Shown here one piece after another: positions 1 through 64,000 of a stretch of 64,000 nucleotides of DNA; within the stretch, counting starts at the first letter, position 1; each line of letters starts with the position of its first letter. Location of the stretch: assembly GCA_021773015.1 (NCBI GenBank), contig JAJFKW010000001.1, positions 2,463,305 to 2,527,304 of the forward strand, read 5' to 3'. The notes beneath the pieces are model-generated. The model was not told where the DNA came from. It ran no database searches and saw only the letters and a program-made list of their open reading frames with translations. Both the position numbers and the translations under genes were made by a program. This DNA is from Woeseia sp. (lineage in GTDB: Bacteria > Pseudomonadota > Gammaproteobacteria > Steroidobacterales > Woeseiaceae).

Positions 1-281
1 TTGAATACGACCGAAGCGGTGAGCGCGATCAGTAAGCCACTCGCGGCGATCGGCAGATAATTGAACCCAAGCCACAGCGGCTGATCGTTTGTCGGGCCAA
101 CCATCGCGTCTTGATCAGCCGAGCGCATGCCCGTCTCAAGTAAGGCATCCAACTCCAACTGCTCAAGTAGGTCTGGCTTGTCGATAAAGTATTCCTCAAA
201 CTCGACACGTTGCTCTGGTGTGAGTTTGTCTTGACGGTACTTGCCCGCAATACCGTGCTTTTCTATGAATTCTCGATCCAT
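1..281 (-). CDS. Putative anti-sigma factor, C-terminus outside window
   Basis: Reading leftwards from ATG at 281 gives an open frame to the window edge (93 residues). The first ~50 residues are charged (MDREFIEKHGIAGKY, then a RVEFEEYFIDKPDLLEQLEL stretch). That helical pattern is seen in N-terminal anti-sigma-like domains next to ECF sigma genes. A hydrophobic segment begins near residue 75 (LPIAASGLLIALTASVVF), consistent with a single membrane span. Its start overlaps the stop of the sigma-factor gene by one base (TGATG), implying translational coupling. The anti-sigma role is inferred from position and topology; no zinc-finger HxxxCxxC motif is visible in the part seen. Confidence 0.6.
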   Translation of the reverse strand, partial: MDREFIEKHGIAGKYRQDKLTPEQRVEFEEYFIDKPDLLEQLELDALLETGMRSADQDAMVGPTNDQPLWLGFNYLPIAASGLLIALTASVVF

Positions 282-1039
282 CAGTACACCAGTCCCTTGG
301 GTAATCTGGAAAGCGCACGCACGCCAGTGTGTAGTCCGCCCTGCATATGAAGGTGCGGTTGCAGCACATATTCTTTCACTCGAAACAAAACGAAACTCCG
401 ACTCGCATTCTGCAGAAAGCCGACACTTATGATCAAAAGGAAACTCAATAGATCGACGGCCGGCGGCCCGGAGCCGTCGGTTTCCTTACGAAGAATCAGC
501 TCCTTGAGCCGCGTTCGCGCCCTGTGAAGCACTGTATCTGCCTGCGAGTGAGTCAGATTCAGAGCTGAGCATATGACTTCCTTTTCTTCGCCGAGCAAGT
601 AGTGTCGCCGGAGAATGTCCTGATCGCGTTGCTGACTGAGCTCGGAGAGTATTGTCCGAACATAACTCTCGATTTGATTTTCACGCACGGAGGCCAGCAG
701 AGAGCCTTTCTCGTCTGCCACTCGATCGACAACCTCACTCGACGTATCTGTGTTCTGCCGTTTCTGCTTACGACGAAATCCGATGAGCAAATTTTCCCCA
801 ACCTTTCTTATGTACGAACTCAACGCGTGGGGGTGATCGATGAGGCCTTCTCTGGCTTTCGAAATGACAACCAGCAAAGCATCCTGTGCCAGGTCCCGAC
901 TGAGGTCTTGATCAGAGGTTTGGCGGTAGAGAATGAAATAGAGGCCGCGCCAGAAAATACCGACCAACGCACTCTCCGCACTCCTATCGCCAGACTGAAT
1001 CCGCTCCAGTAGAGCGGCGTAGTCAATCTTCTCTGACAT
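281..1039 (-). CDS. ECF-type RNA polymerase sigma factor
   Basis: 252-residue protein. Residues ~25-90 fit sigma region 2 (DLAQDALLVVISKA, then SYIRKVGENLLIGFRRK, the DNA-melting/-10 helix). Residues ~125-182 fit region 4, with the HTH EVICSALNLTHSQADTVLHR followed by ARTRLKELI. It should redirect core RNA polymerase to a stress or envelope regulon. The protein carries ~65 extra residues after region 4, including a hydrophobic run (DLLSFLLIISVGFLQ, ~196-210). Typical ECF factors stop near residue 190, so the tail is unusual and may be membrane- or partner-binding. The downstream gene overlaps the stop codon, so the tail is not an obvious frameshift product. The target promoter is not identifiable here. 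Confidence 0.85.
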   Translation of the reverse strand: MSEKIDYAALLERIQSGDRSAESALVGIFWRGLYFILYRQTSDQDLSRDLAQDALLVVISKAREGLIDHPHALSSYIRKVGENLLIGFRRKQKRQNTDTSSEVVDRVADEKGSLLASVRENQIESYVRTILSELSQQRDQDILRRHYLLGEEKEVICSALNLTHSQADTVLHRARTRLKELILRKETDGSGPPAVDLLSFLLIISVGFLQNASRSFVLFRVKEYVLQPHLHMQGGLHTGVRALSRLPKGLVY

Positions 1040-1523
1040 TAATGATCCCTAAAGAAACTATGTCCGACGAAACAATATCATCAAGAACTCCAAAAGATTA
1101 TATCGGTCTGTGCAGCACAGATCATATGCAGTGAAAAGAGATTGCGCAATTCGACACGACCATCGGCGTTCACGAATGTACTCAGTCAGCGACCGCAGAT
1201 TGCCGCTGGGTTGAAATGACCCATAGAATCGCTGTTTTTCTCAGCAGAGTTGACTATCTCTAACAAGCCAGTCTGATCAAATCGACTCTCGTCTTATAAC
1301 GATTAGTGATTCATGTAGGGACCGCTTCATCGACGGCTGGCGTAGAAACCAACGTGCAGTCCTAGTCTGACTATGTTCTTATGTAGTGCGAGAGATTTTG
1401 TAAGAGGAAATCTGGCAGGAACGCCCAAAATGCCAGGGCGCCAAAGCCGGGCAACCGGAATGGACCATCAGAAAGTTGTGCTTGGGGAGGAGTCGAACCA
1501 CCGACATGAGGCTTAGCAAGCCC
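1040..1523. other. Intergenic region with a tRNA 3'-half-like sequence
   Basis: No credible ORF. At 1480-1520, on the minus strand, the sequence folds like the 3' half of a class I tRNA. There is a 5-bp anticodon stem (GGGGC/GCCTC, one G-T pair) closing a 7-base loop TTGCTAA, then ATGTC, then a T-arm with loop TTCGACT and 4 of 5 stem pairs. No D-arm or 5' acceptor strand exists upstream, because the lipoprotein stop codon lies there, so it is not a functional tRNA. A 10-bp palindrome attgcgcaat sits at 1141-1150. The fragment may be an old integration scar. Confidence 0.5.
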
Positions 1524-2225
1524 CTAGAATCCGAACGAAGCAATTAGCAGTAACCCTACCTGACTCTTTTCTTTGAATCGGACTTGTGTTTCTCCAACCG
1601 GTGGGGCCTGGTTTTCTACGAATCCATCTCCGAGTATCTGGACATTTGGATCCACGACTACACCGATACCGATGTTCCAGCTAGTTCCGGTTTCGTCAGG
1701 TCGTTTGAATCCAATCATCACACCAAGAGCGACAGCTTCGATAATTTCGTCAGTCCCAGGCTGCAGTGCGACGAAGGGACCAACTCCCCAATTTCCTGGT
1801 TTGACATTCCATATTCGTGTTGCTGGTTGAAAAAAATAGTGGCTCTCAAGCATCACCCGAGCAACAGAGTTTTCCTCATCCGTTATGCGAACGACACTCT
1901 CGCCTGTTTGTTCGTTTGAGACGATTTGGGCTCCATTGATACGATCATTGCTTCCACTATCAATTGTTAGAGAAATTCCTGCACCGAAGTTGAGTCCAGC
2001 GAACTCTTTTTGGCCTTTTGCTTCACCATCCGCCTCCTCCTTTTTGAGAATATCCTCACCCTTGAGACTTGCAACTTCAGCTGGTTTCATCGCCAATAGT
2101 CTATTTTTGTTCTTTATTTCATCTTCCATAGACGTCGTTAACCCACAACCTGAGATCGAAATTGCTACCAGCGTCGCGGCAGCGGTGTATAGTAATCCGG
2201 CGTTACAATATCTAGATGTTCTCAT
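1524..2225 (-). CDS. Hypothetical lipoprotein
   Basis: 233 residues with a lipoprotein signal: Arg near the N-terminus, hydrophobic core LLYTAAATLVAISI, lipobox SGC with Cys27. A charged linker (~35-75, rich in K/E) leads to a C-terminal domain (~75-233) of alternating hydrophobic residues with Gly/Asn turns, ending in Phe (LLLIASFGF). That pattern resembles outer-membrane or surface beta-structured proteins. I do not recognise a family. Isolated gene; probably anchored to the outer membrane. Confidence 0.7.
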   Translation of the reverse strand: MRTSRYCNAGLLYTAAATLVAISISGCGLTTSMEDEIKNKNRLLAMKPAEVASLKGEDILKKEEADGEAKGQKEFAGLNFGAGISLTIDSGSNDRINGAQIVSNEQTGESVVRITDEENSVARVMLESHYFFQPATRIWNVKPGNWGVGPFVALQPGTDEIIEAVALGVMIGFKRPDETGTSWNIGIGVVVDPNVQILGDGFVENQAPPVGETQVRFKEKSQVGLLLIASFGF

Positions 2226-2780
2226 TCTAGGGATCCTTCGTAATGGCGAAGCTCAGTTGGGATTTCTTCCAGTTGGCACGTAACAATATCGGCATTGAAA
2301 ATTAGTCCAAATAAGAGGTGCCAGATCCATTTGTCTCGGCCTGTATCACGGTTACAGGACTCTATTTGAAGTCGTTATTATATTCAGTGTCATTACGGCG
2401 TCGTTTATCTCACTTAATTTGACAAAACGGCATTGGGCATTGCGGGAATGGCTCTTCGTCCACCAGAAACTCTAGGCAGTTTCAATTCGCCGGCATATTC
2501 TGTATCTCCTCTATCTGGAATGGATCCTAAAAGACCGGAGGACAAGGGTGGATTGGAACCCCTTGATACCGCCGCACCAAATTTGCTGAATCCCATAAGA
2601 CAACTTTAATCTCGACGAGCAAAACGGTCGAATCGATTCATCCAGATTAATCCGATTGCAAGCAGGCCTGGCGCCGTCATGCAGCCACTATATAGGCTGT
2701 GCTCGCTTCGTCCTTCGTGAGAACTGTATTGAGAATTTATTGTGTCGCCTCGACCCGTTGTCTTTGGAAGGAATCTATCG
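2226..2780. other. Intergenic, no convincing gene
   Basis: About 555 bases without a supported gene. A 60-residue minus-strand ORF (2414-2596) has no recognisable features. The only structure noted is a 6-bp hairpin at 2543-2565 (caaggg/cccttg) that resembles a T-arm, but its loop (TTCCAAT) violates the TTCRA rule, so I do not call a tRNA. Confidence 0.5.
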
Positions 2781-3401
2781 TTATGAACCCTTGGCTGCGT
2801 AGTATGCGGTGACGATCGGGTCGTTACCGATACGTTCCTCGTGCGCCGCGAGACTCGGCGCGAGCTTATCGACTAGGTCGGTAGGCACATGATCAAGCGT
2901 TCCTGCACGCAGCGAACGAATCTGCATGTACACCTTTAGATCGGCGACGGTCAGCTTGTTGTCGGCAAAGTACTCTCCTCCGCCGCGCTGCAGAATTTCT
3001 GCAAGGCCCTTGACGATAACACTGATCCAGCCATCGGAGAGTTTCTCTCGTGCCGCTTTGAGCTCATCGCCCTCTAGACCGAACGTATGCACAATATGGT
3101 GCAACAGGTCTTCGACCGCACCCATAGCCTCGTCGCAGAATAAGGCTTGTAGATCGTCCTCGGGATACAGGCCGGCCATCTTGCCGACGTAACGCAACAT
3201 CGAATTCGATTGCGTGACGATGACGCCGTCAACCTCAAGTTCCGGCGAGCACGTGAAACGCATATCGCCGCGGGTCTTCATGAACTCGTCGAACGAGATT
3301 CGATGGTCCTCAAAATCAACGCCGGCGGCGTGAAAGGCAATGCGGATGGGCTCTCCGCGACCGCCGTTGAAGTCGAAGTACGTCAGCTTAAATTTGGACA
3401 T
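2781..3401 (-). CDS. Glutathione S-transferase (sigma/alpha-like)
   Basis: 206 residues, normal length for cytosolic GSTs. The N-terminal thioredoxin-fold domain (1-80) has the catalytic Tyr8 in YFDFNGGRGEPIR, typical of sigma/alpha/mu/pi classes. It also has the glutathione-binding segment QSNSMLRYVGKMAGLYP (~64-80, cis-Pro region upstream). The all-helical C-terminal domain (~85-206) contains FADNKLTVADLKVY, the conserved N-capping region of helix alpha6. It should conjugate glutathione to electrophiles or act as an isomerase; the substrate cannot be told. Single gene, start preceded by a purine-rich stretch. Confidence 0.92.
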   Translation of the reverse strand: MSKFKLTYFDFNGGRGEPIRIAFHAAGVDFEDHRISFDEFMKTRGDMRFTCSPELEVDGVIVTQSNSMLRYVGKMAGLYPEDDLQALFCDEAMGAVEDLLHHIVHTFGLEGDELKAAREKLSDGWISVIVKGLAEILQRGGGEYFADNKLTVADLKVYMQIRSLRAGTLDHVPTDLVDKLAPSLAAHEERIGNDPIVTAYYAAKGS

Positions 3402-3572
3402 CTGATGCTTTCCTTACGATCATTAATTGATTGGGATAAATTCACGATACCGAAAACCGGGGACAGTTTACCTATTTGCTCTGATGACCGGCGTATTGCG
3501 ACAAGAAAATAGTTTATCCCCCAAAAATCGCGATTTTTTTCGAACGCATGACCGCAGACTACAGCGTAGGCC

Positions 3573-3589
3573 CTAACCGAAATGGTTAG
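3573..3589. promoter_or_regulatory. Palindromic operator-like site, copy 1
   Basis: CTAACC-GAAAT-GGTTAG, a perfect 6+6 inverted repeat. It lies 64 bp upstream of the exported-protein gene starting at 3653 and in the divergent gap with the GST gene. Exact relatives occur at 6511, 14114 and 15926. Confidence 0.65.
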
Positions 3590-3652
3590 TTTACGAGCAA
3601 ACCCAGAATCGCCATTGTTAAATGCAATCGCCACAACGCTGAGTGCGCCGCC

Positions 3653-4006
3653 ATGCATCGTCTATTGCTCCCTATCGCCGTATCCGTGGTCCTGCTAAAT
3701 CCCACTGCAGGCGCTTATGCCGATCCGTTCAACTCTGGAGGGCGTTGGGCGCCAGAGGACGCGATGTTCGATGCTGCACGAGTCGTGGCAACGAACGAGC
3801 CCTTTCTATACTCCTCGGGCGGCTTCGTTTGTTCCCCCAAATACGACACCTCATATCGCACGATCGCGGTAAAATTGCCAAAGCGCCCACTGGGTTGCGG
3901 GTGTGTCATCACCGGGTCGAGCATGCAGAAGTCGGCTTACGCGCGCATCTTCAACAATGAAGTCTTGGCGTTGTTGCAGCAACAGCGTTTGAAAAACTCT
4001 GACTAA
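3653..4006 (+). CDS. Small exported hypothetical protein
   Basis: 117 residues with a clear signal peptide (MHRLLLPIAVSVVLLNPTAGAYA, cleavage about residue 23). The mature ~94 residues contain three Cys (FVCSPKYD and GCGCVI), suggesting disulfides in the periplasm. No family recognised. It is the first gene after palindromic site copy 1 and is followed, 78 bp after its stop, by the Cys-rich lipoprotein gene in the same direction. Confidence 0.7.
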   Translation: MHRLLLPIAVSVVLLNPTAGAYADPFNSGGRWAPEDAMFDAARVVATNEPFLYSSGGFVCSPKYDTSYRTIAVKLPKRPLGCGCVITGSSMQKSAYARIFNNEVLALLQQQRLKNSD

Positions 4007-4083
4007 CGGTTGTAAGCTTGTTTGAGAATGTTTTGATCGGAGTATTGCTGAAGGTGAATTATTTGGCTCAAATACATAGGCAG

Positions 4084-5595
4084 ATGTCGACGCGACTTTT
4101 GCGCCTGCCTGCAGCCGTTACGTTAATACTTCTGTTTATCGGCTGCACTCCGTATAGCGACCGACCGGCGATTTTTGAAGACAGCGCACTAACCCAATCC
4201 CAGATCGAACAATTGAACGGCAGCTATCACTCCACTGGCGACAACGGAGACTACGTCAGTCTTAGCTGGACTGCCCGTGAGAGGTCGTGGCAGCTACGAT
4301 CTATTAAGGACAGTTCATCGGCAGTTAATGCACTCTTTACAACTTCGCTTCCGGCCGCCAACTGGGTAAAAAAAGGCGAGAGTGATGTACTTCCGCTACA
4401 TTTTGAAGGCGTGGCCTTGGCTTCTTATATACCAGGTACAGAACTTATTCTGGTCGCTGTTCCAAGCGCGACCGTCAGGATTCGCGAGCCGAACAAGCCA
4501 GGACTGACGGAATCCCCAGATCCTACCAAGCCCACCAACAAGAACATATTCGCAATCTTCAAAAAAGAAGGTCGAACACTAACGCTAAAAATATTCAGCG
4601 ACTCCGACGACTCTCTGAAAGCAATTTTCGGCGACCTCAAGAAACCGCTGCCAACCGACCGCCTACTCGTCTATTTGAAAGCGAACGCCGCGAAGATTAT
4701 GGCGGACGAATCTTTGCCGGTTTACCTGCGATCCTCACCAAGCTTAGCGGCGCACGTAGATGCACGGATTGAAGCTTCTCTGGATGCCGCAGATGATCGC
4801 GAAAGAAAAAAGGATGAGGAGCTGGCAAAGTTGGCACCAAAACCGGCAACACCGAAACCCAAACCCCCGATCTCTTCCGGTGAGCCGGTAACGCACCCCG
4901 CGCCTCGCGTTACAAACAATACTTCGACACCACCGCCAACCCAACCTGCCAGCAGCCAACGCCGCCCACTGACAGCCAAAGAAACCGGCGAAGTTATCGG
5001 CTGGATGTTGAAAATGATGGTTGGCTCCGATAGCTCAAATTCTTCTTCCAATTCGAATACAAGCGCAAGCCGCAATCCATCAGTTGCACCGAACGGTGCC
5101 TTAGCCAGTTGTCGGGCCGACGCCAGCCGACACATCACGGAGTGCGCCAAGGTCACAGACTACAGCACATGCGGTACAACTGGCTGCGATGAGACTATCA
5201 TCTGTGATGCGCGATTAAGCGATTGCGTGGACCATGACTCACCTTACGGTGCCAGAGGAATTTTCTACTGTGACACGCGAAATTGGCGCAATCGTGATGC
5301 CAATCGCGAGGTTGTCCTAAATGATGCATGCGCCACAGAGAGGGAGGCCGCCCAGGCCTGCAATCGCCGCGTCGACTCAGAGATCGCAAAGTGCACTGTC
5401 GGTACGGCAGATTGCGTGCTTGGTCAAGGATGCACTTACAGTTCGACGGTGTGCGATAAATATGCGAACTATTGTGAACGGACTATCGACGACGAGCATG
5501 CGAGTGCGACGGGTGAAGTCTTTTATTGTCACACCAAGTCGCCGTATACAATAGACACCAACCGGCAAACGGTAATTACCAAAGCTTGCAACTGA
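4084..5595 (+). CDS. Cys-rich lipoprotein with a C-terminal tandem repeat
   Basis: I choose ATG 4084 because it places a perfect lipoprotein signal at the N-terminus (MSTRLLRLPA, hydrophobic core, lipobox FIGC, Cys21). An upstream TTG at 4018 would bury it. The 503-residue product has a globular N-half and a Pro/Lys/Thr-rich low-complexity linker (~250-330, with APKPATPKPKPP). A Cys-rich C-terminal third (~350-503) is built of two diverged repeats. Each begins C-x(7-8)-I-x-(E/K)-C and ends with a (I/V)FYC...(V)L/ITxAC signature, preceded by D-C-V/C-E-x-D/T. The Cys pattern implies extracytoplasmic disulfides. Family unknown. Confidence 0.75.
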   Translation: MSTRLLRLPAAVTLILLFIGCTPYSDRPAIFEDSALTQSQIEQLNGSYHSTGDNGDYVSLSWTARERSWQLRSIKDSSSAVNALFTTSLPAANWVKKGESDVLPLHFEGVALASYIPGTELILVAVPSATVRIREPNKPGLTESPDPTKPTNKNIFAIFKKEGRTLTLKIFSDSDDSLKAIFGDLKKPLPTDRLLVYLKANAAKIMADESLPVYLRSSPSLAAHVDARIEASLDAADDRERKKDEELAKLAPKPATPKPKPPISSGEPVTHPAPRVTNNTSTPPPTQPASSQRRPLTAKETGEVIGWMLKMMVGSDSSNSSSNSNTSASRNPSVAPNGALASCRADASRHITECAKVTDYSTCGTTGCDETIICDARLSDCVDHDSPYGARGIFYCDTRNWRNRDANREVVLNDACATEREAAQACNRRVDSEIAKCTVGTADCVLGQGCTYSSTVCDKYANYCERTIDDEHASATGEVFYCHTKSPYTIDTNRQTVITKACN

Positions 5596-5670
5596 TCCTG
5601 CCGTTTTACGCCGCAGCTGGCATTGTCTCTAGCGATCCAGAAGCATAATGGGCGTGGTATGGGGTCGCGG

Positions 5671-6453
5671 TCACCCGACCTCACACAGTGTTGTCTCAAT
5701 ATGACGCAGCAGTGCGAGCAAATCATCACGATGCATAGTGCAGTTCATAAATTGACTGCAGACCTCCGTGTGCTTTAACTCGAGATTTTCCAAATCGATT
5801 AACACCTTATCTAGCGCGTGCATCGGCTCGATCCGCCCGAATTTTTCGCAACTTGCCTCTATCATTTCCGGGTCGAACGCAAACGCCTCTATTCCGCAAC
5901 AATCAGGCAAGCAATGTGACAACGACATCAGGAATTTCCGCAGTGGGTGCAATATCGGGTCAACATCTCGTGCTCGACGATAATTCGTCACCTCCCTTCT
6001 CTCAAGCCATCGACCCTGGCCAAGCGGAATGCCTAAAAGCGCATGCTGCACAGCGCGGCTGAGACCCTTGTAACTCGGATTAGCACGAATCTTGGCGACC
6101 AGAGCCTCGCGCCAAGATGTGTAATCGGCGCAGCCCCATAGCGACCGATCCTCAATACAGTAACCGCCGCTTCCGTCGCACAGTTGCTGCTGCAGGAATA
6201 AGAACTCAGCTTCACTGACTTCGACGGGCGTCCACTCGTCCGCGCGATCATTTTGAGGTCCGCGCGCGATAAGCTGGTTCACAATATGCAAAGGGGGCAT
6301 CACCCCCAGCCGGCCAATCGCGTCCCAGAACTCCTCCACATAGAGGGAGCGCATGAATTGGTGGAGAGATATTGTTTCCTCGACTTGTTTGGGTGTCGGC
6401 AAAACCCCTTTCCAATCGTGTGTTTGCGTTTTTTTTAGTTGTAAAGAAATCAT
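5671..6453 (-). CDS. Hypothetical cytoplasmic protein
   Basis: 260 residues, no signal peptide or membrane segment, nine Cys scattered in the C-terminal half (for example HCLPDCCGIEAF and QFMNCTMHRDD). No family recognised. Its start lies 58 bp from palindromic site copy 2, so it is a candidate member of the local regulon. It converges on the Cys-rich lipoprotein gene. Confidence 0.65.
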   Translation of the reverse strand: MISLQLKKTQTHDWKGVLPTPKQVEETISLHQFMRSLYVEEFWDAIGRLGVMPPLHIVNQLIARGPQNDRADEWTPVEVSEAEFLFLQQQLCDGSGGYCIEDRSLWGCADYTSWREALVAKIRANPSYKGLSRAVQHALLGIPLGQGRWLERREVTNYRRARDVDPILHPLRKFLMSLSHCLPDCCGIEAFAFDPEMIEASCEKFGRIEPMHALDKVLIDLENLELKHTEVCSQFMNCTMHRDDLLALLRHIETTLCEVG

Positions 6454-6510
6454 CCGTATTCACCCGCAAGAGGATTCGCGTAATTTAGCGAATAATTCGG
6501 CCTGAATCAT

Positions 6511-6527
6511 CTAACCATAATGGTTAG
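6511..6527. promoter_or_regulatory. Palindromic operator-like site, copy 2
   Basis: CTAACC-ATAAT-GGTTAG, perfect inverted repeat 58 bp upstream of the minus-strand gene starting at 6453. It is also ~115 bp beyond the end of the response-regulator gene. Confidence 0.65.
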
Positions 6528-6643
6528 TAGCACCCGCTACTCCAAAGTTTTACGGTACAGGCAAGTCACACCAATCCAGGAAACGAAATGGCCACCCAAG
6601 TTGGCGCGCAGACAGCAACGCATGAACCATTGGGTTCGCCTGA

Positions 6644-7360
6644 CTATTCGGGGGCGCAGTGGGCAAGTCTATAACCATAGTCTTCGCTCAAAATTTGTGG
6701 CGCATCGTCCACTGCAGCCAGCGCCCCGCGCAAGCGGCTAATTGCATTGTTGATAGGCGCGTCTTGCGGCGCCAGATTTCGATAGTCAGGCCACACCTCA
6801 TGCCAAAGTGCCTTGCGGCTTATCCATTCACCCTGCCGCATCGTCAGCGCCTGCAGCAGTTGGAAACTCTTCGGCTGCAGGGTCAACACGTCGCCGTTAA
6901 CGAGCGCCGTCTTCGACGTCGTACGCACTTCGAGGCCGCCGAAGAAGAACACACTAGTGGGAGATCGTTGGGTCTGTACTCGTCGGGCGACTGCGCGCAA
7001 GCGAGCGCACAATTCAGCAAACTCAAAAGGCTTGTTAATGTAATCGTCAGCGCCGGAATCAAGGCCAAGAACGTGATCGTGAACCGAGCTCAAGCTACTC
7101 GTGACCAGAATCCCGGGCCTCGGTATTTCAAGCTCATCCAGCCACACAAGATAGGACAGACCATCAACGTTATCGCTCAACATCCGGTCCAACACCACGA
7201 TCTCTATGTCATGAGACGCGGTGAGCTCCTTTGCAACTTGCACCGAGTCAGCATTCAGCACTTCCAAACCCAAATCAATTTCACGCAAAGCTTCGTAGAT
7301 AATCTGCCGTTCCGACTCAATGTCTTCAACCACAAGCACGCACTTACTCGTAACCACCAA
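6644..7360 (-). CDS. OmpR/PhoB-family response regulator
   Basis: 238 residues. Receiver domain (7-125): acidic patch VVEDIESE, phospho-acceptor Asp in IVVLDRMLSD (~58), Thr/Ser switch in LVTSS, and Lys in INKPFEFAEL. Winged-helix C-terminal domain (~140-235) has the PhoB-type layout: L-Q-P-K-S-F-Q-L-L, RKALWHEVWPD recognition region, NNAISRLRGAL and a YGYRL wing. It is a transcription factor activated by phosphotransfer. It is transcribed away from the lipoprotein-kinase pair at 7439-9569, probably its partner. The palindrome CTAACCNNAATGGTTAG is the obvious candidate binding site in this block, but that link is inference. Confidence 0.9.
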   Translation of the reverse strand: MVVTSKCVLVVEDIESERQIIYEALREIDLGLEVLNADSVQVAKELTASHDIEIVVLDRMLSDNVDGLSYLVWLDELEIPRPGILVTSSLSSVHDHVLGLDSGADDYINKPFEFAELCARLRAVARRVQTQRSPTSVFFFGGLEVRTTSKTALVNGDVLTLQPKSFQLLQALTMRQGEWISRKALWHEVWPDYRNLAPQDAPINNAISRLRGALAAVDDAPQILSEDYGYRLAHCAPE

Positions 7361-7438
7361 TTACTCCTCTGCACATAACAAATCGTTAGCAGAACACATA
7401 CGGATTAACGCATAATAAATGTTGTTCGGAGAGATTAC

Positions 7439-8215
7439 TTGACTGATATAAAGCGCCTTTCTTTCGTTTTCCTCGTCGTCTGCCTCGCTGCCTGTTCTTC
7501 CACAGGCAGCGGCCAACAAAACCCAACGAAGGCGGAGAAGCAGGAGAAGCAGGAGCATGTTTCATTCACGATTGTGAATATTCTGGTTTGCACGGAGAGG
7601 GCTTTCCGTTCCGCAGTGGACCAGGAAAACCCGTTGGAAATGGCACGGGCGGCTAGAGAACGGGCTGGGCTTTTGTTGGGCGACAGTGGGTCGGAATTCG
7701 AAATATCACTGGGTCGTAATATCGCCAAAATGTTCAGCGCGGCGATCAGAGCGGCAGCACAAAATGAAGAGTTAGTTAGCAGAATTCAGCGGATGCAACG
7801 CCGTGCGTTTGGCCCTGAGGTCATGCTCGGCTCGCAGATCAAAAAATTTGAAGGACCCTTAGATGCGATACAAAGGCGACTTCTACAAGATCGCGGCAGC
7901 GAAGTGCTCGCCGTCCTTAGACCCGGGCAACCGATCACGATAACGTTCTCTGCGGAATCGTCTAACGGCCTTCCCATCTATATCCAACCACAGCGACCTG
8001 ATGCAGCCGCACAACAGACCATACGCATGAAAGTCACGCATGCCGAAAACACGGACTTAGAATCCACCCCGCTATGTGATGACCGGCGAACGCATGGACG
8101 GCTGATATGCTACCTGCCACCCATGGCGGACATCCCGCTGATGATGGTCATCGAGTCTGAGACGAAGGCTTCTATGCCGATTTACATATTTATCGGTGAC
8201 AAGGTGGACAGGTAG
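7439..8215 (+). CDS. Lipoprotein preceding the sensor kinase
   Basis: 258 residues from TTG 7439. Lipoprotein signal with lipobox LAAC (Cys19), then a KAEKQEKQE linker. The body contains a helical stretch (~45-135, EMARAARERAGLL...SAAIRAAAQNEELVSRIQRMQRR) and a C-terminal beta-rich part (~150-258). Family not recognised. It ends 8 bp before the kinase GTG at 8223, so the two are probably co-transcribed. It could be a periplasmic sensing partner; this is inferred only from position. Confidence 0.75.
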   Translation: MTDIKRLSFVFLVVCLAACSSTGSGQQNPTKAEKQEKQEHVSFTIVNILVCTERAFRSAVDQENPLEMARAARERAGLLLGDSGSEFEISLGRNIAKMFSAAIRAAAQNEELVSRIQRMQRRAFGPEVMLGSQIKKFEGPLDAIQRRLLQDRGSEVLAVLRPGQPITITFSAESSNGLPIYIQPQRPDAAAQQTIRMKVTHAENTDLESTPLCDDRRTHGRLICYLPPMADIPLMMVIESETKASMPIYIFIGDKVDR

Positions 8216-8222
8216 AGGCAAA

Positions 8223-9569
8223 GTGTTTCGACGAATTCTGTTATTCAACATTCTGATTACACTCGCTCTCGCGTTGGCCGCGGGATTCGGTGCTATGTTG
8301 GCAATCGGTGATTCGGTAAAGAGTGCAATCAAAGAGGACCTGCAATCCGAAGTCGCGGCATTAAGATCCGTTTTCGACGAAGCTGAAGGTGCGGCAGCGC
8401 TTGCCGCCGTTAGTTCCGAAATTGGCCGTCGGGTCTATTCGTCGCAGACAGCAGCCATACCTCACACGGTATATGTGCTCGTCCGTGCTGACGGGTCGAC
8501 GGTTGTAGGCAACGCTGGGACATCGCAACAGCTTGTCACTCAACATACCGGATGGCATGAAATCGATGGCGATCAGCTTGATATGGCACCCGGCCTGATG
8601 ATCGTACGTGTTCAGCCGCTGGACGGTTACTTCAGCATCGTTGTCGGACGCCGGGTCACTTCAATTAATGCGCTCGTTTGGAAATTTGTACCACTATTAA
8701 TCCTGACCGTCATCGTCCTGGGAGCGGTGAGCACCTGGTTTATGTTCCGATTGGATCGACAGTTCAGAAAATCAATTGCTCAACTGAATACCGTTTTCAA
8801 TGACGTCGAGTCCGGAGTCATCACCCGCCGCGCCGAGCGTATTTCTCAGCCGAAGGAACTCAAACAACTCAGTCAACACATCAATAGCGCGCTGAACGAA
8901 CTAGAGCGCGTTATTAGAGGACTCGACAGCGTCAGCAAGGTTGCTGCGCACGAGATCAAACGCGAGCTGTTGTTACTAAAGGACCGGCTGGTATCGCACG
9001 GAGAAATCGGGACCTCACACAACTTAATCGACAGTCTTTCAATAGAGCTGGATAGAACGAGTCTGCTTGTCGACCACGTGCTTGAACTTGCGCGTATCGA
9101 ATCCACACCTGAATTTTTGATGAAGCGCATTGATTTGTGTCAGATTGTAGAACGCGCCGTTGATCTCTATCAAGATGTCTTCGAAGACGCTCATGTAGAA
9201 CTTATACCGATTTTACCAAGCGACGCATGCATGATTCTCGGCAGCGGACCTTTGTTCGATAGTATGGTTACCAATCTACTCTCTAACGCCTTGGCTGCCT
9301 CTCCTAACGAAAGTTGCGTGAGCGTGACTTTAGCCCAAAAAGACAATCAATTTGAGCTGACAGTCCTGGACCAGGGGCCAGGAGTATCAACATTAGACGT
9401 GAGTGAGTTGGCACAACAGGGCCGATCGGCAACTAGGAGTCGAGAAGAGCATCACGGTTTTGGCTTGCTACACGTACAAGCGATTACGTTAAGGCATGGT
9501 GGATACTTGAAGCTCTTAAATAAGCATCCCGGCTTGTCGATTTCGATCACGATTCCGAATGCTCAGTAG
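8223..9569 (+). CDS. Sensor histidine kinase
   Basis: I prefer GTG 8223, just downstream of the previous stop and of an AGAGG ribosome-binding site, over GTG 8196, which overlaps the lipoprotein gene. 448 residues: TM1 ~5-28, periplasmic sensor ~30-145, TM2 ~150-172, HAMP-like linker, then DHp with His in VSKVAAHEIKREL. The usual Pro after the H-box is Glu here. The ATPase domain has the N-box NLLSNALAAS, G1 DQGPGV and G2 HHGFGLLHVQAI. It should autophosphorylate and act on the regulator at 6644. The cognate regulator lies divergently across an intervening lipoprotein rather than in tandem. Confidence 0.9.
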   Translation: MFRRILLFNILITLALALAAGFGAMLAIGDSVKSAIKEDLQSEVAALRSVFDEAEGAAALAAVSSEIGRRVYSSQTAAIPHTVYVLVRADGSTVVGNAGTSQQLVTQHTGWHEIDGDQLDMAPGLMIVRVQPLDGYFSIVVGRRVTSINALVWKFVPLLILTVIVLGAVSTWFMFRLDRQFRKSIAQLNTVFNDVESGVITRRAERISQPKELKQLSQHINSALNELERVIRGLDSVSKVAAHEIKRELLLLKDRLVSHGEIGTSHNLIDSLSIELDRTSLLVDHVLELARIESTPEFLMKRIDLCQIVERAVDLYQDVFEDAHVELIPILPSDACMILGSGPLFDSMVTNLLSNALAASPNESCVSVTLAQKDNQFELTVLDQGPGVSTLDVSELAQQGRSATRSREEHHGFGLLHVQAITLRHGGYLKLLNKHPGLSISITIPNAQ

Positions 9570-9715
9570 TCTCAACTAACGGTACCGACAACTTAACTAC
9601 ACCGGCGTGACAGTGCGCGGCGGCCAAATTGGTCACGCGCATAGACAAATTGCACGAGGAGAAATTGCAAGATACGAGAGGTTAATTTGTCAGTACCTTC
9701 CACCGCCTTATTCGG

Positions 9716-10843
9716 TTATTGCGCCACTTTCTTGCATGCGAGTGAAGAACCACCTTCACAACCCTGATGAAATAGTCGGGACGCTTGCTCGAGGTCCACC
9801 TCAACACCGTCACCATGTTCGTAACTGGATGCCAGAGCGGTGCAGCTTTCCGCGTCGCCGACATCACAGCCCCGGCGATGTAGCCCGATCGTGTACACAG
9901 CTAATGTGTCCAACATTACGTGGAGATCGTAGTGTTGTTTGTTTATCTCTAGTCCGTGTTGATGAAAATATTCTTCGACTGTTTTCCTGTTTTCACGACC
10001 TTCGGCAGTTGAGGGCCGAAATGTTTGCGAGCTCGTAAATCCCCTCAACAATAGGGCCTCCAGGCTGTCCGCATTAAGTCTCGCGATTCCGGCTTTTTCT
10101 ATGTCAATCTCACGATTTAGTTTGTCCATCTCCTCGTGCAGCTCGGTGAGGTACGCTCTTTGTTGCCGGGTGAACTCTGCAGCCGACACAAGGTGCTTTC
10201 CTTTCTCCAAGTAGTGCATCATGTGCGGTCGCAACTCATCAACGGAGTCGATCAGGGCACCCTCATTTTTGTACGCATAGTCGTGGTCATTGAATGCCAA
10301 TAGCACATTGCCAAGCTTCAGTGGGACATCGATTTTCTTGTCCTTCTTCGTTACCGTGAGGCTATCGTTGGGATCGTAGATCACCGGTATGACGCCGTGA
10401 ATCATAACGCCGTACTCTTCAGCAAGACCAACGGTGTCAGTGTCTGGATTTCCAATCACTATCTCAGTAGTTATCTTATGAACTGCACGAATATGCGCTG
10501 TGAGTTCGTCATTGGGCCACTGTTCACTGTTCGCATTCACAAGCACGCCAATCACAAATACGGTACCACCCTCCGCCACGGTTTTTCTGGCCGCCGCATG
10601 GAAGACTGATGCCGATACGGGTTTCTTGGCCATTTTCACTGGAATAAACTTGCCCTTTTTTGCATTGGACTGAATCACCTCTTGTGGATATTCCGCAGAG
10701 AGCGATCCTTTCTTCGCCGTAAATTCATCTGCAAAAACCGCCGACGAAATTCCGCATAAGACCAACACAACCAGGCCGAGAAAATTGCCTTCAAAATGCA
10801 AACTCAAGCGATCACTCAAGAACGGTTTCAGCAATTTAGTCAT
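9716..10843 (-). CDS. Exported protein with C-terminal Sel1-type repeat
   Basis: 375 residues. An N-terminal hydrophobic segment at ~22-38 (FLGLVVLVLCGISSAVFA-D) looks like a signal peptide with a long charged n-region. Residues ~75-200 form a mixed alpha/beta domain (GGTVFVIGVLVNANSEQWPNDEL). Residues ~225-270 are coiled-coil-like (RAYLTELHEEMDKLNREIDIEKAG). The C-terminus (~325-375) is a Sel1/TPR-like unit with paired Cys (GCDVGDAESCTALASSYEHG and LFHQGCEGGSSLACKK), as in beta-lactamase-HcpA-type Cys-rich Sel1 proteins. Such repeats bind proteins; the partner is unknown. A GGTTAG half-site lies ~25 bp upstream of the start. Confidence 0.7.
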   Translation of the reverse strand: MTKLLKPFLSDRLSLHFEGNFLGLVVLVLCGISSAVFADEFTAKKGSLSAEYPQEVIQSNAKKGKFIPVKMAKKPVSASVFHAAARKTVAEGGTVFVIGVLVNANSEQWPNDELTAHIRAVHKITTEIVIGNPDTDTVGLAEEYGVMIHGVIPVIYDPNDSLTVTKKDKKIDVPLKLGNVLLAFNDHDYAYKNEGALIDSVDELRPHMMHYLEKGKHLVSAAEFTRQQRAYLTELHEEMDKLNREIDIEKAGIARLNADSLEALLLRGFTSSQTFRPSTAEGRENRKTVEEYFHQHGLEINKQHYDLHVMLDTLAVYTIGLHRRGCDVGDAESCTALASSYEHGDGVEVDLEQASRLFHQGCEGGSSLACKKVAQ

Positions 10844-11033
10844 TGGTTTTCTCCACTATGAGCGCTGGTTAGGCGCTGTACTTTCCTTGCGAAAATCGAT
10901 GTCGTCGGTGTAGATGATAAAAAAACCAAGCATCGACGGCATCTGGGTGTATCGGCATAGACACTGAAAACGAATTGAGTACCCCCTCACCGACAAACTC
11001 TAACGCAGTTTAGTACCCCACAAACAAAATTGG

Positions 11034-12656
11034 TTAGTCGTTCGCGTTTTCCCAGCGCGCGATGACCGCCGACAATTCTTTTCTTGGCGTTTCCCAGGTC
11101 TCCCTTTCAAGTGCTGCGAGCAAATGCCGGTGTGCATTTTTGGGCCAGTCAGCCAGTGGCCATACGTCGAGCGCCCTCGCCGCATCGCGATTGAGGCCAC
11201 TATCGTCTGATTCAATCGCAATTTTGACGAACGGCAGCGTCTCGCTTTTTAACTCGTGACCTGTACTTAGCATCGCGCGAAAAATCGCGACTTCAGCTTC
11301 CGTAAATTGCTGGGGGAATTGACCAAATGCAGCGGCAGCGCGCTCATCGATACGAAGCGTTTCAGCACCCCACGCCAGGAACCTTCGCTTGTTCTCCTTC
11401 GATTCGTGCGCATACCAACTATATTCGAGCCACTTTCCCGGTTGTGATTTGGCGGCAGCAAACCGCAGCTCGAATTCGTCGGCACCGTTTATCCAAGTCG
11501 CGATGTCGATAGCATCGTCGTGGTGCGGCGAGTCGATGTCGGCAAGTGCTACCTGAATCAACCGGGCGTTGTGAGGGTGCAAGAATACTTCCTGAAGGCT
11601 AATGGACGCTCGCCGGTCTTGCTCGACATCCCAGATCAACGGATACGGGTCAGCCTCCTTCACTGCTCCAGAGATTAGATATTGGAGCCCAAACAAATCG
11701 TTATGCATGCTTGCCAGGCTATACAACTGCTCCATATTGAGATCGCGTTCGGCAAGTTGAGCAACAAACAGTGGGAACGACAACCGTGCTTCTTCATATT
11801 CTTCATCATCTGGCGCAAACAAAACCAATTCTGCTATTTGCTCGTAAATATCCAGCAACTGAAACAGCAACCCATCATCAATACGACCGGCACTCAGGGT
11901 CTTATGGAGTCGCCCTTTATTAATGACCGCTAATACGGATCCAATATTGTCCTCGATTGGATAACCCCATTGAGTCACCTTAGAAAAAGTTTGGGTAATG
12001 ACCCACTGCGATACTTCTTCTGTCTGCGGTAGCGCATCAATCGCGGCATTGAGCCGCCAATCGGACAAATTCCGCGCTATGCAAAACAAGAGTTCGTCAC
12101 GTGCGACCCCTGTCGTCGAAGTTCGAGGTAAAAGGTCGTAGGCCAGGTCAGCAAAGTAGGCATGCCGTGCCACAACCTCCAACATCGCGGGTTCAATCTC
12201 GCCATCCGTGCCTATCAACAGATACAGAGCGTTACGGACCGCAACCATATGAGGTGCACCTTGCACAATCGCAAGGAACAAGCCCTTCATCTCTTCTTGT
12301 TGGTCTTCAGAGATTCGCATTCTGTCGGTGATCTTAGCGGGCTCCTCCGGAATCCAGTACCGCAGCGTTAAATAGCCGTAAACGACAGCGGCGCGTGACT
12401 CGAAAGACGACCGCGTTGCGCTTTGCATCATCAGTTCAATATTCTTTGCTGCTAGAGCTGGCTCAAGAGGCGGATGGCGACGCCAGATATCATAGTGAGT
12501 GTTGAGCATCGCGCTTTCGGGCAACCTCGACGACTTACCATCGGCGAGTATGGCGTATACGCTGCGCGAAGGATCTGCGGCGGAATTTTGCCGCAGAAGA
12601 AACTCTCGAAGAACGGCAGCCCGATCCAACTTTCCCTCTCGCATTACGACTTCCAA
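11034..12656 (-). CDS. Hypothetical helical-repeat protein
   Basis: 540 residues without signal peptide or membrane segments. The whole length is amphipathic helix after helix (for example LRALDVWPLADWPKNAHRHLLAALERE at the end), which suggests an alpha-solenoid (HEAT-like) scaffold. No family recognised. It follows the PH/DUF1566 membrane-protein gene (12713-14008) by 56 bp in the same direction, so the two are likely one operon. Confidence 0.65.
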   Translation of the reverse strand: MEVVMREGKLDRAAVLREFLLRQNSAADPSRSVYAILADGKSSRLPESAMLNTHYDIWRRHPPLEPALAAKNIELMMQSATRSSFESRAAVVYGYLTLRYWIPEEPAKITDRMRISEDQQEEMKGLFLAIVQGAPHMVAVRNALYLLIGTDGEIEPAMLEVVARHAYFADLAYDLLPRTSTTGVARDELLFCIARNLSDWRLNAAIDALPQTEEVSQWVITQTFSKVTQWGYPIEDNIGSVLAVINKGRLHKTLSAGRIDDGLLFQLLDIYEQIAELVLFAPDDEEYEEARLSFPLFVAQLAERDLNMEQLYSLASMHNDLFGLQYLISGAVKEADPYPLIWDVEQDRRASISLQEVFLHPHNARLIQVALADIDSPHHDDAIDIATWINGADEFELRFAAAKSQPGKWLEYSWYAHESKENKRRFLAWGAETLRIDERAAAAFGQFPQQFTEAEVAIFRAMLSTGHELKSETLPFVKIAIESDDSGLNRDAARALDVWPLADWPKNAHRHLLAALERETWETPRKELSAVIARWENAND

Positions 12657-12712
12657 GCTGTGCTCATTGTCAAACGACCATTACGGCGTGAACGCGATTC
12701 GTATACATGCCG

Positions 12713-14008
12713 TCACGAAACCATTTCCTCATCGACGATGTTTGGCGCCACACGGTCAGATGCCATGATCCTGCGCACAAACATCACCGCTATCGCGGCC
12801 TTAGCTTCTTGATCGCCAACGGGGAACATTCCATCGAACGCCCATGCAAGACCGTTGCCGAGACCGGTCGCGGTCCATAAAGGCGTCACCTTGTGTGAAA
12901 ATTCCGGATAGAGTCTCGTGGTCACACGTTGGTTTTCCTTGCCGCGCCACCGCCAGTCCAATTTTCCATCGCGTGATAATTGAGGGTCGCCATTGTCACC
13001 ATCATGGGAATTGTCGTGAAAGTATGGTGTCAAGCGGTCTATCTCGGCAGCGGTGGGCAATCGCCAATCGCTGTAGCCAGCAAAATTCACCCGGCAGCGA
13101 CCAAGCTTGTAGCCGTTTTCATACGCTGAAGCGACACGCTTTGCATGCCCAAAATAGGCGAACGTACCTCCGACCGGATAAGAAACCGGCTCGCCGCGAC
13201 CGAACAGGCGTACCGCCTCGTCCCACCGAAGCTCAATTGGCTCGCCTTGGAAAGCACCGTTATTCCACACCGAGCCCCAGGGTGCCCTAATCCACATCAG
13301 TCCTGATTCCTCATGGGTCACAGTGCCATCGTCGTTGTCCACGTAATGGCCAAACGGCGTTGTTAACCGTTTCGCTTCAATTTCCTGCGGAGTCTTGAAG
13401 ACCGGATTGCTGCCGAAATGTGTCGCTTTGGTGTTCTGTGCTTCCTTAAGTGTTGGCGCTCGCAGCATGATCTGCAGGTCAGCACTCGCAGCATCTTGAC
13501 CGGATGAAGAAACGGTGGGGTGTTTCAGGGAATCAATATGCGCGATTACATTCTCCGGGTTTGCTACATCCGTCCACTCCAGGCGGCTCGCGTCGTCCCC
13601 TGTCCAAAACACGATCGTGCCGTAATTCAACAGCCGAGCTACGACAGATTGGCTCAGATCAACTTGAATTTTATTTGAGATGTCATAGGTGCGACTATCA
13701 CGCGCAATAAAGCCGACGTTCGACCGAACCTTGCGTCCGTCCTCGATATCGTAGGAGCGCGTAAAGTGCCGAAAAAGAACTGCGAAAATAAATGGCGACC
13801 ACCCAAAAACAAGTCCGAGCGCTGACAGCTTGACAGGTAAACCGACGGCCTCTGCTACGCTATCGAATACCTCTTTCTCGAACATCCACACGGCAAATAC
13901 GGCAGCGCCCGCAAGCGCGTAACGCCAGCTTGAACGCCACGCTGGATGAAGCCGAATTACGGTTTTTCCGTTACGGTGGAATTGCCGGCATCCTTTGAGT
14001 GTGGTCAT
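12713..14008 (-). CDS. Membrane protein with bacterial PH-like and DUF1566 (Lcl C-terminal) domains
   Basis: 431 residues. Two membrane segments at ~28-45 and ~58-82. A bacterial PH-like domain of the YdbS/YdbT type follows (~85-150: YDIEDGRKVRSNVGFI, TYDISNKIQVDLSQSVVARLLNYGTIVF). Residues ~215-415 match the DUF1566/Lcl C-terminal fold (DNDDGTVTHEESGLMWIRA, FAGYSDWRLPTAAEIDRL, PLWTAT, VMFVRRI), usually an extracytoplasmic fimbrial or lectin-like module. The combination is unusual. Two copies of the palindromic site lie 70 and 106 bp upstream. Confidence 0.75.
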   Translation of the reverse strand: MTTLKGCRQFHRNGKTVIRLHPAWRSSWRYALAGAAVFAVWMFEKEVFDSVAEAVGLPVKLSALGLVFGWSPFIFAVLFRHFTRSYDIEDGRKVRSNVGFIARDSRTYDISNKIQVDLSQSVVARLLNYGTIVFWTGDDASRLEWTDVANPENVIAHIDSLKHPTVSSSGQDAASADLQIMLRAPTLKEAQNTKATHFGSNPVFKTPQEIEAKRLTTPFGHYVDNDDGTVTHEESGLMWIRAPWGSVWNNGAFQGEPIELRWDEAVRLFGRGEPVSYPVGGTFAYFGHAKRVASAYENGYKLGRCRVNFAGYSDWRLPTAAEIDRLTPYFHDNSHDGDNGDPQLSRDGKLDWRWRGKENQRVTTRLYPEFSHKVTPLWTATGLGNGLAWAFDGMFPVGDQEAKAAIAVMFVRRIMASDRVAPNIVDEEMVS

Positions 14009-14077
14009 TTCCTTCTCGCCTGTGCTGATTGCAAACTCTAACGTTGACAGCGTAGATTAGTCCACGCTGATCGTCAT

Positions 14078-14094
14078 CTAACCATTGCGGATAA
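14078..14094. promoter_or_regulatory. Degenerate palindromic operator-like site
   Basis: Read on the minus strand: TTATCC-GCAAT-GGTTAG. The right arm and spacer are identical to the copy at 14114, the left arm has two changes. It lies 70 bp upstream of the minus-strand gene starting at 14008. Confidence 0.5.
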
Positions 14095-14113
14095 TTCAAT
14101 CCGGCGACGGTAG

Positions 14114-14130
14114 CTAACCGCAATGGTTAG
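14114..14130. promoter_or_regulatory. Palindromic operator-like site, copy 3
   Basis: CTAACC-GCAAT-GGTTAG, perfect inverted repeat in the divergent gap between the genes starting at 14008 (minus) and 14260 (plus), 106 and 130 bp from the two starts. Confidence 0.65.
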
Positions 14131-14259
14131 TAGCGCCCTCCGTCTTTTCTACCCTAACATCAACACAGCATTCAGAGTGATTGGCGTGGTAGCAAGCGCT
14201 AAACAATTCGTAGCAGCCGCGCACGTCACAAGAACTCAGCACTGGAGAATATAGCTACC

Positions 14260-15030
14260 GTGAAAACAGTCATTCTATTTATCGTGACCATGAACACATT
14301 GAACAGCACGGCAATTGCACAAACACCAATGCCGGAGATTCCGGACCGTGTGCAATGCGATAATATGGCCAAGAAAGCAGGTCGTTTAAACGAACGCTAC
14401 CCTTCACACGAGTTATATTATGGATGTCTCGTTGCGGAGTCCGTCCCAACGCTGCTTTTAGAATCTCAAGCAAACATGGGCGCGGGAAAAAAATGGGCGT
14501 CAAGAAGCTTGGAGGACACCACGCCGGCAGACTTTATAAAGTCTCAAAAAACTGCTGAGGCGAATGTAAACGCGGGCGCCTACGCCGCCCAATATGCAAT
14601 CAAGTTTCTACGTGCGAACACGCTTGACTATTACGACACACGCGACAACTATTTGGAAATGGCTGCGTTGCAGATTGAGATAGGCGACGTTATCAGGCAG
14701 ATAATCGCACACAATTACACGAAACTTGACGCAAAACATCCGTCCTTAGAGCTTGGCCGTCTTGAAAGCAGAATGACAACCCTCAAGTACTGTGAAGTCT
14801 TCTACGAAAACTATAAGACAGGCAGAATGACGGAAGTGGAACGCAGCTTTTTACTCCCCCAGACCTATCAGGAAAGAGTTTTTACCTGTGCGGGCGTTGG
14901 TGTAAATTTTTATGACCTGCTTTTCCCGTCGCGGATGGGTACTAAGGCTAACGAGAAAGTGCGCCGCATGTGCGAACAAAATCCCGACAAGTGGAATAGT
15001 TTTTGTGCGAAATTTCGTTCCAAACACTGA
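14260..15030 (+). CDS. Exported hypothetical protein
   Basis: 256 residues with signal peptide (MKTVILFIVTMNTLNSTAIA, cleavage ~20). The mature protein is mostly helical with six Cys (VQCDNMAKK, YYGCLVAES, LKYCEVFY, VFTCAGVG, RRMCEQNP, NSFCAKF), so probably disulfide-stabilised in the periplasm. Family not recognised. The next gene begins 8 bp after the stop; likely one transcript running to 15854. Confidence 0.7.
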   Translation: MKTVILFIVTMNTLNSTAIAQTPMPEIPDRVQCDNMAKKAGRLNERYPSHELYYGCLVAESVPTLLLESQANMGAGKKWASRSLEDTTPADFIKSQKTAEANVNAGAYAAQYAIKFLRANTLDYYDTRDNYLEMAALQIEIGDVIRQIIAHNYTKLDAKHPSLELGRLESRMTTLKYCEVFYENYKTGRMTEVERSFLLPQTYQERVFTCAGVGVNFYDLLFPSRMGTKANEKVRRMCEQNPDKWNSFCAKFRSKH

Positions 15031-15038
15031 GAACACTA

Positions 15039-15551
15039 ATGGAATATCAACCCCTAAAATTTGGCCTCTTTGCTCTTACGTTCGCTTTTTCGCCGGCGTT
15101 TGGGGAACAGCCAATGACCCGGTCCGACTTCTTGCCCACGGTCTTGCTTGATGTAGCCAGAGTCGCTAACGGCCTGTGGGTTTATCCGGATACGTCAAAT
15201 CGCGACGACAATTCCCGCCACTTTCGATTTTCGATCATTCCAAACGAATACACGGGATCGGCGCAGCTCGAAATCTCGATTGACGCACCGGAAGGCCAAA
15301 GTCCCGAGCCTGTCTCTTATCTGTTCGATTATGACAGCATCGAGTGGCCGATCAGCGATTACGTCTATCGTAACGGCAATCAGTATTTTGTGTATCTGCC
15401 GGAACTACAGGCAAACCGTCTTGTTGAATTTTCGCTAGGGCTACGAAATACAAGCTTTTCGCATTACCACGTTACTGCAATTTTGACGGTCGATAACGGG
15501 CAAAAGTCGGCCGAATGGCTTGGCTGGATACGCCGCGAATTCGGATCTTAA
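15039..15551 (+). CDS. Small exported hypothetical protein
   Basis: ATG 15039 is chosen because it yields a signal peptide (MEYQPLKFGLFALTFAFSPAFG, cleavage ~22); earlier starts overlap the previous gene. The mature ~148 residues look beta-rich (FRFSIIPNEYTGSAQLEISIDAP, HYHVTAILTV), possibly an Ig-like fold. No family recognised. It follows the gene ending at 15030 by 8 bp and precedes the small receiver-like gene at 15558 by 6 bp. Confidence 0.65.
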   Translation: MEYQPLKFGLFALTFAFSPAFGEQPMTRSDFLPTVLLDVARVANGLWVYPDTSNRDDNSRHFRFSIIPNEYTGSAQLEISIDAPEGQSPEPVSYLFDYDSIEWPISDYVYRNGNQYFVYLPELQANRLVEFSLGLRNTSFSHYHVTAILTVDNGQKSAEWLGWIRREFGS

Positions 15552-15557
15552 GTCGCG

Positions 15558-15854
15558 ATGAAAATCTATCTTGATGACGAAAGAGAAACGGCCGAAGGCT
15601 GGACTCGCGTTTACTGGCCAACCGAAGCAATCGCATTACTTGAGGCCGGTGGAGTTGCGGAGATCAGCCTTGATCATGATTTAGGCGATGACAAACGTGG
15701 AACCGGCTACGATGTCGTTCTGTGGATAGAAGAGGCGGTCGCTACGAGAGGCTTCGAGCCTCCCAAAATGCGTGTTCATTCGGCAAACGCTTCGGCTCGA
15801 ATTAAGATGGAACTTGGAATTGCCAATATCGAGCGGCTCGTGTCAACGCGCTGA
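15558..15854 (+). CDS. Cyclic-phosphate processing receiver-like domain protein
   Basis: 98 residues matching a compact receiver-derived family: N-terminal MKIYLDDERETAEGW, central EISLDHDLGDDKRGTGYDVVLW with Asp/His clusters in place of the usual phospho-acceptor, and RVHSANASARIKMELGI at the end. Family members are proposed to handle cyclic-phosphate nucleotides or RNA ends rather than act as conventional response regulators (family knowledge, not tested here). It is cytoplasmic, at the end of a short run of genes for exported proteins. Confidence 0.75.
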   Translation: MKIYLDDERETAEGWTRVYWPTEAIALLEAGGVAEISLDHDLGDDKRGTGYDVVLWIEEAVATRGFEPPKMRVHSANASARIKMELGIANIERLVSTR

Positions 15855-15925
15855 TTACGACTAGTCTTGGCAAATAATGGCGAGATATGCAGCTTTAGGC
15901 ACGAGCGCGAAACGAACCGGATTCA

Positions 15926-15942
15926 CTAACCGTAATGGTTAG
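15926..15942. promoter_or_regulatory. Palindromic operator-like site, copy 4
   Basis: CTAACC-GTAAT-GGTTAG, perfect inverted repeat 192 bp upstream of the gene at 16134. An acagcgta octamer follows at 15949-15956; the same octamer lies beside the copies at 3573 and 14078. Confidence 0.65.
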
Positions 15943-16005
15943 ATCACATACAGCGTAATCTGCCGTAGACTGTAATCAGTCGAGTTTGTAGGAACACTCT
16001 CAAAC

Positions 16006-16090
16006 CGTCATTGCGGCGCAGCGAAGCAATCTCCATAACGCCTTGGATTGACAAGATTGCCACGTCGCCTCTCGGCTCCTCGCAATGACG
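16006..16090. repeat. CGTCATTGC-type inverted-repeat element (MITE-like)
   Basis: 85-bp element bounded by a perfect 10-bp inverted repeat (cgtcattgcg ... cgcaatgacg). Internal arms also pair (gcgaagcaatc against gattgccacgtcgc). Elements with these ends are common, dispersed non-coding repeats in proteobacteria. It sits between palindromic site copy 4 and the gene at 16134 and could form a large hairpin in that leader. Confidence 0.75.
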
Positions 16091-16133
16091 AATTGTGAGT
16101 TTTCATACAACGTCAACCATTAAGGAGGACGAT

Positions 16134-16535
16134 ATGACCAGTCAACTTGAACGCGATTGGGAAGAACAACAACACGGATTGCAAGGAACGATTACGGGCT
16201 CTGCGCACAACCAAATTGGGCTGGACAGCCGCATGCCACCTCCTAGCAGCCCCACCTACGACAGTGGCCGACAAACACGTAACGCGCAAACGCCAAAGGC
16301 GACCGCCGCACGGAAACAGCAGTCGACGCCTGCGGGCGAATTCAACATTCCAACGGCACTACTAGGTTTTGCTGGCGCATGTTATTGGATCTATGAGCCG
16401 GCACAGGCTAGTCCGTGGCCCATGTTAATTGGTGCCGGGATAGCAGCGGCACTGGCAGGGCGATTTTACAAACCAATATGGGGCTTGGTGCTAGCCGCGG
16501 GTATCTTGTATGCATTGGGCCTGTATAGCGGATAG
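16134..16535 (+). CDS. Small membrane protein with disordered N-terminus
   Basis: 133 residues from ATG 16134, preceded by a strong AAGGAGG site. Residues 1-75 are polar and disordered (Gln/Pro/Thr-rich). The rest holds two to three closely spaced hydrophobic segments (ALLGFAGACYWIYEP, PMLIGAGIAAALAGRF, IWGLVLAAGILYALGLYSG). Family not recognised. The following exported-protein gene starts 6 bp after the stop. Confidence 0.7.
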   Translation: MTSQLERDWEEQQHGLQGTITGSAHNQIGLDSRMPPPSSPTYDSGRQTRNAQTPKATAARKQQSTPAGEFNIPTALLGFAGACYWIYEPAQASPWPMLIGAGIAAALAGRFYKPIWGLVLAAGILYALGLYSG

Positions 16536-16541
16536 CAAAAC

Positions 16542-17861
16542 ATGACATTCACACAGCTAAAATTTTCGAGCCTGTCGACAGTCCTAGTGGTGCTTGCATT
16601 GTTAGGCGTGTCACAGACCGCACGGGCAGACACTGATGGCTCGACATTGTGTAACAAGGGCACGACACCGCTCTACTTCGCCACCGTTGGCGAACACGAT
16701 GGTATTTTCCAATCCGGTGCGATGATTCAGGGTCTCGTTGAAGTCCGGCCCGGTGGTTGCGCGAACCTCGTGCCCGACGGTATGAATAAAGTCATTCTGA
16801 CGTTTTTTCAAAAAGATAGCCGCGGCATCCTCACAAACACGCACATCGTGCCGAAAAACGCGACCCGGGTGAACAGCGAAATTCGACATGTTTGCGTGAA
16901 CATGCGCCAGCCGTACCGCCTGTTTGGTTCCAGGACAGCAATCTTTTCGAAGTATGTTAATGCGCCATGTCCAGATGGCTTTTCGCAGGCGTCGCCCGCC
17001 TGGATTCATCAACCGGGACGCAGAACCGAATACCAGATCGCGGTCGATGCTGACGTTGCCGCTGTCCCCTGGAAAGACAAATCCGGTCAACAATATTCGA
17101 GAGCCGCAGTTCTTAGCATTAGCCCCTATGAAAACGCCGGACCGCTCATCGAAGCAAATCAATCTTCCATTCGAGATCGTCAAGCCGCGCTTGCCCTGAT
17201 AAAAGCCGCTAAAGAGTTCAAGGAGCGGGCCGACCGGGAAGCTCAGGAGCGTCAGGCTCGCATTTGGGCAGAGCAACAACGAAGACGCGCGCGTTATGAA
17301 GCCGCGGTCGATAAGGCTGAGGAATCATTGTCTAAGCCTTCTGCCGATGAATGTGCTCAGTACGCCGATAAATCTCGATACAAAACTGGAAATGAAATTG
17401 CGCTTTCAGGCGTAGCGCTTGGGATGGATCTTGGTCGCGCTCACGAGGCGCTCGTCTGCCATGACTTCACTATCAGGCCAGAGTTGCTGGCAAGAGCCGG
17501 TGGCGTGGAAAAGTTCTGGGCCAATGCGCGGGAGAAAACTTTCCAGAAGACGCTAGCGGATGGGACTGTCGTCTTCACGGACGTCGAAACGCGACCGCCT
17601 CGCGGCGCGCCTCCTGGGGCCGATTTCGTTGTTATGTCGGTACGAATTCGATACCGTCATGCAGAGCGTCTGGACAATTCCGATTGGCAACGCGTTCGTA
17701 GCGACTTCAAAAAGAAATTTCAATCTGGCAAGCGGCGCGCAGAAAATGACGTGGCCATTCACAAGCAATACAAATACGACGGCGGCGTCCTATTTTTGCA
17801 ATTGAATGCACAAGACTATCGCGACGGCGGCGTATCGCAATATAGCGTTTCGATACTTTGA
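16542..17861 (+). CDS. Exported protein with DUF1036-like N-terminal domain
   Basis: 439 residues with signal peptide (…LVVLALLGVSQTARA, cleavage ~29). Residues ~35-170 begin LCNKGTTPLYFATVGEHDG and include a Gly-Gly-Cys turn (VRPGGCANLVP). This layout resembles DUF1036, which covers small secreted beta domains. Residues ~215-265 are a charged helix (KAAKEFKERADREAQERQARIW), probably coiled coil. A third domain (~275-439) ends in beta strands (GGVLFLQLNAQDYRDGG). Periplasmic or secreted; function unknown. Confidence 0.65.
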   Translation: MTFTQLKFSSLSTVLVVLALLGVSQTARADTDGSTLCNKGTTPLYFATVGEHDGIFQSGAMIQGLVEVRPGGCANLVPDGMNKVILTFFQKDSRGILTNTHIVPKNATRVNSEIRHVCVNMRQPYRLFGSRTAIFSKYVNAPCPDGFSQASPAWIHQPGRRTEYQIAVDADVAAVPWKDKSGQQYSRAAVLSISPYENAGPLIEANQSSIRDRQAALALIKAAKEFKERADREAQERQARIWAEQQRRRARYEAAVDKAEESLSKPSADECAQYADKSRYKTGNEIALSGVALGMDLGRAHEALVCHDFTIRPELLARAGGVEKFWANAREKTFQKTLADGTVVFTDVETRPPRGAPPGADFVVMSVRIRYRHAERLDNSDWQRVRSDFKKKFQSGKRRAENDVAIHKQYKYDGGVLFLQLNAQDYRDGGVSQYSVSIL

Positions 17862-17907
17862 TTGCCCTGTAACAATTGGGACTGCTGACTAAGACTGGTC
17901 ATACATT

Positions 17908-18090
17908 ATGAGCGGAATAACAAAGTTGCCGAGCGAAGGCGGTTCCGGTGGGAAGCGAGGCCATTCCAACATGGAGCATTGGACGTACAGCGATGAGATA
18001 AAGAAAGCTGCCCGCCGCAAGAGGCGACAGGAAGATGATATGACGGCACAAGAGGGATTCGAAGAAACCGCCGATTCTGAGGCCGGTTAG
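17908..18090 (+). CDS. Conserved small hydrophilic protein
   Basis: 60 residues, very basic then acidic, with the phrase GGKRGHSNMEHWTYSDEIKKAARRKRR. I recall small proteobacterial hypothetical proteins sharing this KRGHSNMEHW core. No signal or membrane segment. Four bases separate its stop from the next start, so the two are probably co-translated. Confidence 0.6.
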   Translation: MSGITKLPSEGGSGGKRGHSNMEHWTYSDEIKKAARRKRRQEDDMTAQEGFEETADSEAG

Positions 18091-18094
18091 TGAT

Positions 18095-18358
18095 ATGAAG
18101 GTTTTGTTCAACCTTTTTGTTGCCGCAATCGCGCTCGGCGTTTACTTCGTTTGGGGACTCAGAGCGTCGGGCATCTTGTTATTATTGCAAGTGGCGGCTT
18201 ACGTGGCATTTTATGTTGTTCATCGACGCAGCTCGTCGCGCCTGACGGAAAAACTATTACAAATGACGGTCGCAGAACGTGAGGCCGCAATCCCGTTATT
18301 GGACGAAGACATTCAGGAAGAGATTCGCACGAATATGCGGGAAAACAACATACCGTAG
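18095..18358 (+). CDS. Small inner-membrane protein
   Basis: 87 residues: two adjacent hydrophobic segments (LFNLFVAAIALGVYFVWGL and GILLLLQVAAYVAFYVV) followed by a cytoplasmic-looking amphipathic tail (LTEKLLQMTVAEREAAIPLL). No family recognised. It follows the small gene at 17908 by 4 bp. Confidence 0.6.
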   Translation: MKVLFNLFVAAIALGVYFVWGLRASGILLLLQVAAYVAFYVVHRRSSSRLTEKLLQMTVAEREAAIPLLDEDIQEEIRTNMRENNIP

Positions 18359-18436
18359 TCGCGTCGACACCGTTGAGTATCGTGCGCTCATGGCCCTATC
18401 TTTGTTTGAAACTACTTCAAGATTAGGAATCATACA

Positions 18437-18890
18437 ATGCGATTTCTTGCAACCGTCGTCATTCTATTTTTCGCAGTTCGGTACCCTCGCCAAAACTCAC
18501 TATGTTGAATGGTTGTCCAATAAAGTGTCCGAGTATGGCGGAACAATTTCTAGCATAGTTCAACCGTTGGATATCTATACCAATGGGAAACTGTCGCTAT
18601 TCACGAAAGAACAGAAGTATTGGAACGATCAAATGAGGCTGTTAAGTAACAACAACGAATCATTAAAACAGAGCATGCTTTGGGCGCAACAGCAATTCAA
18701 TGCGCACTTTGCCAAAGTCGGCGCCAAAACAAGAATAAGAATCTCACCTTGGATGGCATGGCTCGCCGCCAATAAACTGTGTGCGACTTATATTACGTTC
18801 GTCAGCAAGTCCGGAGTCTCAAATCAGTCGAACCATGGCCGTCAGACCGGCGAGCCAACCAGCCGTAAAAATAGACCTGACACCTTTTGA
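18437..18890 (+). pseudogene. Probable frameshifted exported-protein gene
   Basis: From ATG 18437 a signal-peptide-like start (MRFLATVVILFFAV) runs only 23 codons to a stop. In another frame, directly after the hydrophobic stretch, an open frame continues with plausible protein (FGTLAKTHYVEWLSNKV, then a polar helical sequence to ~18800). A one-base indel near 18478 would join them. The last ~60 bases carry a tandem 14-bp repeat (tgacaccttttgat, 18880-18907), suggesting local decay. Could alternatively be a sequencing error or chance. Confidence 0.4.
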
Positions 18891-18989
18891 TTGACACCTT
18901 TTGATTTTCAGCGTCGAATGATGTTGACCCAAACAACAGCTGCTGGGCGAGGTGTAGACTGAACCCCATGGTAGGTAGTTTCGCATAAT

Positions 18990-19466
18990 ATGGCCCGGTA
19001 TAAGTTGAGATCGATGCACCGACCGAGGACGCGGTCCGTTACTTGCGTCGCCATGGCGTTCGCCGCTACGGGCGTTGCAGCAGATACCGAGATCCACCGT
19101 TGTTTGCTGGACGATGGCACGATCGCATTTCAGGAAACACCGTGCCCGGAGCCCGCTGTGCATGCGGACAATGGCAGCGCACCCATCGAGAGCCATGTTG
19201 AAAACGACACACCCACTGCTGACGAAGATGTCACTGAATTCACTAATCCCTTCGATGAAGCTCCAACCCCGCCGGCGCCGGTCGAAGCGACGCTACCCGA
19301 ACTAGCATCACAGAACCGTGCCGAGTGCGAGAAGACCACCCGGGATGCGATCGACACGATTGATCTCGAGATGCGAGGAAATGACTATACGAAGGAACAG
19401 GGCGAGGAATACCTTGCGGGGCTGCTCGTATTGACGAAGCAATTACGCGCGTGCAAGCAGCTGTAG
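18990..19466 (+). CDS. DUF4124-like exported protein
   Basis: 158 residues. N-terminal region basic with a weak signal (VTCVAMAFAATGVAA-D), then EIHRCLLDDGTIAFQETPC. This is the short pattern of DUF4124: a Trp/Leu-Asp-Asp-Gly turn followed by beta strands and a conserved Cys pair. A Pro/Glu-rich linker (~65-105) and a C-terminal helix with Cys (AECEKTTRDAIDTIDLEMRG, LRACKQL) follow. Periplasmic; DUF4124 proteins are widespread in gamma- and betaproteobacteria with no fixed function. Confidence 0.7.
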   Translation: MARYKLRSMHRPRTRSVTCVAMAFAATGVAADTEIHRCLLDDGTIAFQETPCPEPAVHADNGSAPIESHVENDTPTADEDVTEFTNPFDEAPTPPAPVEATLPELASQNRAECEKTTRDAIDTIDLEMRGNDYTKEQGEEYLAGLLVLTKQLRACKQL

Positions 19467-19737
19467 GCCTTTAACAGATCGTAGATTGTCGCTGCAAGTC
19501 CTTGCTGGCAAAATAACAGATCACAATCACTCGCAATGGGTAGAGCGCTCGGCAGCCACTCCCTGGCAGGCAACGTATCCACCTTGGCTTTGAGCACGTC
19601 CAAAGCTTTGGATCTGCTCGTCACACCATCGAGACGCGCATCTTTGGGCCAATATTCTGTCGCGCAATACAATAACTGGCTGACATAGTCGTTGATAATA
19701 TCCGTATCGTCTCTCTTTCAAGTCTTGTCGTGTCGTA

Positions 19738-21726
19738 TCACACATCGAGCAATTGTTGTGCAGCACGTTCACCTTCATGTGCCGCTCCCTCCCACATTTG
19801 ATATCCGAGTAACTCGGCATGCGCGAAACCAATCAGTCCGTGCCGCTGTCGAATGACTTCGCTCGGTGGCAGGTTGCCGTCCTTACCGAAAAAGAAACCG
19901 GGTGGGGTCACCAGATATGCGTGGCCCTGACGGTTCAAGGTAATTCCGGCGATGTCCCGGTCCGCGTCGAAACCACCGGGCCCGAACATTTTCGTAAACT
20001 GACTGCGAACCTCGCGCTCAACTTGGGCGTAGCTCATGGAGAACATTCTCATGCGTGCCGCAACGGTTTGATCTTCCAAAGGCATTCCGGGAATGCCAAA
20101 TGAGTTGTACATGGTCAGCACAGTCGGCTTGCTCGGATCAAGCGGCATCGGTTCCTTGCCGTCTAATATCATTTGTCTGCGCAAAGTTGTAAACCAGCCA
20201 CCCATGTTGTCGCCGAACCAGCGCACGGATGCGACACCCAGTTTATCCATAAACTTCCAATTTCTTAACGCAACGTTAACCGTCAAAATCGGCGAATGCA
20301 TGAACTGGCCCATCGCTTCGCGGTGTGCGTCGGGCAAATCGGACACGACGCGTTTATTCAAGTGCTGCTGGCCTGCCATGACGACACGATCTGCTGTAAC
20401 GCACCGCATGTTGCCATCATTTAGATAGGTGACATGAACCATCTTTGCGGCCTCGGGAGACCCATCATGTCGAACATTGACAACAAGTGAGCTCAAGCGA
20501 ATACGTGCGGGTTGCTTGGGTCGATCCAGTGCGGACCAATTGACCGGGTTAGAGATGATTTCGGTTAGCGTTTTTGCATCGCCGAACGCATCCGGAATGA
20601 TGCGGTGGACGAGATGCCGCAAAATACCGGTGTTACCACCGGGGAAACTTGCGAGATATACATAGTCGGTTGGGTCACCTATTCCAAACTGCCGGCCATA
20701 CTGGTTTACACCCGGCTGTATAAAGTTGAAAGCCTGATAGGCCGAAATGACATCCGTACCGAGCCCGCAGCCCATTGCCGCCGCGAACGGATTGAGATAA
20801 TTGTCGATGTTTTCATTATCGATACCCATCTCTTGTTTTAAGAACTGCTTGTAGGTCATCGAATCGAGCCACTGCGGCCAGTCCTCTCTCGCGGGTGGCT
20901 GACGATAGACCTCCATCCAGATCAAATCTTGCTTTGTTTGATCGTCGATTGGCACGTCTTTGAAGCGATTCGACCAGGGATTGATCGCCATATCATGACC
21001 GTCGTGGAACCACCCCAAATCCGTCTCTTCCCAGGCCAAATGCATGGGCGAGTAGATATCTTTGGGTATTTTCAGATCGCTGTTTTTGGCTTCTTGCCAC
21101 TCGAATTCCATTGGCAACTCAAGCTCTTCCCAGAGGTGCGAGTACATTTCGATTTTCTTAGCACCTTCGAGCGGCCACACCGCACCATTCGAGCCCTGCG
21201 GTCCCCACAATCGGTGGCCATCGACTTCAAATTCGTTCTGACGAGCCTCGCCACCGAACATCGCGTGATTGTCAAAAATCAACACTCGCGCATCGGGTTT
21301 GTCCTTGAGAAATGTGTAGGCGGCCGTAATACCCGCAAAGCCTCCACCCACTACGACCAAGTCGAAATGCTCACCAGTGTCGGCCGCACTTGCGGTGCGT
21401 ACATCGAAGTCCCGATTGCGGAATGTGTGCGCGGCATTGACGACATCGTGGGTGTTGCCGTTTGCCTTCGCGTAGTCGCCAACGCCACCCGGGCCCGTCC
21501 ATGATTTGCCCAGATCATTCAGCGGAGCCGAAATTTTTTGCGAGAAGTCCGGCACTTTCGCACCGGCCGCTTGCGCATTCGATATCAAACCGGGCGCTTT
21601 CGCAGAGAGAAGTGCGGTACCGCTGCCGATCAAAGTTCCACCAACAAAATCGCGTCGCGTGATTGATGAATCTTTTTTTCTGCCGGACTCAGCCACAGTA
21701 CTCTCCCCGTCTTGTGTTAGAACCAC
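19738..21726 (-). CDS. Tat-exported FAD-dependent oxidoreductase, spermidine-dehydrogenase-like
   Basis: 662 residues. Twin-arginine signal SSITRRDFVGGTLIGSG (~20-36). Rossmann FAD motif FDLVVVGGGFAGITAAY (~120-136), then E/D-containing second strand (RVLIFDNHAMFGGEARQNEF). The WTGPGGVGDYAKANGNT segment before the FAD domain and the overall length match periplasmic spermidine dehydrogenase (SpdH)-type amine oxidoreductases. The substrate is not proven; polyamine or another amine is a family-based guess. It lies 92 bp downstream of the PhyH dioxygenase gene, same strand, both divergent from a TetR gene. Confidence 0.8.
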   Translation of the reverse strand: MVLTQDGESTVAESGRKKDSSITRRDFVGGTLIGSGTALLSAKAPGLISNAQAAGAKVPDFSQKISAPLNDLGKSWTGPGGVGDYAKANGNTHDVVNAAHTFRNRDFDVRTASAADTGEHFDLVVVGGGFAGITAAYTFLKDKPDARVLIFDNHAMFGGEARQNEFEVDGHRLWGPQGSNGAVWPLEGAKKIEMYSHLWEELELPMEFEWQEAKNSDLKIPKDIYSPMHLAWEETDLGWFHDGHDMAINPWSNRFKDVPIDDQTKQDLIWMEVYRQPPAREDWPQWLDSMTYKQFLKQEMGIDNENIDNYLNPFAAAMGCGLGTDVISAYQAFNFIQPGVNQYGRQFGIGDPTDYVYLASFPGGNTGILRHLVHRIIPDAFGDAKTLTEIISNPVNWSALDRPKQPARIRLSSLVVNVRHDGSPEAAKMVHVTYLNDGNMRCVTADRVVMAGQQHLNKRVVSDLPDAHREAMGQFMHSPILTVNVALRNWKFMDKLGVASVRWFGDNMGGWFTTLRRQMILDGKEPMPLDPSKPTVLTMYNSFGIPGMPLEDQTVAARMRMFSMSYAQVEREVRSQFTKMFGPGGFDADRDIAGITLNRQGHAYLVTPPGFFFGKDGNLPPSEVIRQRHGLIGFAHAELLGYQMWEGAAHEGERAAQQLLDV

Positions 21727-21818
21727 TCGCCCATCAATTTCGTTGCATATACCAACAGCGGATTTGCTAATGAAGAAAACTTGGATTCCATAGTTGCATC
21801 CAACTCTGCTGAGAAGCC

Positions 21819-22661
21819 CTACTCGAATAGTACCGCAGGGCTTCGGTACTCGTAGTAGCCAAGCGGTCCGGCATCGATGTTCTCATCATAGTGAGAATAG
21901 AGGTCATAGCCAAAGAGTTGTCGAACGCGTTCCGGCCAATCGCGGGCCTGTTCCACACTGGTGTGCAGAAAGTGGTTTTCCTGTGAGCGTAGCCAGCCCA
22001 GAACATACGACGTAACAATTGCTCGCCGACGGTCACCGCTAGTATTGGTGCCACCGCCGTGCAGCGTCTTGCCAGCAACAAGTACGACACTGCCTGCTTG
22101 CATGACAGCCTGGGTAATTTCTTCCGGCTTCGCAACGCGTTCTGGGTCGTCCCAAAGGTGACTGCCCGGCACGACTTGCGTCGCACCGTTTTCTACCGTG
22201 AAGTCCGTTCCCGCCACCATACAATTGAATTGCAACATGCGATCGGGAGCCCAATAATGGGCTGGCCAAATCATGTCGTCGACATGCAGTTCCTGCGCCG
22301 TTTCGCCGCCGTGGATTTCGATAACCTCACTGGAATTAAGACGATACTGACCGCAGTTAGGTGCAAGGAAATGATCCATAACGCCCAACAGCCGCTCATC
22401 TGTCATCAGGTCGATGTAGTTGCTAGATTTGCTGATCAAGCCATTTAGCCTGACCGTGCGATGCCCCAGAAACTCCATCGCTTCGGGCTCGCCATAGTCG
22501 TAAGGCTCATATTTGTCGATTGATGTTTGAACCGCGGCATTGAACTCCGCCAGCCAAGGCTGACTGACAAAATCATCGATAATGACAGTGCCGTCTTTCT
22601 CGACCAACTCAATGATATCCGCCACGCCGCTGTCAGGAGGTAAGTGGGTTACTTGGGTCAT
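21819..22661 (-). CDS. Phytanoyl-CoA dioxygenase (PhyH) family protein
   Basis: 280 residues, normal for the family. Fe(II)-binding facial triad visible: His126-x-Asp128 (ELHVDDM) and His201 (KTLHGGGTN), with Arg near 212 for 2-oxoglutarate (GDRRRAIVTSYV). The ENGATQVVPGSHLW segment is characteristic. It should hydroxylate a small molecule using O2 and 2-oxoglutarate; substrate unknown. First gene behind the TetR-operator promoter, followed by the FAD oxidoreductase, suggesting one induced catabolic unit. Confidence 0.9.
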   Translation of the reverse strand: MTQVTHLPPDSGVADIIELVEKDGTVIIDDFVSQPWLAEFNAAVQTSIDKYEPYDYGEPEAMEFLGHRTVRLNGLISKSSNYIDLMTDERLLGVMDHFLAPNCGQYRLNSSEVIEIHGGETAQELHVDDMIWPAHYWAPDRMLQFNCMVAGTDFTVENGATQVVPGSHLWDDPERVAKPEEITQAVMQAGSVVLVAGKTLHGGGTNTSGDRRRAIVTSYVLGWLRSQENHFLHTSVEQARDWPERVRQLFGYDLYSHYDENIDAGPLGYYEYRSPAVLFE

Positions 22662-22690
22662 GTTGCTCTTCCGGCCTATATCTCAAATAA

Positions 22691-22712
22691 TTATCGGTCA
22701 CTTGACCGATAA
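22691..22712. promoter_or_regulatory. TetR-type operator
   Basis: Perfect inverted repeat TTATCGGTCA-ct-TGACCGATAA in the 95-bp gap between the PhyH gene (minus) and the TetR gene (plus). The arms contain TTGACC/GATAA-like promoter hexamer fragments, so a bound dimer would block both divergent promoters. Assignment to the adjacent regulator is inference. Confidence 0.75.
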
Positions 22713-22756
22713 ATGCAAAGCCTGCAAGAATCAGCAAACCTGTATATTGAATCGAC

Positions 22757-23392
22757 ATGCAACCTGCTACGGACAAAACAGAACGCCCGCGCAAAACCCA
22801 ACGCCTGAAAGCGCAGAAACGGCGGCGGCTCATTCTCGATGCCGCACAGTCAATTCTGGCTTCCAGGGGGTTCGCAGCACTGACGCTTCGAAATGCTGCC
22901 GAGGCGTCAAAGATCCGTTTATCCACGCTGCAGTACTACTTTCCGACTCGGGAAGCTCTCTTTCAGTCCGCCTTTCAGGACATTGCAGATCGGGCTTGGA
23001 GCGAAATGCTGCTGCTGATCTCGGATGAAACGAGAAATGATCCGAAGAGCCGCCTGCATCAGTTCATAAAGAGTCTATGCTCGTCCACAGAGAGCGACCT
23101 GTTAACGGGATTTTTTGTGGAACTCTGGGCCGCCGCGCGTACGCATGAGTTTGCCTCGAAGATTATGCAGAGTTACTACGACGACGCGGTTGCTCTGTTG
23201 GCAAGGCTCATCCGAGATAACCGACCTGATGTGAACGCGAGGGAGAGCCGACGACGGGCCGTGTTAGTCCTTTCTTCCGTGGAAGGTTTATCGCTATTCA
23301 GGGAAATGGACAAGCGGCAAAGCCGTAGCGCTTCCATTTCGAACAAATCAGCCGTGGACTATTTGATGAAGCTGGCAACAAGTGATAAGTGA
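22757..23392 (+). CDS. TetR-family transcriptional regulator
   Basis: 211 residues. N-terminal HTH: RRRLILDAAQSILASRGFAALTLRNAAEASKIRLSTLQYYFPTREALF follows the TetR pattern closely (R-x-x-I-L-x-A-A, G-F-x-A-x-T, A-x-x-S-x-Y-x-F). The C-terminal ligand and dimer domain is helical. Divergent from the PhyH/FAD operon with a palindromic operator between them, so probably its repressor. The basic N-terminal tail (RPRKTQRLKAQKRRR) is longer than usual. Confidence 0.92.
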   Translation: MQPATDKTERPRKTQRLKAQKRRRLILDAAQSILASRGFAALTLRNAAEASKIRLSTLQYYFPTREALFQSAFQDIADRAWSEMLLLISDETRNDPKSRLHQFIKSLCSSTESDLLTGFFVELWAAARTHEFASKIMQSYYDDAVALLARLIRDNRPDVNARESRRRAVLVLSSVEGLSLFREMDKRQSRSASISNKSAVDYLMKLATSDK

Positions 23393-23469
23393 TTGCCGAT
23401 CCTAAGGTAGCTGCGATTTGTTAAAGAAAAAGTGTCCGGTTTGTTCATAGAGCGTCTATCGCTAAAAAC

Positions 23470-23554
23470 TTTCTGATGCAGAAAATAGTTTAGACACCTT
23501 TTTTCTTTTTTTGGACACATCTTTAATTCCGATATTTTCTGATGCGGAAAATAT
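23470..23554. repeat. Two TTTCTGATGC(A/G)GAAAATA repeats
   Basis: Direct repeats at 23470-23487 and 23533-23551. The second is an inverted repeat, ATATTTTC-tgatgcg-GAAAATAT. They lie in the gap between the convergent TetR and LCCL genes. Possibly paired protein-binding sites or a bidirectional terminator region; no function is shown. Confidence 0.4.
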
Positions 23555-23644
23555 TTCTGACAAGAGTGGATCGAGTGGTCTCGACACATGCACGCTAGTG
23601 CTGTGCCTCGACCATCTCGACCCTTTTCAAACTTGCATCGATCG

Positions 23645-24574
23645 TTATTGGCTCAGAAGAGACTTGGCAGATTTTTTCAGAAATCCACCGGCTTTCTCAC
23701 CCTCAAGGACTTTAGGATCGATTTCCTCAAACGGGGCCGCGCCGCTTACTGCGGTCCCGTGATCGCCACCGCCGGGAAAGGAAATCGAGCGCGCTGACTT
23801 CGGTCCGTTTTTGGATTCGATCCCGTTACGAATTGATCCAGCAAACTTGCCATCTAGCGCGGGATCCATCTGAATAAGCACAAAACCACCGGACTTTGTG
23901 ATTTGTCCGGCATGCACCGCTGACATGCAAACATAACCGTTCAATGGATAACTATCCGTTCCGTATACACGGCGACCGGCAAGGCTGCTTGGTGCGCTTG
24001 GACAGTTGAAGACAAAACGCTGACCGGTCAAGCGAATGTTGGCGAGCCCGGATTGTGAAAACTTGTCTTTCCATTTCAAGTGCGGCGCCCACTCGCGTTG
24101 CAAACTATCCAACTCGCCGCGGGTGGCATCGGTCAAGAACATGATGCTCAGCCCGGTTCCGGGAAAGTCACTAGATTCAACATCGTTGCGGATGCTGCCG
24201 AGGTATTCACTGACGCCTGGGTTTAGTTGCAACGTAATCGGCCCGCCATCAACACCAACTGCGCCGGCATGCTGTGCTGCAACGCAAATTGGCGCGCTCG
24301 CCGGGTACACATCGGTTCCGTAAATTCCCTGGTCCTTGTCTCTAACGGTTTTAGCTGGGCAGTTAAACTCGAAGCGTTGACCGATGTACTTTTCCTTGTC
24401 CACCTGGAAATGGTGCAGACTTGTTGTTCTCGACAATTCCTTGCCGAAGTCACCTGTCGTACCTACGGCATTGGCGGTTGGCGCTAATGAGTAGGCGACG
24501 ACAAATACGGACATTAGTAGGCGATAGATCGCTTGTTGGGTTGGCTTTAACGCCAATTGGCTCTTGCGGGACAT
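23645..24574 (-). CDS. Exported protein with two LCCL domains
   Basis: 309 residues. An N-terminal hydrophobic segment (LLMSVFVVAYSLAPTANA-V, ~18-36) is a signal peptide. Two LCCL domains: ~60-140 (FNCPA, IYGTDVYPASAPICVAAQHAG, GSIRNDVES) and ~205-285 (FNCPSA, VYGTDSYPLNGYVCMSAVHAG, GSIRNGIES). Both keep the YGTD-Y-x(6)-C-x-A-A/S-x-HAG core and the conserved Cys pair. LCCL modules are extracellular carbohydrate- or lipid-binding folds. It starts 20 bp after the truncated-haemoglobin stop, so the two form an operon. Confidence 0.85.
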   Translation of the reverse strand: MSRKSQLALKPTQQAIYRLLMSVFVVAYSLAPTANAVGTTGDFGKELSRTTSLHHFQVDKEKYIGQRFEFNCPAKTVRDKDQGIYGTDVYPASAPICVAAQHAGAVGVDGGPITLQLNPGVSEYLGSIRNDVESSDFPGTGLSIMFLTDATRGELDSLQREWAPHLKWKDKFSQSGLANIRLTGQRFVFNCPSAPSSLAGRRVYGTDSYPLNGYVCMSAVHAGQITKSGGFVLIQMDPALDGKFAGSIRNGIESKNGPKSARSISFPGGGDHGTAVSGAAPFEEIDPKVLEGEKAGGFLKKSAKSLLSQ

Positions 24575-24594
24575 GATTTATTCTCCTTTGAGGA

Positions 24595-25026
24595 TTATTT
24601 GTGTAACAAACTTGTGCCGAGCACATCTGCACGCAGTGCATTCACTCGGGCGATGACTTTCTGAATTAGTTTTTCGGGGTGACCGAACTGTTGGATAGTT
24701 GATACGAGGATTTCGGTAATCGCGTCGAAATGACTATGGTCCAGTCCGCGCTCCTGGACGAGCGAGCGGTGCGCTTGAAACAGAGACCGTCCGCAATACT
24801 GATCCTCGCCGCCGAGCGCCGCCGCGAGGAACATGCGCTGATGCTTGCGGAGCGCATCGATATTGGTGTTGGCTAAGAAACGCGCCAACCGCGTGTCATG
24901 CAGCACGTTGAAGTAGAAAGCGCCAACAAACGCATCCAGTGCAAGTTGACCACCCAACTCTTTAAGCAGTGATTCGCTCGTTTGGGTGGTCGGATTCTGA
25001 GACTGTAGGGTTGTTTTGCTGTTCAT
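24595..25026 (-). CDS. Truncated haemoglobin, group I-like
   Basis: ATG 25026 is chosen because it gives a family-length protein (143 residues); longer starts add 52 unrelated residues. Haem-pocket features: Phe-Tyr in helix B (VGAFYFNVLHDTRL), KHQRMFLAAALGG, and proximal His in DHSHFDAITEIL. Likely binds O2 or NO. It leads a two-gene operon with the exported LCCL protein. Upstream, a hairpin at 25046-25062 (gctgtcg/cgacagc) and a gcaaaa/ttttgc inverted repeat at ~25076-25092 may be regulatory. Confidence 0.9.
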   Translation of the reverse strand: MNSKTTLQSQNPTTQTSESLLKELGGQLALDAFVGAFYFNVLHDTRLARFLANTNIDALRKHQRMFLAAALGGEDQYCGRSLFQAHRSLVQERGLDHSHFDAITEILVSTIQQFGHPEKLIQKVIARVNALRADVLGTSLLHK

Positions 25027-25260
25027 ACAGTTCTTAGCGAGAAAAAGCTGTCGAAACGACAGCACTCCGCAAAAAAAATTTTGCAGATACCGTTTCCTTC
25101 GGGGTTTTAAGGGGTCAACCAGGCGCCCCAACCGCTCATCGTTACCCAATAAATCTCGGGTCTGGGCCTTTACGGCCTGCAAGCGCTCGAGTTCCGACTA
25201 CAGCTCAGCAGAGACCGTGGGATCAGCCTGGTGGGCAACTATGGGCCAACTTTGAGAGGC

Positions 25261-25363
25261 AACTATGAGGACACCCATCATAAACAACTATGAGCATGAG
25301 CAACTATGAGCACTATGAGGACACCCATCATAAACGGCAACTATGAGGACACCCATCATAAAC
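25261..25363 (+). repeat. REP-like direct repeats (three copies)
   Basis: Three copies of ACTATGAGGACACCCATC-ATAAAC at 25262-25285, 25312-25335 and 25340-25363, just beyond the 3' end of the RAYT gene. The core GGACACCCA is found inverted on the other side of that gene (26470-26640) and again at 47.6 kb. The rest of the 25027-25500 interval holds no gene. Confidence 0.75.
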
Positions 25364-25500
25364 CGCCATCAACAGTAGCAAGCCACATCGACATCGATCA
25401 AGAAGCGTACGACCGGGTTTACACTAGTTTGCGGTATTGGTTTCGGCGGACCTTTATTGTTGAGGATACCGAATTGATGACTTCGTCGGTACGAATAGCT

Positions 25501-26409
25501 TTAGATCGACAGACCCTTCAAACGTTGCTGACCAAGATGGTCGCGAAATGCACTCAGCGATGCCACATTACCGATTGCTCGATGAAACTTGCGCGTAAGG
25601 TGTCGGATCTCGTCATACCAACCGGCGGAGTGAGTTTGTAACCGTTTAATAATTGGTGGCGTTCGTGGGTCAATTTGACCGCGCTTGTCTGCTCGAAACT
25701 GACGGCCCGTCCAGTCCACCAGCAGAAGGTAATCTTGCTTGGTAATCGGTAGTGAAAATACATTGTTGGGATTTCCGATCATCGGTGCGAGTTTTTCGTC
25801 TCGATTGTCGATGCGGGCCTTTATCGAGGTATGTAACGAAGTTTCTGGGGTCTCGGCTGTGTTGGCTCTAATAGGGTTTAGATCCACATAGGCCATACAT
25901 TTCAATACCGACTGGTCATCTAGCAGTGCTTGAGATCTAAAGCGGCCCTCCCAGAATCGGCCTTTACAGCCATCTTCCTGGTTTGCACGTCTGGCCAGCG
26001 GCTCGTTGATGCTTCTCATGAACCAGCTGATGCTACCCAGGCGTGCGCGCCATTTGTCGATCAACGACCTTTGGCGAGCGGCATCGAGTTGCTCAAACCA
26101 CTCCGGCAAGCGGTAAAGTCGGGTCCAACGTTCGATGACTTCGTCATCGGTCCAGGCGCACAGCGATTTACTGTCGATATGCAGCACGACATGGTAATGA
26201 TTGCTCATCACCGTGTAGGCACACAGATCAATGGCGAAGATCTCGGTGAGTTCGATCAGTCTGTTCTCAACCCACTGTCGGCGATGTTCAAAGTTGTAGC
26301 CGGTTAGCGCATCTTTGCCACAGAGGAAGGCACGACGGACGCAACGGCTTACGCAGTGGTAATAGGGCGTCTGCTCTGGATCGATCAATACGCTGCGTGG
26401 CAATGTCAT
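25501..26409 (-). CDS. REP-associated tyrosine transposase (RAYT, Y1/HUH family)
   Basis: 302 residues. Begins PRSVLIDPEQTPYYHCVSRCVRRAFLC, a typical RAYT start. HUH metal motif in TVMSNHYHVVLHI (~66-78). The catalytic Tyr lies in MAYVDLNPIRAN, and GRFWEGRFRSQALLD precedes it. Y1 transposases nick single-stranded DNA at REP hairpins. The gene is bracketed by repeats carrying GGACACCCA in inverted orientation. Its start codon lies within the first copy of a 108-bp tandem duplication, so its own 5' end and promoter are duplicated upstream. Confidence 0.9.
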   Translation of the reverse strand: MTLPRSVLIDPEQTPYYHCVSRCVRRAFLCGKDALTGYNFEHRRQWVENRLIELTEIFAIDLCAYTVMSNHYHVVLHIDSKSLCAWTDDEVIERWTRLYRLPEWFEQLDAARQRSLIDKWRARLGSISWFMRSINEPLARRANQEDGCKGRFWEGRFRSQALLDDQSVLKCMAYVDLNPIRANTAETPETSLHTSIKARIDNRDEKLAPMIGNPNNVFSLPITKQDYLLLVDWTGRQFRADKRGQIDPRTPPIIKRLQTHSAGWYDEIRHLTRKFHRAIGNVASLSAFRDHLGQQRLKGLSI

Positions 26410-26645
26410 GCCACACAGTTAATCGCAACATCAACAAGACTGCAGTCTGCGTTTTTCCACAATACCGACGGATTATCGTGGGTGTCCTGATGAATACTCC
26501 CTGCGTGGCAATGTCATGCCACACAGTTAATCGCAACATCAACAAGACTGCAGTCTGCGTTTTTCCGCAATACCACCGGTTTATCGTGGGTGTCCTGATG
26601 AATACTCTCCGCCGGATTATCGTGGGTGTCCTGATGAATACTCTC
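26393..26645 (-). repeat. Tandem 108-bp duplication plus truncated third copy
   Basis: Copy 1 is 26393-26500, copy 2 is 26501-26610 (differing at a few positions), and a third partial copy is 26611-26645. Each unit begins with the RAYT start region (ctgcgtggcaatgtcatgcc), includes actgcagtctgcgtttttcc, and ends with a REP-like ttatcgtgggtgtcctgatg. Copy 1 overlaps the transposase start codon. Probably generated by misfired RAYT activity or replication slippage. Confidence 0.85.
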
Positions 26646-26683
26646 TGATGAATCGTTGCCGAAAGGGGCCTTTTGATTTTGGC

Positions 26684-26742
26684 GGCCAGGGGCGGATCGA
26701 CTCACGAAGCGAATCAAGATGGCGCAGCGGCTAGAAGTGAGT
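26684..26742 (-). repeat. tRNA-Phe-like fragment with structured repeat
   Basis: ggccaggggcgga, the antisense of a tRNA-Phe 3' acceptor/T-stem, followed by short hairpins (gactcacgaagcgaatc). It is related to the blocks at 29898 and 30050. The segment ends in an 8-bp hairpin (aagtgagt/actcactt, 26735-26759) abutting the PIN gene stop. Confidence 0.5.
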
Positions 26743-26757
26743 TTAAGTGATACTCAC

Positions 26758-27354
26758 TTATGTCGGCAGTGTGTATTTGACGTTGCCCCTCGTGACGACA
26801 ATCAGTTTTCTCTTGCACAGCTCGTCGACAAGCGCTGACAAATCTGCGTCGCTTAGGGATTCGGAGACGAGATTGCTAATCGTGTTCTGGAGCGTTTTGA
26901 CTTTTCTGGGTCTTGACTGGCCACGCCCAACGAGGTTCTTCACAATCGCGTCGATCTTGTCGTCCTTTTTAGCTTGTTTCGGTATCCGCAAGTTCGGTAT
27001 CTCGGCCAGGTCACTTTCTCGACGGATTTGGATCTTCTTGCCCTTCAGATGGCGAATCAGCGGATCGAAACCCTTGTCCTTGCTGATCACGTGAAAGCTG
27101 CCTGCCGGATCGGCTGCCACTAGTTCGCCAATGTAGTAGGCGATATGGAAGTCCAATGCGTTCGGCCCGCTGCCGTCAATCTCAACGTATTTCGCTTTGT
27201 CTCCGAGCGTCTGCATCGCGACGGCTACGTGACGGGGCACCTTGGTTTGGTTCGCACCGATGAATACGAACACCTTGAAAGAATGAACTGCGAGAATATT
27301 TAGATTTCTTGGCTGGACATTCTCGAAGTCGATCAGGACGTAGTTGGTTGTCAA
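26758..27354 (-). CDS. PIN-like (NYN-type) domain protein
   Basis: 198 residues. N-terminal VLIDFENVQPRNL has the first catalytic Asp. VFVFIGANQTKVP, SGPNALDFHIAYYIGELVAA and FHVISKDKGFDPLIRHLK supply further conserved Asp residues of the PIN/NYN nuclease fold. Such proteins cleave RNA or act in RNA processing or defence. Residues ~125-198 form a separate helical tail (possible winged helix: LSALVDELCKRKLIVVTRGNVKYTL). Monocistronic. Confidence 0.75.
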   Translation of the reverse strand: MTTNYVLIDFENVQPRNLNILAVHSFKVFVFIGANQTKVPRHVAVAMQTLGDKAKYVEIDGSGPNALDFHIAYYIGELVAADPAGSFHVISKDKGFDPLIRHLKGKKIQIRRESDLAEIPNLRIPKQAKKDDKIDAIVKNLVGRGQSRPRKVKTLQNTISNLVSESLSDADLSALVDELCKRKLIVVTRGNVKYTLPT

Positions 27355-27571
27355 AATTGTCTCCGTGAAATAGTTTGTGAAAAATGCAGGACATTCTACT
27401 ATGTTGGTAGTGCATGCAGGCCATCGGCGGTCTGTGTATTCGTGCTTCGCCGTGCGGCGAAGCTAACTGCGGTAAAGATTCTCAGAACTCCGCTACTGCG
27501 TGGGGGTCAAATTCAGGCACGGCGCCGCTCTCAGAACCAGGCAGGCACGTCATTTATCCGGAGTTCGTCGA

Positions 27572-29053
27572 GTGAAAGCGAAGCAGCGACCATACCAATA
27601 TTACGATTCCACAATCTCAATTTGCAGTACATGCCTGACTCGCGTTGACGCCAAGATTGTATTCCAGGACGGCTGTGTGTGGATGTTGAAGCGATGTCCC
27701 AAGCACGGTGCTGAACGTGTTCTGATGGCGGATGATATCGCCTATTACAAGTTGGCCAGAGAAACGTTCATCAAGACACCGGAACAGGTCATCACCCCCA
27801 ATACGCCGGTTCGCTATGGGTGCCCGTATGACTGCGGAATTTGTCCGGACCATGAGCAACACGGCTGTACGCTGCTGATCGAGGTTACGGACAACTGTAA
27901 CTTGCGGTGTCCCACCTGTTACGCCGGAAGCGGGCCGGAACGGCAGACACACCGCAGTTTAGAACAGATTGAGCGCATGTTGGATCGAGCGGTTGCGAAT
28001 GAAGGCGAGCCTTCGATCATCCAGATTTCGGGGGGTGAGCCGACCGTACACCCGCAGTTTTTTGAGATTCTCAAACTGGCACGGCAGCGACCCATCGGAC
28101 ACCTCATGGTGAACACAAATGGGATACGCATCGCGAATGAGCCGGGATTCGCGGAACGCCTCGCGGAGTTCACTCCCGGCCTGGAAATCTACCTGCAATT
28201 CGATTCCTTTCGTCCTGAAGTATTGAAAGCGCTGAGAGCTTCAGATCTCAGAAGTACTCACACCCGTGCCATTGACCGCCTTAATGAAACCGGCATACAT
28301 ACAACGCTTGTCGCGACGATACGGCGCGGTCTTAACGACGACGAAATGGGCGAGATTATTGACTACGCGACACAGCAGCCTTGCGTGCGTGGCGTTACTT
28401 TTCAGCCCGTTCAAGCTGCGGGCCGACTCGAAGGGTACGAGTCTGGTTACAACAACGAACGAGACCGATTAACCTTGACAGAAATTCGTCGCAGAATCCT
28501 CGAGCAGTGTCCAGTGTTTGCGCCTGAAGATCTCATCCCGGTTCCGTGCCACCCGGACCATCTCGCTATGGCCTATGCGCTCAAACTCGATTCCGGCCTA
28601 GTACCACTCACCGGTCTGGTTGATCCGGAATTTCTAATCGATGCCGGTGGAGCAACTATTACTTATGAAGCGGAACCCGCCATTCGTGAGCACTTCCTTA
28701 ATCTGTTCTCAACCCATCACTCGATCACATCGCAGACTGATGCAATGAGCGATTTTCTCGATACGCTCGACCGCTCTCCCACGGAACAACTAGGCTACGC
28801 AAATATATTTCGAATATTAATTGTCGAGTTTATCGATGCTCAGGGATTTGACCTTCGCTCTATACGCAAGACCTGTGTGCACATTGTTCATCCCGACGGC
28901 AAGAGAGTTATCCCGTTTGATACCTACAACCTGTTGTATCGTGATGGACTGGAACAGCATGTTCTCGAACCACTGCGCAGTCGAGAATTCGTGCCGCTGA
29001 GCGGGCCCATATCACTCGCCCGCTACCGGGATTCTGAGAACTCATTGCCGTGA
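27572..29053 (+). CDS. Radical SAM protein, tetraether-lipid-synthase (Tes/MJ0619)-like
   Basis: GTG 27572 is chosen over an upstream start because conserved sequence begins there; 493 residues. An N-terminal rubredoxin-like CxxC (Cys18, Cys21) and CPKHG, then an extra Cys cluster YGCPYDCGICPDHEQHGC (84-99), then the radical SAM motif CNLRCPTC (109-116) and GGEPTVHP. The four-part Cys layout matches the Tes/MJ0619 family, whose archaeal member joins two lipid chains and whose bacterial relatives are linked to membrane-spanning lipids. The function here is inferred. A methyltransferase gene overlaps its stop. Confidence 0.8.
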   Translation: MKAKQRPYQYYDSTISICSTCLTRVDAKIVFQDGCVWMLKRCPKHGAERVLMADDIAYYKLARETFIKTPEQVITPNTPVRYGCPYDCGICPDHEQHGCTLLIEVTDNCNLRCPTCYAGSGPERQTHRSLEQIERMLDRAVANEGEPSIIQISGGEPTVHPQFFEILKLARQRPIGHLMVNTNGIRIANEPGFAERLAEFTPGLEIYLQFDSFRPEVLKALRASDLRSTHTRAIDRLNETGIHTTLVATIRRGLNDDEMGEIIDYATQQPCVRGVTFQPVQAAGRLEGYESGYNNERDRLTLTEIRRRILEQCPVFAPEDLIPVPCHPDHLAMAYALKLDSGLVPLTGLVDPEFLIDAGGATITYEAEPAIREHFLNLFSTHHSITSQTDAMSDFLDTLDRSPTEQLGYANIFRILIVEFIDAQGFDLRSIRKTCVHIVHPDGKRVIPFDTYNLLYRDGLEQHVLEPLRSREFVPLSGPISLARYRDSENSLP

Positions 29054-29838
29054 GCGCTGCGAATCAGATGCTCGCGAGGTGTTGCGCCGAGCTCTATGAA
29101 TTGCCAATCGTTGAGTACCTTCTGGGCCAGAGTTTTCATCCGGGTGGCACGAAATTGACGCGGCAGCTGGCGACAGCAACCCTTGTCTCGCCAAACTCGC
29201 GAGTGCTTGACGTCGCTTGTGGCAGCGGTACTTCAGCGCGCCTGCTTGCAGCGAACTTTGGCGCAGTCGTTGCAGGCTGCGATTATTCAACTACCAACAT
29301 CCAACGTGCAGAACAAGCCTCTCGCACTGCTGGCGTGAATCATAAAACGCAATTCGTGAGGGCTGACGCGGAGCAGCTACCGTTCGCTGCGGAATCCTTC
29401 GATATCACTTTTTGCGAGTGCAGCTTGTGCCTCTTCGCGGATATGAATACGGCACTTCAAGGAATTCGCCGTGTTTTGAAGCCGGGCGGCCGGATTGGCA
29501 TTTCCGATTTCTTCTTGAATGCACCCGTCCCAGACAGTCTTGACGGATTGCTAGGGAAGGTTCTTTGTGTTGCCGCCGCACAGTCAGCCGACGGCTATCG
29601 CGAGTCGTTATCTCAGGCAGGTTTCGAATACATTCGAATTCGTACGGTGAACTGGACACTGGCCGACATGATTCGGCGCATCCGTCGCCGACTCAAACTC
29701 TTGGCAACGGCGAACGTAGCGGCAAACACGAGTCTGCCTGTCGACTTTGGTGATCCTGCTGCAGTACTCGCCGATCTTGAAAATTTTATTGCGAGCGGCG
29801 GTGCCGGCTATCTCATCGCAACTGCCCGTCGGGCCTAA
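29050..29838 (+). CDS. Class I SAM-dependent methyltransferase
   Basis: 262 residues from GTG 29050, overlapping the radical SAM stop by 4 bases (GTGA), so translationally coupled. Motif I VLDVACGSGTSARLLA, acidic loop CDYS, motif post-I with RADAEQLPFAAESFDITFCECSLCLF, and VLKPGGRIGISDFFL: the UbiE/methyltransferase-11 layout. The N-terminal LYELPIVEYLLGQSFHPGG is shared with a subgroup I recall next to radical SAM genes. It probably methylates the product or a substrate of the enzyme encoded at 27572. Confidence 0.85.
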   Translation: MSAANQMLARCCAELYELPIVEYLLGQSFHPGGTKLTRQLATATLVSPNSRVLDVACGSGTSARLLAANFGAVVAGCDYSTTNIQRAEQASRTAGVNHKTQFVRADAEQLPFAAESFDITFCECSLCLFADMNTALQGIRRVLKPGGRIGISDFFLNAPVPDSLDGLLGKVLCVAAAQSADGYRESLSQAGFEYIRIRTVNWTLADMIRRIRRRLKLLATANVAANTSLPVDFGDPAAVLADLENFIASGGAGYLIATARRA

Positions 29839-29897
29839 AGGGTGGCCCATTCAATCGGAGCGCCGCGCCAACCGATAAGACGCGCTTGCTACGAGTA

Positions 29898-30211
29898 CGG
29901 CGGATCAGTTCGCGAAGCGAACTAGACAGCGAAGCTGCCCGAAGGGTGAGGATCGCCTGAGGGCGATCCGAATCAATCGAACGTGGTTCACTGCGTGTGG
30001 CTACGAACACGAAGGCCCCCTTAGTGGCGGCTTCGAGCGTTTGGCGGCAGGGGCGGACCAGCCGGCGAAGCCAGCTAGCGATGCGCAGCTACCCGAGTGT
30101 AGCGAGGGCGAGAATCGGCCAATGCCGATTCGCAGTCAATCGAACCGAGCCTGTCAGATCGATTAGCGTTTCACTTGGCAGTTGAATTCAACTGAGAGCA
30201 CGCGGATTTTC
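29898..30211. repeat. Two structured repeat blocks plus tRNA-Phe-like fragment
   Basis: Block A (~29898-29982) and block B (~30050-30146) align throughout. Each starts gcgga(t/c)cag, contains a run of short perfect hairpins (gttcgcgaagcgaac; ggatcgcctgagggcgatcc; agaatcggccaatgccgatt) and ends tcaatcgaac. Block B leads into tcgaacc, a 51-nt insert (30147-30197), then the tRNA-Phe anticodon-stem antisense gcacgcggattttc (30198-30211). No gene in the 29839-30237 interval. Confidence 0.65.
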
Positions 30212-30237
30212 GTCCGCAGCTTGCCTCGGCAATACGC

Positions 30238-32040
30238 CTACGCGGGAGGCGCATCACGAAGAACAGAGAGGAATCGGTCGCCGTAGCGATCCAATTTGGT
30301 TTGCCCGACGCCGCCGATACTCAGCAGCTCCGATGTTGTTTGCGGTCGAAACGTCAGCATCTCCTGCAGAGTCTTGTCATGAAAAATGACGTACGCAGGC
30401 ACATTTTGCTCGCTCGCCAGCGACTGCCGGCAGGTGCGTAGCGCTTCCCACAAATCTATATCTTCGTCGGCGACAACTCGATCCCGTGCCACTCGCCTCG
30501 ATGTCACGACTGACCGCTTCGGATCTTCCCGAAACTGCAATGGCGTCGTGCCTCGCAGCACGCCACGACTCGTTTCTGTCAGGACCAGCGCACCAAAACG
30601 AGCCGCATCAGACCGCAAGTAGCCAGCAACGATTAACTGGCGTGCGACCGAGCGCCAGGTGGTGGATGGTAGGTCCTTTCCTATTCCGAAAACGGAAAGC
30701 TGATCGTGCCCATTCTGCAGAACCTTGTCGGTCGCCTTTCCAAGCAGTACATCGACAAGGTGCGCGGCACCGAAGCGCTGACCTGACCGATAAACTGTCG
30801 ACAGTAGTTTCTGGGCCGCTTCTGCCCCGTCCCAGGTATTTGCCGGTGATAAGCAACCATCACAGTTGCCGCAATCGTCGTCTTGTGAATCGCCGAAATA
30901 CGCGAGCAACGGCCGACGTCGGCAGCCGGTAACCTCGCACCAACCCAACAACGCATCGAGCTTTAAGCTTTCGTAGCGCTTGTACTCCTCGCCTGCCTGG
31001 GATTCGTCGAGCATCTGCCGCAGGCGCACTACATCTTGCAGGCCGTAGACCATCCAGGCGTCAGCGGGCTCGCCGTCTCGGCCGGCTCTGCCAGTTTCCT
31101 GGTAGTAGGACTCAACACTCTTGGGCAGATCGAGATGGGCAACGAAGCGCACGTCCGGCTTATCGATACCCATTCCGAATGCGATTGTCGCGACGATCAC
31201 CAAACCGTCTTCAGCGAGAAAGCGGCGCTGGTTTTCTGCACGCACATCGGCGGCCAGTCCAGCATGATACGGCATCGCCTCGAAGCCCTGTGCGCACAAC
31301 CAACTGGCGATGCTTTCTGTCTTCTTGCGCGACAGGCAATAGACGATTCCTGCTTCGCCGCGATGCGTTTGCAGGAACTTCAACAGTTGCCCCCGTGCAT
31401 CATTTTTTACTTGCACCGCGTAACCGATATTCGGTCGGTCGAATGGCGCGACGAAAATTTCGGGTTCGTGAAGCTTAAGTCGATCAACAATTTCCTCCCG
31501 CGTCTTATCAGTTGCAGTGGCCGTTACCGCCATGCGCGGGACTCCGGGGAATACGGCACCAAGATCACCCAGTCCCAGATAGTCATGGCGAAAATCGTGG
31601 CCCCACTGGGACACACAGTGCGCTTCATCAATAGCAATGATTGATAACGGTATGTCACGTAACAATGACTTGGTGTGCTCGGTGACCAAGCGTTCCGGCG
31701 CGACATACAAGAGCTGCAACCTGCCCTGCCGAAGCTTGGTCATCACCTCCCGCCTCTCATCAGGCGACTGGCTGGAATTCAGAAACTCCGCTGCGATGCC
31801 GAGTTCACGCAGTGCCGTGACCTGATCCTGCATCAGCGCAATCAGGGGCGAGACGATGAGACCCGTTCCCTCCTTCAGCATTGCCGGAATCTGGTAGCAC
31901 AACGACTTACCACCGCCTGTCGGCATGATCACGAGGGAGTCGCGCCCCTGCAGCGTGGCCTCGATGATCGACTGCTGTTGTCCCCGGAACTCTGGATAGC
32001 CGAAGACATCTTCTAGAACTTCCTTTGGGGAAAGGCTCAT
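30238..32040 (-). CDS. recQ: ATP-dependent DNA helicase RecQ
   Basis: 600 residues from ATG 32040 ([19 protein letters not shown]), with an upstream ATG at 32067 possible. Motif 0 [10 protein letters not shown], Walker [66 protein letters not shown] Zn-binding RecQ-C domain ([23 protein letters not shown]) follows, then a winged helix and a C-terminal HRDC domain (~525-595). It unwinds recombination and stalled-fork intermediates. Full-length. Confidence 0.95.
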
Positions 32041-32467
32041 GCGTCTATGATCCGGGCTCGGGATCACTACAGCAATGCGAGTTGCATGACTTGAGACTCA
32101 TTTAAGATCGTATTTCATATGGCGAACGACCGTCTTCGACAGATCATGAACACGGCGGCGAATATTTATCCGCAAGCTTGTTCCGAAAAAATGCTGATTC
32201 GCGATCCATCGATTCAATCCGTCGGGAGGGGGCCTCAACGGCAATCATATCAGGGTGGCAATGAATCACCGACACGCGGATTTTCAATGAACGGATTTCG
32301 CAACCCACGGTGACTTAAAAATAACTCAGGAACACGTATGGCGACAATTTTCGAATGGTCAGCTTCAGTTAGCTTAAATTGGATGACGGCAGCTGATCCT
32401 GGTTTGGGCACCAAAGTGCTGCTCAACGAAAACCGGGAAATCGGTTCGACCCCTACCCCCAAAATTC
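32041..32467. other. Intergenic with tRNA-Phe scar
   Basis: caccgacacgcggattttca at 32267-32286 is identical over 20 bases to the tRNA-Phe antisense core at 50459-50478. The following atgaacggatttcgcaaccc tract resembles the sequence after the same core at 35641 and 45828. cctggtttgggcaccaaagt at 32398-32417 recurs, nearly identical, at 45939. No gene; a plus-strand ORF at 32119 is the artefactual translation of this scar. Confidence 0.6.
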
Positions 32468-33109
32468 CTAGAGCCAGCTCGGACCTTGCAGTGCCTTCTG
32501 AATGAAGCGAGTAAATAGGTCAAGACTCATTAACCCCGTAATCAGGAACCCCCAGACAGCTCCGGAGAAGTGCGCCATGTGACCGATATTGTCGGCGGCC
32601 TTTTTGTCTTGATACCACGAGTAAAATAGGTAGGCCGCCCCCGCCACAATCTGCGGAATCGCAATCACACCGTATAAGTACAAATTCTGCCATGGTTCAA
32701 AAAGGATCGCGGCGAATACTACGGCTGACACGCCGCCCGATGCCCCCAAAGCTGCATAATTTGGATTCTTATTGTGCCGGACGTAACTCGGAACTGACGA
32801 CACGACAATACCGCCGAAATACAGAAGCATGTATTTCTGAGCACTGAAGTCGCTCAGAAACGTGGGAAAGTAAAACTTCTCAATTGCATTCCCGAATGAC
32901 CACAAGACGAACATGTTAATCGCAAGATGCATCATATCTGCATGAATAAAACCAGACGTCAGAAAGCGATACCATTGATGGTGCTCCCGAATTGTCACCG
33001 GATGAAAGATCAGGAGTGCCTTACCTGTTCGATTCCGCATCAGCATAAAAGAGACAAGGCAGGTAATGCCTACAGTGATGTTAGTGATGCTCAGCGCGTC
33101 GCCGTTCAT
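32468..33109 (-). CDS. Rhomboid-family intramembrane serine protease
   Basis: 213 residues, about six membrane segments. Catalytic Ser124 in ALGASGGVSAVVF (G-x-S-G) and His180 in GHMAHFSGAVWG. HLAINMFVLWSFG (~61-73) has the His/Asn oxyanion region, and FHPVTIREHHQWYRFLTSGFIH is the typical N-terminal pattern. It cleaves transmembrane segments of client proteins; client unknown. Monocistronic. Confidence 0.93.
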   Translation of the reverse strand: MNGDALSITNITVGITCLVSFMLMRNRTGKALLIFHPVTIREHHQWYRFLTSGFIHADMMHLAINMFVLWSFGNAIEKFYFPTFLSDFSAQKYMLLYFGGIVVSSVPSYVRHNKNPNYAALGASGGVSAVVFAAILFEPWQNLYLYGVIAIPQIVAGAAYLFYSWYQDKKAADNIGHMAHFSGAVWGFLITGLMSLDLFTRFIQKALQGPSWL

Positions 33110-33293
33110 GATTTAGAATTGATGAAGTATGGGCAGGCCATACTAATCGATTGCAGCAAGCCGAGAAGGATAGCTTGGCGCGGCGGTGGCTGATTCCGCG
33201 CCCTTTTGCCGGCAATTTCGTTGATATCCCCTCGCCTACGGCGCCAAATCCCTGTTTAAAAAATGTTTCTCTGACGTTCGGCAATAGCAATCG

Positions 33294-34133
33294 CTATTGA
33301 TCGGCGAGTATCCGGCGCCGATCGTACGCGTCGCTGTAACGAACAATGCTGCGGGTTCCAAGTTTGTCACCGTTTTCGAATTCGCTCATTCGCGTGGTTA
33401 CTTCAAACATCGCCTGGCCGATTTGTTCAGCTCTCACAGCGGCACCGATAGGCGCAAAGAACCAAAAAAGAATGTCCTGCCCGATATGCGCTTCTTCATC
33501 GGTCGGCCCGATGTAGTCCGGTCGATACGCAATCACCTGAAGATTCGTTCCCTCGGCGAGCTCAAACAGCGTTCGCTCGGCACGTACTTTTTCGCGCGCC
33601 CACATCGCGCTTGAGTCCTCCGAGATATCACTGGAACTGATGTAGTGAAACGAAATGTCGGACTTGTCACTAACGTGAGTCCACTCCGCCAAAAAGCGTG
33701 CCGGAAAATCGACGTGAATCATGCCGTAGGTTTTTTCGTCGACGCCGACAGAGCTAATTCCGATCGCCCAGTAAACCGCATCTGCGTCCGCTATTTGCCG
33801 CTGAACTGCCGAATAGTCGAGATAATCCATGTGAAGCGTCATCTGTACTTTCCCGGAAGCAACACCGGCCTCGATTCGAGGTGTCACTCGCCGCGTAATG
33901 ACATGAATTCTACTGATATCGGGATTCCCGAGAGCGGCCTTTAAAATGCCATCGCCCGCGGTTCCGCTGGCACCGAAGATCGCGATTGTCTCGTAGGTTG
34001 CCGCTGGCTTCTTAAAGACCGCGATCGCGTCGTCTTTCCGCGCTAGCGTGACCGCCCCGGCGATGTACACCAACGCGAATAGAGCCAATGCTGCGAGCAG
34101 GAATGTTCTTAGGCGGGGAAACTTCATGGACAA
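33294..34133 (-). CDS. Membrane-anchored NAD(P)-binding Rossmann protein (SDR/NmrA-like)
   Basis: 279 residues. A single N-terminal hydrophobic anchor (FLLAALALFALVYIAGAV, ~10-28), then IAIFGASGTAGDGILKAAL (~47-66), the GxxGxxG dinucleotide motif of atypical SDR/NmrA proteins. Later YISSSDISEDSSAMWAREKVRAERTL carries a Ser and the Lys of the extended-SDR active-site region, without a clear YxxxK. Probably a redox or sensor protein facing the cytoplasm or periplasm; substrate unknown. Confidence 0.75.
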   Translation of the reverse strand: MSMKFPRLRTFLLAALALFALVYIAGAVTLARKDDAIAVFKKPAATYETIAIFGASGTAGDGILKAALGNPDISRIHVITRRVTPRIEAGVASGKVQMTLHMDYLDYSAVQRQIADADAVYWAIGISSVGVDEKTYGMIHVDFPARFLAEWTHVSDKSDISFHYISSSDISEDSSAMWAREKVRAERTLFELAEGTNLQVIAYRPDYIGPTDEEAHIGQDILFWFFAPIGAAVRAEQIGQAMFEVTTRMSEFENGDKLGTRSIVRYSDAYDRRRILADQ

Positions 34134-34273
34134 TGGATACTAACACCGCGCTGGCGAAGATCCAGTTGGCCACAATTCAGAATTGATAAGACCGTTTCGC
34201 TCTCGCTGCGAATACTGAACTACATGACCATTCAGCCTAGGTCGATCGGCACAGTAGTTCTTGAGCGCTCATA

Positions 34274-35077
34274 TCAAACGTCCATCGACTGCATTTTTTT
34301 CAGCTCGAGTTGTTCGTATCGAGCTACCAAGTTGCCACGCATTTTTCCGAACACGACGACAAGGATGATACCGATCAGCAACAACGGATAATAAACCGCA
34401 TAGGGCTGAGCAGTCGCTACCGCCGCTACGCCACCGGCAAGGCTGGCGATACCGATGACGAACAGCGCATTCGCAGAAGCGAGGACGAAATGCCGTGCTT
34501 TGCCGCGCGAGGACAGGACACCAATCAGCGCTCCCCATAGCCCGATCACGGCGCCGCCGATTCCGCCGAGCAGCCCGGCACTGCGATCGCCAAACCATTG
34601 CCCGGCAGCTCGCAGCGGATCTTCACCGCTGGCGTATTGATACAGACCGACGTCTCGAATTGACACCGTACCTGCACCTGGAAGAACGAGTGACAGTGTA
34701 AGTTTGTCGACCTGGTCGCCGCTGTTCGAGGAAAAGGGTAAGACGAACGGGCGCCAATCCGAACTGCCGCCAAGTTTGCCAAGTGGGCCGGCAGTTGCCA
34801 GGCTCTTCGTGAAGAATATGCCTGCGTCGCCAAAATGACTGTCCATTTGCAGAAAGCCCTCGCCTTGCAGATCGTCGTACCGAACCATTCCTCTAAGCGC
34901 ATAGACAGGCGAGCTAATGCCGGGGTCGGGCAACGTGAGCAGCAGTTGCTGTCGTTCGCCAGACACGGCGGTTACGGTTATCGGATCATTTGCAAAGTAC
35001 ACGTCACTCAGCAATTCTTCGGCCGGCAACGACATTGGCAGCAAGAGAAAAAACATTGTAAGGCTAAGGGTTTTCAT
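34274..35077 (-). CDS. Exported membrane protein, unknown
   Basis: ATG 35077 is chosen because it starts a signal peptide (MKTLSLTMFFLLLPMSLPA); the longer frame overlaps the regulator fully. 267 residues. An exported beta-rich domain (~20-150) resembles a jelly-roll (carbohydrate-binding-like: GFLQMDSHFGDAGIFF, WRPFVLPFSS, GTVSIRDVGLYQYAS). Three membrane segments follow (~165-240) and a short charged tail. Overlaps the upstream DUF2089-like gene by 14 bases. Confidence 0.7.
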   Translation of the reverse strand: MKTLSLTMFFLLLPMSLPAEELLSDVYFANDPITVTAVSGERQQLLLTLPDPGISSPVYALRGMVRYDDLQGEGFLQMDSHFGDAGIFFTKSLATAGPLGKLGGSSDWRPFVLPFSSNSGDQVDKLTLSLVLPGAGTVSIRDVGLYQYASGEDPLRAAGQWFGDRSAGLLGGIGGAVIGLWGALIGVLSSRGKARHFVLASANALFVIGIASLAGGVAAVATAQPYAVYYPLLLIGIILVVVFGKMRGNLVARYEQLELKKMQSMDV

Positions 35078-35390
35078 TGTGACCGCCTCCTTCCTGAGTC
35101 GGTTGAGTTTCCAGTTCCTTCTGGTGTGCGGAAAGCAACGCTCTAAGCGTTTCCGTATCGATCTTGCCTTCGGCATAACGAGCGCGCAGTGTGCGTTCGA
35201 ATTCCGAGACAATCTCCTGGCTATCTAGCACTTTGATTTTTTCAATCAGTCGATCCAGGCGCAAACGCACCGTTGGATAGCTGATGCCGTAGGCCTTTGC
35301 CAGATCTTTGAGCGAGCCGGAGGCCAAGACGAATCGTTTGACGAAGGACACATCCTCCTCCGAAAGCTTTTCAAACCACGATGTCACCAA
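35064..35390 (-). CDS. DUF2089-like HTH regulator
   Basis: 108 residues. HTH region LKDLAKAYGISYPTVRLRLDRLIEKIKVLD fits the DUF2089 family, whose members combine a short HTH with a helical tail and usually sit just upstream of a membrane-protein gene in the same transcript. Here it overlaps the downstream exported membrane protein, implying coupling and likely autoregulation. Confidence 0.75.
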   Translation of the reverse strand: MVTSWFEKLSEEDVSFVKRFVLASGSLKDLAKAYGISYPTVRLRLDRLIEKIKVLDSQEIVSEFERTLRARYAEGKIDTETLRALLSAHQKELETQPTQEGGGHNENP

Positions 35391-35400
35391 AGGGCTCCAA

Positions 35401-35460
35401 TATCAATATTATGAATATATACCTTAATTATATTGATAATAATATTAAGGTCAAGGTGAA
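35401..35460. promoter_or_regulatory. AT-rich promoter with inverted repeats
   Basis: The ~50 bp ahead of the DUF2089-like gene are nearly all A/T. They contain tatcaatattat and its near-inverse ataataatattaagg/tattgata, giving overlapping inverted repeats centred near 35425. This is a plausible operator for the adjacent regulator. Confidence 0.45.
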
Positions 35461-35767
35461 TTTTACTTAAGTCTGGAGATTGGAGGGCTTAAGGAAATGT
35501 GGCGGCCCACTCAATCAAACAAGCACACAGGAAACAGCTGCGGATCAACTCAAACGCGCCCAGATCAGCTCGATCTCAATCGCGATCAAAGTTTCTTTCT
35601 ATCGATGGTGGGGTTAATGCTCGCAACGCGGATTTTCAGTGAATAGGTTCTGCGATCCACCGTGACCCCAGATAAGCCAAAAACAGGCGATCCCTCAGAT
35701 TTGTGATCCGGTAGATGTTCTTGAATGGCCGTTGGTGGTCATGGATTAGGCATTAATCCAGGCACAT
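35461..35767. other. Intergenic with tRNA-Phe scar
   Basis: acgcggattttcagt at 35626-35640 matches the tRNA-Phe antisense anticodon stem. The following gaataggttctgcgatccac tract aligns with 32287 and 45828, and cagatttgtgatccggtaga (35697) with cagatttgcgacccgctaga (45894). No gene. Confidence 0.55.
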
Positions 35768-37075
35768 TCAAAATAGCAGAACGATGGTGGTGCCACCCTC
35801 GTCACTTTCGAGCACTATTTCTCCATGATGCGCGGTCATAATTTGCCGGCAGAGGCTGAGTCCGATTCCACTGCCCTCGCGCTTGGTCGTAAAAAAGGGT
35901 ATGAATACCTGGTCTATGGCGTCATCCGCTATACCCGGTCCATTGTCCCGGATCCTTATTAGTACGCGTCCCAAATCCAATTTGCCGCTAAGCCGCAATG
36001 CCGGTGATACTGAATCCTTTGTAGCGTCTGCAGCATTCTTGACGAGGTTAACCAACACTTGATCCAGCAACTGTTGATCGGCTTGGATCTCAAGCGACTC
36101 GGGAACGACGCTAATTTCCACGTCGACACCTTCCAACTCATTACTCATCAATGAAACGACACTATTCAATGCTACCGACACTCTGATCGTTTCCGGATCC
36201 GGCTGCGGTACTTTCAGCAACTCTCGATACCGCGACACGAAATTCATCAGTCCTTCACTGCGGCGCGCGATCGTCGTAACCGCTTCGCGTATCTCATCCG
36301 TTGCGTCGGTCTCATTCGATATTGTGGCTGCAGTCTGCGCGAGTGACGCCACAGGCGTCAGTGTGTTCACGATTTCGTGGGTCAACACTCTTATTAAATT
36401 ACGCCAGGCACTTGATTCACGGGCCGTTAATTCACCGGATAGATTCTCGATCGAGTACAGCCGTTCGGTTTCGCCAGCGATTCGAATTTCGGACACCGAT
36501 ACCCGTAATTCGGCCGGCACATCGCGCAGCCTGGTTTGCAACAATTGCTGGCTGCCGGGTTCGATACTCTGCATGAGCCCCGGTAATTGTGGATCAAGTT
36601 TTGCAAGTTGGTCAAAATGACAAAGTCCGGACAGTCCGGTAAGTCGACGCGCAGGATTGTTAACAAGGCTCAGCGTCCCATCCGATTTTGCAGCAATAAA
36701 CGGCACCGGCACATGCTTGACCACAGTCTCCAAGTAGACGGCCTGAATTTCCCTTTCGGCGCTCGCCTCCCGAAATTTTCCGAGTATGCGGTTGAAGGCT
36801 TCTTTTAGTTCGGCATCAACATCATCCTCGACAAATCGACGCGTGAAATCCTCATAGTTAATTGCTGCAAAAAAGTCTTCAAGCGTATCAACGTGAGACT
36901 CGACACAATGGAGCAAGCCGATTACCTGCAGCACTACAACGATCGCAATGGCGACGGGAACCGCGACAAAATCGGTTGCGACCAGTGACCAGGCAAAGAA
37001 GCATATACTCCCCACCAGCAGCATGATTTGGATAACTACCAGTGCACGAAAACGGGCGCGGAACTGCTGCTTCAC
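35768..37075 (-). CDS. NtrY-type sensor histidine kinase
   Basis: 435 residues: two N-terminal membrane segments (~12-60), a HAMP-like region, a PAS domain (~110-200: VVKHVPVPFIAAKSDGTLSLVNNPARRL), DHp with His in RVLTHEIVNTLTPVASLAQTA (the HEI-N-TL-P form of NtrY-like kinases), and HATPase with NLVKNAADAT, DNGPGI, FFTTKREGSGIGLSLCRQI. It overlaps the response regulator gene 37072 (ATGA-type 4-base overlap). Divergent from the ABC export operon, which it probably controls. Confidence 0.93.
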   Translation of the reverse strand: MKQQFRARFRALVVIQIMLLVGSICFFAWSLVATDFVAVPVAIAIVVVLQVIGLLHCVESHVDTLEDFFAAINYEDFTRRFVEDDVDAELKEAFNRILGKFREASAEREIQAVYLETVVKHVPVPFIAAKSDGTLSLVNNPARRLTGLSGLCHFDQLAKLDPQLPGLMQSIEPGSQQLLQTRLRDVPAELRVSVSEIRIAGETERLYSIENLSGELTARESSAWRNLIRVLTHEIVNTLTPVASLAQTAATISNETDATDEIREAVTTIARRSEGLMNFVSRYRELLKVPQPDPETIRVSVALNSVVSLMSNELEGVDVEISVVPESLEIQADQQLLDQVLVNLVKNAADATKDSVSPALRLSGKLDLGRVLIRIRDNGPGIADDAIDQVFIPFFTTKREGSGIGLSLCRQIMTAHHGEIVLESDEGGTTIVLLF

Positions 37076-37644
37076 AATTCGTACTTCTCAATGCGCCGGT
37101 ACAGAGCGGCGCGGGTAATGCCGAGCGCTTTTGCCGCACGAGAAATGTTCCCATGCGATTCATCGAGCGCGATCGAAATTATTTTTCGCTCATTGGCCTC
37201 CAGGTTCAGCGAGTCCGCCTTTGCCGCATCACTCTCTTGATTGACCGCCGTGCGCGTCCGTCGTAACTCGGCCGCAACACTAAGCGTGGCAACCAGTTTC
37301 TCGTTTTGCCAGGGCTTCAAAACAAAATCAGATGCACCTTCGCGCATCGCCTGAACCGCTGTGTTCAGCGCGCCGAAGGCGGTCATCAAAATCACCACGG
37401 CATCAGAGTCCCGACTTTTGATCTGCTGCATGCAGTTGAGACCTTCAACACCACTGTGCTGGCCGATCGCGAAATTCATATCGATAAGAAAAACGTCGAT
37501 TTGCTGTTCAATCATCAGGCCTGGGATATCGCCGGGATCTGTCGTTGTCAGCACCGCCCCGAAAAACTGCCGCAACAGGAGGCGAGCCGCTGTCAGAACA
37601 TCGGCATCATCGTCGACGACGAGAATGGTGGCGCGGGACTGCAT
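37072..37644 (-). CDS. REC-Fis response regulator (RegA/PrrA-like, no AAA+ domain)
   Basis: 190 residues from ATG 37644 (MQSRATILVVDDD). Receiver domain: acidic DDD, phospho-Asp in VFLIDMNFAIG, Thr in LMTAFGA, Lys in LKPWQN. The C-terminal Fis-type HTH (EANERKIISIALDESHGNISRAAKALGITRAALYRRI) follows directly, with no sigma54 AAA+ module. This is unlike NtrC and like RegA/PrrA. It therefore should act without sigma54. Likely activates the divergent ABC export genes. Confidence 0.92.
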   Translation of the reverse strand: MQSRATILVVDDDADVLTAARLLLRQFFGAVLTTTDPGDIPGLMIEQQIDVFLIDMNFAIGQHSGVEGLNCMQQIKSRDSDAVVILMTAFGALNTAVQAMREGASDFVLKPWQNEKLVATLSVAAELRRTRTAVNQESDAAKADSLNLEANERKIISIALDESHGNISRAAKALGITRAALYRRIEKYEL

Positions 37645-37781
37645 AGCGAAAGGGTAGTCGCCAAAGTGTCCGAAATCGATCACTTTTACACACCTGCAGA
37701 CAGTCGAAATCAATCGATTTTCCGCAACTCATTGTTTTTATAGGTTAAACCAATGTGGTAGTGAGATTGATCTAATAAGTA

Positions 37782-39068
37782 ATGAAATCGCAAAGCCAAC
37801 AATCGAATGCGGGCGGCATGGATCGCCGCATAGAGCACAAGTCCAGGAAGCCCAAAATCATTGGTGGCGCCGTTGTGGCCGGTGTCGTGGTGCTTGCCCT
37901 GATCTACTCAACGCTGCACACCGGAACGTCTTTTACCCTCGACGGCCAGCGTATCCGAACGGCAGAAGTATCGGTCGGCATGTACGAAGATTTCATTCCG
38001 CTGCGTGCGGCAGTCGAGCCCGAGCGAACGGTGTACCTCGATGCGATTGAAGGCGGAAGGGTCGAGGCTATTCTCGTAGAAGAGGGATCGTTTGTCGAAG
38101 AAGGTCAACAATTGATCGAGCTGTCGAACACGTCATTGCAACTTGATGTGATTGCGCGTGAAGCGGAGGTCAGTGAACAACTCAACAACCTTCGCAACAC
38201 GCAACTTGCGATTGAACAAAACCGGCTGAAACTCAAAAGTGACTTAATCGAGATTGATTACGCGATTACGCGACTGTCACGTTTGGTTGGACGTTACGAG
38301 AAACTCGAGGGCAAACAGTTCATTTCGATCAACGAATACGAAGACGCCGTCGACGAGTTGCAGTACAACCAAAATCGTCGCCAGGTTACGCGGGAAAGCC
38401 AGGACCAGGACGAAAAGATCCGCCTAGCGCAGATCGAGCAACTCAACAGCTCTGTTCTGCATCTCGAAAAAAACCTGACACTTGCCCGTGGCAATCTCGA
38501 CAACTTGCTGATTCGTGCACCTCGATCCGGACAACTCACATCCATGAATGCCGAGATTGGCGAGTCGAAAGCCCGTGGAGAGCGGCTGGGCCAGGTTGAC
38601 GATGTCGACCGTTTCAAGGCCGTAGCGCTGGTCAATGAGTTTTATCTGAACCGAGTGCGCGTTGGCCAGCAGGCATTGCTGGAGTTCAACGGACGCGATT
38701 ACCGATTGGAAGTCGGCAAAATCTATCCCGAAGTCCAGGCATCACAGTTTGAAGTCGACTTTCGCTTTATGAGTGGTGCGCCACCAGATATTCGCCGTGG
38801 CCAAACTTTGCAAATGCGGCTGGTGCTCGGTGACACAGCCGAGCGGGCAACGCTTTTGCCTAATGGTCCATTTTTCAATGATACGGGCGGCTCATGGGTC
38901 TTTGTCCTCGATCCAGACGGAAAAGTTGCTACTCGGCGTCCGGTACAGCTTGGCCGACGCAACCCAAGCATGATTGAAGTGGAGTCCGGCCTCGTGCCTG
39001 GCGACCAGGTAATTATTTCTTCTTACGCGAACTTTATTGAGGTCGATCGGCTTTTGATCGACCAATAG
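37782..39068 (+). CDS. Periplasmic adaptor (HlyD/MacA-like) of ABC exporter
   Basis: 428 residues. One membrane anchor (IIGGAVVAGVVVLALIYS, ~26-43). Biotinyl-lipoyl half-motif EGGRVEAILVEEGSFVEEGQQLIELS (~90-115), a long alpha-hairpin coiled coil (~115-250) and second lipoyl half (LLIRAPRSGQLTSMNAEIGE), then a beta-barrel domain ending LVPGDQVIISSYANF. Bridges inner-membrane transporter and outer membrane. First gene of a three-gene operon (adaptor, ATPase, permease). Confidence 0.9.
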   Translation: MKSQSQQSNAGGMDRRIEHKSRKPKIIGGAVVAGVVVLALIYSTLHTGTSFTLDGQRIRTAEVSVGMYEDFIPLRAAVEPERTVYLDAIEGGRVEAILVEEGSFVEEGQQLIELSNTSLQLDVIAREAEVSEQLNNLRNTQLAIEQNRLKLKSDLIEIDYAITRLSRLVGRYEKLEGKQFISINEYEDAVDELQYNQNRRQVTRESQDQDEKIRLAQIEQLNSSVLHLEKNLTLARGNLDNLLIRAPRSGQLTSMNAEIGESKARGERLGQVDDVDRFKAVALVNEFYLNRVRVGQQALLEFNGRDYRLEVGKIYPEVQASQFEVDFRFMSGAPPDIRRGQTLQMRLVLGDTAERATLLPNGPFFNDTGGSWVFVLDPDGKVATRRPVQLGRRNPSMIEVESGLVPGDQVIISSYANFIEVDRLLIDQ

Positions 39069-39094
39069 CGTTATTTAATCAGGAGTGGAACAAA

Positions 39095-39802
39095 ATGATT
39101 GAGATGCATGGCCTTACCAAGGCGTATCGGACCAGTGACATCGAAACAACGGCTCTGGATAACATCAACCTCGAGGTAAACGCCGGAGAGTTTATCGCCA
39201 TCATGGGTCCGTCGGGTTGCGGTAAATCCACGCTCCTGAACATCGTGGGCATGCTGGATTCGCCAGACTCCGGGAGATATTCGTTTTTCGGCGATGACGT
39301 TGCCGGCTACAACGAAAGCAAGCTGGCCAACATTCGAAAACAAAACATCGGATTTATTTTCCAAAGCTTTAACCTGGTCGATGAACTGACTGTGGCGGAA
39401 AACGTCATGTTGCCACTCCTCTATCAAAAGGTACCTGGTGCAGAACGTGAACAAAGAGTGCAAGCGGTAATGGAACGCGTCGGCATTGCGCACCGTGCCG
39501 GTCATCGTCCGCAACAGCTGTCCGGCGGTCAGCAACAACGCGTCGCTGTTGCGCGCGCGGTCGTTAACAACCCGAAACTAATTCTCGCGGACGAGCCGAC
39601 CGGTAATCTCGATACAACCAACGGTGAGGAGGTGCTTGAACTCTTAAATCAACTCAACAGAGACGGCACAACGATCGTGATGGTGACGCATGATCCAGGG
39701 CACGCTGATCATGCGGGTCGCGTCGTTAACATGCTTGACGGCCGAGTGTTATCAGAAAACGTCGTTGGCCTGAATCAGGCGAGCGAGGCACGTCATGCTT
39801 AG
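39095..39802 (+). CDS. ABC transporter ATP-binding protein (MacB/LolD type)
   Basis: 235 residues. Walker [15 protein letters not shown]-loop FIFQSFNLV, signature [15 protein letters not shown], Walker [14 protein letters not shown]-loop VMVTHDP. This is the lipoprotein/MacB (LolD-like) subgroup of exporters. It powers the permease encoded next, whose start overlaps by 8 bases (39795-39802). Confidence 0.95.
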
Positions 39803-42233
39803 TAATTATTTGAAGATTGCCTGGCGGAACATAATTGGCAATCCACTATTTAGCGCCATCAACATTATCGGCCTTTCCATCGGACTGGCGTGCTGCATCA
39901 TGATCACGATGTTTGTCCGTTATGAAGTGTCCTACGATAAGCACTGGGATAACGCCGATCGAATTTATCGAGTCACTCGAGATTTCCTGGGCAACGATCT
40001 GCAGCTTGCAGCAGTCGCTCCGCCAATTGCTCCGCTGATGAAACAGGATTTCGCCGAGGTAGAGGACATCACGAGAATTCTTTCGCCAGGCGGTATCACC
40101 TTGTCGCGGGATGACATCCGTATTCGCGAAGAGCGGCTGGTAATCGCCGACTCGAACGTATTCGAGTTCTTCAATCTCGAATTTGTCGACGGCGATCCGG
40201 AAACCGCGCTCGCACGCCCAACGGACATCGTCATGTCAGAACGGGCGGTGGCGCGTTACTTCGGCGATGAAGACCCGATCGGCCAGACGCTGAACCTGAT
40301 GGATCAGGCGGATGTCACCGTAACCGCAATCATCAAAGACTTGCCGGACAATACACATATGGAATTTGAGATCGTCGGCTCGATCGCCGCAATTCCGTTA
40401 ATGATGGGTCCAGACGAACTGGAAAGCTGGGGAAGTAACAATTACTACACTTACGCCCGGCTGCCGGAGGGATTTGATCCGGCGGATCTCGAGGCAAAGT
40501 TTCTTGATTTCCTGATCAGACACTGGAACGAAGACGCCGAAAGCAGCTCGTTTCTCTCGCTCCAGCCGCTGACCGAGATTCACCTTACCTCGGATCGCGA
40601 CGGTGAGTGGCGCACGAATGGCAGTATTACGACTGTTTACACGTTTTCTGCCGTTGCCCTTTTCGTATTGCTGATCGCGTGTGTCAACTTCATGAACCTG
40701 ACGACTGCTCGATCGACGCAACGTGCACGGGAAGTTGGAATTCGCAAGGTTGTCGGAGCTCATCGAAATCAGCTAATCACGCAATTTATGGGCGAATCGA
40801 TTTTGCTAACGGCGATTGCAATGTTGCTTGCCGTGGTCATTGTTGAACTCTCGATGACAGGATTTTCAAACTACCTGGAAAAACCGCTTGAATTTTCCCT
40901 GGCAAATCCCGGTGCGATCGCGATGCTGATCGCCGGTGTGATAATCGTTGGGCTGTTTGCTGGGAGCTATCCGGCACTCTACCTGTCAAAATTTAAGCCG
41001 GCCGAAGTCCTGAAAGGATCCGCATCCGGTTCCGGTTCTGCGTTGCTCAGAAAAGGACTGGTCGTCTTCCAGTTTGCCACGTCAATAGCGCTGATGATCG
41101 CGACCGGCGTAGTTATTGCGCAGATGAACTATGCGCGAAACGTAGATCTCGGTTTTGACAAATCCCGCAATCTCGTTACCAGTCTGCCGTATTTCGCCGA
41201 ACTTTGGGAACTCTATGAACCGATGAAGGCAGAGCTTGAAGCGCATCCCGACATTTTGTCCGCTGTCTATTCGTCACGTGTACCCAGCATGCAGAACAAC
41301 GATGGCTCAGGCTATATTGCCGAGGGCGAGCAGCTCGTGATGGAAAACTTCTTGGGCATAGCGAACATAAAAGTCGACTACCAGTGGTTTGATCATTACG
41401 ACGTCGACCTCATTGCCGGACGAGCATTTCGGCAGAATGAGATGCGGATCCCGGAACCCACTGAAGAAAACCCGGTTGTCAAAGCCGCAGCCATTTTAAA
41501 TGTATCGGCAGCCCGCCGCTTTGGCTGGTCGCCGGAGGAAGCTGTCGGAAAGGTCATTCGCTCACCACTCAACCGGGAACTCACGATGTCCGTTGACCGA
41601 GAAGTAGTTGGCGTAATCCCCGATATTCATTTCTCATCCCTCCACAATGAAATCAAGGCAACAATCTACGAGGAACCAAGCCCCAGCTACAGCCGACGTA
41701 TATCGGTGAAACTGGCAGCCGGCGACCATCAGGATGCAATCGCGCATTTTGAATCGGTGTGGAACAAGCTTGTGCCGGGCGAACCTGTGTTCTGGGAATT
41801 TCTTGATGATCGTTTCGATGCACTTTATCGATCAGAACAACGGCAGGCTCAAATATTTGCGGTGTTCTCTGCGCTTGCCATTTTTGTCGCGACACTGGGA
41901 CTTTTCGGTCTTGCATCGTTTACGACGGAGCGTCGCACTAAAGAAATCGGCATCCGTAAAGTCATGGGCGCATCCGTTAGGGACATCGTCTGGTTACTCA
42001 CGTCCGATTTCACAAAGCTGGTGTTACTCGCAAACGTAATTGCCTGGCCGGTTGCGTACTACTTCATGAGTCAGTGGCTGACCCGGTTCGTGTACAGGGC
42101 GCCGTTCGGCGAATGGGCGTGGTTATTTGTTGCAGCAGCATTTGCGGCATTGGCTGCAGCCTGGATGACTATTGCGTTGCAAGCCAGTCGTGCAGCGACG
42201 GCAAGACCAGTAATGGCATTAAGGTATGAGTAG
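39795..42233 (+). CDS. ABC transporter permease, two FtsX domains (MacB_PCD type)
   Basis: 812 residues: TM1 ~18-38, periplasmic core domain ~45-270, three TMs ~285-390 (FtsX domain 1), a second MacB-like TM+periplasmic repeat ~410-680, and three TMs ~690-800. The start LKIAWRNIIGNPLFSAINIIGLSIGLACCIM and DNADRIYRV are close to permeases abundant in Bacteroidota, hinting at lateral acquisition. Substrate (peptide, lipid or lipoprotein) unknown. Mechanotransmission-type exporter of the MacB class. Confidence 0.9.
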   Translation: MLSNYLKIAWRNIIGNPLFSAINIIGLSIGLACCIMITMFVRYEVSYDKHWDNADRIYRVTRDFLGNDLQLAAVAPPIAPLMKQDFAEVEDITRILSPGGITLSRDDIRIREERLVIADSNVFEFFNLEFVDGDPETALARPTDIVMSERAVARYFGDEDPIGQTLNLMDQADVTVTAIIKDLPDNTHMEFEIVGSIAAIPLMMGPDELESWGSNNYYTYARLPEGFDPADLEAKFLDFLIRHWNEDAESSSFLSLQPLTEIHLTSDRDGEWRTNGSITTVYTFSAVALFVLLIACVNFMNLTTARSTQRAREVGIRKVVGAHRNQLITQFMGESILLTAIAMLLAVVIVELSMTGFSNYLEKPLEFSLANPGAIAMLIAGVIIVGLFAGSYPALYLSKFKPAEVLKGSASGSGSALLRKGLVVFQFATSIALMIATGVVIAQMNYARNVDLGFDKSRNLVTSLPYFAELWELYEPMKAELEAHPDILSAVYSSRVPSMQNNDGSGYIAEGEQLVMENFLGIANIKVDYQWFDHYDVDLIAGRAFRQNEMRIPEPTEENPVVKAAAILNVSAARRFGWSPEEAVGKVIRSPLNRELTMSVDREVVGVIPDIHFSSLHNEIKATIYEEPSPSYSRRISVKLAAGDHQDAIAHFESVWNKLVPGEPVFWEFLDDRFDALYRSEQRQAQIFAVFSALAIFVATLGLFGLASFTTERRTKEIGIRKVMGASVRDIVWLLTSDFTKLVLLANVIAWPVAYYFMSQWLTRFVYRAPFGEWAWLFVAAAFAALAAAWMTIALQASRAATARPVMALRYE

Positions 42234-42911
42234 AATTTTGAATGACTAAATCGGCGGAGGCGCAAGTAGGGACAACGTACCAGGAAATGTAATTTGACTC
42301 ATAAGTTTGCCGGCTAGAAAACCATGAGATTGCCAAGTGAGCCTTCGCATTCCTGCCATTGCAAGGTAAAGCAATCAATGACGGATTGTTAATCAGGATA
42401 CCTCCACAGCGAGGATATGACGGAAAATACCTAGCATTCCGCCGCTGACTACTCCCAGTCGCCGCTCGAATCCCTGACACTCAGCAGAGGCGCGTTTCCC
42501 GCCACCCCAGCGGCCAGAGACAGCCTATTCTGTTGAAAAACTCTGTTTTGAAAAGCGCGACGATTTGATTCGCGATTTGAGTAGCATTGAGTACCGTAGT
42601 TAACAGGGGGTAGCAGAAGACCTGTGAAAATCCGGCCTGACGCAACTCAGAACGACACAATTGATCTGTGATTTGCGCACCAGGTGATCGAAAAATTCGT
42701 ATGAATTTTCTTGTTACCGAGAAACAGAGTTTTTCAACAGAATAGGCCAATACTTTCCGCTTGCGAGCATTTGCTTTGTTCCCGATACTTGTCGCTCGTG
42801 AACGGCTGGTATTGCGCGCCCAGCAGTCGTTCGAATTACTGTTTTCGCGCTACACTGGGGGACTGCAAATGACCCAAAGCAGCCGGTCAAAATAGAACAG
42901 GAAGTGTTCAA
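42234..42911. other. Intergenic containing a MITE-like element
   Basis: 678 bp with no credible gene apart from the inverted-repeat element at 42523-42747. Minus-strand ORFs here (42169, 42481) are chance translations of the element and flanks. Confidence 0.55.
42523..42747. mobile_element. MITE-like element with 26-bp terminal inverted repeats
   Basis: Perfect inverted repeats of 26 bp at 42523-42548 (gcctattctgttgaaaaact...) and 42722-42747 (complement) bound 225 bp with no transposase. Its size and ends suggest a non-autonomous relative of an IS with tcaacagaatagg termini. No clear target-site duplication. Confidence 0.75.
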
Positions 42912-43217
42912 ATGGAACTGGATCGCGAAGTCGTCAAGTCAAAATATCAGTCCACTCTTTTTCGCGCCAAGTTGGTATCTGCATTTTTTATCGTGATGCT
43001 TCTGCCGAATGTGCTTAATCGCTTTTTTGATTTTGAGGGCAAACTCGGTCTTGGCGATTGGGATCGTATATGGATGATGCTGGCTGGCCTAGTGGTTTTC
43101 GGTGTCTTTTACGGACTGCTCTATAAGTGCCCTCAATGTCGCAAATTCCCGGGTGGTGGGTGGAATAGATGTCACTGCAAGAGTTGTGGCGTCGAGCTTC
43201 GTGACGCCAGCGAATGA
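42912..43217 (+). CDS. Small membrane protein with zinc ribbon
   Basis: 101 residues. Two membrane segments (AKLVSAFFIVMLLPNVLNRFF and IWMMLAGLVVFGVFYGLL), then CPQCRKFPGGGWNRCHCKSCG, a four-Cys zinc-ribbon-like tail. First of four small plus-strand genes (to 45405). No family assigned. Confidence 0.7.
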   Translation: MELDREVVKSKYQSTLFRAKLVSAFFIVMLLPNVLNRFFDFEGKLGLGDWDRIWMMLAGLVVFGVFYGLLYKCPQCRKFPGGGWNRCHCKSCGVELRDASE

Positions 43218-43364
43218 CCGCGCTTCTCCCGAACGCAGTCGGTCCGATGTGGCCGCAAAGTTGATCTCACCTTTACTCCTGGAAGCGGCTGTTGGGGTAA
43301 TATTGGATAAAGGGTCCGCTGATGACCCGAAGCTGTCGGGCAACAAAGCGCCGCTTGAGACTAC

Positions 43365-44204
43365 ATGATCAATATTCGACTCGACAGACGAACAACTAAG
43401 GCTTGCATAGGAGTTGTGGCCTTCGTGGCATATGTTTTTGGGTTCGCGTTCATGTACTACATTTTTTTGCCGAACGGATTTCAGCACTCGACAATCGAAA
43501 ATGAGGCAGCGTACTCGAAGCTTGTCACAACTGTGGAACAGACATTGGCTGATGCTTTACTGGATGAGTATCGAGCAATTGAGTCTCTAAGCCACATTCT
43601 GGGCAGGGCCGAGGGATGGTCGCCACGTGCGAATGTGACGGGCACAGGCTCAAGAGAGTACCTGGTGACCCCAAATATCAATGCAGTGCAAATTCTTAGC
43701 GTTGTGAAGCTTCGAGTTAGTTTGCTTCGTGGGATGACATTAAAGAATGACCCAAATATTGATGCAGATACGTTTGTTGGTGTTTTCGTTCCTTATCGTC
43801 GCGCCATTGTCGGGGACTGCGAAGCCTTCGTAACGTCACCAGGGTTCCCGGGGGCATCCTCGGTCGGGAGTCGATCGTCCGGTTGGTACATTCAGTGTGA
43901 TTTTGAAGCACACGAATCGATCGACGCAAAGCTAAGAGAGAAAGAAGGGCAGTGGCAATGGGCGTACTATCTTGAACTTAGTGACCAGCAGGCAGCTGAA
44001 TTTCAAGGATTGGAAAACCCTAGCAAGGGAATGGCCAATGGCCTGTTTACTAGGATGTTGTATTTTAGTGCGGTTACAGCGACCACGCTTGGATATGGGG
44101 ATATCGTTCCGATTACGAATGCTGCGAGGTTGGCTGTCGCAGTTGAGAGCATGCTTGGTTTGATACTGATGGGGTCGATAGTCTTCTGGGTCACAAAGAG
44201 CTAA
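43365..44204 (+). CDS. K+-channel-like protein with large insert before the pore
   Basis: 279 residues. TM1 ~13-35, then ~190 residues of soluble domain, then pore helix and selectivity filter TTLGYGD (240-246) with a second TM (AVAVESMLGLILMGSIVFWV). Ordinary 2-TM K+ channels have ~30 residues between TM1 and the filter. The insert carries two Cys (GDCEAFVTS, YIQCDFEA). The filter motif argues for K+ selectivity; the insert is presumably extracytoplasmic and may gate or sense. Confidence 0.8.
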   Translation: MINIRLDRRTTKACIGVVAFVAYVFGFAFMYYIFLPNGFQHSTIENEAAYSKLVTTVEQTLADALLDEYRAIESLSHILGRAEGWSPRANVTGTGSREYLVTPNINAVQILSVVKLRVSLLRGMTLKNDPNIDADTFVGVFVPYRRAIVGDCEAFVTSPGFPGASSVGSRSSGWYIQCDFEAHESIDAKLREKEGQWQWAYYLELSDQQAAEFQGLENPSKGMANGLFTRMLYFSAVTATTLGYGDIVPITNAARLAVAVESMLGLILMGSIVFWVTKS

Positions 44205-44427
44205 TTTGTCTGCGTTGGCCCACAGTCAGCTTCTGGCCGAATGCAGACGACCAGGTGTTAAACTACTGACATGCTGCTGCTGACCCGAAGCGGACGTTGT
44301 AAGGGCCGATAAAATTGCCTTTCAGTCATTGATGAAAATCGTAAGGTATGGGTAATTGCGAAAATTTACAGCTTTGCTAAAGCGTATGTGCTTGATATGC
44401 AAGTCTTGAAAGTATTGAGGAACCTAA

Positions 44428-44829
44428 GTGTCGATTGAGCCTTTTATAAAGTGCAGTCATATCCAGAATTCAATAACCTTTTATACAGAAGTTCTTGATT
44501 TCACTGTGAGGACTCCGCCTAATCCTGATCCAACATCACATGACTCGAAACATGCGATTCTGGAAAGAGGCGGGGATGCAGTACACCTTTCATCTCACTC
44601 AGGTGACAGCGTGTTTGGAACTGTGATTTATGTTCGAGTTTCCAATGTGGATGAATTGTATGAGCAGTTTCTTAACAATGGCATGAAACCATTCGAATGG
44701 GGTAAGCCAACGAATCGTCGTACAGGTCCAGTCAATCAATCATGGAATATGAGAGAGTTCGGAGTTGAAGATCCTGATGGAAATACTATTGGCTTTGGTC
44801 AACAGCTCATCAAAGATAGCGAAACCTAG
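44428..44829 (+). CDS. VOC-superfamily (glyoxalase/bleomycin-resistance) protein
   Basis: 133 residues from GTG 44428. KCSHIQNSITFYTEVLDFTV is the beta-alpha start of a VOC domain. HAILERGGDAVHLSSH and MREFGVEDPDGNTIGFGQ are the second half with metal-site Glu/His candidates. Typical single-domain VOC dimer protein; ligand unknown (bleomycin-resistance relatives bind the drug; others are isomerases). Confidence 0.88.
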   Translation: MSIEPFIKCSHIQNSITFYTEVLDFTVRTPPNPDPTSHDSKHAILERGGDAVHLSSHSGDSVFGTVIYVRVSNVDELYEQFLNNGMKPFEWGKPTNRRTGPVNQSWNMREFGVEDPDGNTIGFGQQLIKDSET

Positions 44830-44985
44830 GTTCAATTTTTCTAAAAAGCTACCCCGCAACAGCGTTAAATCAGTTCGTTCTAGTCGAACGTTAGATGTCC
44901 GGTAATGGCCGAACCCTGCCGACCAGATGATGAGATACCGACAGACGGCTGCTGACCCAAAGACGACATTGAGGATTGCGTTCGG

Positions 44986-45405
44986 ATGACGACGAAAATG
45001 ATGGAGCTAGTTTCTGACTTCGGTCAGATACAAATCTACGATGACGAAGAGTTCGACGGAGATGAGCTGGACTGGACGGAAGAGTCTCTGGTTGAGTTCG
45101 CAGTATTTGGAGACCAGTGCGTTGGACTCCAGGTGATCGAGAATGATGATCACAAGATACCGGTCTCGGTTCTGGCGACAGCTCCCGAAGCGGATCTCAG
45201 TAGCTGGGACCATATCGTTGAGGTTCCGTTTGAATGCCTGTCATCAAAGATCACGATTGCAGACGAAGAACTTAACTTACCTGCTGGCAACTACACGGTG
45301 CGGTGGTCAATCAAAAAAACTGGCGAATTTAGAGGGAACTATCAACTCGATTTCGTCGCGCAACAGTCGGCGGGCAGACGTGTCCTGAAGCAAATGTCGG
45401 TCTAA
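44986..45405 (+). CDS. Small acidic hypothetical protein
   Basis: 139 residues, very acidic N-terminal half (YDDEEFDGDELDWTEESLVEF), no signal peptide, likely cytoplasmic alpha/beta (NYTVRWSIKKTGEFRGNYQLDFVA). No family recognised. The leader at 44952 carries gctgctgaccc(a/g)aag, also found before the two preceding genes (43318, 44281). Confidence 0.55.
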   Translation: MTTKMMELVSDFGQIQIYDDEEFDGDELDWTEESLVEFAVFGDQCVGLQVIENDDHKIPVSVLATAPEADLSSWDHIVEVPFECLSSKITIADEELNLPAGNYTVRWSIKKTGEFRGNYQLDFVAQQSAGRRVLKQMSV

Positions 45406-45611
45406 CTAGCTTGGCCGGCCACATTTGGCCGTTTGGAGTAGTTGGCAACTTTCGTAAAGTAGACATTCGAACGGCAAATTTTAGAAAAAGCGGTCCTTCA
45501 TCTTAAATGCGAAGAAAGGGTCTATTCTGTTCGCTCGGGAGAATACAAGATAAAAAGATGGCCTAGCGTTTGGGCCAACTTATGGTCTTGTAAGAATTAA
45601 TCCAAAAAAAG

Positions 45612-45642
45612 GAGCCACTTACCCTTTTGGGGTAGGTGGCTC
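45612..45642 (-). terminator. Minus-strand rho-independent terminator
   Basis: On the minus strand: gagccacctacccc-aaaa-gggtaagtggctc followed by cctttttttgg, a strong 13-bp stem with one G-T pair and a T-run. No minus-strand gene precedes it within 45.6-47 kb, so it may end an unannotated RNA or be a decayed remnant. Confidence 0.7.
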
Positions 45643-45737
45643 TGTAAAGGTCTTCGACAGCTCTATTGTCATAACACTGCCAAACGGAAATCTTATGGCT
45701 CAACTGACAAGAGAATTGCTTTGCTACGCGTATGGGA

Positions 45738-45960
45738 AGGCCAGGGGCGGAGTCGAACCGAGCTTGTCAGATCAACTAGCTATTCGTTTGGCAGTTCGAT
45801 TCAAATGAGAACACGCAGATTTTCGGTGAACAGATTTCACAACCCTACATAACCTGAGATAACCGGAGATAACCTAATAGCACGTAAAACGTCAGATTTG
45901 CGACCCGCTAGACGCTCTTGAGTAACGGTAAGTGAACCTGGTTTGGGTACCAAAGTAGGC
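45738..45960 (-). repeat. tRNA-Phe-like 3' half interrupted by a 51-nt insertion, plus tail
   Basis: ccaggggcggagtcgaacc (45741-45759, T-arm/acceptor antisense) and acacgcagattttcggt (45811-45827, anticodon arm antisense) flank a 51-nt insert (45760-45810). The insert is ~80% identical to the 51-nt insert at 30147-30197. The tail to 45960 (cagatttcacaaccc, cagatttgcgacccgctaga, cctggtttgggtaccaaag) is shared with 32.3 and 35.6 kb. No gene from 45406 to 46182. Confidence 0.65.
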
Positions 45961-46182
45961 ACTAGATTTCGTGCTCCCATCTTACAGTAGCGTTTTAAAG
46001 CCCAACTTGCGTTGATTTTGGCCTGGCAATTACGCTTGATCTGCCAACTACGATCTACCTGGCTTGCAAATTACAGGCATTGGTAACTACCAGGTCGTAT
46101 AGATCCGCCGACCACCACCCGTTTGATCAACGCGCTACAATCCAGGTTTCACCACATTTACAACCGCATTGCGCCCGATTGC

Positions 46183-47388
46183 ATGTCCAAGAAAAAAAAC
46201 AAGTACCAGCCTGTAGAAGTGCTACTCCGGATTGATGGTCTCGAGGTTACTGCCGCGCCGAGCAAGCACAGCGCCGACTTCGACCACCTTCTTAAGCGCA
46301 ATGGTGCTAACTCGTTTGTCTTCATTCCGCTGGCGAAGTTAAGAGGCAAAAAGCGGCACAAAGCCTTTAAGGCTGCGGCCGTCGCTCGTAAAAAGGAGAA
46401 GCTCCCTGAAGGCAATTGGTTCGACGGTGAACTCCGAAATTCCAAAGACGGCGAGACCGTGCCCGGCGTTTTGGCATTCGATATTCGGCGCCGCGATGCT
46501 CGCGAGATTGCGGAGACAGTGGGTGTCAAACAATTTGTGTGGGGCGCGCACGGAGCGCCGGTAGAAGGACATTTCACCAAGGTTTTTGAAGACGACGACG
46601 CCTATTCTTGGGGCTCAGCACGCGGACGTGCGTTTGATGGTTTGAAGGACATCTTTGTCACGGCCGCCAATATCTCGCATCTGCCGCGAGCGGTTGAAGA
46701 ATCGCAGACCACAATGGAGCGCTTCAGACAACTTGTCTATGTCGTCCTTGGCCTTGCGTTTGCCGCCAGCTTTTTGCAGATGGCGCTGCTCGGAACGGAA
46801 AGCTGGTTTACAAACATTACCAAGATCGCATTTTATCCGTGTGTTATACCCGCGGTACTCGTAGGCGTGTATCTGCGCGCGCTGATGAAAAAGGCTGAAA
46901 CACAAAGTCGCGATTTTACGGCTTCAGAGGCCGAGGACAACTGGACGCTGGTGGCACCGCATCTGCTCGCTCTTTGGGCGCTGTGTTATATGACGGTGGT
47001 GTTGTTGACATGGCTACAGGCTGTGCCCAGTGCCGACCTGCCCTTTCTCGGTCGTACTAGCAGTCTATCAACATCTTTCATTGTCTGTGTCTGGATGTTG
47101 CTGCCGATCGCACACTCGCGTGACGTTGAGTCTCTCTTTTCCTCTGCGTTCGAATCCGGTATCACCGCGCTGGTGTCGATATTCACGATCAAGATATCGC
47201 TCTATGTAACCAACCTGATTACCGATGCCCTCTGGACAGCGGCCGCGGCAATCGTGCCATTCGACATTCCCGACGCCTTACAACGGGTCATCAACGGCAT
47301 CATAAATTTTGGCGCCGAAGTATTTTTCCTGGCGGTGCTGTTGGGATACGCCTGGTCGAGGACGCGTCAGCAGTTTAAGCAGCTGTGA
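46183..47388 (+). CDS. Hypothetical multi-pass membrane protein
   Basis: 401 residues from ATG 46183 (MSKKKNKYQPVEV). N-terminal ~150 residues are soluble (GLEVTAAPSKHSADFD, FVFIPLAKLRGKKRH, PGVLAFDIRRRDAREIAETVGVKQFVWG) and loosely resemble DUF3293-like folds. C-terminal ~200 residues carry five to six membrane segments. No family assigned with confidence. Confidence 0.65.
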   Translation: MSKKKNKYQPVEVLLRIDGLEVTAAPSKHSADFDHLLKRNGANSFVFIPLAKLRGKKRHKAFKAAAVARKKEKLPEGNWFDGELRNSKDGETVPGVLAFDIRRRDAREIAETVGVKQFVWGAHGAPVEGHFTKVFEDDDAYSWGSARGRAFDGLKDIFVTAANISHLPRAVEESQTTMERFRQLVYVVLGLAFAASFLQMALLGTESWFTNITKIAFYPCVIPAVLVGVYLRALMKKAETQSRDFTASEAEDNWTLVAPHLLALWALCYMTVVLLTWLQAVPSADLPFLGRTSSLSTSFIVCVWMLLPIAHSRDVESLFSSAFESGITALVSIFTIKISLYVTNLITDALWTAAAAIVPFDIPDALQRVINGIINFGAEVFFLAVLLGYAWSRTRQQFKQL

Positions 47389-47575
47389 TCAATAACACCG
47401 TAGATTCTGTCTGGAATTTGCGGGGTTCGTTTTGCTACTGGCCGAATATCCGGTCCGGAAATTCTCAACCTGTACTAATATAATATTTAGTGTAATCACG
47501 TCGGACATCGCGCCTCGGCTCTATCGGCGAAACCCCAAACCTCGTGAACGCCAAGTAGCCAAGTAGCCAAGTATT

Positions 47576-47628
47576 AGGACACCCATCATAAATAATTATG
47601 GGTAATTATGGGGACACCCATCTTGAAT
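47576..47628 (+). repeat. REP-like repeats
   Basis: aggacacccatcataaat and ggggacacccatcttgaat, two copies of the motif found beside the RAYT gene (25261-25363, 26470-26640), preceded by tandem aagtagcc units. Presumably mobilised in trans by that transposase. Confidence 0.65.
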
Positions 47629-47784
47629 GACCCCCGTTTTAATAGTGGCCGAATTCTCTATAAGTGCTTGAAATTGAACAGTTGCACGAACAATCATCGC
47701 CTGGGAGCACCTTCTGTTTCACGGAACTCGACGAAAGGTGTATGGTCTTAGTACTTATCGTCCATGCCCGCATCGGGCATTGAA

Positions 47785-47859
47785 AAGGCAAACCTACTGA
47801 AAAGTGGGGGCGCAAAGCTACCGGTCTAAGGGGATTTCCTATGACAGCGGAGTTGCCAG
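47785..47859 (+). ncRNA. c-di-GMP-I (GEMM-I) riboswitch aptamer
   Basis: Follows the GEMM-I consensus base by base. GGCAAACC opens P1, with a stem capped by a GAAA tetraloop (cctact-GAAA-agtggg). Then GCGCAAAGCTACCGGTCTAAG, ATGACAGCGG and closing GTTGCC pairing with GGCAAAC. Plus strand, ~175 bp upstream of the gene at 48034, so it should switch that operon in response to c-di-GMP. Confidence 0.93.
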
Positions 47860-48033
47860 AACCAGCCGGTCATCGGCTCGCAGTCGATGACCATCACGCC
47901 ATAGCTGCTGGCCGCGCTCTGCGGCGATCCCCCGAATTGTTAGCACACGAATCAATATTCCGATTCGTGCGTAGCCGATTGCAGATCTGAATCTTTCGCC
48001 GTCACGGTATGGAGGTTGAAGCGAGACAATTAG

Positions 48034-48423
48034 ATGCAAACATTCATATTCGGGCTCCTGCTTGCTGCGGTATCCGCGACAACGGTGGTGGCGTTCAAAC
48101 ATCCAAAAGGATATGCGAGATTGTTTCCGTATCTGCTCGGTATGGCCACCATGCTGTTTGCTGGAATCACGCTGTGGCAGTTAGCCGTCGAAATCACCTG
48201 GAGCAAGCTCGATCAGTACATCGCGACGGAAATGTTAGCCGATGCGGAAAATGAAAAGGCGGGGTTAAGTCTTCCTTATGCATGGATTGTGATTTGGTAT
48301 ATAGCGGTCGTTTTGTTTTTTTGGGGCAATCTGAAATTACCGGCATTTTTGCAAGTTGCAGATGAAGATAATCCGATAGGAGAGCACGAAGAATCGAACA
48401 TGGAGGTCAGAAATGATGATTAA
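48034..48423 (+). CDS. Small inner-membrane protein under riboswitch control
   Basis: 129 residues. TM segments ~1-22, ~32-55 and ~85-103; acidic tail. No family. It overlaps the cytochrome gene (48413 start) by 11 bases, so the two are translationally linked. The upstream riboswitch makes c-di-GMP the likely controller. May anchor or assist the dihaem protein; inferred from linkage only. Confidence 0.7.
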   Translation: MQTFIFGLLLAAVSATTVVAFKHPKGYARLFPYLLGMATMLFAGITLWQLAVEITWSKLDQYIATEMLADAENEKAGLSLPYAWIVIWYIAVVLFFWGNLKLPAFLQVADEDNPIGEHEESNMEVRNDD

Positions 48424-49801
48424 AGGATACGTTACTCAACGTTGTCGCATTGTTTGCGGCTTCATATTGGCGTTACTAGGCTCGGTATTGTTGCTAGTGG
48501 CTTGTAGTTCGTTACCACCACCGAATCCACCAAGTCTGGTTGAACGGGGCGAACAGATTTTTCTCAACGAAACCTTCAATGGAAACGGCCGAACTTGCGG
48601 TACGTGTCACCGGCCAACAGATAATTTCGGCTTGACGCCGACATTCGCTGCAGCGCTGCCGGACACTGATGCGCTCTTCGTCGCGGAAACCAATTCAGAT
48701 CTCGCTTCCAACTTCGAGAACCCCACATTGATGCGTGAATTTGCCCTGATTCTCGAGAATCAGGATGGCTTCAATGATCTTGCGAATAATTTCAACATGC
48801 GCGGCATTCCTCATACGCTCGCTATGTCATCGTCTATCGACAGCATGGGCGGTCCGCGAACAGGCTGGTCGGGCGACGGGGCTCCCGGTGATGGTTCGTT
48901 AAGGTCATTTGCGACTGGTGCGGTGATTCAGCATTTCACAAAGACCACCCGCCGAATTGCCAACGTCGACTTTCGTTTGCCGACCGATGAGGAGCTCGAC
49001 GCTCTCGAGGCATTTCAGCTTTCCCTTGGCAGGCAAACCGATCTGAATTTACCATTACGACTAAAAGGTGTGGTCGCGGCAAGAGGGCAGGAGATCTTTC
49101 TGGACAATACGCTGGGCAAGTGCAACGCGTGCCACTTGAACGCCGGCGCCAATGCGGATCCAGCGATATTTGGTCCCGGCGCTGGAAACATGAACTTCGA
49201 TACAGGCGTCGAGAACCTGCTCGATCAGCCTGCCGATCTGACCGGTGAGCTCGTTCCGCCAGATGATGGTTTCGGGGTCCCGGGGGACGGGGAGTTTAAT
49301 ACTCCGCCTGTCGTCGAAGCGGCGGATACAGGCCCGTTCTTTCACAATAACTCCGTCGAGACGATTGAAGGTGCGGTCGCCTTTTACAACGGCGATGCGT
49401 TCACCAATTCACCGGCTGGCCAGTTATTGGTCGGCGCCACTGGCAGCGGGATCAATCTTGACGCTACCCAGGTTGTGGCGGTTGCTGCGTTCCTGCGAGT
49501 CATCAATGTATTAGAGAACCTGCGCGGCAGCATGGATCTGTTGAACCAGGCTGTGCAATCGACAGGTTTATCGAATCGCAGGATCGAAAATCTGATAAAC
49601 CGTGCCAGGCATGAGAACGAAGACGCGATCGAGGTACTGTCGGGCGGTGGTCTGCACCCGAATGCTGCAATTTTTTTGCAAAATTCGTCCCACTTGATCC
49701 GACAGGCACAAGCAGCCACGGATACGGAGCTTCGCAATCGTTACGTCCGTGAGGCACTGAGCGGGCAGGTTGATGCCTTAAATCATATGACACTAATGTA
49801 A
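48413..49801 (+). CDS. Dihaem c-type cytochrome lipoprotein
   Basis: 462 residues. Lipoprotein signal with lipobox LVAC (Cys31). Two haem c motifs: CGTCH (62-66) and CNACH (~238-242), spacing as in bacterial dihaem peroxidase-like proteins. The middle has GIPHTLAMSSS and FHNNSVETIEGAVAFYN. The C-terminus is extra and helical. Likely a periplasmic, membrane-tethered electron-transfer or peroxidase-type protein. Gating by c-di-GMP is inferred from the leader. Confidence 0.88.
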   Translation: MMIKGYVTQRCRIVCGFILALLGSVLLLVACSSLPPPNPPSLVERGEQIFLNETFNGNGRTCGTCHRPTDNFGLTPTFAAALPDTDALFVAETNSDLASNFENPTLMREFALILENQDGFNDLANNFNMRGIPHTLAMSSSIDSMGGPRTGWSGDGAPGDGSLRSFATGAVIQHFTKTTRRIANVDFRLPTDEELDALEAFQLSLGRQTDLNLPLRLKGVVAARGQEIFLDNTLGKCNACHLNAGANADPAIFGPGAGNMNFDTGVENLLDQPADLTGELVPPDDGFGVPGDGEFNTPPVVEAADTGPFFHNNSVETIEGAVAFYNGDAFTNSPAGQLLVGATGSGINLDATQVVAVAAFLRVINVLENLRGSMDLLNQAVQSTGLSNRRIENLINRARHENEDAIEVLSGGGLHPNAAIFLQNSSHLIRQAQAATDTELRNRYVREALSGQVDALNHMTLM

Positions 49802-49832
49802 TTTATTACTGGCGTATTTATAGGAGCAGACG

Positions 49833-50219
49833 ATGAACAGACTTATTCCCGGCAACTGCGGCATTCGCCTAATGATGCTTGCATGTGTCATTTTTGCCTG
49901 TCCTGCGGCCTACGGACAACAGTCCACTGAGCAATATATTCCGATCGGCTATTCCCCCGGAGTGTCAGGCAAATACAGTTACGTTGGACCGATTGTCGCT
50001 CTCGACCGGAACGCGCATACCATAACCGTTGAAGATCGCGGCGAAATGAGGGAGATCAGAGTGACCGAACAAACCCGTATCTGGCTCGACCGATCGAAAA
50101 CGCAACGGGAGAATCGGAACGCGGACTATGCTGCCTGCGAAATAGGCCAGATGATTGAGGTGAAGTATTCAAGCGAAGACAAGAAATCCGCCGACTGGAT
50201 TAAAATCGAATCCAAGTGA
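49833..50219 (+). CDS. Small exported hypothetical protein
   Basis: 128 residues with signal peptide (LMMLACVIFACPAAYGQ, cleavage ~28). Mature part is a small OB-like beta domain (SYVGPIVALDRNAHTITVEDRGEMREIRVTEQTRIWL), reminiscent of DUF5666-like periplasmic proteins. It lies 31 bp after the cytochrome gene, probably the last gene of the riboswitch operon. Confidence 0.65.
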   Translation: MNRLIPGNCGIRLMMLACVIFACPAAYGQQSTEQYIPIGYSPGVSGKYSYVGPIVALDRNAHTITVEDRGEMREIRVTEQTRIWLDRSKTQRENRNADYAACEIGQMIEVKYSSEDKKSADWIKIESK

Positions 50220-50285
50220 TATTTCTTTCCCGCTCCGCATCGAATTACGACCTTAGTGTTCAACCGTCTGCTATCGGCTGCGATT

Positions 50286-50387
50286 TCAACCGGTCAACGC
50301 AACACGTTGAGCAAGACGTTCTGCCGGTGTTTCAAATCGTAACGACTTTCTCGGCCGTTCATTGAGTCGCCTTGCGATTGCTAACTG
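50286..50387 (-). pseudogene. IS30-family transposase remnant (3' end)
   Basis: Minus-strand translation of 34 codons to a stop at 50286-50288: LAIARRLNERPRKSLRFETP followed by AERLAQRVALTG. This is the conserved C-terminus of IS30-like transposases (…LN-RPRK-L-F-TPAE). The frame upstream is unrelated, so only the tail remains, immediately beside the att fragment. Confidence 0.85.
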
Positions 50388-50440
50388 GAAAAGCGGACGT
50401 TCCGACACTCCCGCAAATCTAACACAAGCCAACAACAAAC

Positions 50441-50481
50441 CCAGGGGCGGAATCGAACCACCGACACGCGGATTTTCAGTC
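50441..50481 (-). other. tRNA-Phe 3'-half fragment, probable att site
   Basis: Antisense of a tRNA-Phe 3' half: ccaggggcggaatcgaacca (acceptor/T-arm) and ccgacacgcggattttcagt (variable loop and anticodon stem, GAA anticodon). It breaks at the anticodon stem; no 5' half is present. Its minus-strand orientation places the integrated element to the right. Artefactual plus-strand translation here (GGIEPPTRGFSV) is a known mark of such fragments. Confidence 0.85.
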
Positions 50482-50807
50482 GGTACCTTCCTTCATCCTC
50501 TCTATCGTAATCAATCAGTTAGGGCAGTTAACACTGTTTTTGTGCCCGCAAGTGCTTGAAATTCTCTACCACTCCGAATGTGCGTGACACAAAACTGGCA
50601 CACTTCACTCCAAGTTGGACTCTTGTATCCGATAGCGGCAATGCCATTACGGTAATTTAGTTGCGCGTTAGGCGATTTCGATTTGTGGCTATTTTGGTTG
50701 CCGCGATTCTGAAACGTTTCAATTGCGTAATTGACTTCTTTCACACTAAGAAGTCTTTTCGCACGCGAATTGCCCTAGTTGGACGGTCGCAAATTGGGTA
50801 TGATCGG

Positions 50808-50996
50808 GTAATCCTTACGTGATAAATGCATCGAAAGATGCATAGTCCGGTGATTAGCCAGACTCTCGTTTATTGTGCAGATTTAAATGGCGTTTAAGTC
50901 TCGTTGAGACTTCATTTTGTCTGCACTCGCAAAAGCCTCGTTGGCCAAAATGAAGTCTCAACGAGCCTCAAACGCCCTCTTAAAGGTAAGGACTTT
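50808..50996 (+). ncRNA. Retron msr-msd RNA
   Basis: 5' a1 arm tccttac (50812-50818) pairs with 3' a2 gtaagga (50986-50992). msr hairpins: atgcatc-gaaa-gatgcat (50827-50844) and agtccgg...ccagact (50844-50864). The msd stem is 50889-50919 against 50946-50976: 31 bp with two mismatches, the inner 20 bp perfect. Loop 50920-50945. A G at 50819 just after a1 is the candidate branching residue. Located directly upstream of the retron effector and reverse transcriptase genes. Confidence 0.8.
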
Positions 50997-51027
50997 TCTC
51001 CTGCGATGACTCGGACTACGCAGTAGC

Positions 51028-51957
51028 TTGACTGACAAGGACCCACGCGAAGAATACTTGCGTTCCGTAGAGCTAACTCGCTCGCGGATTCAATACTCCC
51101 CACCAATAGTGTTTCTTTTTGGCGGTTCGACTGAAGGAAACCCGCCTCAGTCTGTTCGCGGCCAATTGTACAATTACCTGCTGGTCAACAAGCCCTCTGT
51201 TTTCTCCTGTCTCGTGATGCCGGAGAATTTCCCAGACTGGCTCAATGATTCAGTGTATCCCGACTTGCTAACATTCGAAGAGGACCTAGCCCAAACTTCG
51301 ACGCTGGTCATTATCGCGGTTGAAAGCCCAGGGTCTATCGCGGAACTTGGTGCATTTTCCGTTAACGATGACCTTAAGAACAAAGTGGTAATTTTGATGA
51401 GTGATCATCATCACGATCAAAAATCGTTCATAACGCTTGGGCCAGTGCGGCAATTGAAAGAATTGAACGTTTACACGTTCCCCTACGATCCGCTAAACGC
51501 AGTGGCGACAATTAATCCACACTTGCCAGCGGTCGCCAACGCTTTAGAGGAAGCGATCGAGAATAGCGATAAGTCTCAACTGTTCTCAAACAAACGAGAT
51601 GGCCACGTAGCCTTGCTAATCTACGAGCTTGTCCGCATTTTTCATGTATTAAAAATCGAAGAAATCCGCGGATACCTTAAGTTACTCGCGGCACCCCGAA
51701 AGAGAAAAGTGGTTCAACGACTCTTGTTTTTGCTACAAAAACTAGACCTCGTAAAAAAGCGACGGTACCTCAACTTAGATTACTATTTTACAGAAAAGAC
51801 GGAGCAACGACTTCAGTTCACAGTATCGGCCGGCGCCGCGCCGTTTGACCCTCTTGCCGCGTCACTAGGCACAAGTGACTTCTATCGTCAGTCCGCGAAG
51901 GAAACGAACCGCGGAAAGGTAATTGAAATCATAGGAAATGATGGAGACTCGATGTGA
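51028..51957 (+). CDS. Retron effector: nucleoside-deoxyribosyltransferase-like + HTH (type II-A, Eco1-like)
   Basis: 309 residues from TTG 51028 (no other in-frame start after a nearby stop). N-terminal half: IVFLFGGSTEG, then VESPGSIAELGAF (98-110) with catalytic-type Glu106, and FITLGPVR (134-141). It closely resembles the Ec86/Eco1 retron effector (ESPGSFTELGAF, INYGPVR). The C-terminal half is helical and HTH-like (YLKLLAAPRKRKVVQRLLFLLQKLDLVKKR). Presumably a nucleotide-degrading toxin held off by msDNA-RT. Overlaps the RT start by 4 bases. Confidence 0.9.
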   Translation: MTDKDPREEYLRSVELTRSRIQYSPPIVFLFGGSTEGNPPQSVRGQLYNYLLVNKPSVFSCLVMPENFPDWLNDSVYPDLLTFEEDLAQTSTLVIIAVESPGSIAELGAFSVNDDLKNKVVILMSDHHHDQKSFITLGPVRQLKELNVYTFPYDPLNAVATINPHLPAVANALEEAIENSDKSQLFSNKRDGHVALLIYELVRIFHVLKIEEIRGYLKLLAAPRKRKVVQRLLFLLQKLDLVKKRRYLNLDYYFTEKTEQRLQFTVSAGAAPFDPLAASLGTSDFYRQSAKETNRGKVIEIIGNDGDSM

Positions 51958-52883
51958 ATATAATCGAATACCTAAGCTCCACTCTTCGAATGCCGTCATT
52001 CACTATTGAGAAATTCGTATCGACAGCCCCACATCGATATAAGGTCTACTTCATACCCAAACGCAACAATCACGGCCGTAGAAAAATTTGTCAGCCGTCC
52101 AAGGAACTTAAATCAATACAAAGAATTGTTCTCCGTAAGTTCCTCATGGACCTACCCGTGCATGATTCGGCCACCGCCTATCAATCCGGTTCCAGCATCA
52201 AGAACAATGCTAGCGAACACAGACAAAACCAATATGTCCTAAAGATGGACTTTCGTGACTTCTTTCCGTCACTGCGGCCAGCCGATTTCGCGCTCCACGT
52301 GGTCAAGCATATAGACCCACAGCTGTCTGACGACGATCAGAATTGTCTCGCGCGGTTATTTTTTTACTCTAACCGTAGCAAAGGGCAACTGGAGCTCAGC
52401 ATTGGAGCACCTACATCGCCATTCATTTCCAATACCCTAATGTGGGAGTTTGATAAGCATATATTCGATATGTGTGCAGATAGCGACGTGAAGTATACCC
52501 GCTACGCAGACGATCTTACTTTCTCAACGAATGTGAGAAATATTCTTTTTGAATTCCCGGAACGCGTTGCTAATTTACTCGGTCAACTGCAATACCCAAC
52601 ACTGACCGTAAACGAAGAAAAGACTGTTTTTCTCTCTAAGAAGGGAAACAGACACATAACTGGACTCGTAATAACGAATGAAGGCGAAGTATCAATCGGC
52701 CGCAAGAAAAAGAGAATGATTAGGTCGCTAGTTCACAAGTATCAGTTGGGGGAACTGGATGCTGAGAAACTTGCCTACTTGAAAGGCTATCTTTCGTTTA
52801 TTTCAGATGTGGAGCCACGTTTCATCCAGGCATTGATTGACAAGTATGATGCAGAAACCGTCAACTCGATTAGGAGTGGTTAG
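51954..52883 (+). CDS. Retron reverse transcriptase
   Basis: 309 residues from GTG 51954. Retron-specific NAxxH (Asn85-Ala86-Ser-Glu-His89), catalytic FxDFFPS (99-106), SIGAPTSPFISN (149-160, usually QGAPTSP), YADD (184-187), and an ITG motif (235-237) where retron RTs usually have VTG. Makes the msDNA from the upstream ncRNA. Same order as Eco1: ncRNA, effector, RT. Converges on hsdR with 23 bp between stops. Confidence 0.94.
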   Translation: MNIIEYLSSTLRMPSFTIEKFVSTAPHRYKVYFIPKRNNHGRRKICQPSKELKSIQRIVLRKFLMDLPVHDSATAYQSGSSIKNNASEHRQNQYVLKMDFRDFFPSLRPADFALHVVKHIDPQLSDDDQNCLARLFFYSNRSKGQLELSIGAPTSPFISNTLMWEFDKHIFDMCADSDVKYTRYADDLTFSTNVRNILFEFPERVANLLGQLQYPTLTVNEEKTVFLSKKGNRHITGLVITNEGEVSIGRKKKRMIRSLVHKYQLGELDAEKLAYLKGYLSFISDVEPRFIQALIDKYDAETVNSIRSG

Positions 52884-52906
52884 CTGCTCGATGGTATTGG
52901 GAACGG

Positions 52907-55900
52907 CTACGGCGCTCCGGTACGACTTCGCGGTTTCAACGAATTCAATACCTCGAATATTCCTTCGACCACGTTCTTCTTACTAGCAAAAAGTTCATCC
53001 GGGCCTCCAGCATGCAAATTGCTGAACGGTGCCTCGTACAACGCAGCCGCATCCATCACCCCCCGGGCAGTTAACTGCTCTATCACCATTTCGATGAATC
53101 GAATTTGTGGTGGAGTGAGACTGCGATCTTGAAGAAAAACTGAGAACGCCGCCTGAGCTGCCTTTCTATCCATGCCCACAAGGGTGCGCACAAAATATGC
53201 TAACGAGGGAGCACCACTTCGTTCCAACAAACCGGTCAGAAGCTGCTCCCCATCGTCTTCACCGATCTCCTGAAGGACAGCTTCCAATCCTTCGAGGTCC
53301 GTCTCAGTCAATGGTTGGTTTGTCCTTAAACGACGTACGACCAGATGATCCAAATGATTCTTCAGGTAATCCTTAACTTTTTTTTCATACTCGGCGCTAG
53401 TCATACTCGGCAAGTCGATAAGTTCTTCGTCCCTCACGCCCATGACTTCGTCTTCGAAGTTCGTGTAGACGATCTTGCGTTCCTTCTTGCCAAGGAATGG
53501 CACCAGCCCGCGCATGCGCAGCCGCAGCTCCTCGAGCCCATTCAGGTCAAGACCTTCCCAGAATCCCGTTTCCTGCAACGAGGCTAAGTAAGCGAGTTGC
53601 TCTTTCACCGCGGGGATTGCGCTCTTCTCCTCAAGCAGCATGGCGATCTCAACTATTCGCTTGCGCGGCTGTTCGAATCTCCCCAAATCTCCCTCCGCCA
53701 GCGCAAGTTGCATTCGCAGTGCCGTGAGATCGAACATTCTGGACTCGATGTCATCAGTCGGTATTTCGCTCGGCAATCCAGCGACCTCACTATGTAACTG
53801 GTTTCGGTCGTCGTCGCTTAAGTGAGTCCATGCCTTGCGCTCGCGGTAGCGGTCCACTGCCTCCAAGTGCATTCCCACGATGAAATTGTCTCGGTTCATC
53901 GCTACAACCTCATCGTGAAGGCCCTTGGTCAATGAACCGGCAAGTACACCCTCGCCATCAAGATCGGGCACTTTTTGTATGAGCGTCAACAGTTCGACAC
54001 GTGAATGGAACAGACGAGCGCCCAGCGGGACACCACCCCTGCCCTCAATACCTTCCGGGTTCTCTTTAAAGAAATCGAAGTTGAAGCAGAAGTCGAAAAC
54101 CCGGAAGTTTTGTTTGTCGCGGTCGGGCCCGAATAAATCCGGGCACAGACGCGTGCCGCGTCCGATCATCTGCCAGAACTTGATCTTCGAATACACAGGT
54201 TTGAAGAAGACCAGATTCGCGACTTCCGGCACATCGATACCTGTGTCCAGCATGTCCACCGAAATCGCGATATGCGGATCTTTATCCTTTTGCGAAAAGT
54301 CGTCGAGCAGACTCTGAGGATATCTCGCGTAAGTGTCGATGATTCGCGCAAAGTGTCCTTTGTGCTGTGGGTAGTGGAAATTGAATCGCTCTTCTATGAA
54401 CTCCGCATGCCGGTGATTACGTGCGAAGATGATCGTCTTGGCCAGCCGGTCCCCACCTTCGACTTGATGACCGTTCTCCATCAAGTGTTGCAATACTTTG
54501 TCGACCGTATCTTTGTTGAATAGCCAGTTGTTGACCGCAGCAGCATTGACCTTCTCCGGTAATTCGTCCGGATCTACGTCATCTCCCCAGTCGAGACTTT
54601 CCCATTGCTCTTTCTCTTCGTCGCTGAGCGATTCGTAGTCGATACCTTCGCGCGGAAATTTCAAATTCACCTGCTGCACACGTGGCGGCACAAGAAAGCC
54701 GTCGGCTACGGCAGTCTCCAACTCGTACGCATCAGTGGGTATGCCAGGTTTCAAATCGAAAAGCTCGTAAGTATTCCTGTCGACTTGCTCTCGCGGCGTG
54801 GCGGTAAGGCCCACTAGCAAAGAATCGAAGTAACGAAAGATCGCGCCGTATTTCTGATATACCGAACGATGCGCCTCGTCGATGATCACTAGATCAAAAT
54901 GCCCGACGCTGAAGCGTGCTTCATTGCCCCTGGTTTCGTCGATGAGCCCCATCATGGTTGGGTAGGTACAGACATAAACCCGGCCTGACTTGTCCTTTTC
55001 AGTGACCAAGTTCACCGGACTGGACTCCGGCAGGAACGCCTTGAACGCGCCCACCGCTTGGTTGACCAGTGACACACGATCGGCAAGGAATAATGCCCGC
55101 TTCACCCAACCCGCTCGCTGCAGCAAGTCGACCAGCGCTATGGCCGTGCGAGTCTTGCCGCTGCCTGTGGCCATGACCAGGAGCGCCTTGCGCCGTGACT
55201 GTGCGAATTGCTCACTAATGCTGCCAATGGCCCGCTTTTGGTAGTAACGCTCGACAATATGGTCTTTGACTTGCGCCACATCCAGTGGGTCTCGTTGAGC
55301 TCGACGGCGGATCAGATTCGCCAGCTCATCTTTCTTATAGAACCCGGCAACCGCCCGCGGCGGATAGGCGACATCATCCCACAGGCGGTTTTTGTATCCA
55401 TTGGTGTAAAAAATGATCGGACGTTGCCCATGCATGGCTTCGAGGCAATCGGCGTAGAGCTTCGCTTGCTGCTGACCCACTTCGGGGTCGACGGTGGTTT
55501 TCTTCGCCTCCACTACGGCCAGCGGGTTCCCGTCGTCGCCCCACAAGACGTAGTCCGCATAGCCGATACCTTTGTTGTTAGGCATGCCGGTCACTTCATA
55601 TTCGCGGTCACGTGGCTGATCCAGCAGCCAACCGGCACGTTGCAGTGCTAGATCGATGATCAGTTTACGGGTCTTGTCCTCGTTCCAGTCGTGCGTGTCT
55701 GGGACGGCCTCGTTCACCGCTTTGATAGCCGCCAACTGCTCGCGCAATTTCTCAAGCTCGCTCTCTACTTCCCTTCGAGCTTCTTCCTCAGCATCGAGTT
55801 TGGCCTTTAACTCCTCTAGTTTTTCTATGCTCTCAGGCGCGGCCTGAAGATCTGCCTGTGGAACAAGTGATGCATCGAAGGTCTTTCCCTTTAGGTTTTC

Positions 55901-56293
55901 TGCACCTTTTCGCAGATATGTGCGGCCAGCCCAGTAAACGACATGGTAAAGCTCCTGCAAGACATCAAGAGCTTTCTCCGGTGCCGGCATCCGATTGCCG
56001 TGCACGGCCACATTCCCCGCCTTTCGAATGTACTCCGCCTTTTGCCAGACAACGTCGGGCACAAGTTCACGGAAATGCGGTCCATTGAGATAGCCGTCCA
56101 GATTCTGTATGCGCGGAGGACTTAGATCCTTATCCACCTTATAAACACGCTTGACCAAATTCTCCAACGCGTGACGGGCATGAAAGCAGGATGCACGCGG
56201 GTCACTGTAGACGGCCCGCTCGGCAAAACTCGCACTCTCCGCTACGGGCGGAAACTCCTGCTTTAAAAATGCGAAGTTCGCGGAGGCTTCCAT
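52907..56293 (-). CDS. hsdR: Type I restriction enzyme R subunit
   Basis: Start set at ATG 56293, 5 bp after hsdS; the longer frame would run into hsdS. ~1128 residues. N-terminal DUF4145-like helical region (FHARHALENLVKRVYKVD). Endonuclease PD-(D/E)xK: GIGYADYVLW...LAVVEAKKT. SF2 motor: VMATGSGKTRTAI, VIIDEAHR, GLTATP, IGRGTRLCP. EcoEI-R-type C-terminus, consistent with a type IB system. Translocates and cuts unmodified DNA with HsdM/HsdS. Confidence 0.95.
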   Translation of the reverse strand: MEASANFAFLKQEFPPVAESASFAERAVYSDPRASCFHARHALENLVKRVYKVDKDLSPPRIQNLDGYLNGPHFRELVPDVVWQKAEYIRKAGNVAVHGNRMPAPEKALDVLQELYHVVYWAGRTYLRKGAENLKGKTFDASLVPQADLQAAPESIEKLEELKAKLDAEEEARREVESELEKLREQLAAIKAVNEAVPDTHDWNEDKTRKLIIDLALQRAGWLLDQPRDREYEVTGMPNNKGIGYADYVLWGDDGNPLAVVEAKKTTVDPEVGQQQAKLYADCLEAMHGQRPIIFYTNGYKNRLWDDVAYPPRAVAGFYKKDELANLIRRRAQRDPLDVAQVKDHIVERYYQKRAIGSISEQFAQSRRKALLVMATGSGKTRTAIALVDLLQRAGWVKRALFLADRVSLVNQAVGAFKAFLPESSPVNLVTEKDKSGRVYVCTYPTMMGLIDETRGNEARFSVGHFDLVIIDEAHRSVYQKYGAIFRYFDSLLVGLTATPREQVDRNTYELFDLKPGIPTDAYELETAVADGFLVPPRVQQVNLKFPREGIDYESLSDEEKEQWESLDWGDDVDPDELPEKVNAAAVNNWLFNKDTVDKVLQHLMENGHQVEGGDRLAKTIIFARNHRHAEFIEERFNFHYPQHKGHFARIIDTYARYPQSLLDDFSQKDKDPHIAISVDMLDTGIDVPEVANLVFFKPVYSKIKFWQMIGRGTRLCPDLFGPDRDKQNFRVFDFCFNFDFFKENPEGIEGRGGVPLGARLFHSRVELLTLIQKVPDLDGEGVLAGSLTKGLHDEVVAMNRDNFIVGMHLEAVDRYRERKAWTHLSDDDRNQLHSEVAGLPSEIPTDDIESRMFDLTALRMQLALAEGDLGRFEQPRKRIVEIAMLLEEKSAIPAVKEQLAYLASLQETGFWEGLDLNGLEELRLRMRGLVPFLGKKERKIVYTNFEDEVMGVRDEELIDLPSMTSAEYEKKVKDYLKNHLDHLVVRRLRTNQPLTETDLEGLEAVLQEIGEDDGEQLLTGLLERSGAPSLAYFVRTLVGMDRKAAQAAFSVFLQDRSLTPPQIRFIEMVIEQLTARGVMDAAALYEAPFSNLHAGGPDELFASKKNVVEGIFEVLNSLKPRSRTGAP

Positions 56294-56297
56294 CGAC

Positions 56298-57488
56298 TTA
56301 AAGGTCTCCTCGGAAGGCGCGGGATTGCAGGGAGGCGAAAAGCTTATCGAGTTCATCCAGGTGGGTACGTTGAAGAGCCTTTTGCTGATCGATCGACTCG
56401 ACGATGGTGACGAAGCGGTTTTGGAGTTCCAGGGGCGGCGTTGGCGCCGCATAGCCAGCGAACTGCTTTCGATTGAGTTTGGGGATATTCGCCCGTCTCG
56501 AAAATCCGGCGACGTAGTCTAGAAACGCTTGGCTTCGTAAGAGAAGCCAAAGGTACTCTCGGGTCATATGCTCCGGTAACGCGACAACAGGGTAGACGTC
56601 GGCACTGCAAAGGCATCGCTCCTTTACCAGCGCGACCTTGTTCAAGTAGGGCCGAATCTTCGAATAAAGTATTTCTCCAGGACTGCAGAGAAACTTTGAG
56701 CTAATAAGCTGATCTTCCTCGGCAGTTTGTGCAGGAAGAAGTTCTCCTGTGTCTTTTTCAATTCGATCAGGACCATAGTGAAGGAGGCCGCGATTCTGTT
56801 CTTCTCTCGGGTCGACCATCGGAGCATCGATTGAAGTGACCTCGCCCAGCGTCTTCCGCTCCCATCCCATCGGATTGGTGACGGGATCACCGAACATGTT
56901 GAGAAAGGTGGATCGGACGAGGTCGTCGAGCTGGGCGATGGATTCTCGGCGCATAGCCCGCAAGGCATCCGCCGAATCCAGAATCACCGCAATCCGCTTC
57001 TGCTCGGCGAGGGGTGGGAGGGGGATTGGGATCTTGAGAAACTCGCTATTTCGAATGTGGACCTGAGTGGTGCCAACCATCCGCCTCAAAACCTCTTTAT
57101 GGAAGACCCACGCATTAGACAGATGTGCGAGGAAACGCTTGTCCAACCTCGAATCGTCGAGCTTCAATCCGTAGGCGCCCTGCGCGAGCAGATATTGCCC
57201 TTCATCTGGCACAGGGGCCATGAACCCAAGAGTCTCACCAGTGCGGACCAGATTACGGAATGTTGCTACGATGAAGTCGGAGTCGACGACCGCATTCGGC
57301 TTGGCTGCAGCAAATGCATTCGGAACATGGGATTTCCCGTCGCGGTCGAAAACCAAGTGTGCGCCTTCACGGATTGTTCCTTTGTGAAGTACAGGAAACC
57401 CATAATCCGTAAATTCGTCACGCTTGATAGATGCACCCCCCCGTAGTTCAGAAACGCATTCACCCAACACGACCGTCGTCCAGTTCAT
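56298..57488 (-). CDS. hsdS: Type I restriction specificity subunit
   Basis: 396 residues, two target-recognition domains each followed by a conserved helix: LPPLAEQKRIAVILDSADAL ending TRD1 and PPLELQNRFVTIVESIDQQ ending TRD2. TRD2 begins WERKTLGEVTSID. The two half-sites determine the bipartite recognition sequence, which cannot be read from the protein. Overlaps hsdM by 4 bases. Confidence 0.93.
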   Translation of the reverse strand: MNWTTVVLGECVSELRGGASIKRDEFTDYGFPVLHKGTIREGAHLVFDRDGKSHVPNAFAAAKPNAVVDSDFIVATFRNLVRTGETLGFMAPVPDEGQYLLAQGAYGLKLDDSRLDKRFLAHLSNAWVFHKEVLRRMVGTTQVHIRNSEFLKIPIPLPPLAEQKRIAVILDSADALRAMRRESIAQLDDLVRSTFLNMFGDPVTNPMGWERKTLGEVTSIDAPMVDPREEQNRGLLHYGPDRIEKDTGELLPAQTAEEDQLISSKFLCSPGEILYSKIRPYLNKVALVKERCLCSADVYPVVALPEHMTREYLWLLLRSQAFLDYVAGFSRRANIPKLNRKQFAGYAAPTPPLELQNRFVTIVESIDQQKALQRTHLDELDKLFASLQSRAFRGDL

Positions 57489-58963
57489 CCCAACAGTCCT
57501 TCCAACTCCGCACGCCCCTTCGCAATTTCCTCGTCCAGCGTCGCCAGCCGCTCTAGGATCATTTTCGGTGGGTCGTATTCGACCGCTTCGTATTCCACTT
57601 CCTTGTAGCGGTTGATGGAGAGATCGTAGTCGTTGTCCGCAATCTCAGACTTCGGCACGAGAAAACTTTGGTCGGTTCGAGCTCGTTCGCCTTCAGTAGC
57701 GCGTTTCTGCCAACGGGCGAGGATGTCATTGAGATCGCTCTTGTCGGGCTGCGGCGTGCGTTTGTCATCAAGCGAATAGCCATCGGCCTGCATGTCGTAG
57801 AACCAGACATGGTCTGTGCCGCCAGAATTGGTCTTCGTGAACAAAAGGATGGCGGTGGAAACCCCGGCGTATGGCTTGAAAACGCCCGAAGGCATGGAGA
57901 CGATGGCGTCGAGCCTCTGATCCTCGACCAGGATTTTCCTCAAGGTCTTGTGCGCCTTGCTGGACCCGAATAGCACGCCGTCAGGCACGATGACAGCAGC
58001 CCGGCCACCGGACTGGAGCAGACGCAGGAATAGCGCCAGAAAGAGTAGCTCGGTCTTTTTGGTCTTTACAATTTGCTGCAGGTCCTTTGCCGTCGACTCA
58101 TAGTCTAAGCTGCCCGCAAAGGGCGGGTTCGCCAGGATGAGAGAGTATTTTTCCGCGTCGTCATCGTCGGCCTGTGCCAGCGAGTCCTTGTAACGGATAT
58201 CGGGATTTTCTACCCCGTGCAGCAGCATGTTCATGCTTCCGATTCGCAACATCGTATTATCGAAGTCGTAACCGTGGAAGGTGCCCTCATTGAATCGACG
58301 GCGGGCTGCTACGTCCTTATAGATAGAGTCGCTGTGGTGCTCGACGAGATACTCGGAAGCCGCTATCAGGAAACCCGCTGTACCGCAGGCGGGATCGCAG
58401 ATCTTGTCTTTCGGCGTGGGCGCCATCATGTCCACCATCAACTTAATGATATGGCGCGGCGTGCGAAACTGACCGTTCTGCCCTGCGCTTGCAATTTTGC
58501 CGAGCATGTATTCGTATAGGTCACCTTTGGTGTCCTTGTCAGCCATGTCGATGCCGTCGAGCTGATCGACCACGTTTGCCAGTACCCGGGCGGTGGGCAT
58601 CATGAAGAGTGCATCCTTCATATGATGGCTGTAAGTGGAGTCTTCCTTACCATCTCCGTTACGACCCAACGACTTGATGAACGGGAACACGGCATCGCGC
58701 ACGATCTCGAACATCGGCTCTGGGGCCGCGTCCTTGAATCGTGACCAGCGGAGATTGTCCTGATCAGCCGAAAAGATCGGTTCTTTGATCGGCGTGCCTG
58801 TGCGGGCCGCTTTGCTCTCTTTGAGCGTATGCAGTTCGTCCAGACGCTTAATGAAGAGTAGATAGGTCAGCTGTTCAATAACTGACAAGGGATTAGAGAT
58901 TCCGCCGGACCACATCGTATCCCAGATGCGATCCACTTTGGTTTTGAGGTCACCAGTGATCAT
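57485..58963 (-). CDS. hsdM: Type I DNA methyltransferase M subunit
   Basis: 492 residues. N-terminal HsdM_N (WSGGISNPLSVIEQLTYLLFIKRLDE). SAM motif I CDPACGTAGF (189-198); catalytic motif IV LANPPF (277-282), an N6-adenine methylase signature. GQFRTPRHIIKLMVDMM precedes motif I. Modifies host DNA and pairs with HsdS; stop overlaps hsdS start. Starts 45 bp downstream of the Fic gene. Confidence 0.95.
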   Translation of the reverse strand: MITGDLKTKVDRIWDTMWSGGISNPLSVIEQLTYLLFIKRLDELHTLKESKAARTGTPIKEPIFSADQDNLRWSRFKDAAPEPMFEIVRDAVFPFIKSLGRNGDGKEDSTYSHHMKDALFMMPTARVLANVVDQLDGIDMADKDTKGDLYEYMLGKIASAGQNGQFRTPRHIIKLMVDMMAPTPKDKICDPACGTAGFLIAASEYLVEHHSDSIYKDVAARRRFNEGTFHGYDFDNTMLRIGSMNMLLHGVENPDIRYKDSLAQADDDDAEKYSLILANPPFAGSLDYESTAKDLQQIVKTKKTELLFLALFLRLLQSGGRAAVIVPDGVLFGSSKAHKTLRKILVEDQRLDAIVSMPSGVFKPYAGVSTAILLFTKTNSGGTDHVWFYDMQADGYSLDDKRTPQPDKSDLNDILARWQKRATEGERARTDQSFLVPKSEIADNDYDLSINRYKEVEYEAVEYDPPKMILERLATLDEEIAKGRAELEGLLG

Positions 58964-59008
58964 GCTTTCTCATGATCGTGTTGGATACAGCCGCTAATAG
59001 TCATCTGT

Positions 59009-60145
59009 TTATAGGTCCGAGAATAATTGTATGTAGTGCGAATAGTTAAAGACCCTATTCCTCGAATTGCCTGTTGCTTCAGTTAACAAGCCAATTTCAA
59101 CAAGTCTATCTATCAATCGATTGGCCGCTGTGTAGCTTACGCCCAAAAGATCAGTCACCGCGTTGACCGACACAAGAGGAAATCGGAACAGCGACTCATG
59201 TACTTTCAGCGCATTGCCCGCGACCCTACCGAGTTCATCTACAATTTTTTGCCTATCGCGCTCTCGCAAGTCAACTATTGCCCTAGCAGTCTCCGTTGCT
59301 TGCTGCGACACCTCCCCGACACCACGCAAGAAGAACTTCAACCACTGTTCCCAACCTCCGTCTGTCCGGACGTTCTGTAGGTGGTCGTAGTATTCAGCTT
59401 TGTTTGCTTTTAGAAAGTGCGACAAATACAAGACTGGTTGTTGGAGAATTTCTTGCTGGCACAGCAAGAAGGTAATTAGCAATCGCCCCGTTCTGCCATT
59501 GCCGTCCAAGAAGGGATGAATGGTTTCGAATTGAGCATGCGTAAGCCCAATACGAATCAACGCGGACATGGCCTCGTCAGAATGAACGAATCTTTCGAGC
59601 TCTCCGAGCTGACCTGGGACCTCGTGGGGTGGCGGCGGCACGAATGTCGCTGTGTTGATTGTTGACCCCGCTGGCCCTATCCAATTCTGTGATTTACGAA
59701 GCTCTCCGGGTTGTAGGTTTGCTCCGCGTACCCCTTTTAAAAGCCGCTCATGAATCTCTCTAATGAGACGCGTGGAGACGGGTAAATCAGAGAGCCTACC
59801 GAGCCCGAAATTGAGAGCGGCAACGTAATTGGAAACCTCCTTTACGTCGACGGGTCGGTCGGGATCAAATATTTGCGCCTCGGCGCGTAGCAAGTCATTT
59901 AGTGAGCTTTGAGTGCCCTCTATTTGGCTCGACAGAACAGCCTCTTTTCGTACGTACATCAATACGAAAAGATCTGGGTCTGGGAGGGTTTGAATTGACC
60001 CGTCCAGGCGACCCAATGCCCGATCCGCCCTAGAGAGCAATGTTTGGAGCTCATCGTCGATGACCAACGGCGGGTCCGGCGGGAGCGGGGCCGGCATGAA
60101 GGCCTTGTAACCATTGGGTTGCTGTTGGTAGGTCCCAGCTCTCAT
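59009..60145 (-). CDS. Fic-family protein with HTH tail
   Basis: 378 residues. Fic active site HPFLDGNGRTGR (210-221), matching HPFx(D/E)GNGRxxR. Inhibitory motif (S/T)xxxE(G/N) at 72-77 (SSQIEG), N-terminal, so class II, self-inhibited. N-terminal DUF4172-like region and C-terminal HTH (~320-365: SVNAVTDLLGVSYTAANRLIDRLVEIGLL). Would AMPylate a target when released. First gene of the Fic-HsdM-HsdS-HsdR transcript. Confidence 0.92.
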   Translation of the reverse strand: MRAGTYQQQPNGYKAFMPAPLPPDPPLVIDDELQTLLSRADRALGRLDGSIQTLPDPDLFVLMYVRKEAVLSSQIEGTQSSLNDLLRAEAQIFDPDRPVDVKEVSNYVAALNFGLGRLSDLPVSTRLIREIHERLLKGVRGANLQPGELRKSQNWIGPAGSTINTATFVPPPPHEVPGQLGELERFVHSDEAMSALIRIGLTHAQFETIHPFLDGNGRTGRLLITFLLCQQEILQQPVLYLSHFLKANKAEYYDHLQNVRTDGGWEQWLKFFLRGVGEVSQQATETARAIVDLRERDRQKIVDELGRVAGNALKVHESLFRFPLVSVNAVTDLLGVSYTAANRLIDRLVEIGLLTEATGNSRNRVFNYSHYIQLFSDL

Positions 60146-60259
60146 GTAAAGTCTCTTTACTTAGTTCTTCTGTATGTGCGGCTGCCGACAGTATAGCAGA
60201 TAATGCCCGCCTTATTAAACTTTACCGCACATAAGGAGCACCAATGTCTCCTTATGTGC
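60146..60259. promoter_or_regulatory. Operator-rich leader of Fic/RM operon
   Basis: A perfect GTAAAG-tct-CTTTAC inverted repeat touches the Fic start codon (60146-60160). Three TATGTGC elements lie upstream: 60173, an inverted copy in ccgcacata (60225-60233), and 60253. The last two form a perfect 12-bp hairpin (60227-60238/60248-60259). Candidates for autoregulation by the Fic HTH domain. Confidence 0.55.
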
Positions 60260-60471
60260 TTCTGCCGCGGATAGAGGCGGACAGGCTATTGTGACTTGGC
60301 TTCTCAGCGACGGGGGGCTCTTCGAACTGAGAGAAACAGCTGTCGACTCGTGTATTAGAGATATGGATTAGAAACACCAAACAATCTAGTTGGCGAAATT
60401 AGGTCCTCGACCCGAACTTAATTGGAGAAAACAATTGATAGAACTTCGCGATGCAAGCGCAGGTATATTCT

Positions 60472-60645
60472 AAATCTAATGCATACAGATCTAGTTGCAT
60501 TAGATTTGATAATAGTTCCCCTATTCGAACGGGAACTATTACATTATTGTTTCCCTAATCGAAAAACGATATTAGCTAAATCTGGGCTCTGCGAGAAACA
60601 GCTCGTGTCTTCACGTGTCTTCACATGAAGACACGTGAAGACACG
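60472..60645. repeat. Cluster of four perfect or near-perfect hairpins
   Basis: aaatctaatgca/tgcattagattt (60472-60507, 12 bp); taatagttccc/gggaactatta (60510-60541, 11 bp); ctaat/attag with cg (60555-60575); and a 20-bp-arm palindrome at 60604-60645. The last is built of a 10-mer CGTGTCTTCA twice, a 2-base spacer, then its complement twice. No ORF. Could be a structured RNA, replication or binding-site array upstream of the 60756 gene. Confidence 0.7.
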
Positions 60646-60755
60646 CACTTGGGATCGAACAACGCGACGTAGTTGGACGTTCATCCCGTCCCACCCGAAC
60701 TTGTCAGCCCTGACTTTAGTGATTCCATGAAAGCTCCAACGCAACGGAGCTCACC

Positions 60756-61241
60756 ATGGAACTCAGCCATCAGACACATCAAGAAATGCAGTGCCCAAGC
60801 TGTCGAAGCCACTCAACGCAAACTATAGAGGTCGCCTATGCACAGGCAGTCCGCGTTGGCGACTCTGGCAGGGAGACCGTCAGCCGGTTTGCGCAAAGTT
60901 TGGCGCCACCACCGGAAAGGGATGAGAAATTCGTACCCGGCCTCGTTGCTTGTGCCGTACTCGGTGTCTCTTTCATCACCCTTCCCGAGATCCTAAATAG
61001 AACGGGCATACCGGCACTGAGCAATCTTCCACACCTCAGCTGGAAAATTGCTGCGATGGGCTGCACAGCTGGCTGGATCGTTGGCCTACTAATCGCAATA
61101 CCCCGAATCAGGTTCAATGTGATGAAACTGCCCAAGCTCCTTGAACAATGGAGAAACCAAGCGGTCTGCCGGCGGTGCGGTCATCGCTGGCAATACACGC
61201 CTGCAGCAAAGCAAGTCCGGAACGGCGGGCTCAGCGAATGA
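60756..61241 (+). CDS. Membrane protein with two zinc-ribbon halves
   Basis: 161 residues. N-terminal CPSCRSHSTQTIE (CxxC), two membrane segments (~65-82 and ~93-115), and C-terminal VCRRCGHRW (CxxC). The paired CxxC motifs flanking TMs suggest a zinc-binding module. No family recognised. It overlaps the next gene by 4 bases. Confidence 0.7.
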   Translation: MELSHQTHQEMQCPSCRSHSTQTIEVAYAQAVRVGDSGRETVSRFAQSLAPPPERDEKFVPGLVACAVLGVSFITLPEILNRTGIPALSNLPHLSWKIAAMGCTAGWIVGLLIAIPRIRFNVMKLPKLLEQWRNQAVCRRCGHRWQYTPAAKQVRNGGLSE

Positions 61242-61681
61242 AACTCACTAATCAGAATATTTGGAAAGCTGGGGCTTTCAATGAAAAGCGGAATCGGCTT
61301 GACATCATTTCCGGACCGAGGGAATTGCGGTGGGGAAGGCTCGTTGGAAAGGTCGACTCGATTCTTCGTGGCAATGGGCGGCTAATTGTCGTTGTTGCGG
61401 CCACCGGCGATGATCCGAGAAATCCAACTCGCCAAGACATAATCAATGTGCAACTTGCTGCGTTGCTTCTTAGCAAGCAATGGCGATACCGATTGGCCAG
61501 AAGAGAAGTGACTGCTTATTTAGGGTACGCATCACACACACAGGTCGAGATAGTCGTGGACATTAAGAGGACACTAGCCGAAATAAATGCGTATTTTTCT
61601 CGAGCGCGCAATTCCGATACAGCTGACATTCTGCCAACTCCGTTACTCTCGTATTTGATGAATCGAAAATCGCAAAGCTGA
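61238..61681 (+). CDS. Hypothetical protein
   Basis: 147 residues from ATG 61238, overlapping the previous stop (ATGA). Longer upstream starts are shadows of the preceding frame. Alpha/beta pattern (GRLIVVVAATGDDPRN, HTQVEIVVDIKRTLAEINAYFS), no membrane segments. No family recognised. Confidence 0.6.
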   Translation: MKLTNQNIWKAGAFNEKRNRLDIISGPRELRWGRLVGKVDSILRGNGRLIVVVAATGDDPRNPTRQDIINVQLAALLLSKQWRYRLARREVTAYLGYASHTQVEIVVDIKRTLAEINAYFSRARNSDTADILPTPLLSYLMNRKSQS

Positions 61682-61967
61682 TTTACCATTGGCATTGAAT
61701 CGATTTATGGGAAATCGATTGACTAGCTCAGCTGAGTCAGTATATATATTGACCACACGTTACTTAGTAGCGAACTTAGAGCACGAAATATTGCTCGACC
61801 GGAATTTCCGGAACCCCAGTGACCTAGGTCACGACCGACGAAAAAGTCGTACCCCAGTCTCAATCAGAGACGAACTTGTCCCAGCAAAAAGCTGAGTGAC
61901 ACTTAATCAATCACTTTTTACGTTATCGAACGAATGCGTTTCGCAGTCGTTTCGAATTGGAGGTTCT
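61682..61967. other. Intergenic with palindromes
   Basis: Perfect palindromes ctcagctgag (61727-61736) and gtgacctaggtcac (61819-61832), and a tatatata run between them. Possible regulator sites ahead of the excisionase/integrase module. A 68-codon TTG ORF (61689) is not supported. Confidence 0.45.
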
Positions 61968-62114
61968 ATGAAAAATTCCGAGATGGAACAAACGCTCAAA
62001 CTCGCCCGACGCTTCTATCGCGCACTAACTTACAAGAATAGGCGCCTGATGCGAATGGCCGGAGTCAAAGAACAACCCGCTAGTAAACAACCGCGCAAGT
62101 CGGAGGAGAAATGA
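61968..62114 (+). CDS. Small basic protein
   Basis: 48 residues after a GGAGG ribosome-binding site: MKNSEMEQTLKLARRFYRAL, then basic and Lys-rich. 3 bp before the HTH gene at 62118. Short proteins of this type often precede excisionase/integrase pairs; function unknown. Confidence 0.5.
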   Translation: MKNSEMEQTLKLARRFYRALTYKNRRLMRMAGVKEQPASKQPRKSEEK

Positions 62115-62117
62115 GAA

Positions 62118-62444
62118 ATGCGAACCCACAATCTCCTAGAAGCCGCTGCGTTTCTACATATGTCGCCGTCGGCTCTACGAATGAAAGTAAAGCAGGGACT
62201 AGTCAAGGCCTCGAAGCCTGGCAAACGTTGGGTGTTTTTGGAATCCGACTTGCTGGAGTACTTGCGGGCAGGCCAAACGGTGGTTCAAGAGGTCGCTGCT
62301 TTTGCAGTGAGGCCAGTTAGGTGTCCGTCTACAAACGTGGGGCGACCTATTGGGTCCGGATTACGGCTCCCGGCGGACAACGAATACGCCAGTCTGCTCA
62401 AACTACCAGTAAGCAAGCGGCACAGGAATACCACGACAACCTAA
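62118..62444 (+). CDS. Excisionase-like HTH protein
   Basis: 108 residues. MRTHNLLEAAAFLHMSPSAL and KASKPGKRWVFLESDLLEYL are a MerR/Xis-type winged HTH. The C-terminus CPSTNVGRPIGSGLRLPADNEYASLL is a tail I recall from relatives that overlap integrase genes. It overlaps the integrase start by 124 bp in another frame. Probably directs excision. Confidence 0.75.
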   Translation: MRTHNLLEAAAFLHMSPSALRMKVKQGLVKASKPGKRWVFLESDLLEYLRAGQTVVQEVAAFAVRPVRCPSTNVGRPIGSGLRLPADNEYASLLKLPVSKRHRNTTTT

Positions 62445-63307
62445 AAGCAGAACTGTGGCGCGTGTACAAATTAGGCGAGAAGCCCCGGCGGACGTGGCAG
62501 GAAGCTGCGGTCCGCTGGGCCTCCGAGACTGAGGGTAAAGCCGACCACCGGCACGATGTAGCAAAGCTTCGGTGGCTTCATCAGTTCCTGGGGCACCTTT
62601 ATCTCGATGAGGTTTCTCGGGATCTTATCGATGAGATAGCCAGCAAGAAGAGGAAAACAGCGGCCCCAGCTACAGCGAATCGCTACCTAGCGTTGATTCG
62701 GTCGGTTCTGCGTGCAGCGAGGGACGACTGGGAGTGGCTAGACTCGATACCGAGAGTGCATCTTTCGAAAGAACCACCGGGTCGCATTAGATGGCTGACT
62801 CGGGAGGAGGCTCAACGACTAATTCGGGAATTGCCGGAGCATTTGGCCTCAATGGCAACTTTCTCGTTAGCGACCGGCCTACGACGAAGCAACGTTACTC
62901 AGTTGCGTTGGGAGCATGTGAACCTTGCTATCGCTCAAGCCTGGGTTCCCGCCGAACTATCCAAGACTGGAGTTGCGATTTCTGTACCGCTGAATCAGGC
63001 CGCGTTGGCAGTGTTGACAAAACAGGTTGGCAAGAACGACGAATACGTATTCGTCTACCGGAACAAGCCAGTTGAGCAGACAAGCACCAAGGCTTGGTAT
63101 GCTGCTTTGAAGCGAGCAGACATAACGAATTTCAAGTGGCACGACCTACGGCACACGTGGGCGTCTTGGCATGTACAAAGCGGAACGCCGCTACAGGAGT
63201 TGATGGACCTCGGCGGGTGGAAGACATACAAAACCGTTCTACGGTACGCTCATCTTGGCGGCCGACAGCTTTCAACCGCAGCGAAACGTATCGACGGCAT
63301 TCTGTGA
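62321..63307 (+). CDS. Tyrosine-recombinase integrase
   Basis: 328 residues from GTG 62321. Arg188 (TGLRRSNVTQL), Lys215 (SKTG), His274/Arg277 (WHDLRHTWASW), Trp300 (GGWKTYKT) and nucleophile Tyr309 (LRYAHL) give the full catalytic set. N-terminal SAM-like core-binding region. Such integrases commonly use tRNA genes; a tRNA-Phe fragment lies 12 kb left. Should integrate/excise the island. Confidence 0.95.
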   Translation: MSVYKRGATYWVRITAPGGQRIRQSAQTTSKQAAQEYHDNLKAELWRVYKLGEKPRRTWQEAAVRWASETEGKADHRHDVAKLRWLHQFLGHLYLDEVSRDLIDEIASKKRKTAAPATANRYLALIRSVLRAARDDWEWLDSIPRVHLSKEPPGRIRWLTREEAQRLIRELPEHLASMATFSLATGLRRSNVTQLRWEHVNLAIAQAWVPAELSKTGVAISVPLNQAALAVLTKQVGKNDEYVFVYRNKPVEQTSTKAWYAALKRADITNFKWHDLRHTWASWHVQSGTPLQELMDLGGWKTYKTVLRYAHLGGRQLSTAAKRIDGIL

Positions 63308-63476
63308 CATCAAACAAACGAATAGTGTACGAAACGGTGAATTCAGCGCCCAAATTTGCAGAACGCATAGGCGGCGAGTAAATTGTGTACGTCGTCGAAA
63401 TCCGTCTAATCACAAGATTTCCTCTCCGAGCATTGGATTTAATTAGTCGTATCCGGAGTAATTTAGGGAGTGCCGG

Positions 63477-64000
63477 ATGACCGTTTCACGCAGACAAGTA
63501 CTCAGCGGGCTAGGTGCAAGTTTGCTTGGTGCATGCTGCCACCAATCACCAAGCATACTTACAATCAAACGATCTCCTGTGCTCGGCCGTCATGGATTGC
63601 TGAACATGACGGGTGGAACGACCGAATACGACTCTCGAGTTCCGACTGCTGACGCACATGCGCACTTTTTCAACGCGACTGACATGCAGGCCGGAAGTTA
63701 TCTCGTCGGCCCGGTGGCAAATGAAGCTGGGCTGAGCAGTGATTTTCGGGAGCTTATTCGATTCGCAGGTGAAGTAATTGACTTGATAGCGAGGCTGATC
63801 GCGCCAAGCGCTAGCGCTGAGTTCTCACATCTTCGAAGTCTCTACCCAGACTTGGAGAACCTTAGCAATCAGGACGATCGGCTTCGATTTCTTGACGATG
63901 AAATCGACGATCACGACAAAGAGCATTCCGGAAAAGTTTTCAACGCTCTAAAGCGTCGCGGTTTTGTGAAGGAATTTGATACCTATATTGAAAGGACTGC
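63477..64000 (+). CDS. Exported metal-dependent hydrolase-like protein, 3' end missing
   Basis: Runs off the window (~174 residues seen). MTVSRRQVLSGLGASLLGAC combines an RR-like Tat motif and a lipobox (LGAC). PTADAHAHFFNATDM (~59-73) has the D-x-H-x-H metal-binding start of amidohydrolase-type TIM barrels. Substrate unknown; whether it belongs to the integrated element is unclear. Confidence 0.6.
   Translation, partial: MTVSRRQVLSGLGASLLGACCHQSPSILTIKRSPVLGRHGLLNMTGGTTEYDSRVPTADAHAHFFNATDMQAGSYLVGPVANEAGLSSDFRELIRFAGEVIDLIARLIAPSASAEFSHLRSLYPDLENLSNQDDRLRFLDDEIDDHDKEHSGKVFNALKRRGFVKEFDTYIERT

Follow-up and report, generated by a model that had tools for sequence, protein, structure and literature searches.

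A radical SAM gene and a methyltransferase gene overlap within the window, the whole stretch of 64,000 nucleotides of Woeseia sp. DNA analysed here. The radical SAM enzyme is related to tetraether lipid synthase (Tes, also GDGT-MAS) and is predicted to share its fold, but judged by the residues tested in its sequence it is not a Tes. The reading put forward, at a probability of roughly 0.4, is that the enzyme and its partner form a lipid-tailoring system that would not join two chains, with an Lgt-like protein or the methyltransferase as alternative finishers.

The gene pair and the kinship of its radical SAM enzyme

The reading frame of the radical SAM gene extends upstream to a GTG at 27500. 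The GTG at 27572 is preferred as start because the relatives L010, L022 and L023 begin at the same residue. The TGA stop of this gene occupies 29051-29053 and the GTG start of the methyltransferase gene lies at 29050, so the four bases GTGA are common to both genes. The overlap is kept in all five Woeseiaceae-type loci with both genes (L010, L020-L023), which agrees with the original prediction of a methyltransferase starting inside the radical SAM stop codon.

Table 1. Positions of the two genes and of the residues discussed in the text
Feature	Position	Strand	Basis or remark
Radical SAM enzyme, Tes/TrsS superfamily, 493 aa, GTG start	27572..29053	+	Pfam, NCBIfam, PDB match, structure model
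Rubredoxin-type metal site C18-X2-C21-X20-C42-X2-H45	27623..27706	+	Spacing matches that of Tes C9X2C12X20C33X2H36
N-terminal auxiliary cluster motif C84-X3-C88-X2-C91 and H94	27821..27853	+	Alignment
Radical SAM cluster motif C109-X3-C113-X2-C116	27896..27919	+	Alignment
C326..D329	28547..28558	+	Identical in 76/76 clade rows
Altered C-terminal cluster region T434 C435 H437 I438...D450	28871..28921	+	Tes: C455 C456 H458 Y459...C470
Class I SAM methyltransferase, 262 aa, nearest NCBIfam model DVU_1556 family	29050..29838	+	
Methyltransferase C11-C12	29080..29085	+	Identical in 10/10 clade rows aligned
Methyltransferase C122-E-C124-X2-C127	29413..29430	+	C124 aligns with an ArsM cysteine
Methyltransferase C173	29566..29568	+	Aligns with an ArsM cysteine

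Upstream of the pair lie a PIN-domain gene recognized by Pfam and a gene that resembles a REP-associated transposase by eye, with no Pfam match, and downstream stands RecQ on the opposite strand. None of these three neighbours was found beside the pair in L010, L020, L022 or L023. A scan of 27300-30300 for promoters and terminators returned sites not above those of shuffled sequences. The transposase-like gene is adjoined by a 108-base direct repeat at 26393-26647, present in two copies at 95% with a third piece of 39 bases. Elsewhere in the window, a protein with two matches to LCCL, a domain uncommon in bacteria, is encoded at 23645-24574. The genes at 51031-63307 look like a defence island: a retron-like pair of a reverse transcriptase and an NDT-type effector matching PADLOC type II-A retron models (51031-52880) is accompanied by type I restriction-modification genes (52907-58963), a SoFic-like gene (59009-60145) and a phage integrase (62321-63307).

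Pfam recognizes an HMPTM zinc ribbon and a Radical_SAM domain in the radical SAM protein. Its best NCBIfam model is TrsS (NF045646), with 313.8 bits for a curated cut-off of 490, and the Tes model NF045702 gives 252.5 bits for a curated cut-off of 450, so that both cut-offs are missed. In a sequence search of the PDB with phmmer, the single strong match was GDGT-MAS (MJ0619, PDB 7tol/7tom; E 4.7e-63), which a profile search reached at E 1e-115. The AlphaFold model of the protein (mean pLDDT 83.6) is nearest to 7tom, with E 2.3e-39 and TM 0.77 against 3.1e-10 for the next family, and in structural comparison Z 41.8 across 410 residues against Z 19.8 for the next family. The assignment to Tes/MJ0619-like radical SAM enzymes made in the original prediction is thus borne out. 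A predicted Tes-like fold, however, by itself gives no function for the enzyme.

A search of 84,980 species genomes gave at least 542 stretches that encode relatives. The best 80 of these share 54-94% identity (best segment) with the window frame, a conservation across 80 loci that places the frame beyond chance, and belong to Pseudomonadota, Acidobacteriota, Cyanobacteriota, Bacillota, Bacteroidota, Planctomycetota, Myxococcota and other phyla. Among named relatives, Woeseiaceae MAGs come nearest (89-94% identity), which would probably place the genome in that family. At E 1e-20, five of 60 genomes contain a match, the window's own among them; four carry close orthologues (71-100%) and the fifth only paralogues of 30-38%. 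Viral contigs, scanned once with the radical SAM protein, gave no relative, and a plasmid scan matched 85 records, nine of which align across 80% or more of the query, all below 60% identity. In the available text of Zeng 2022, 456 bacterial "Tes homologs" are counted, Proteobacteria among them, and brGDGT synthesis is proposed (PMC8941075), and that of a 2025 survey reports homologues in 281 bacterial MAGs and calls their activity unconfirmed (PMC11868695). Since relatives are so widespread in bacteria, the pair loses the distinction, initially claimed for it, of being notable in a gammaproteobacterium.

Metal sites kept and altered

Residues were compared over 85 rows, namely 76 of the window's broad clade, eight outgroup rows and Tes, with near-copies kept and the identical L011 and L031 both counted. 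For GDGT-MAS, the available text of PMC9433317 describes a rubredoxin iron on C9X2C12X20C33X2H36, an N-cluster on C73/C77/C80 with a His, a SAM cluster, a C-terminal cluster carrying the labile Met439, and a bond formed between cluster sulphur and substrate carbon. The ligands of the rubredoxin site, the N-cluster and the SAM cluster are kept in all 76 clade rows; two outgroup rows (L114 and L134) are devoid of the rubredoxin site. The window enzyme also has equivalents of Tyr195, Arg210, Gln268 and Arg275 of Tes, whereas Ser271 is replaced.

The C-terminal region differs from that of Tes. The cluster cysteines of Tes are taken here as candidates from alignments, Met439 being the sole ligand named in the available text of the paper. 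Throughout the 76 clade rows, the position of C455 holds Thr, Ser or Ala, that of C470 holds Asp or Glu, and that of the catalytic Tyr459 holds Ile or Leu (I438 in the window), while C456 is a Cys in every row. Among the candidates C455, C456, C470 and C338, the window enzyme keeps only C456. All eight outgroup rows have Cys at both the 455 and 470 positions and none has Tyr at 459, so the loss of Tyr459 is not peculiar to the window clade. Because 41 of the 76 rows have Met where Tes has Met439 (the window has Val), and 32 have Cys where it has the candidate Cys338, a residual or re-liganded C-terminal cluster is possible. The proposed match of the cysteine clusters to the Tes family therefore stands for the rubredoxin site, the N-cluster and the SAM cluster, and fails for the C-terminal auxiliary cluster region.

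Partner genes

Partners, defined as same-strand genes no more than 1.5 kb from the radical SAM gene, were tallied over the 71 loci whose radical SAM frame could be read; the other nine of the 80 (L027, L032, L055, L068, L076, L079, L082, L083 and L084) were left out of this tally and of the residue count. An Lgt-like partner occurs in 45 loci, 24 of which have a small membrane protein too, and a methyltransferase in 10, six of them with a DUF547 protein, which L027, outside the tally, also shows. The two partners never occur together (0/71). Neither is found at 16 loci, of which 13 have no partner at all and three a small membrane protein alone, some of them lying at contig ends. At L090, an Lgt-like gene stands with a methyltransferase of the same blast cluster, excluded as a partner because it lies 5 kb off on the opposite strand and is devoid of the cysteines described below.

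The two Lgt-like proteins scanned (L016 and L015) match PF01790, and the Lgt-like neighbours presumably are without the usual active-site His and Asn of Lgt. Pairs of this type from other phyla encode a radical SAM enzyme about 51-62% identical to that of the window, whose partner is a methyltransferase instead. The window genome has one Lgt, on a different contig from the pair. At L015 (5610-10251, genome G029), an Lgt-like gene and an unassigned gene are followed by another Tes/TrsS-like radical SAM gene and then by two genes that are sterol-desaturase-like by eye. Among the matches listed in a literature search, judged by title and start of abstract, no paper treated an Lgt and radical SAM pair; none was found for the locus tags DVU_1554, 1556 and 1557, and a search on COG1964, IPR034474, PF23545 and HMPTM gave the GDGT-MAS paper as sole pertinent match.

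A quick tree was built from 61 of the 85 rows, near-copies being dropped, and carries a long-branch warning that includes the junction of the clade with L019. In this tree, the 13 methyltransferase rows of the window clade form one group (SH-aLRT 97) nested in a 22-row set (SH-aLRT 95) also holding six Lgt rows, and the partner label needs three changes in total. Distant TrsS-type rows (Mycolicibacterium, haloarchaea and G029) likewise pair with a methyltransferase. A methyltransferase profile scored at least 267 bits in all four methyltransferase-type genomes and in one of 28 others, where the gene lies beside a second, TrsS-type radical SAM gene (L147); the remaining hits reached at most 135 bits.

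DUF547 proteins, some of which resemble lipoproteins by eye, occur in 5/5 genomes with a radical SAM match (1e-20) against 16/55 without one (Fisher 0.0037, relatedness ignored), a linked copy being what counts in two of the five. The window genome has an unlinked DUF547 protein of the operon type on contig C2, which scores 286-362 bits against five of the nine linked DUF547 proteins, 258-264 against two of Shewanella and 79 against the L011/L031 type. DUF547 is also found with a TrsS-like radical SAM gene without zinc ribbon, beside arsenosugar-type genes, at L114 4547-6744 (Burkholderia glumae) and L134 4377-6672 (Cupriavidus).

The methyltransferase scores 143.7 bits with the DVU_1556 model (NF045667) for a cut-off of 155, and 87.1-87.9 bits with the ArsM model NF008823, far under its curated cut-off of 263. 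Its structure model (pLDDT 82.7) has AtmM, MitM, SpnF, RebM and phosphoethanolamine methyltransferases as Foldseek neighbours, and no ArsM appears among the 50 Foldseek matches listed. ArsM as nearest kin of the whole protein was rejected: the profile that ranked ArsM first contained two ArsM rows, and once these were removed the best ArsM fell to 9th. For this reason, only cysteine positions are retained as a likeness to ArsM. C11, C12, C122, C124, C127 and C173 are identical in all 10 clade methyltransferase rows, and C124 and C173 are present in 8/8 rows taking in distant partners. These two positions are Cys in two annotated ArsM and, among seven distinct PDB sequences aligned, only the arsenite methyltransferase 5evj has both equivalents. 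None of seven other ArsM-like hits of the window genome aligned has both (of the eight others listed, one has no locus). By our own position matching, we take C124 and C173 to correspond to Cys174 and Cys224 of CmArsM, which holds arsenic on Cys72/174/224 according to the available text of PMC12608789.

Proposed role and competing readings

The radical SAM enzyme probably works like Tes as far as hydrogen abstraction. The [4Fe-4S] cluster on C109/C113/C116 would cleave SAM, and an aliphatic chain lying in a tunnel like that of Tes would lose a hydrogen to the 5'-deoxyadenosyl radical, with electrons relayed by the rubredoxin iron and the N-cluster. As Tyr459 and two of the cysteines proposed for the C-terminal cluster are missing, the substrate radical would not be held on cluster sulphur to await a second chain. 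The reaction would then change a single chain, by desaturating it, rearranging it or letting it capture a small group, perhaps with the help of C326, C435, H437 and D/E450. At most of the other loci examined, the product would be finished or used by the Lgt-like membrane protein; in the window clade, the methyltransferase would take the finishing role, accompanied by a DUF547 protein whose gene is either linked or located elsewhere in the genome. The Tes fold, a predicted one, and the Lgt-like neighbours of putative activity in most of the close relatives examined make a lipid-type substrate plausible. The small membrane partners and the lipoprotein-like DUF547 proteins also fit a substrate of membrane or lipid type.

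Synthesis of organoarsenic compounds, an unlikely role, would have the methyltransferase methylate trivalent arsenic on C124/C173, with C11/C12, and the radical SAM enzyme join arsenic to a carbon radical. It is suggested by the positions that these cysteines share with two annotated ArsM, 5evj and the arsenic-binding CmArsM, by the absence of both from the other ArsM-like hits aligned in the genome, and by the distant TrsS-like radical SAM gene that adjoins arsenosugar-type genes with DUF547 in B. glumae and Cupriavidus. Pairs of ArsM with a radical SAM enzyme, ArsS or ArsL, are moreover already known (PMC8552651, available text). The window pair shares with them the two aligned cysteines and the pairing itself, but its radical SAM enzyme is of another family, its methyltransferase as a whole is not specially ArsM-like, and an Lgt replaces this methyltransferase in most relatives read. 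No arsenic resistance genes were seen near the loci: among the frames of 89 loci, no homologue of ArsC, ArsR, TIGR04282 or TIGR04283 was found (blastp 1e-5, more than half of single references), a negative that is weak because single references were used. The ArsS matches at these loci are the radical SAM genes themselves, the other matches are one ArsH-like (L093) and one TVP38/FAD-like (L018), and the window genome has no ArsS above cut-off. Arsenic is rated low because its direct support is limited to the cysteine positions.

DUF547 was also tried as an arsenic marker and rejected. The plasmid loci L114, L115 and L134 lie in or near arsenosugar-type genes, L135 has TVP38 without ArsS, and L113 adjoins a haloarchaeal radical SAM-methyltransferase pair. 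L136-L139 and L142, from the window genome and relatives, are without arsenic hits, the ArsS loci L140 and L141 of relatives are without DUF547 in the stretch read, and, by bit score, DUF547 proteins from arsenosugar loci resemble the operon type no more than stray ones do (about 80-130 bits). The link between DUF547 and arsenic is given little weight on these grounds.

It is also improbable that the pair acts, with no lipid involved, on a thiol or selenol in a redox, sulphur or selenium system, as a counterpart of TrsS and the DVU_1556 methyltransferase of other bacteria. These are the top-scoring models for the two genes, and the same pair in the same order is found in Mycolicibacterium and haloarchaea among thioredoxin-, DsrE-, glutaredoxin- or peroxiredoxin-like genes. 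However, both genes miss the curated cut-offs, the window clade is without the C-terminal cysteines that the TrsS-like outgroup rows have (8/8 at both positions), and the available text of PMC13188914 assigns no function to TrsS.

Formation of an arsenolipid or other metalloid-lipid by the clade is doubtful still. Here, the Tes-like enzyme, unable to keep the alkyl radical on a C-terminal cluster, would pass it to methylated arsenic on the methyltransferase cysteines, giving a carbon-arsenic bond at the chain end.

A true bacterial synthase of tetraether or membrane-spanning lipids, the role first suggested for the pair, agrees with the family, the predicted fold and the brGDGT proposal of Zeng 2022 for bacterial homologues, but is very improbable given the missed NF045702 cut-off, the replacement of Tyr459 and two candidate cluster cysteines in 76/76 rows, and the unconfirmed status accorded to such homologues in 2025. 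None of the observations bears on ether lipids, the other product type named in the original prediction.

The window clade bears on the use of bacterial "Tes homologues" found by blastp as possible markers of membrane-spanning lipid makers (PMC8941075; PMC11868695, available texts). With its phmmer match to GDGT-MAS, it would probably pass such survey thresholds, and Blast surveys probably count such proteins. As the clade would do so without some of the residues on which Tes depends, these should be checked before any bacterial genome is named as a source of tetraethers or brGDGT. The exchange of an Lgt-like partner and a methyltransferase for one another offers a testable lead to the product of a widespread enzyme family.
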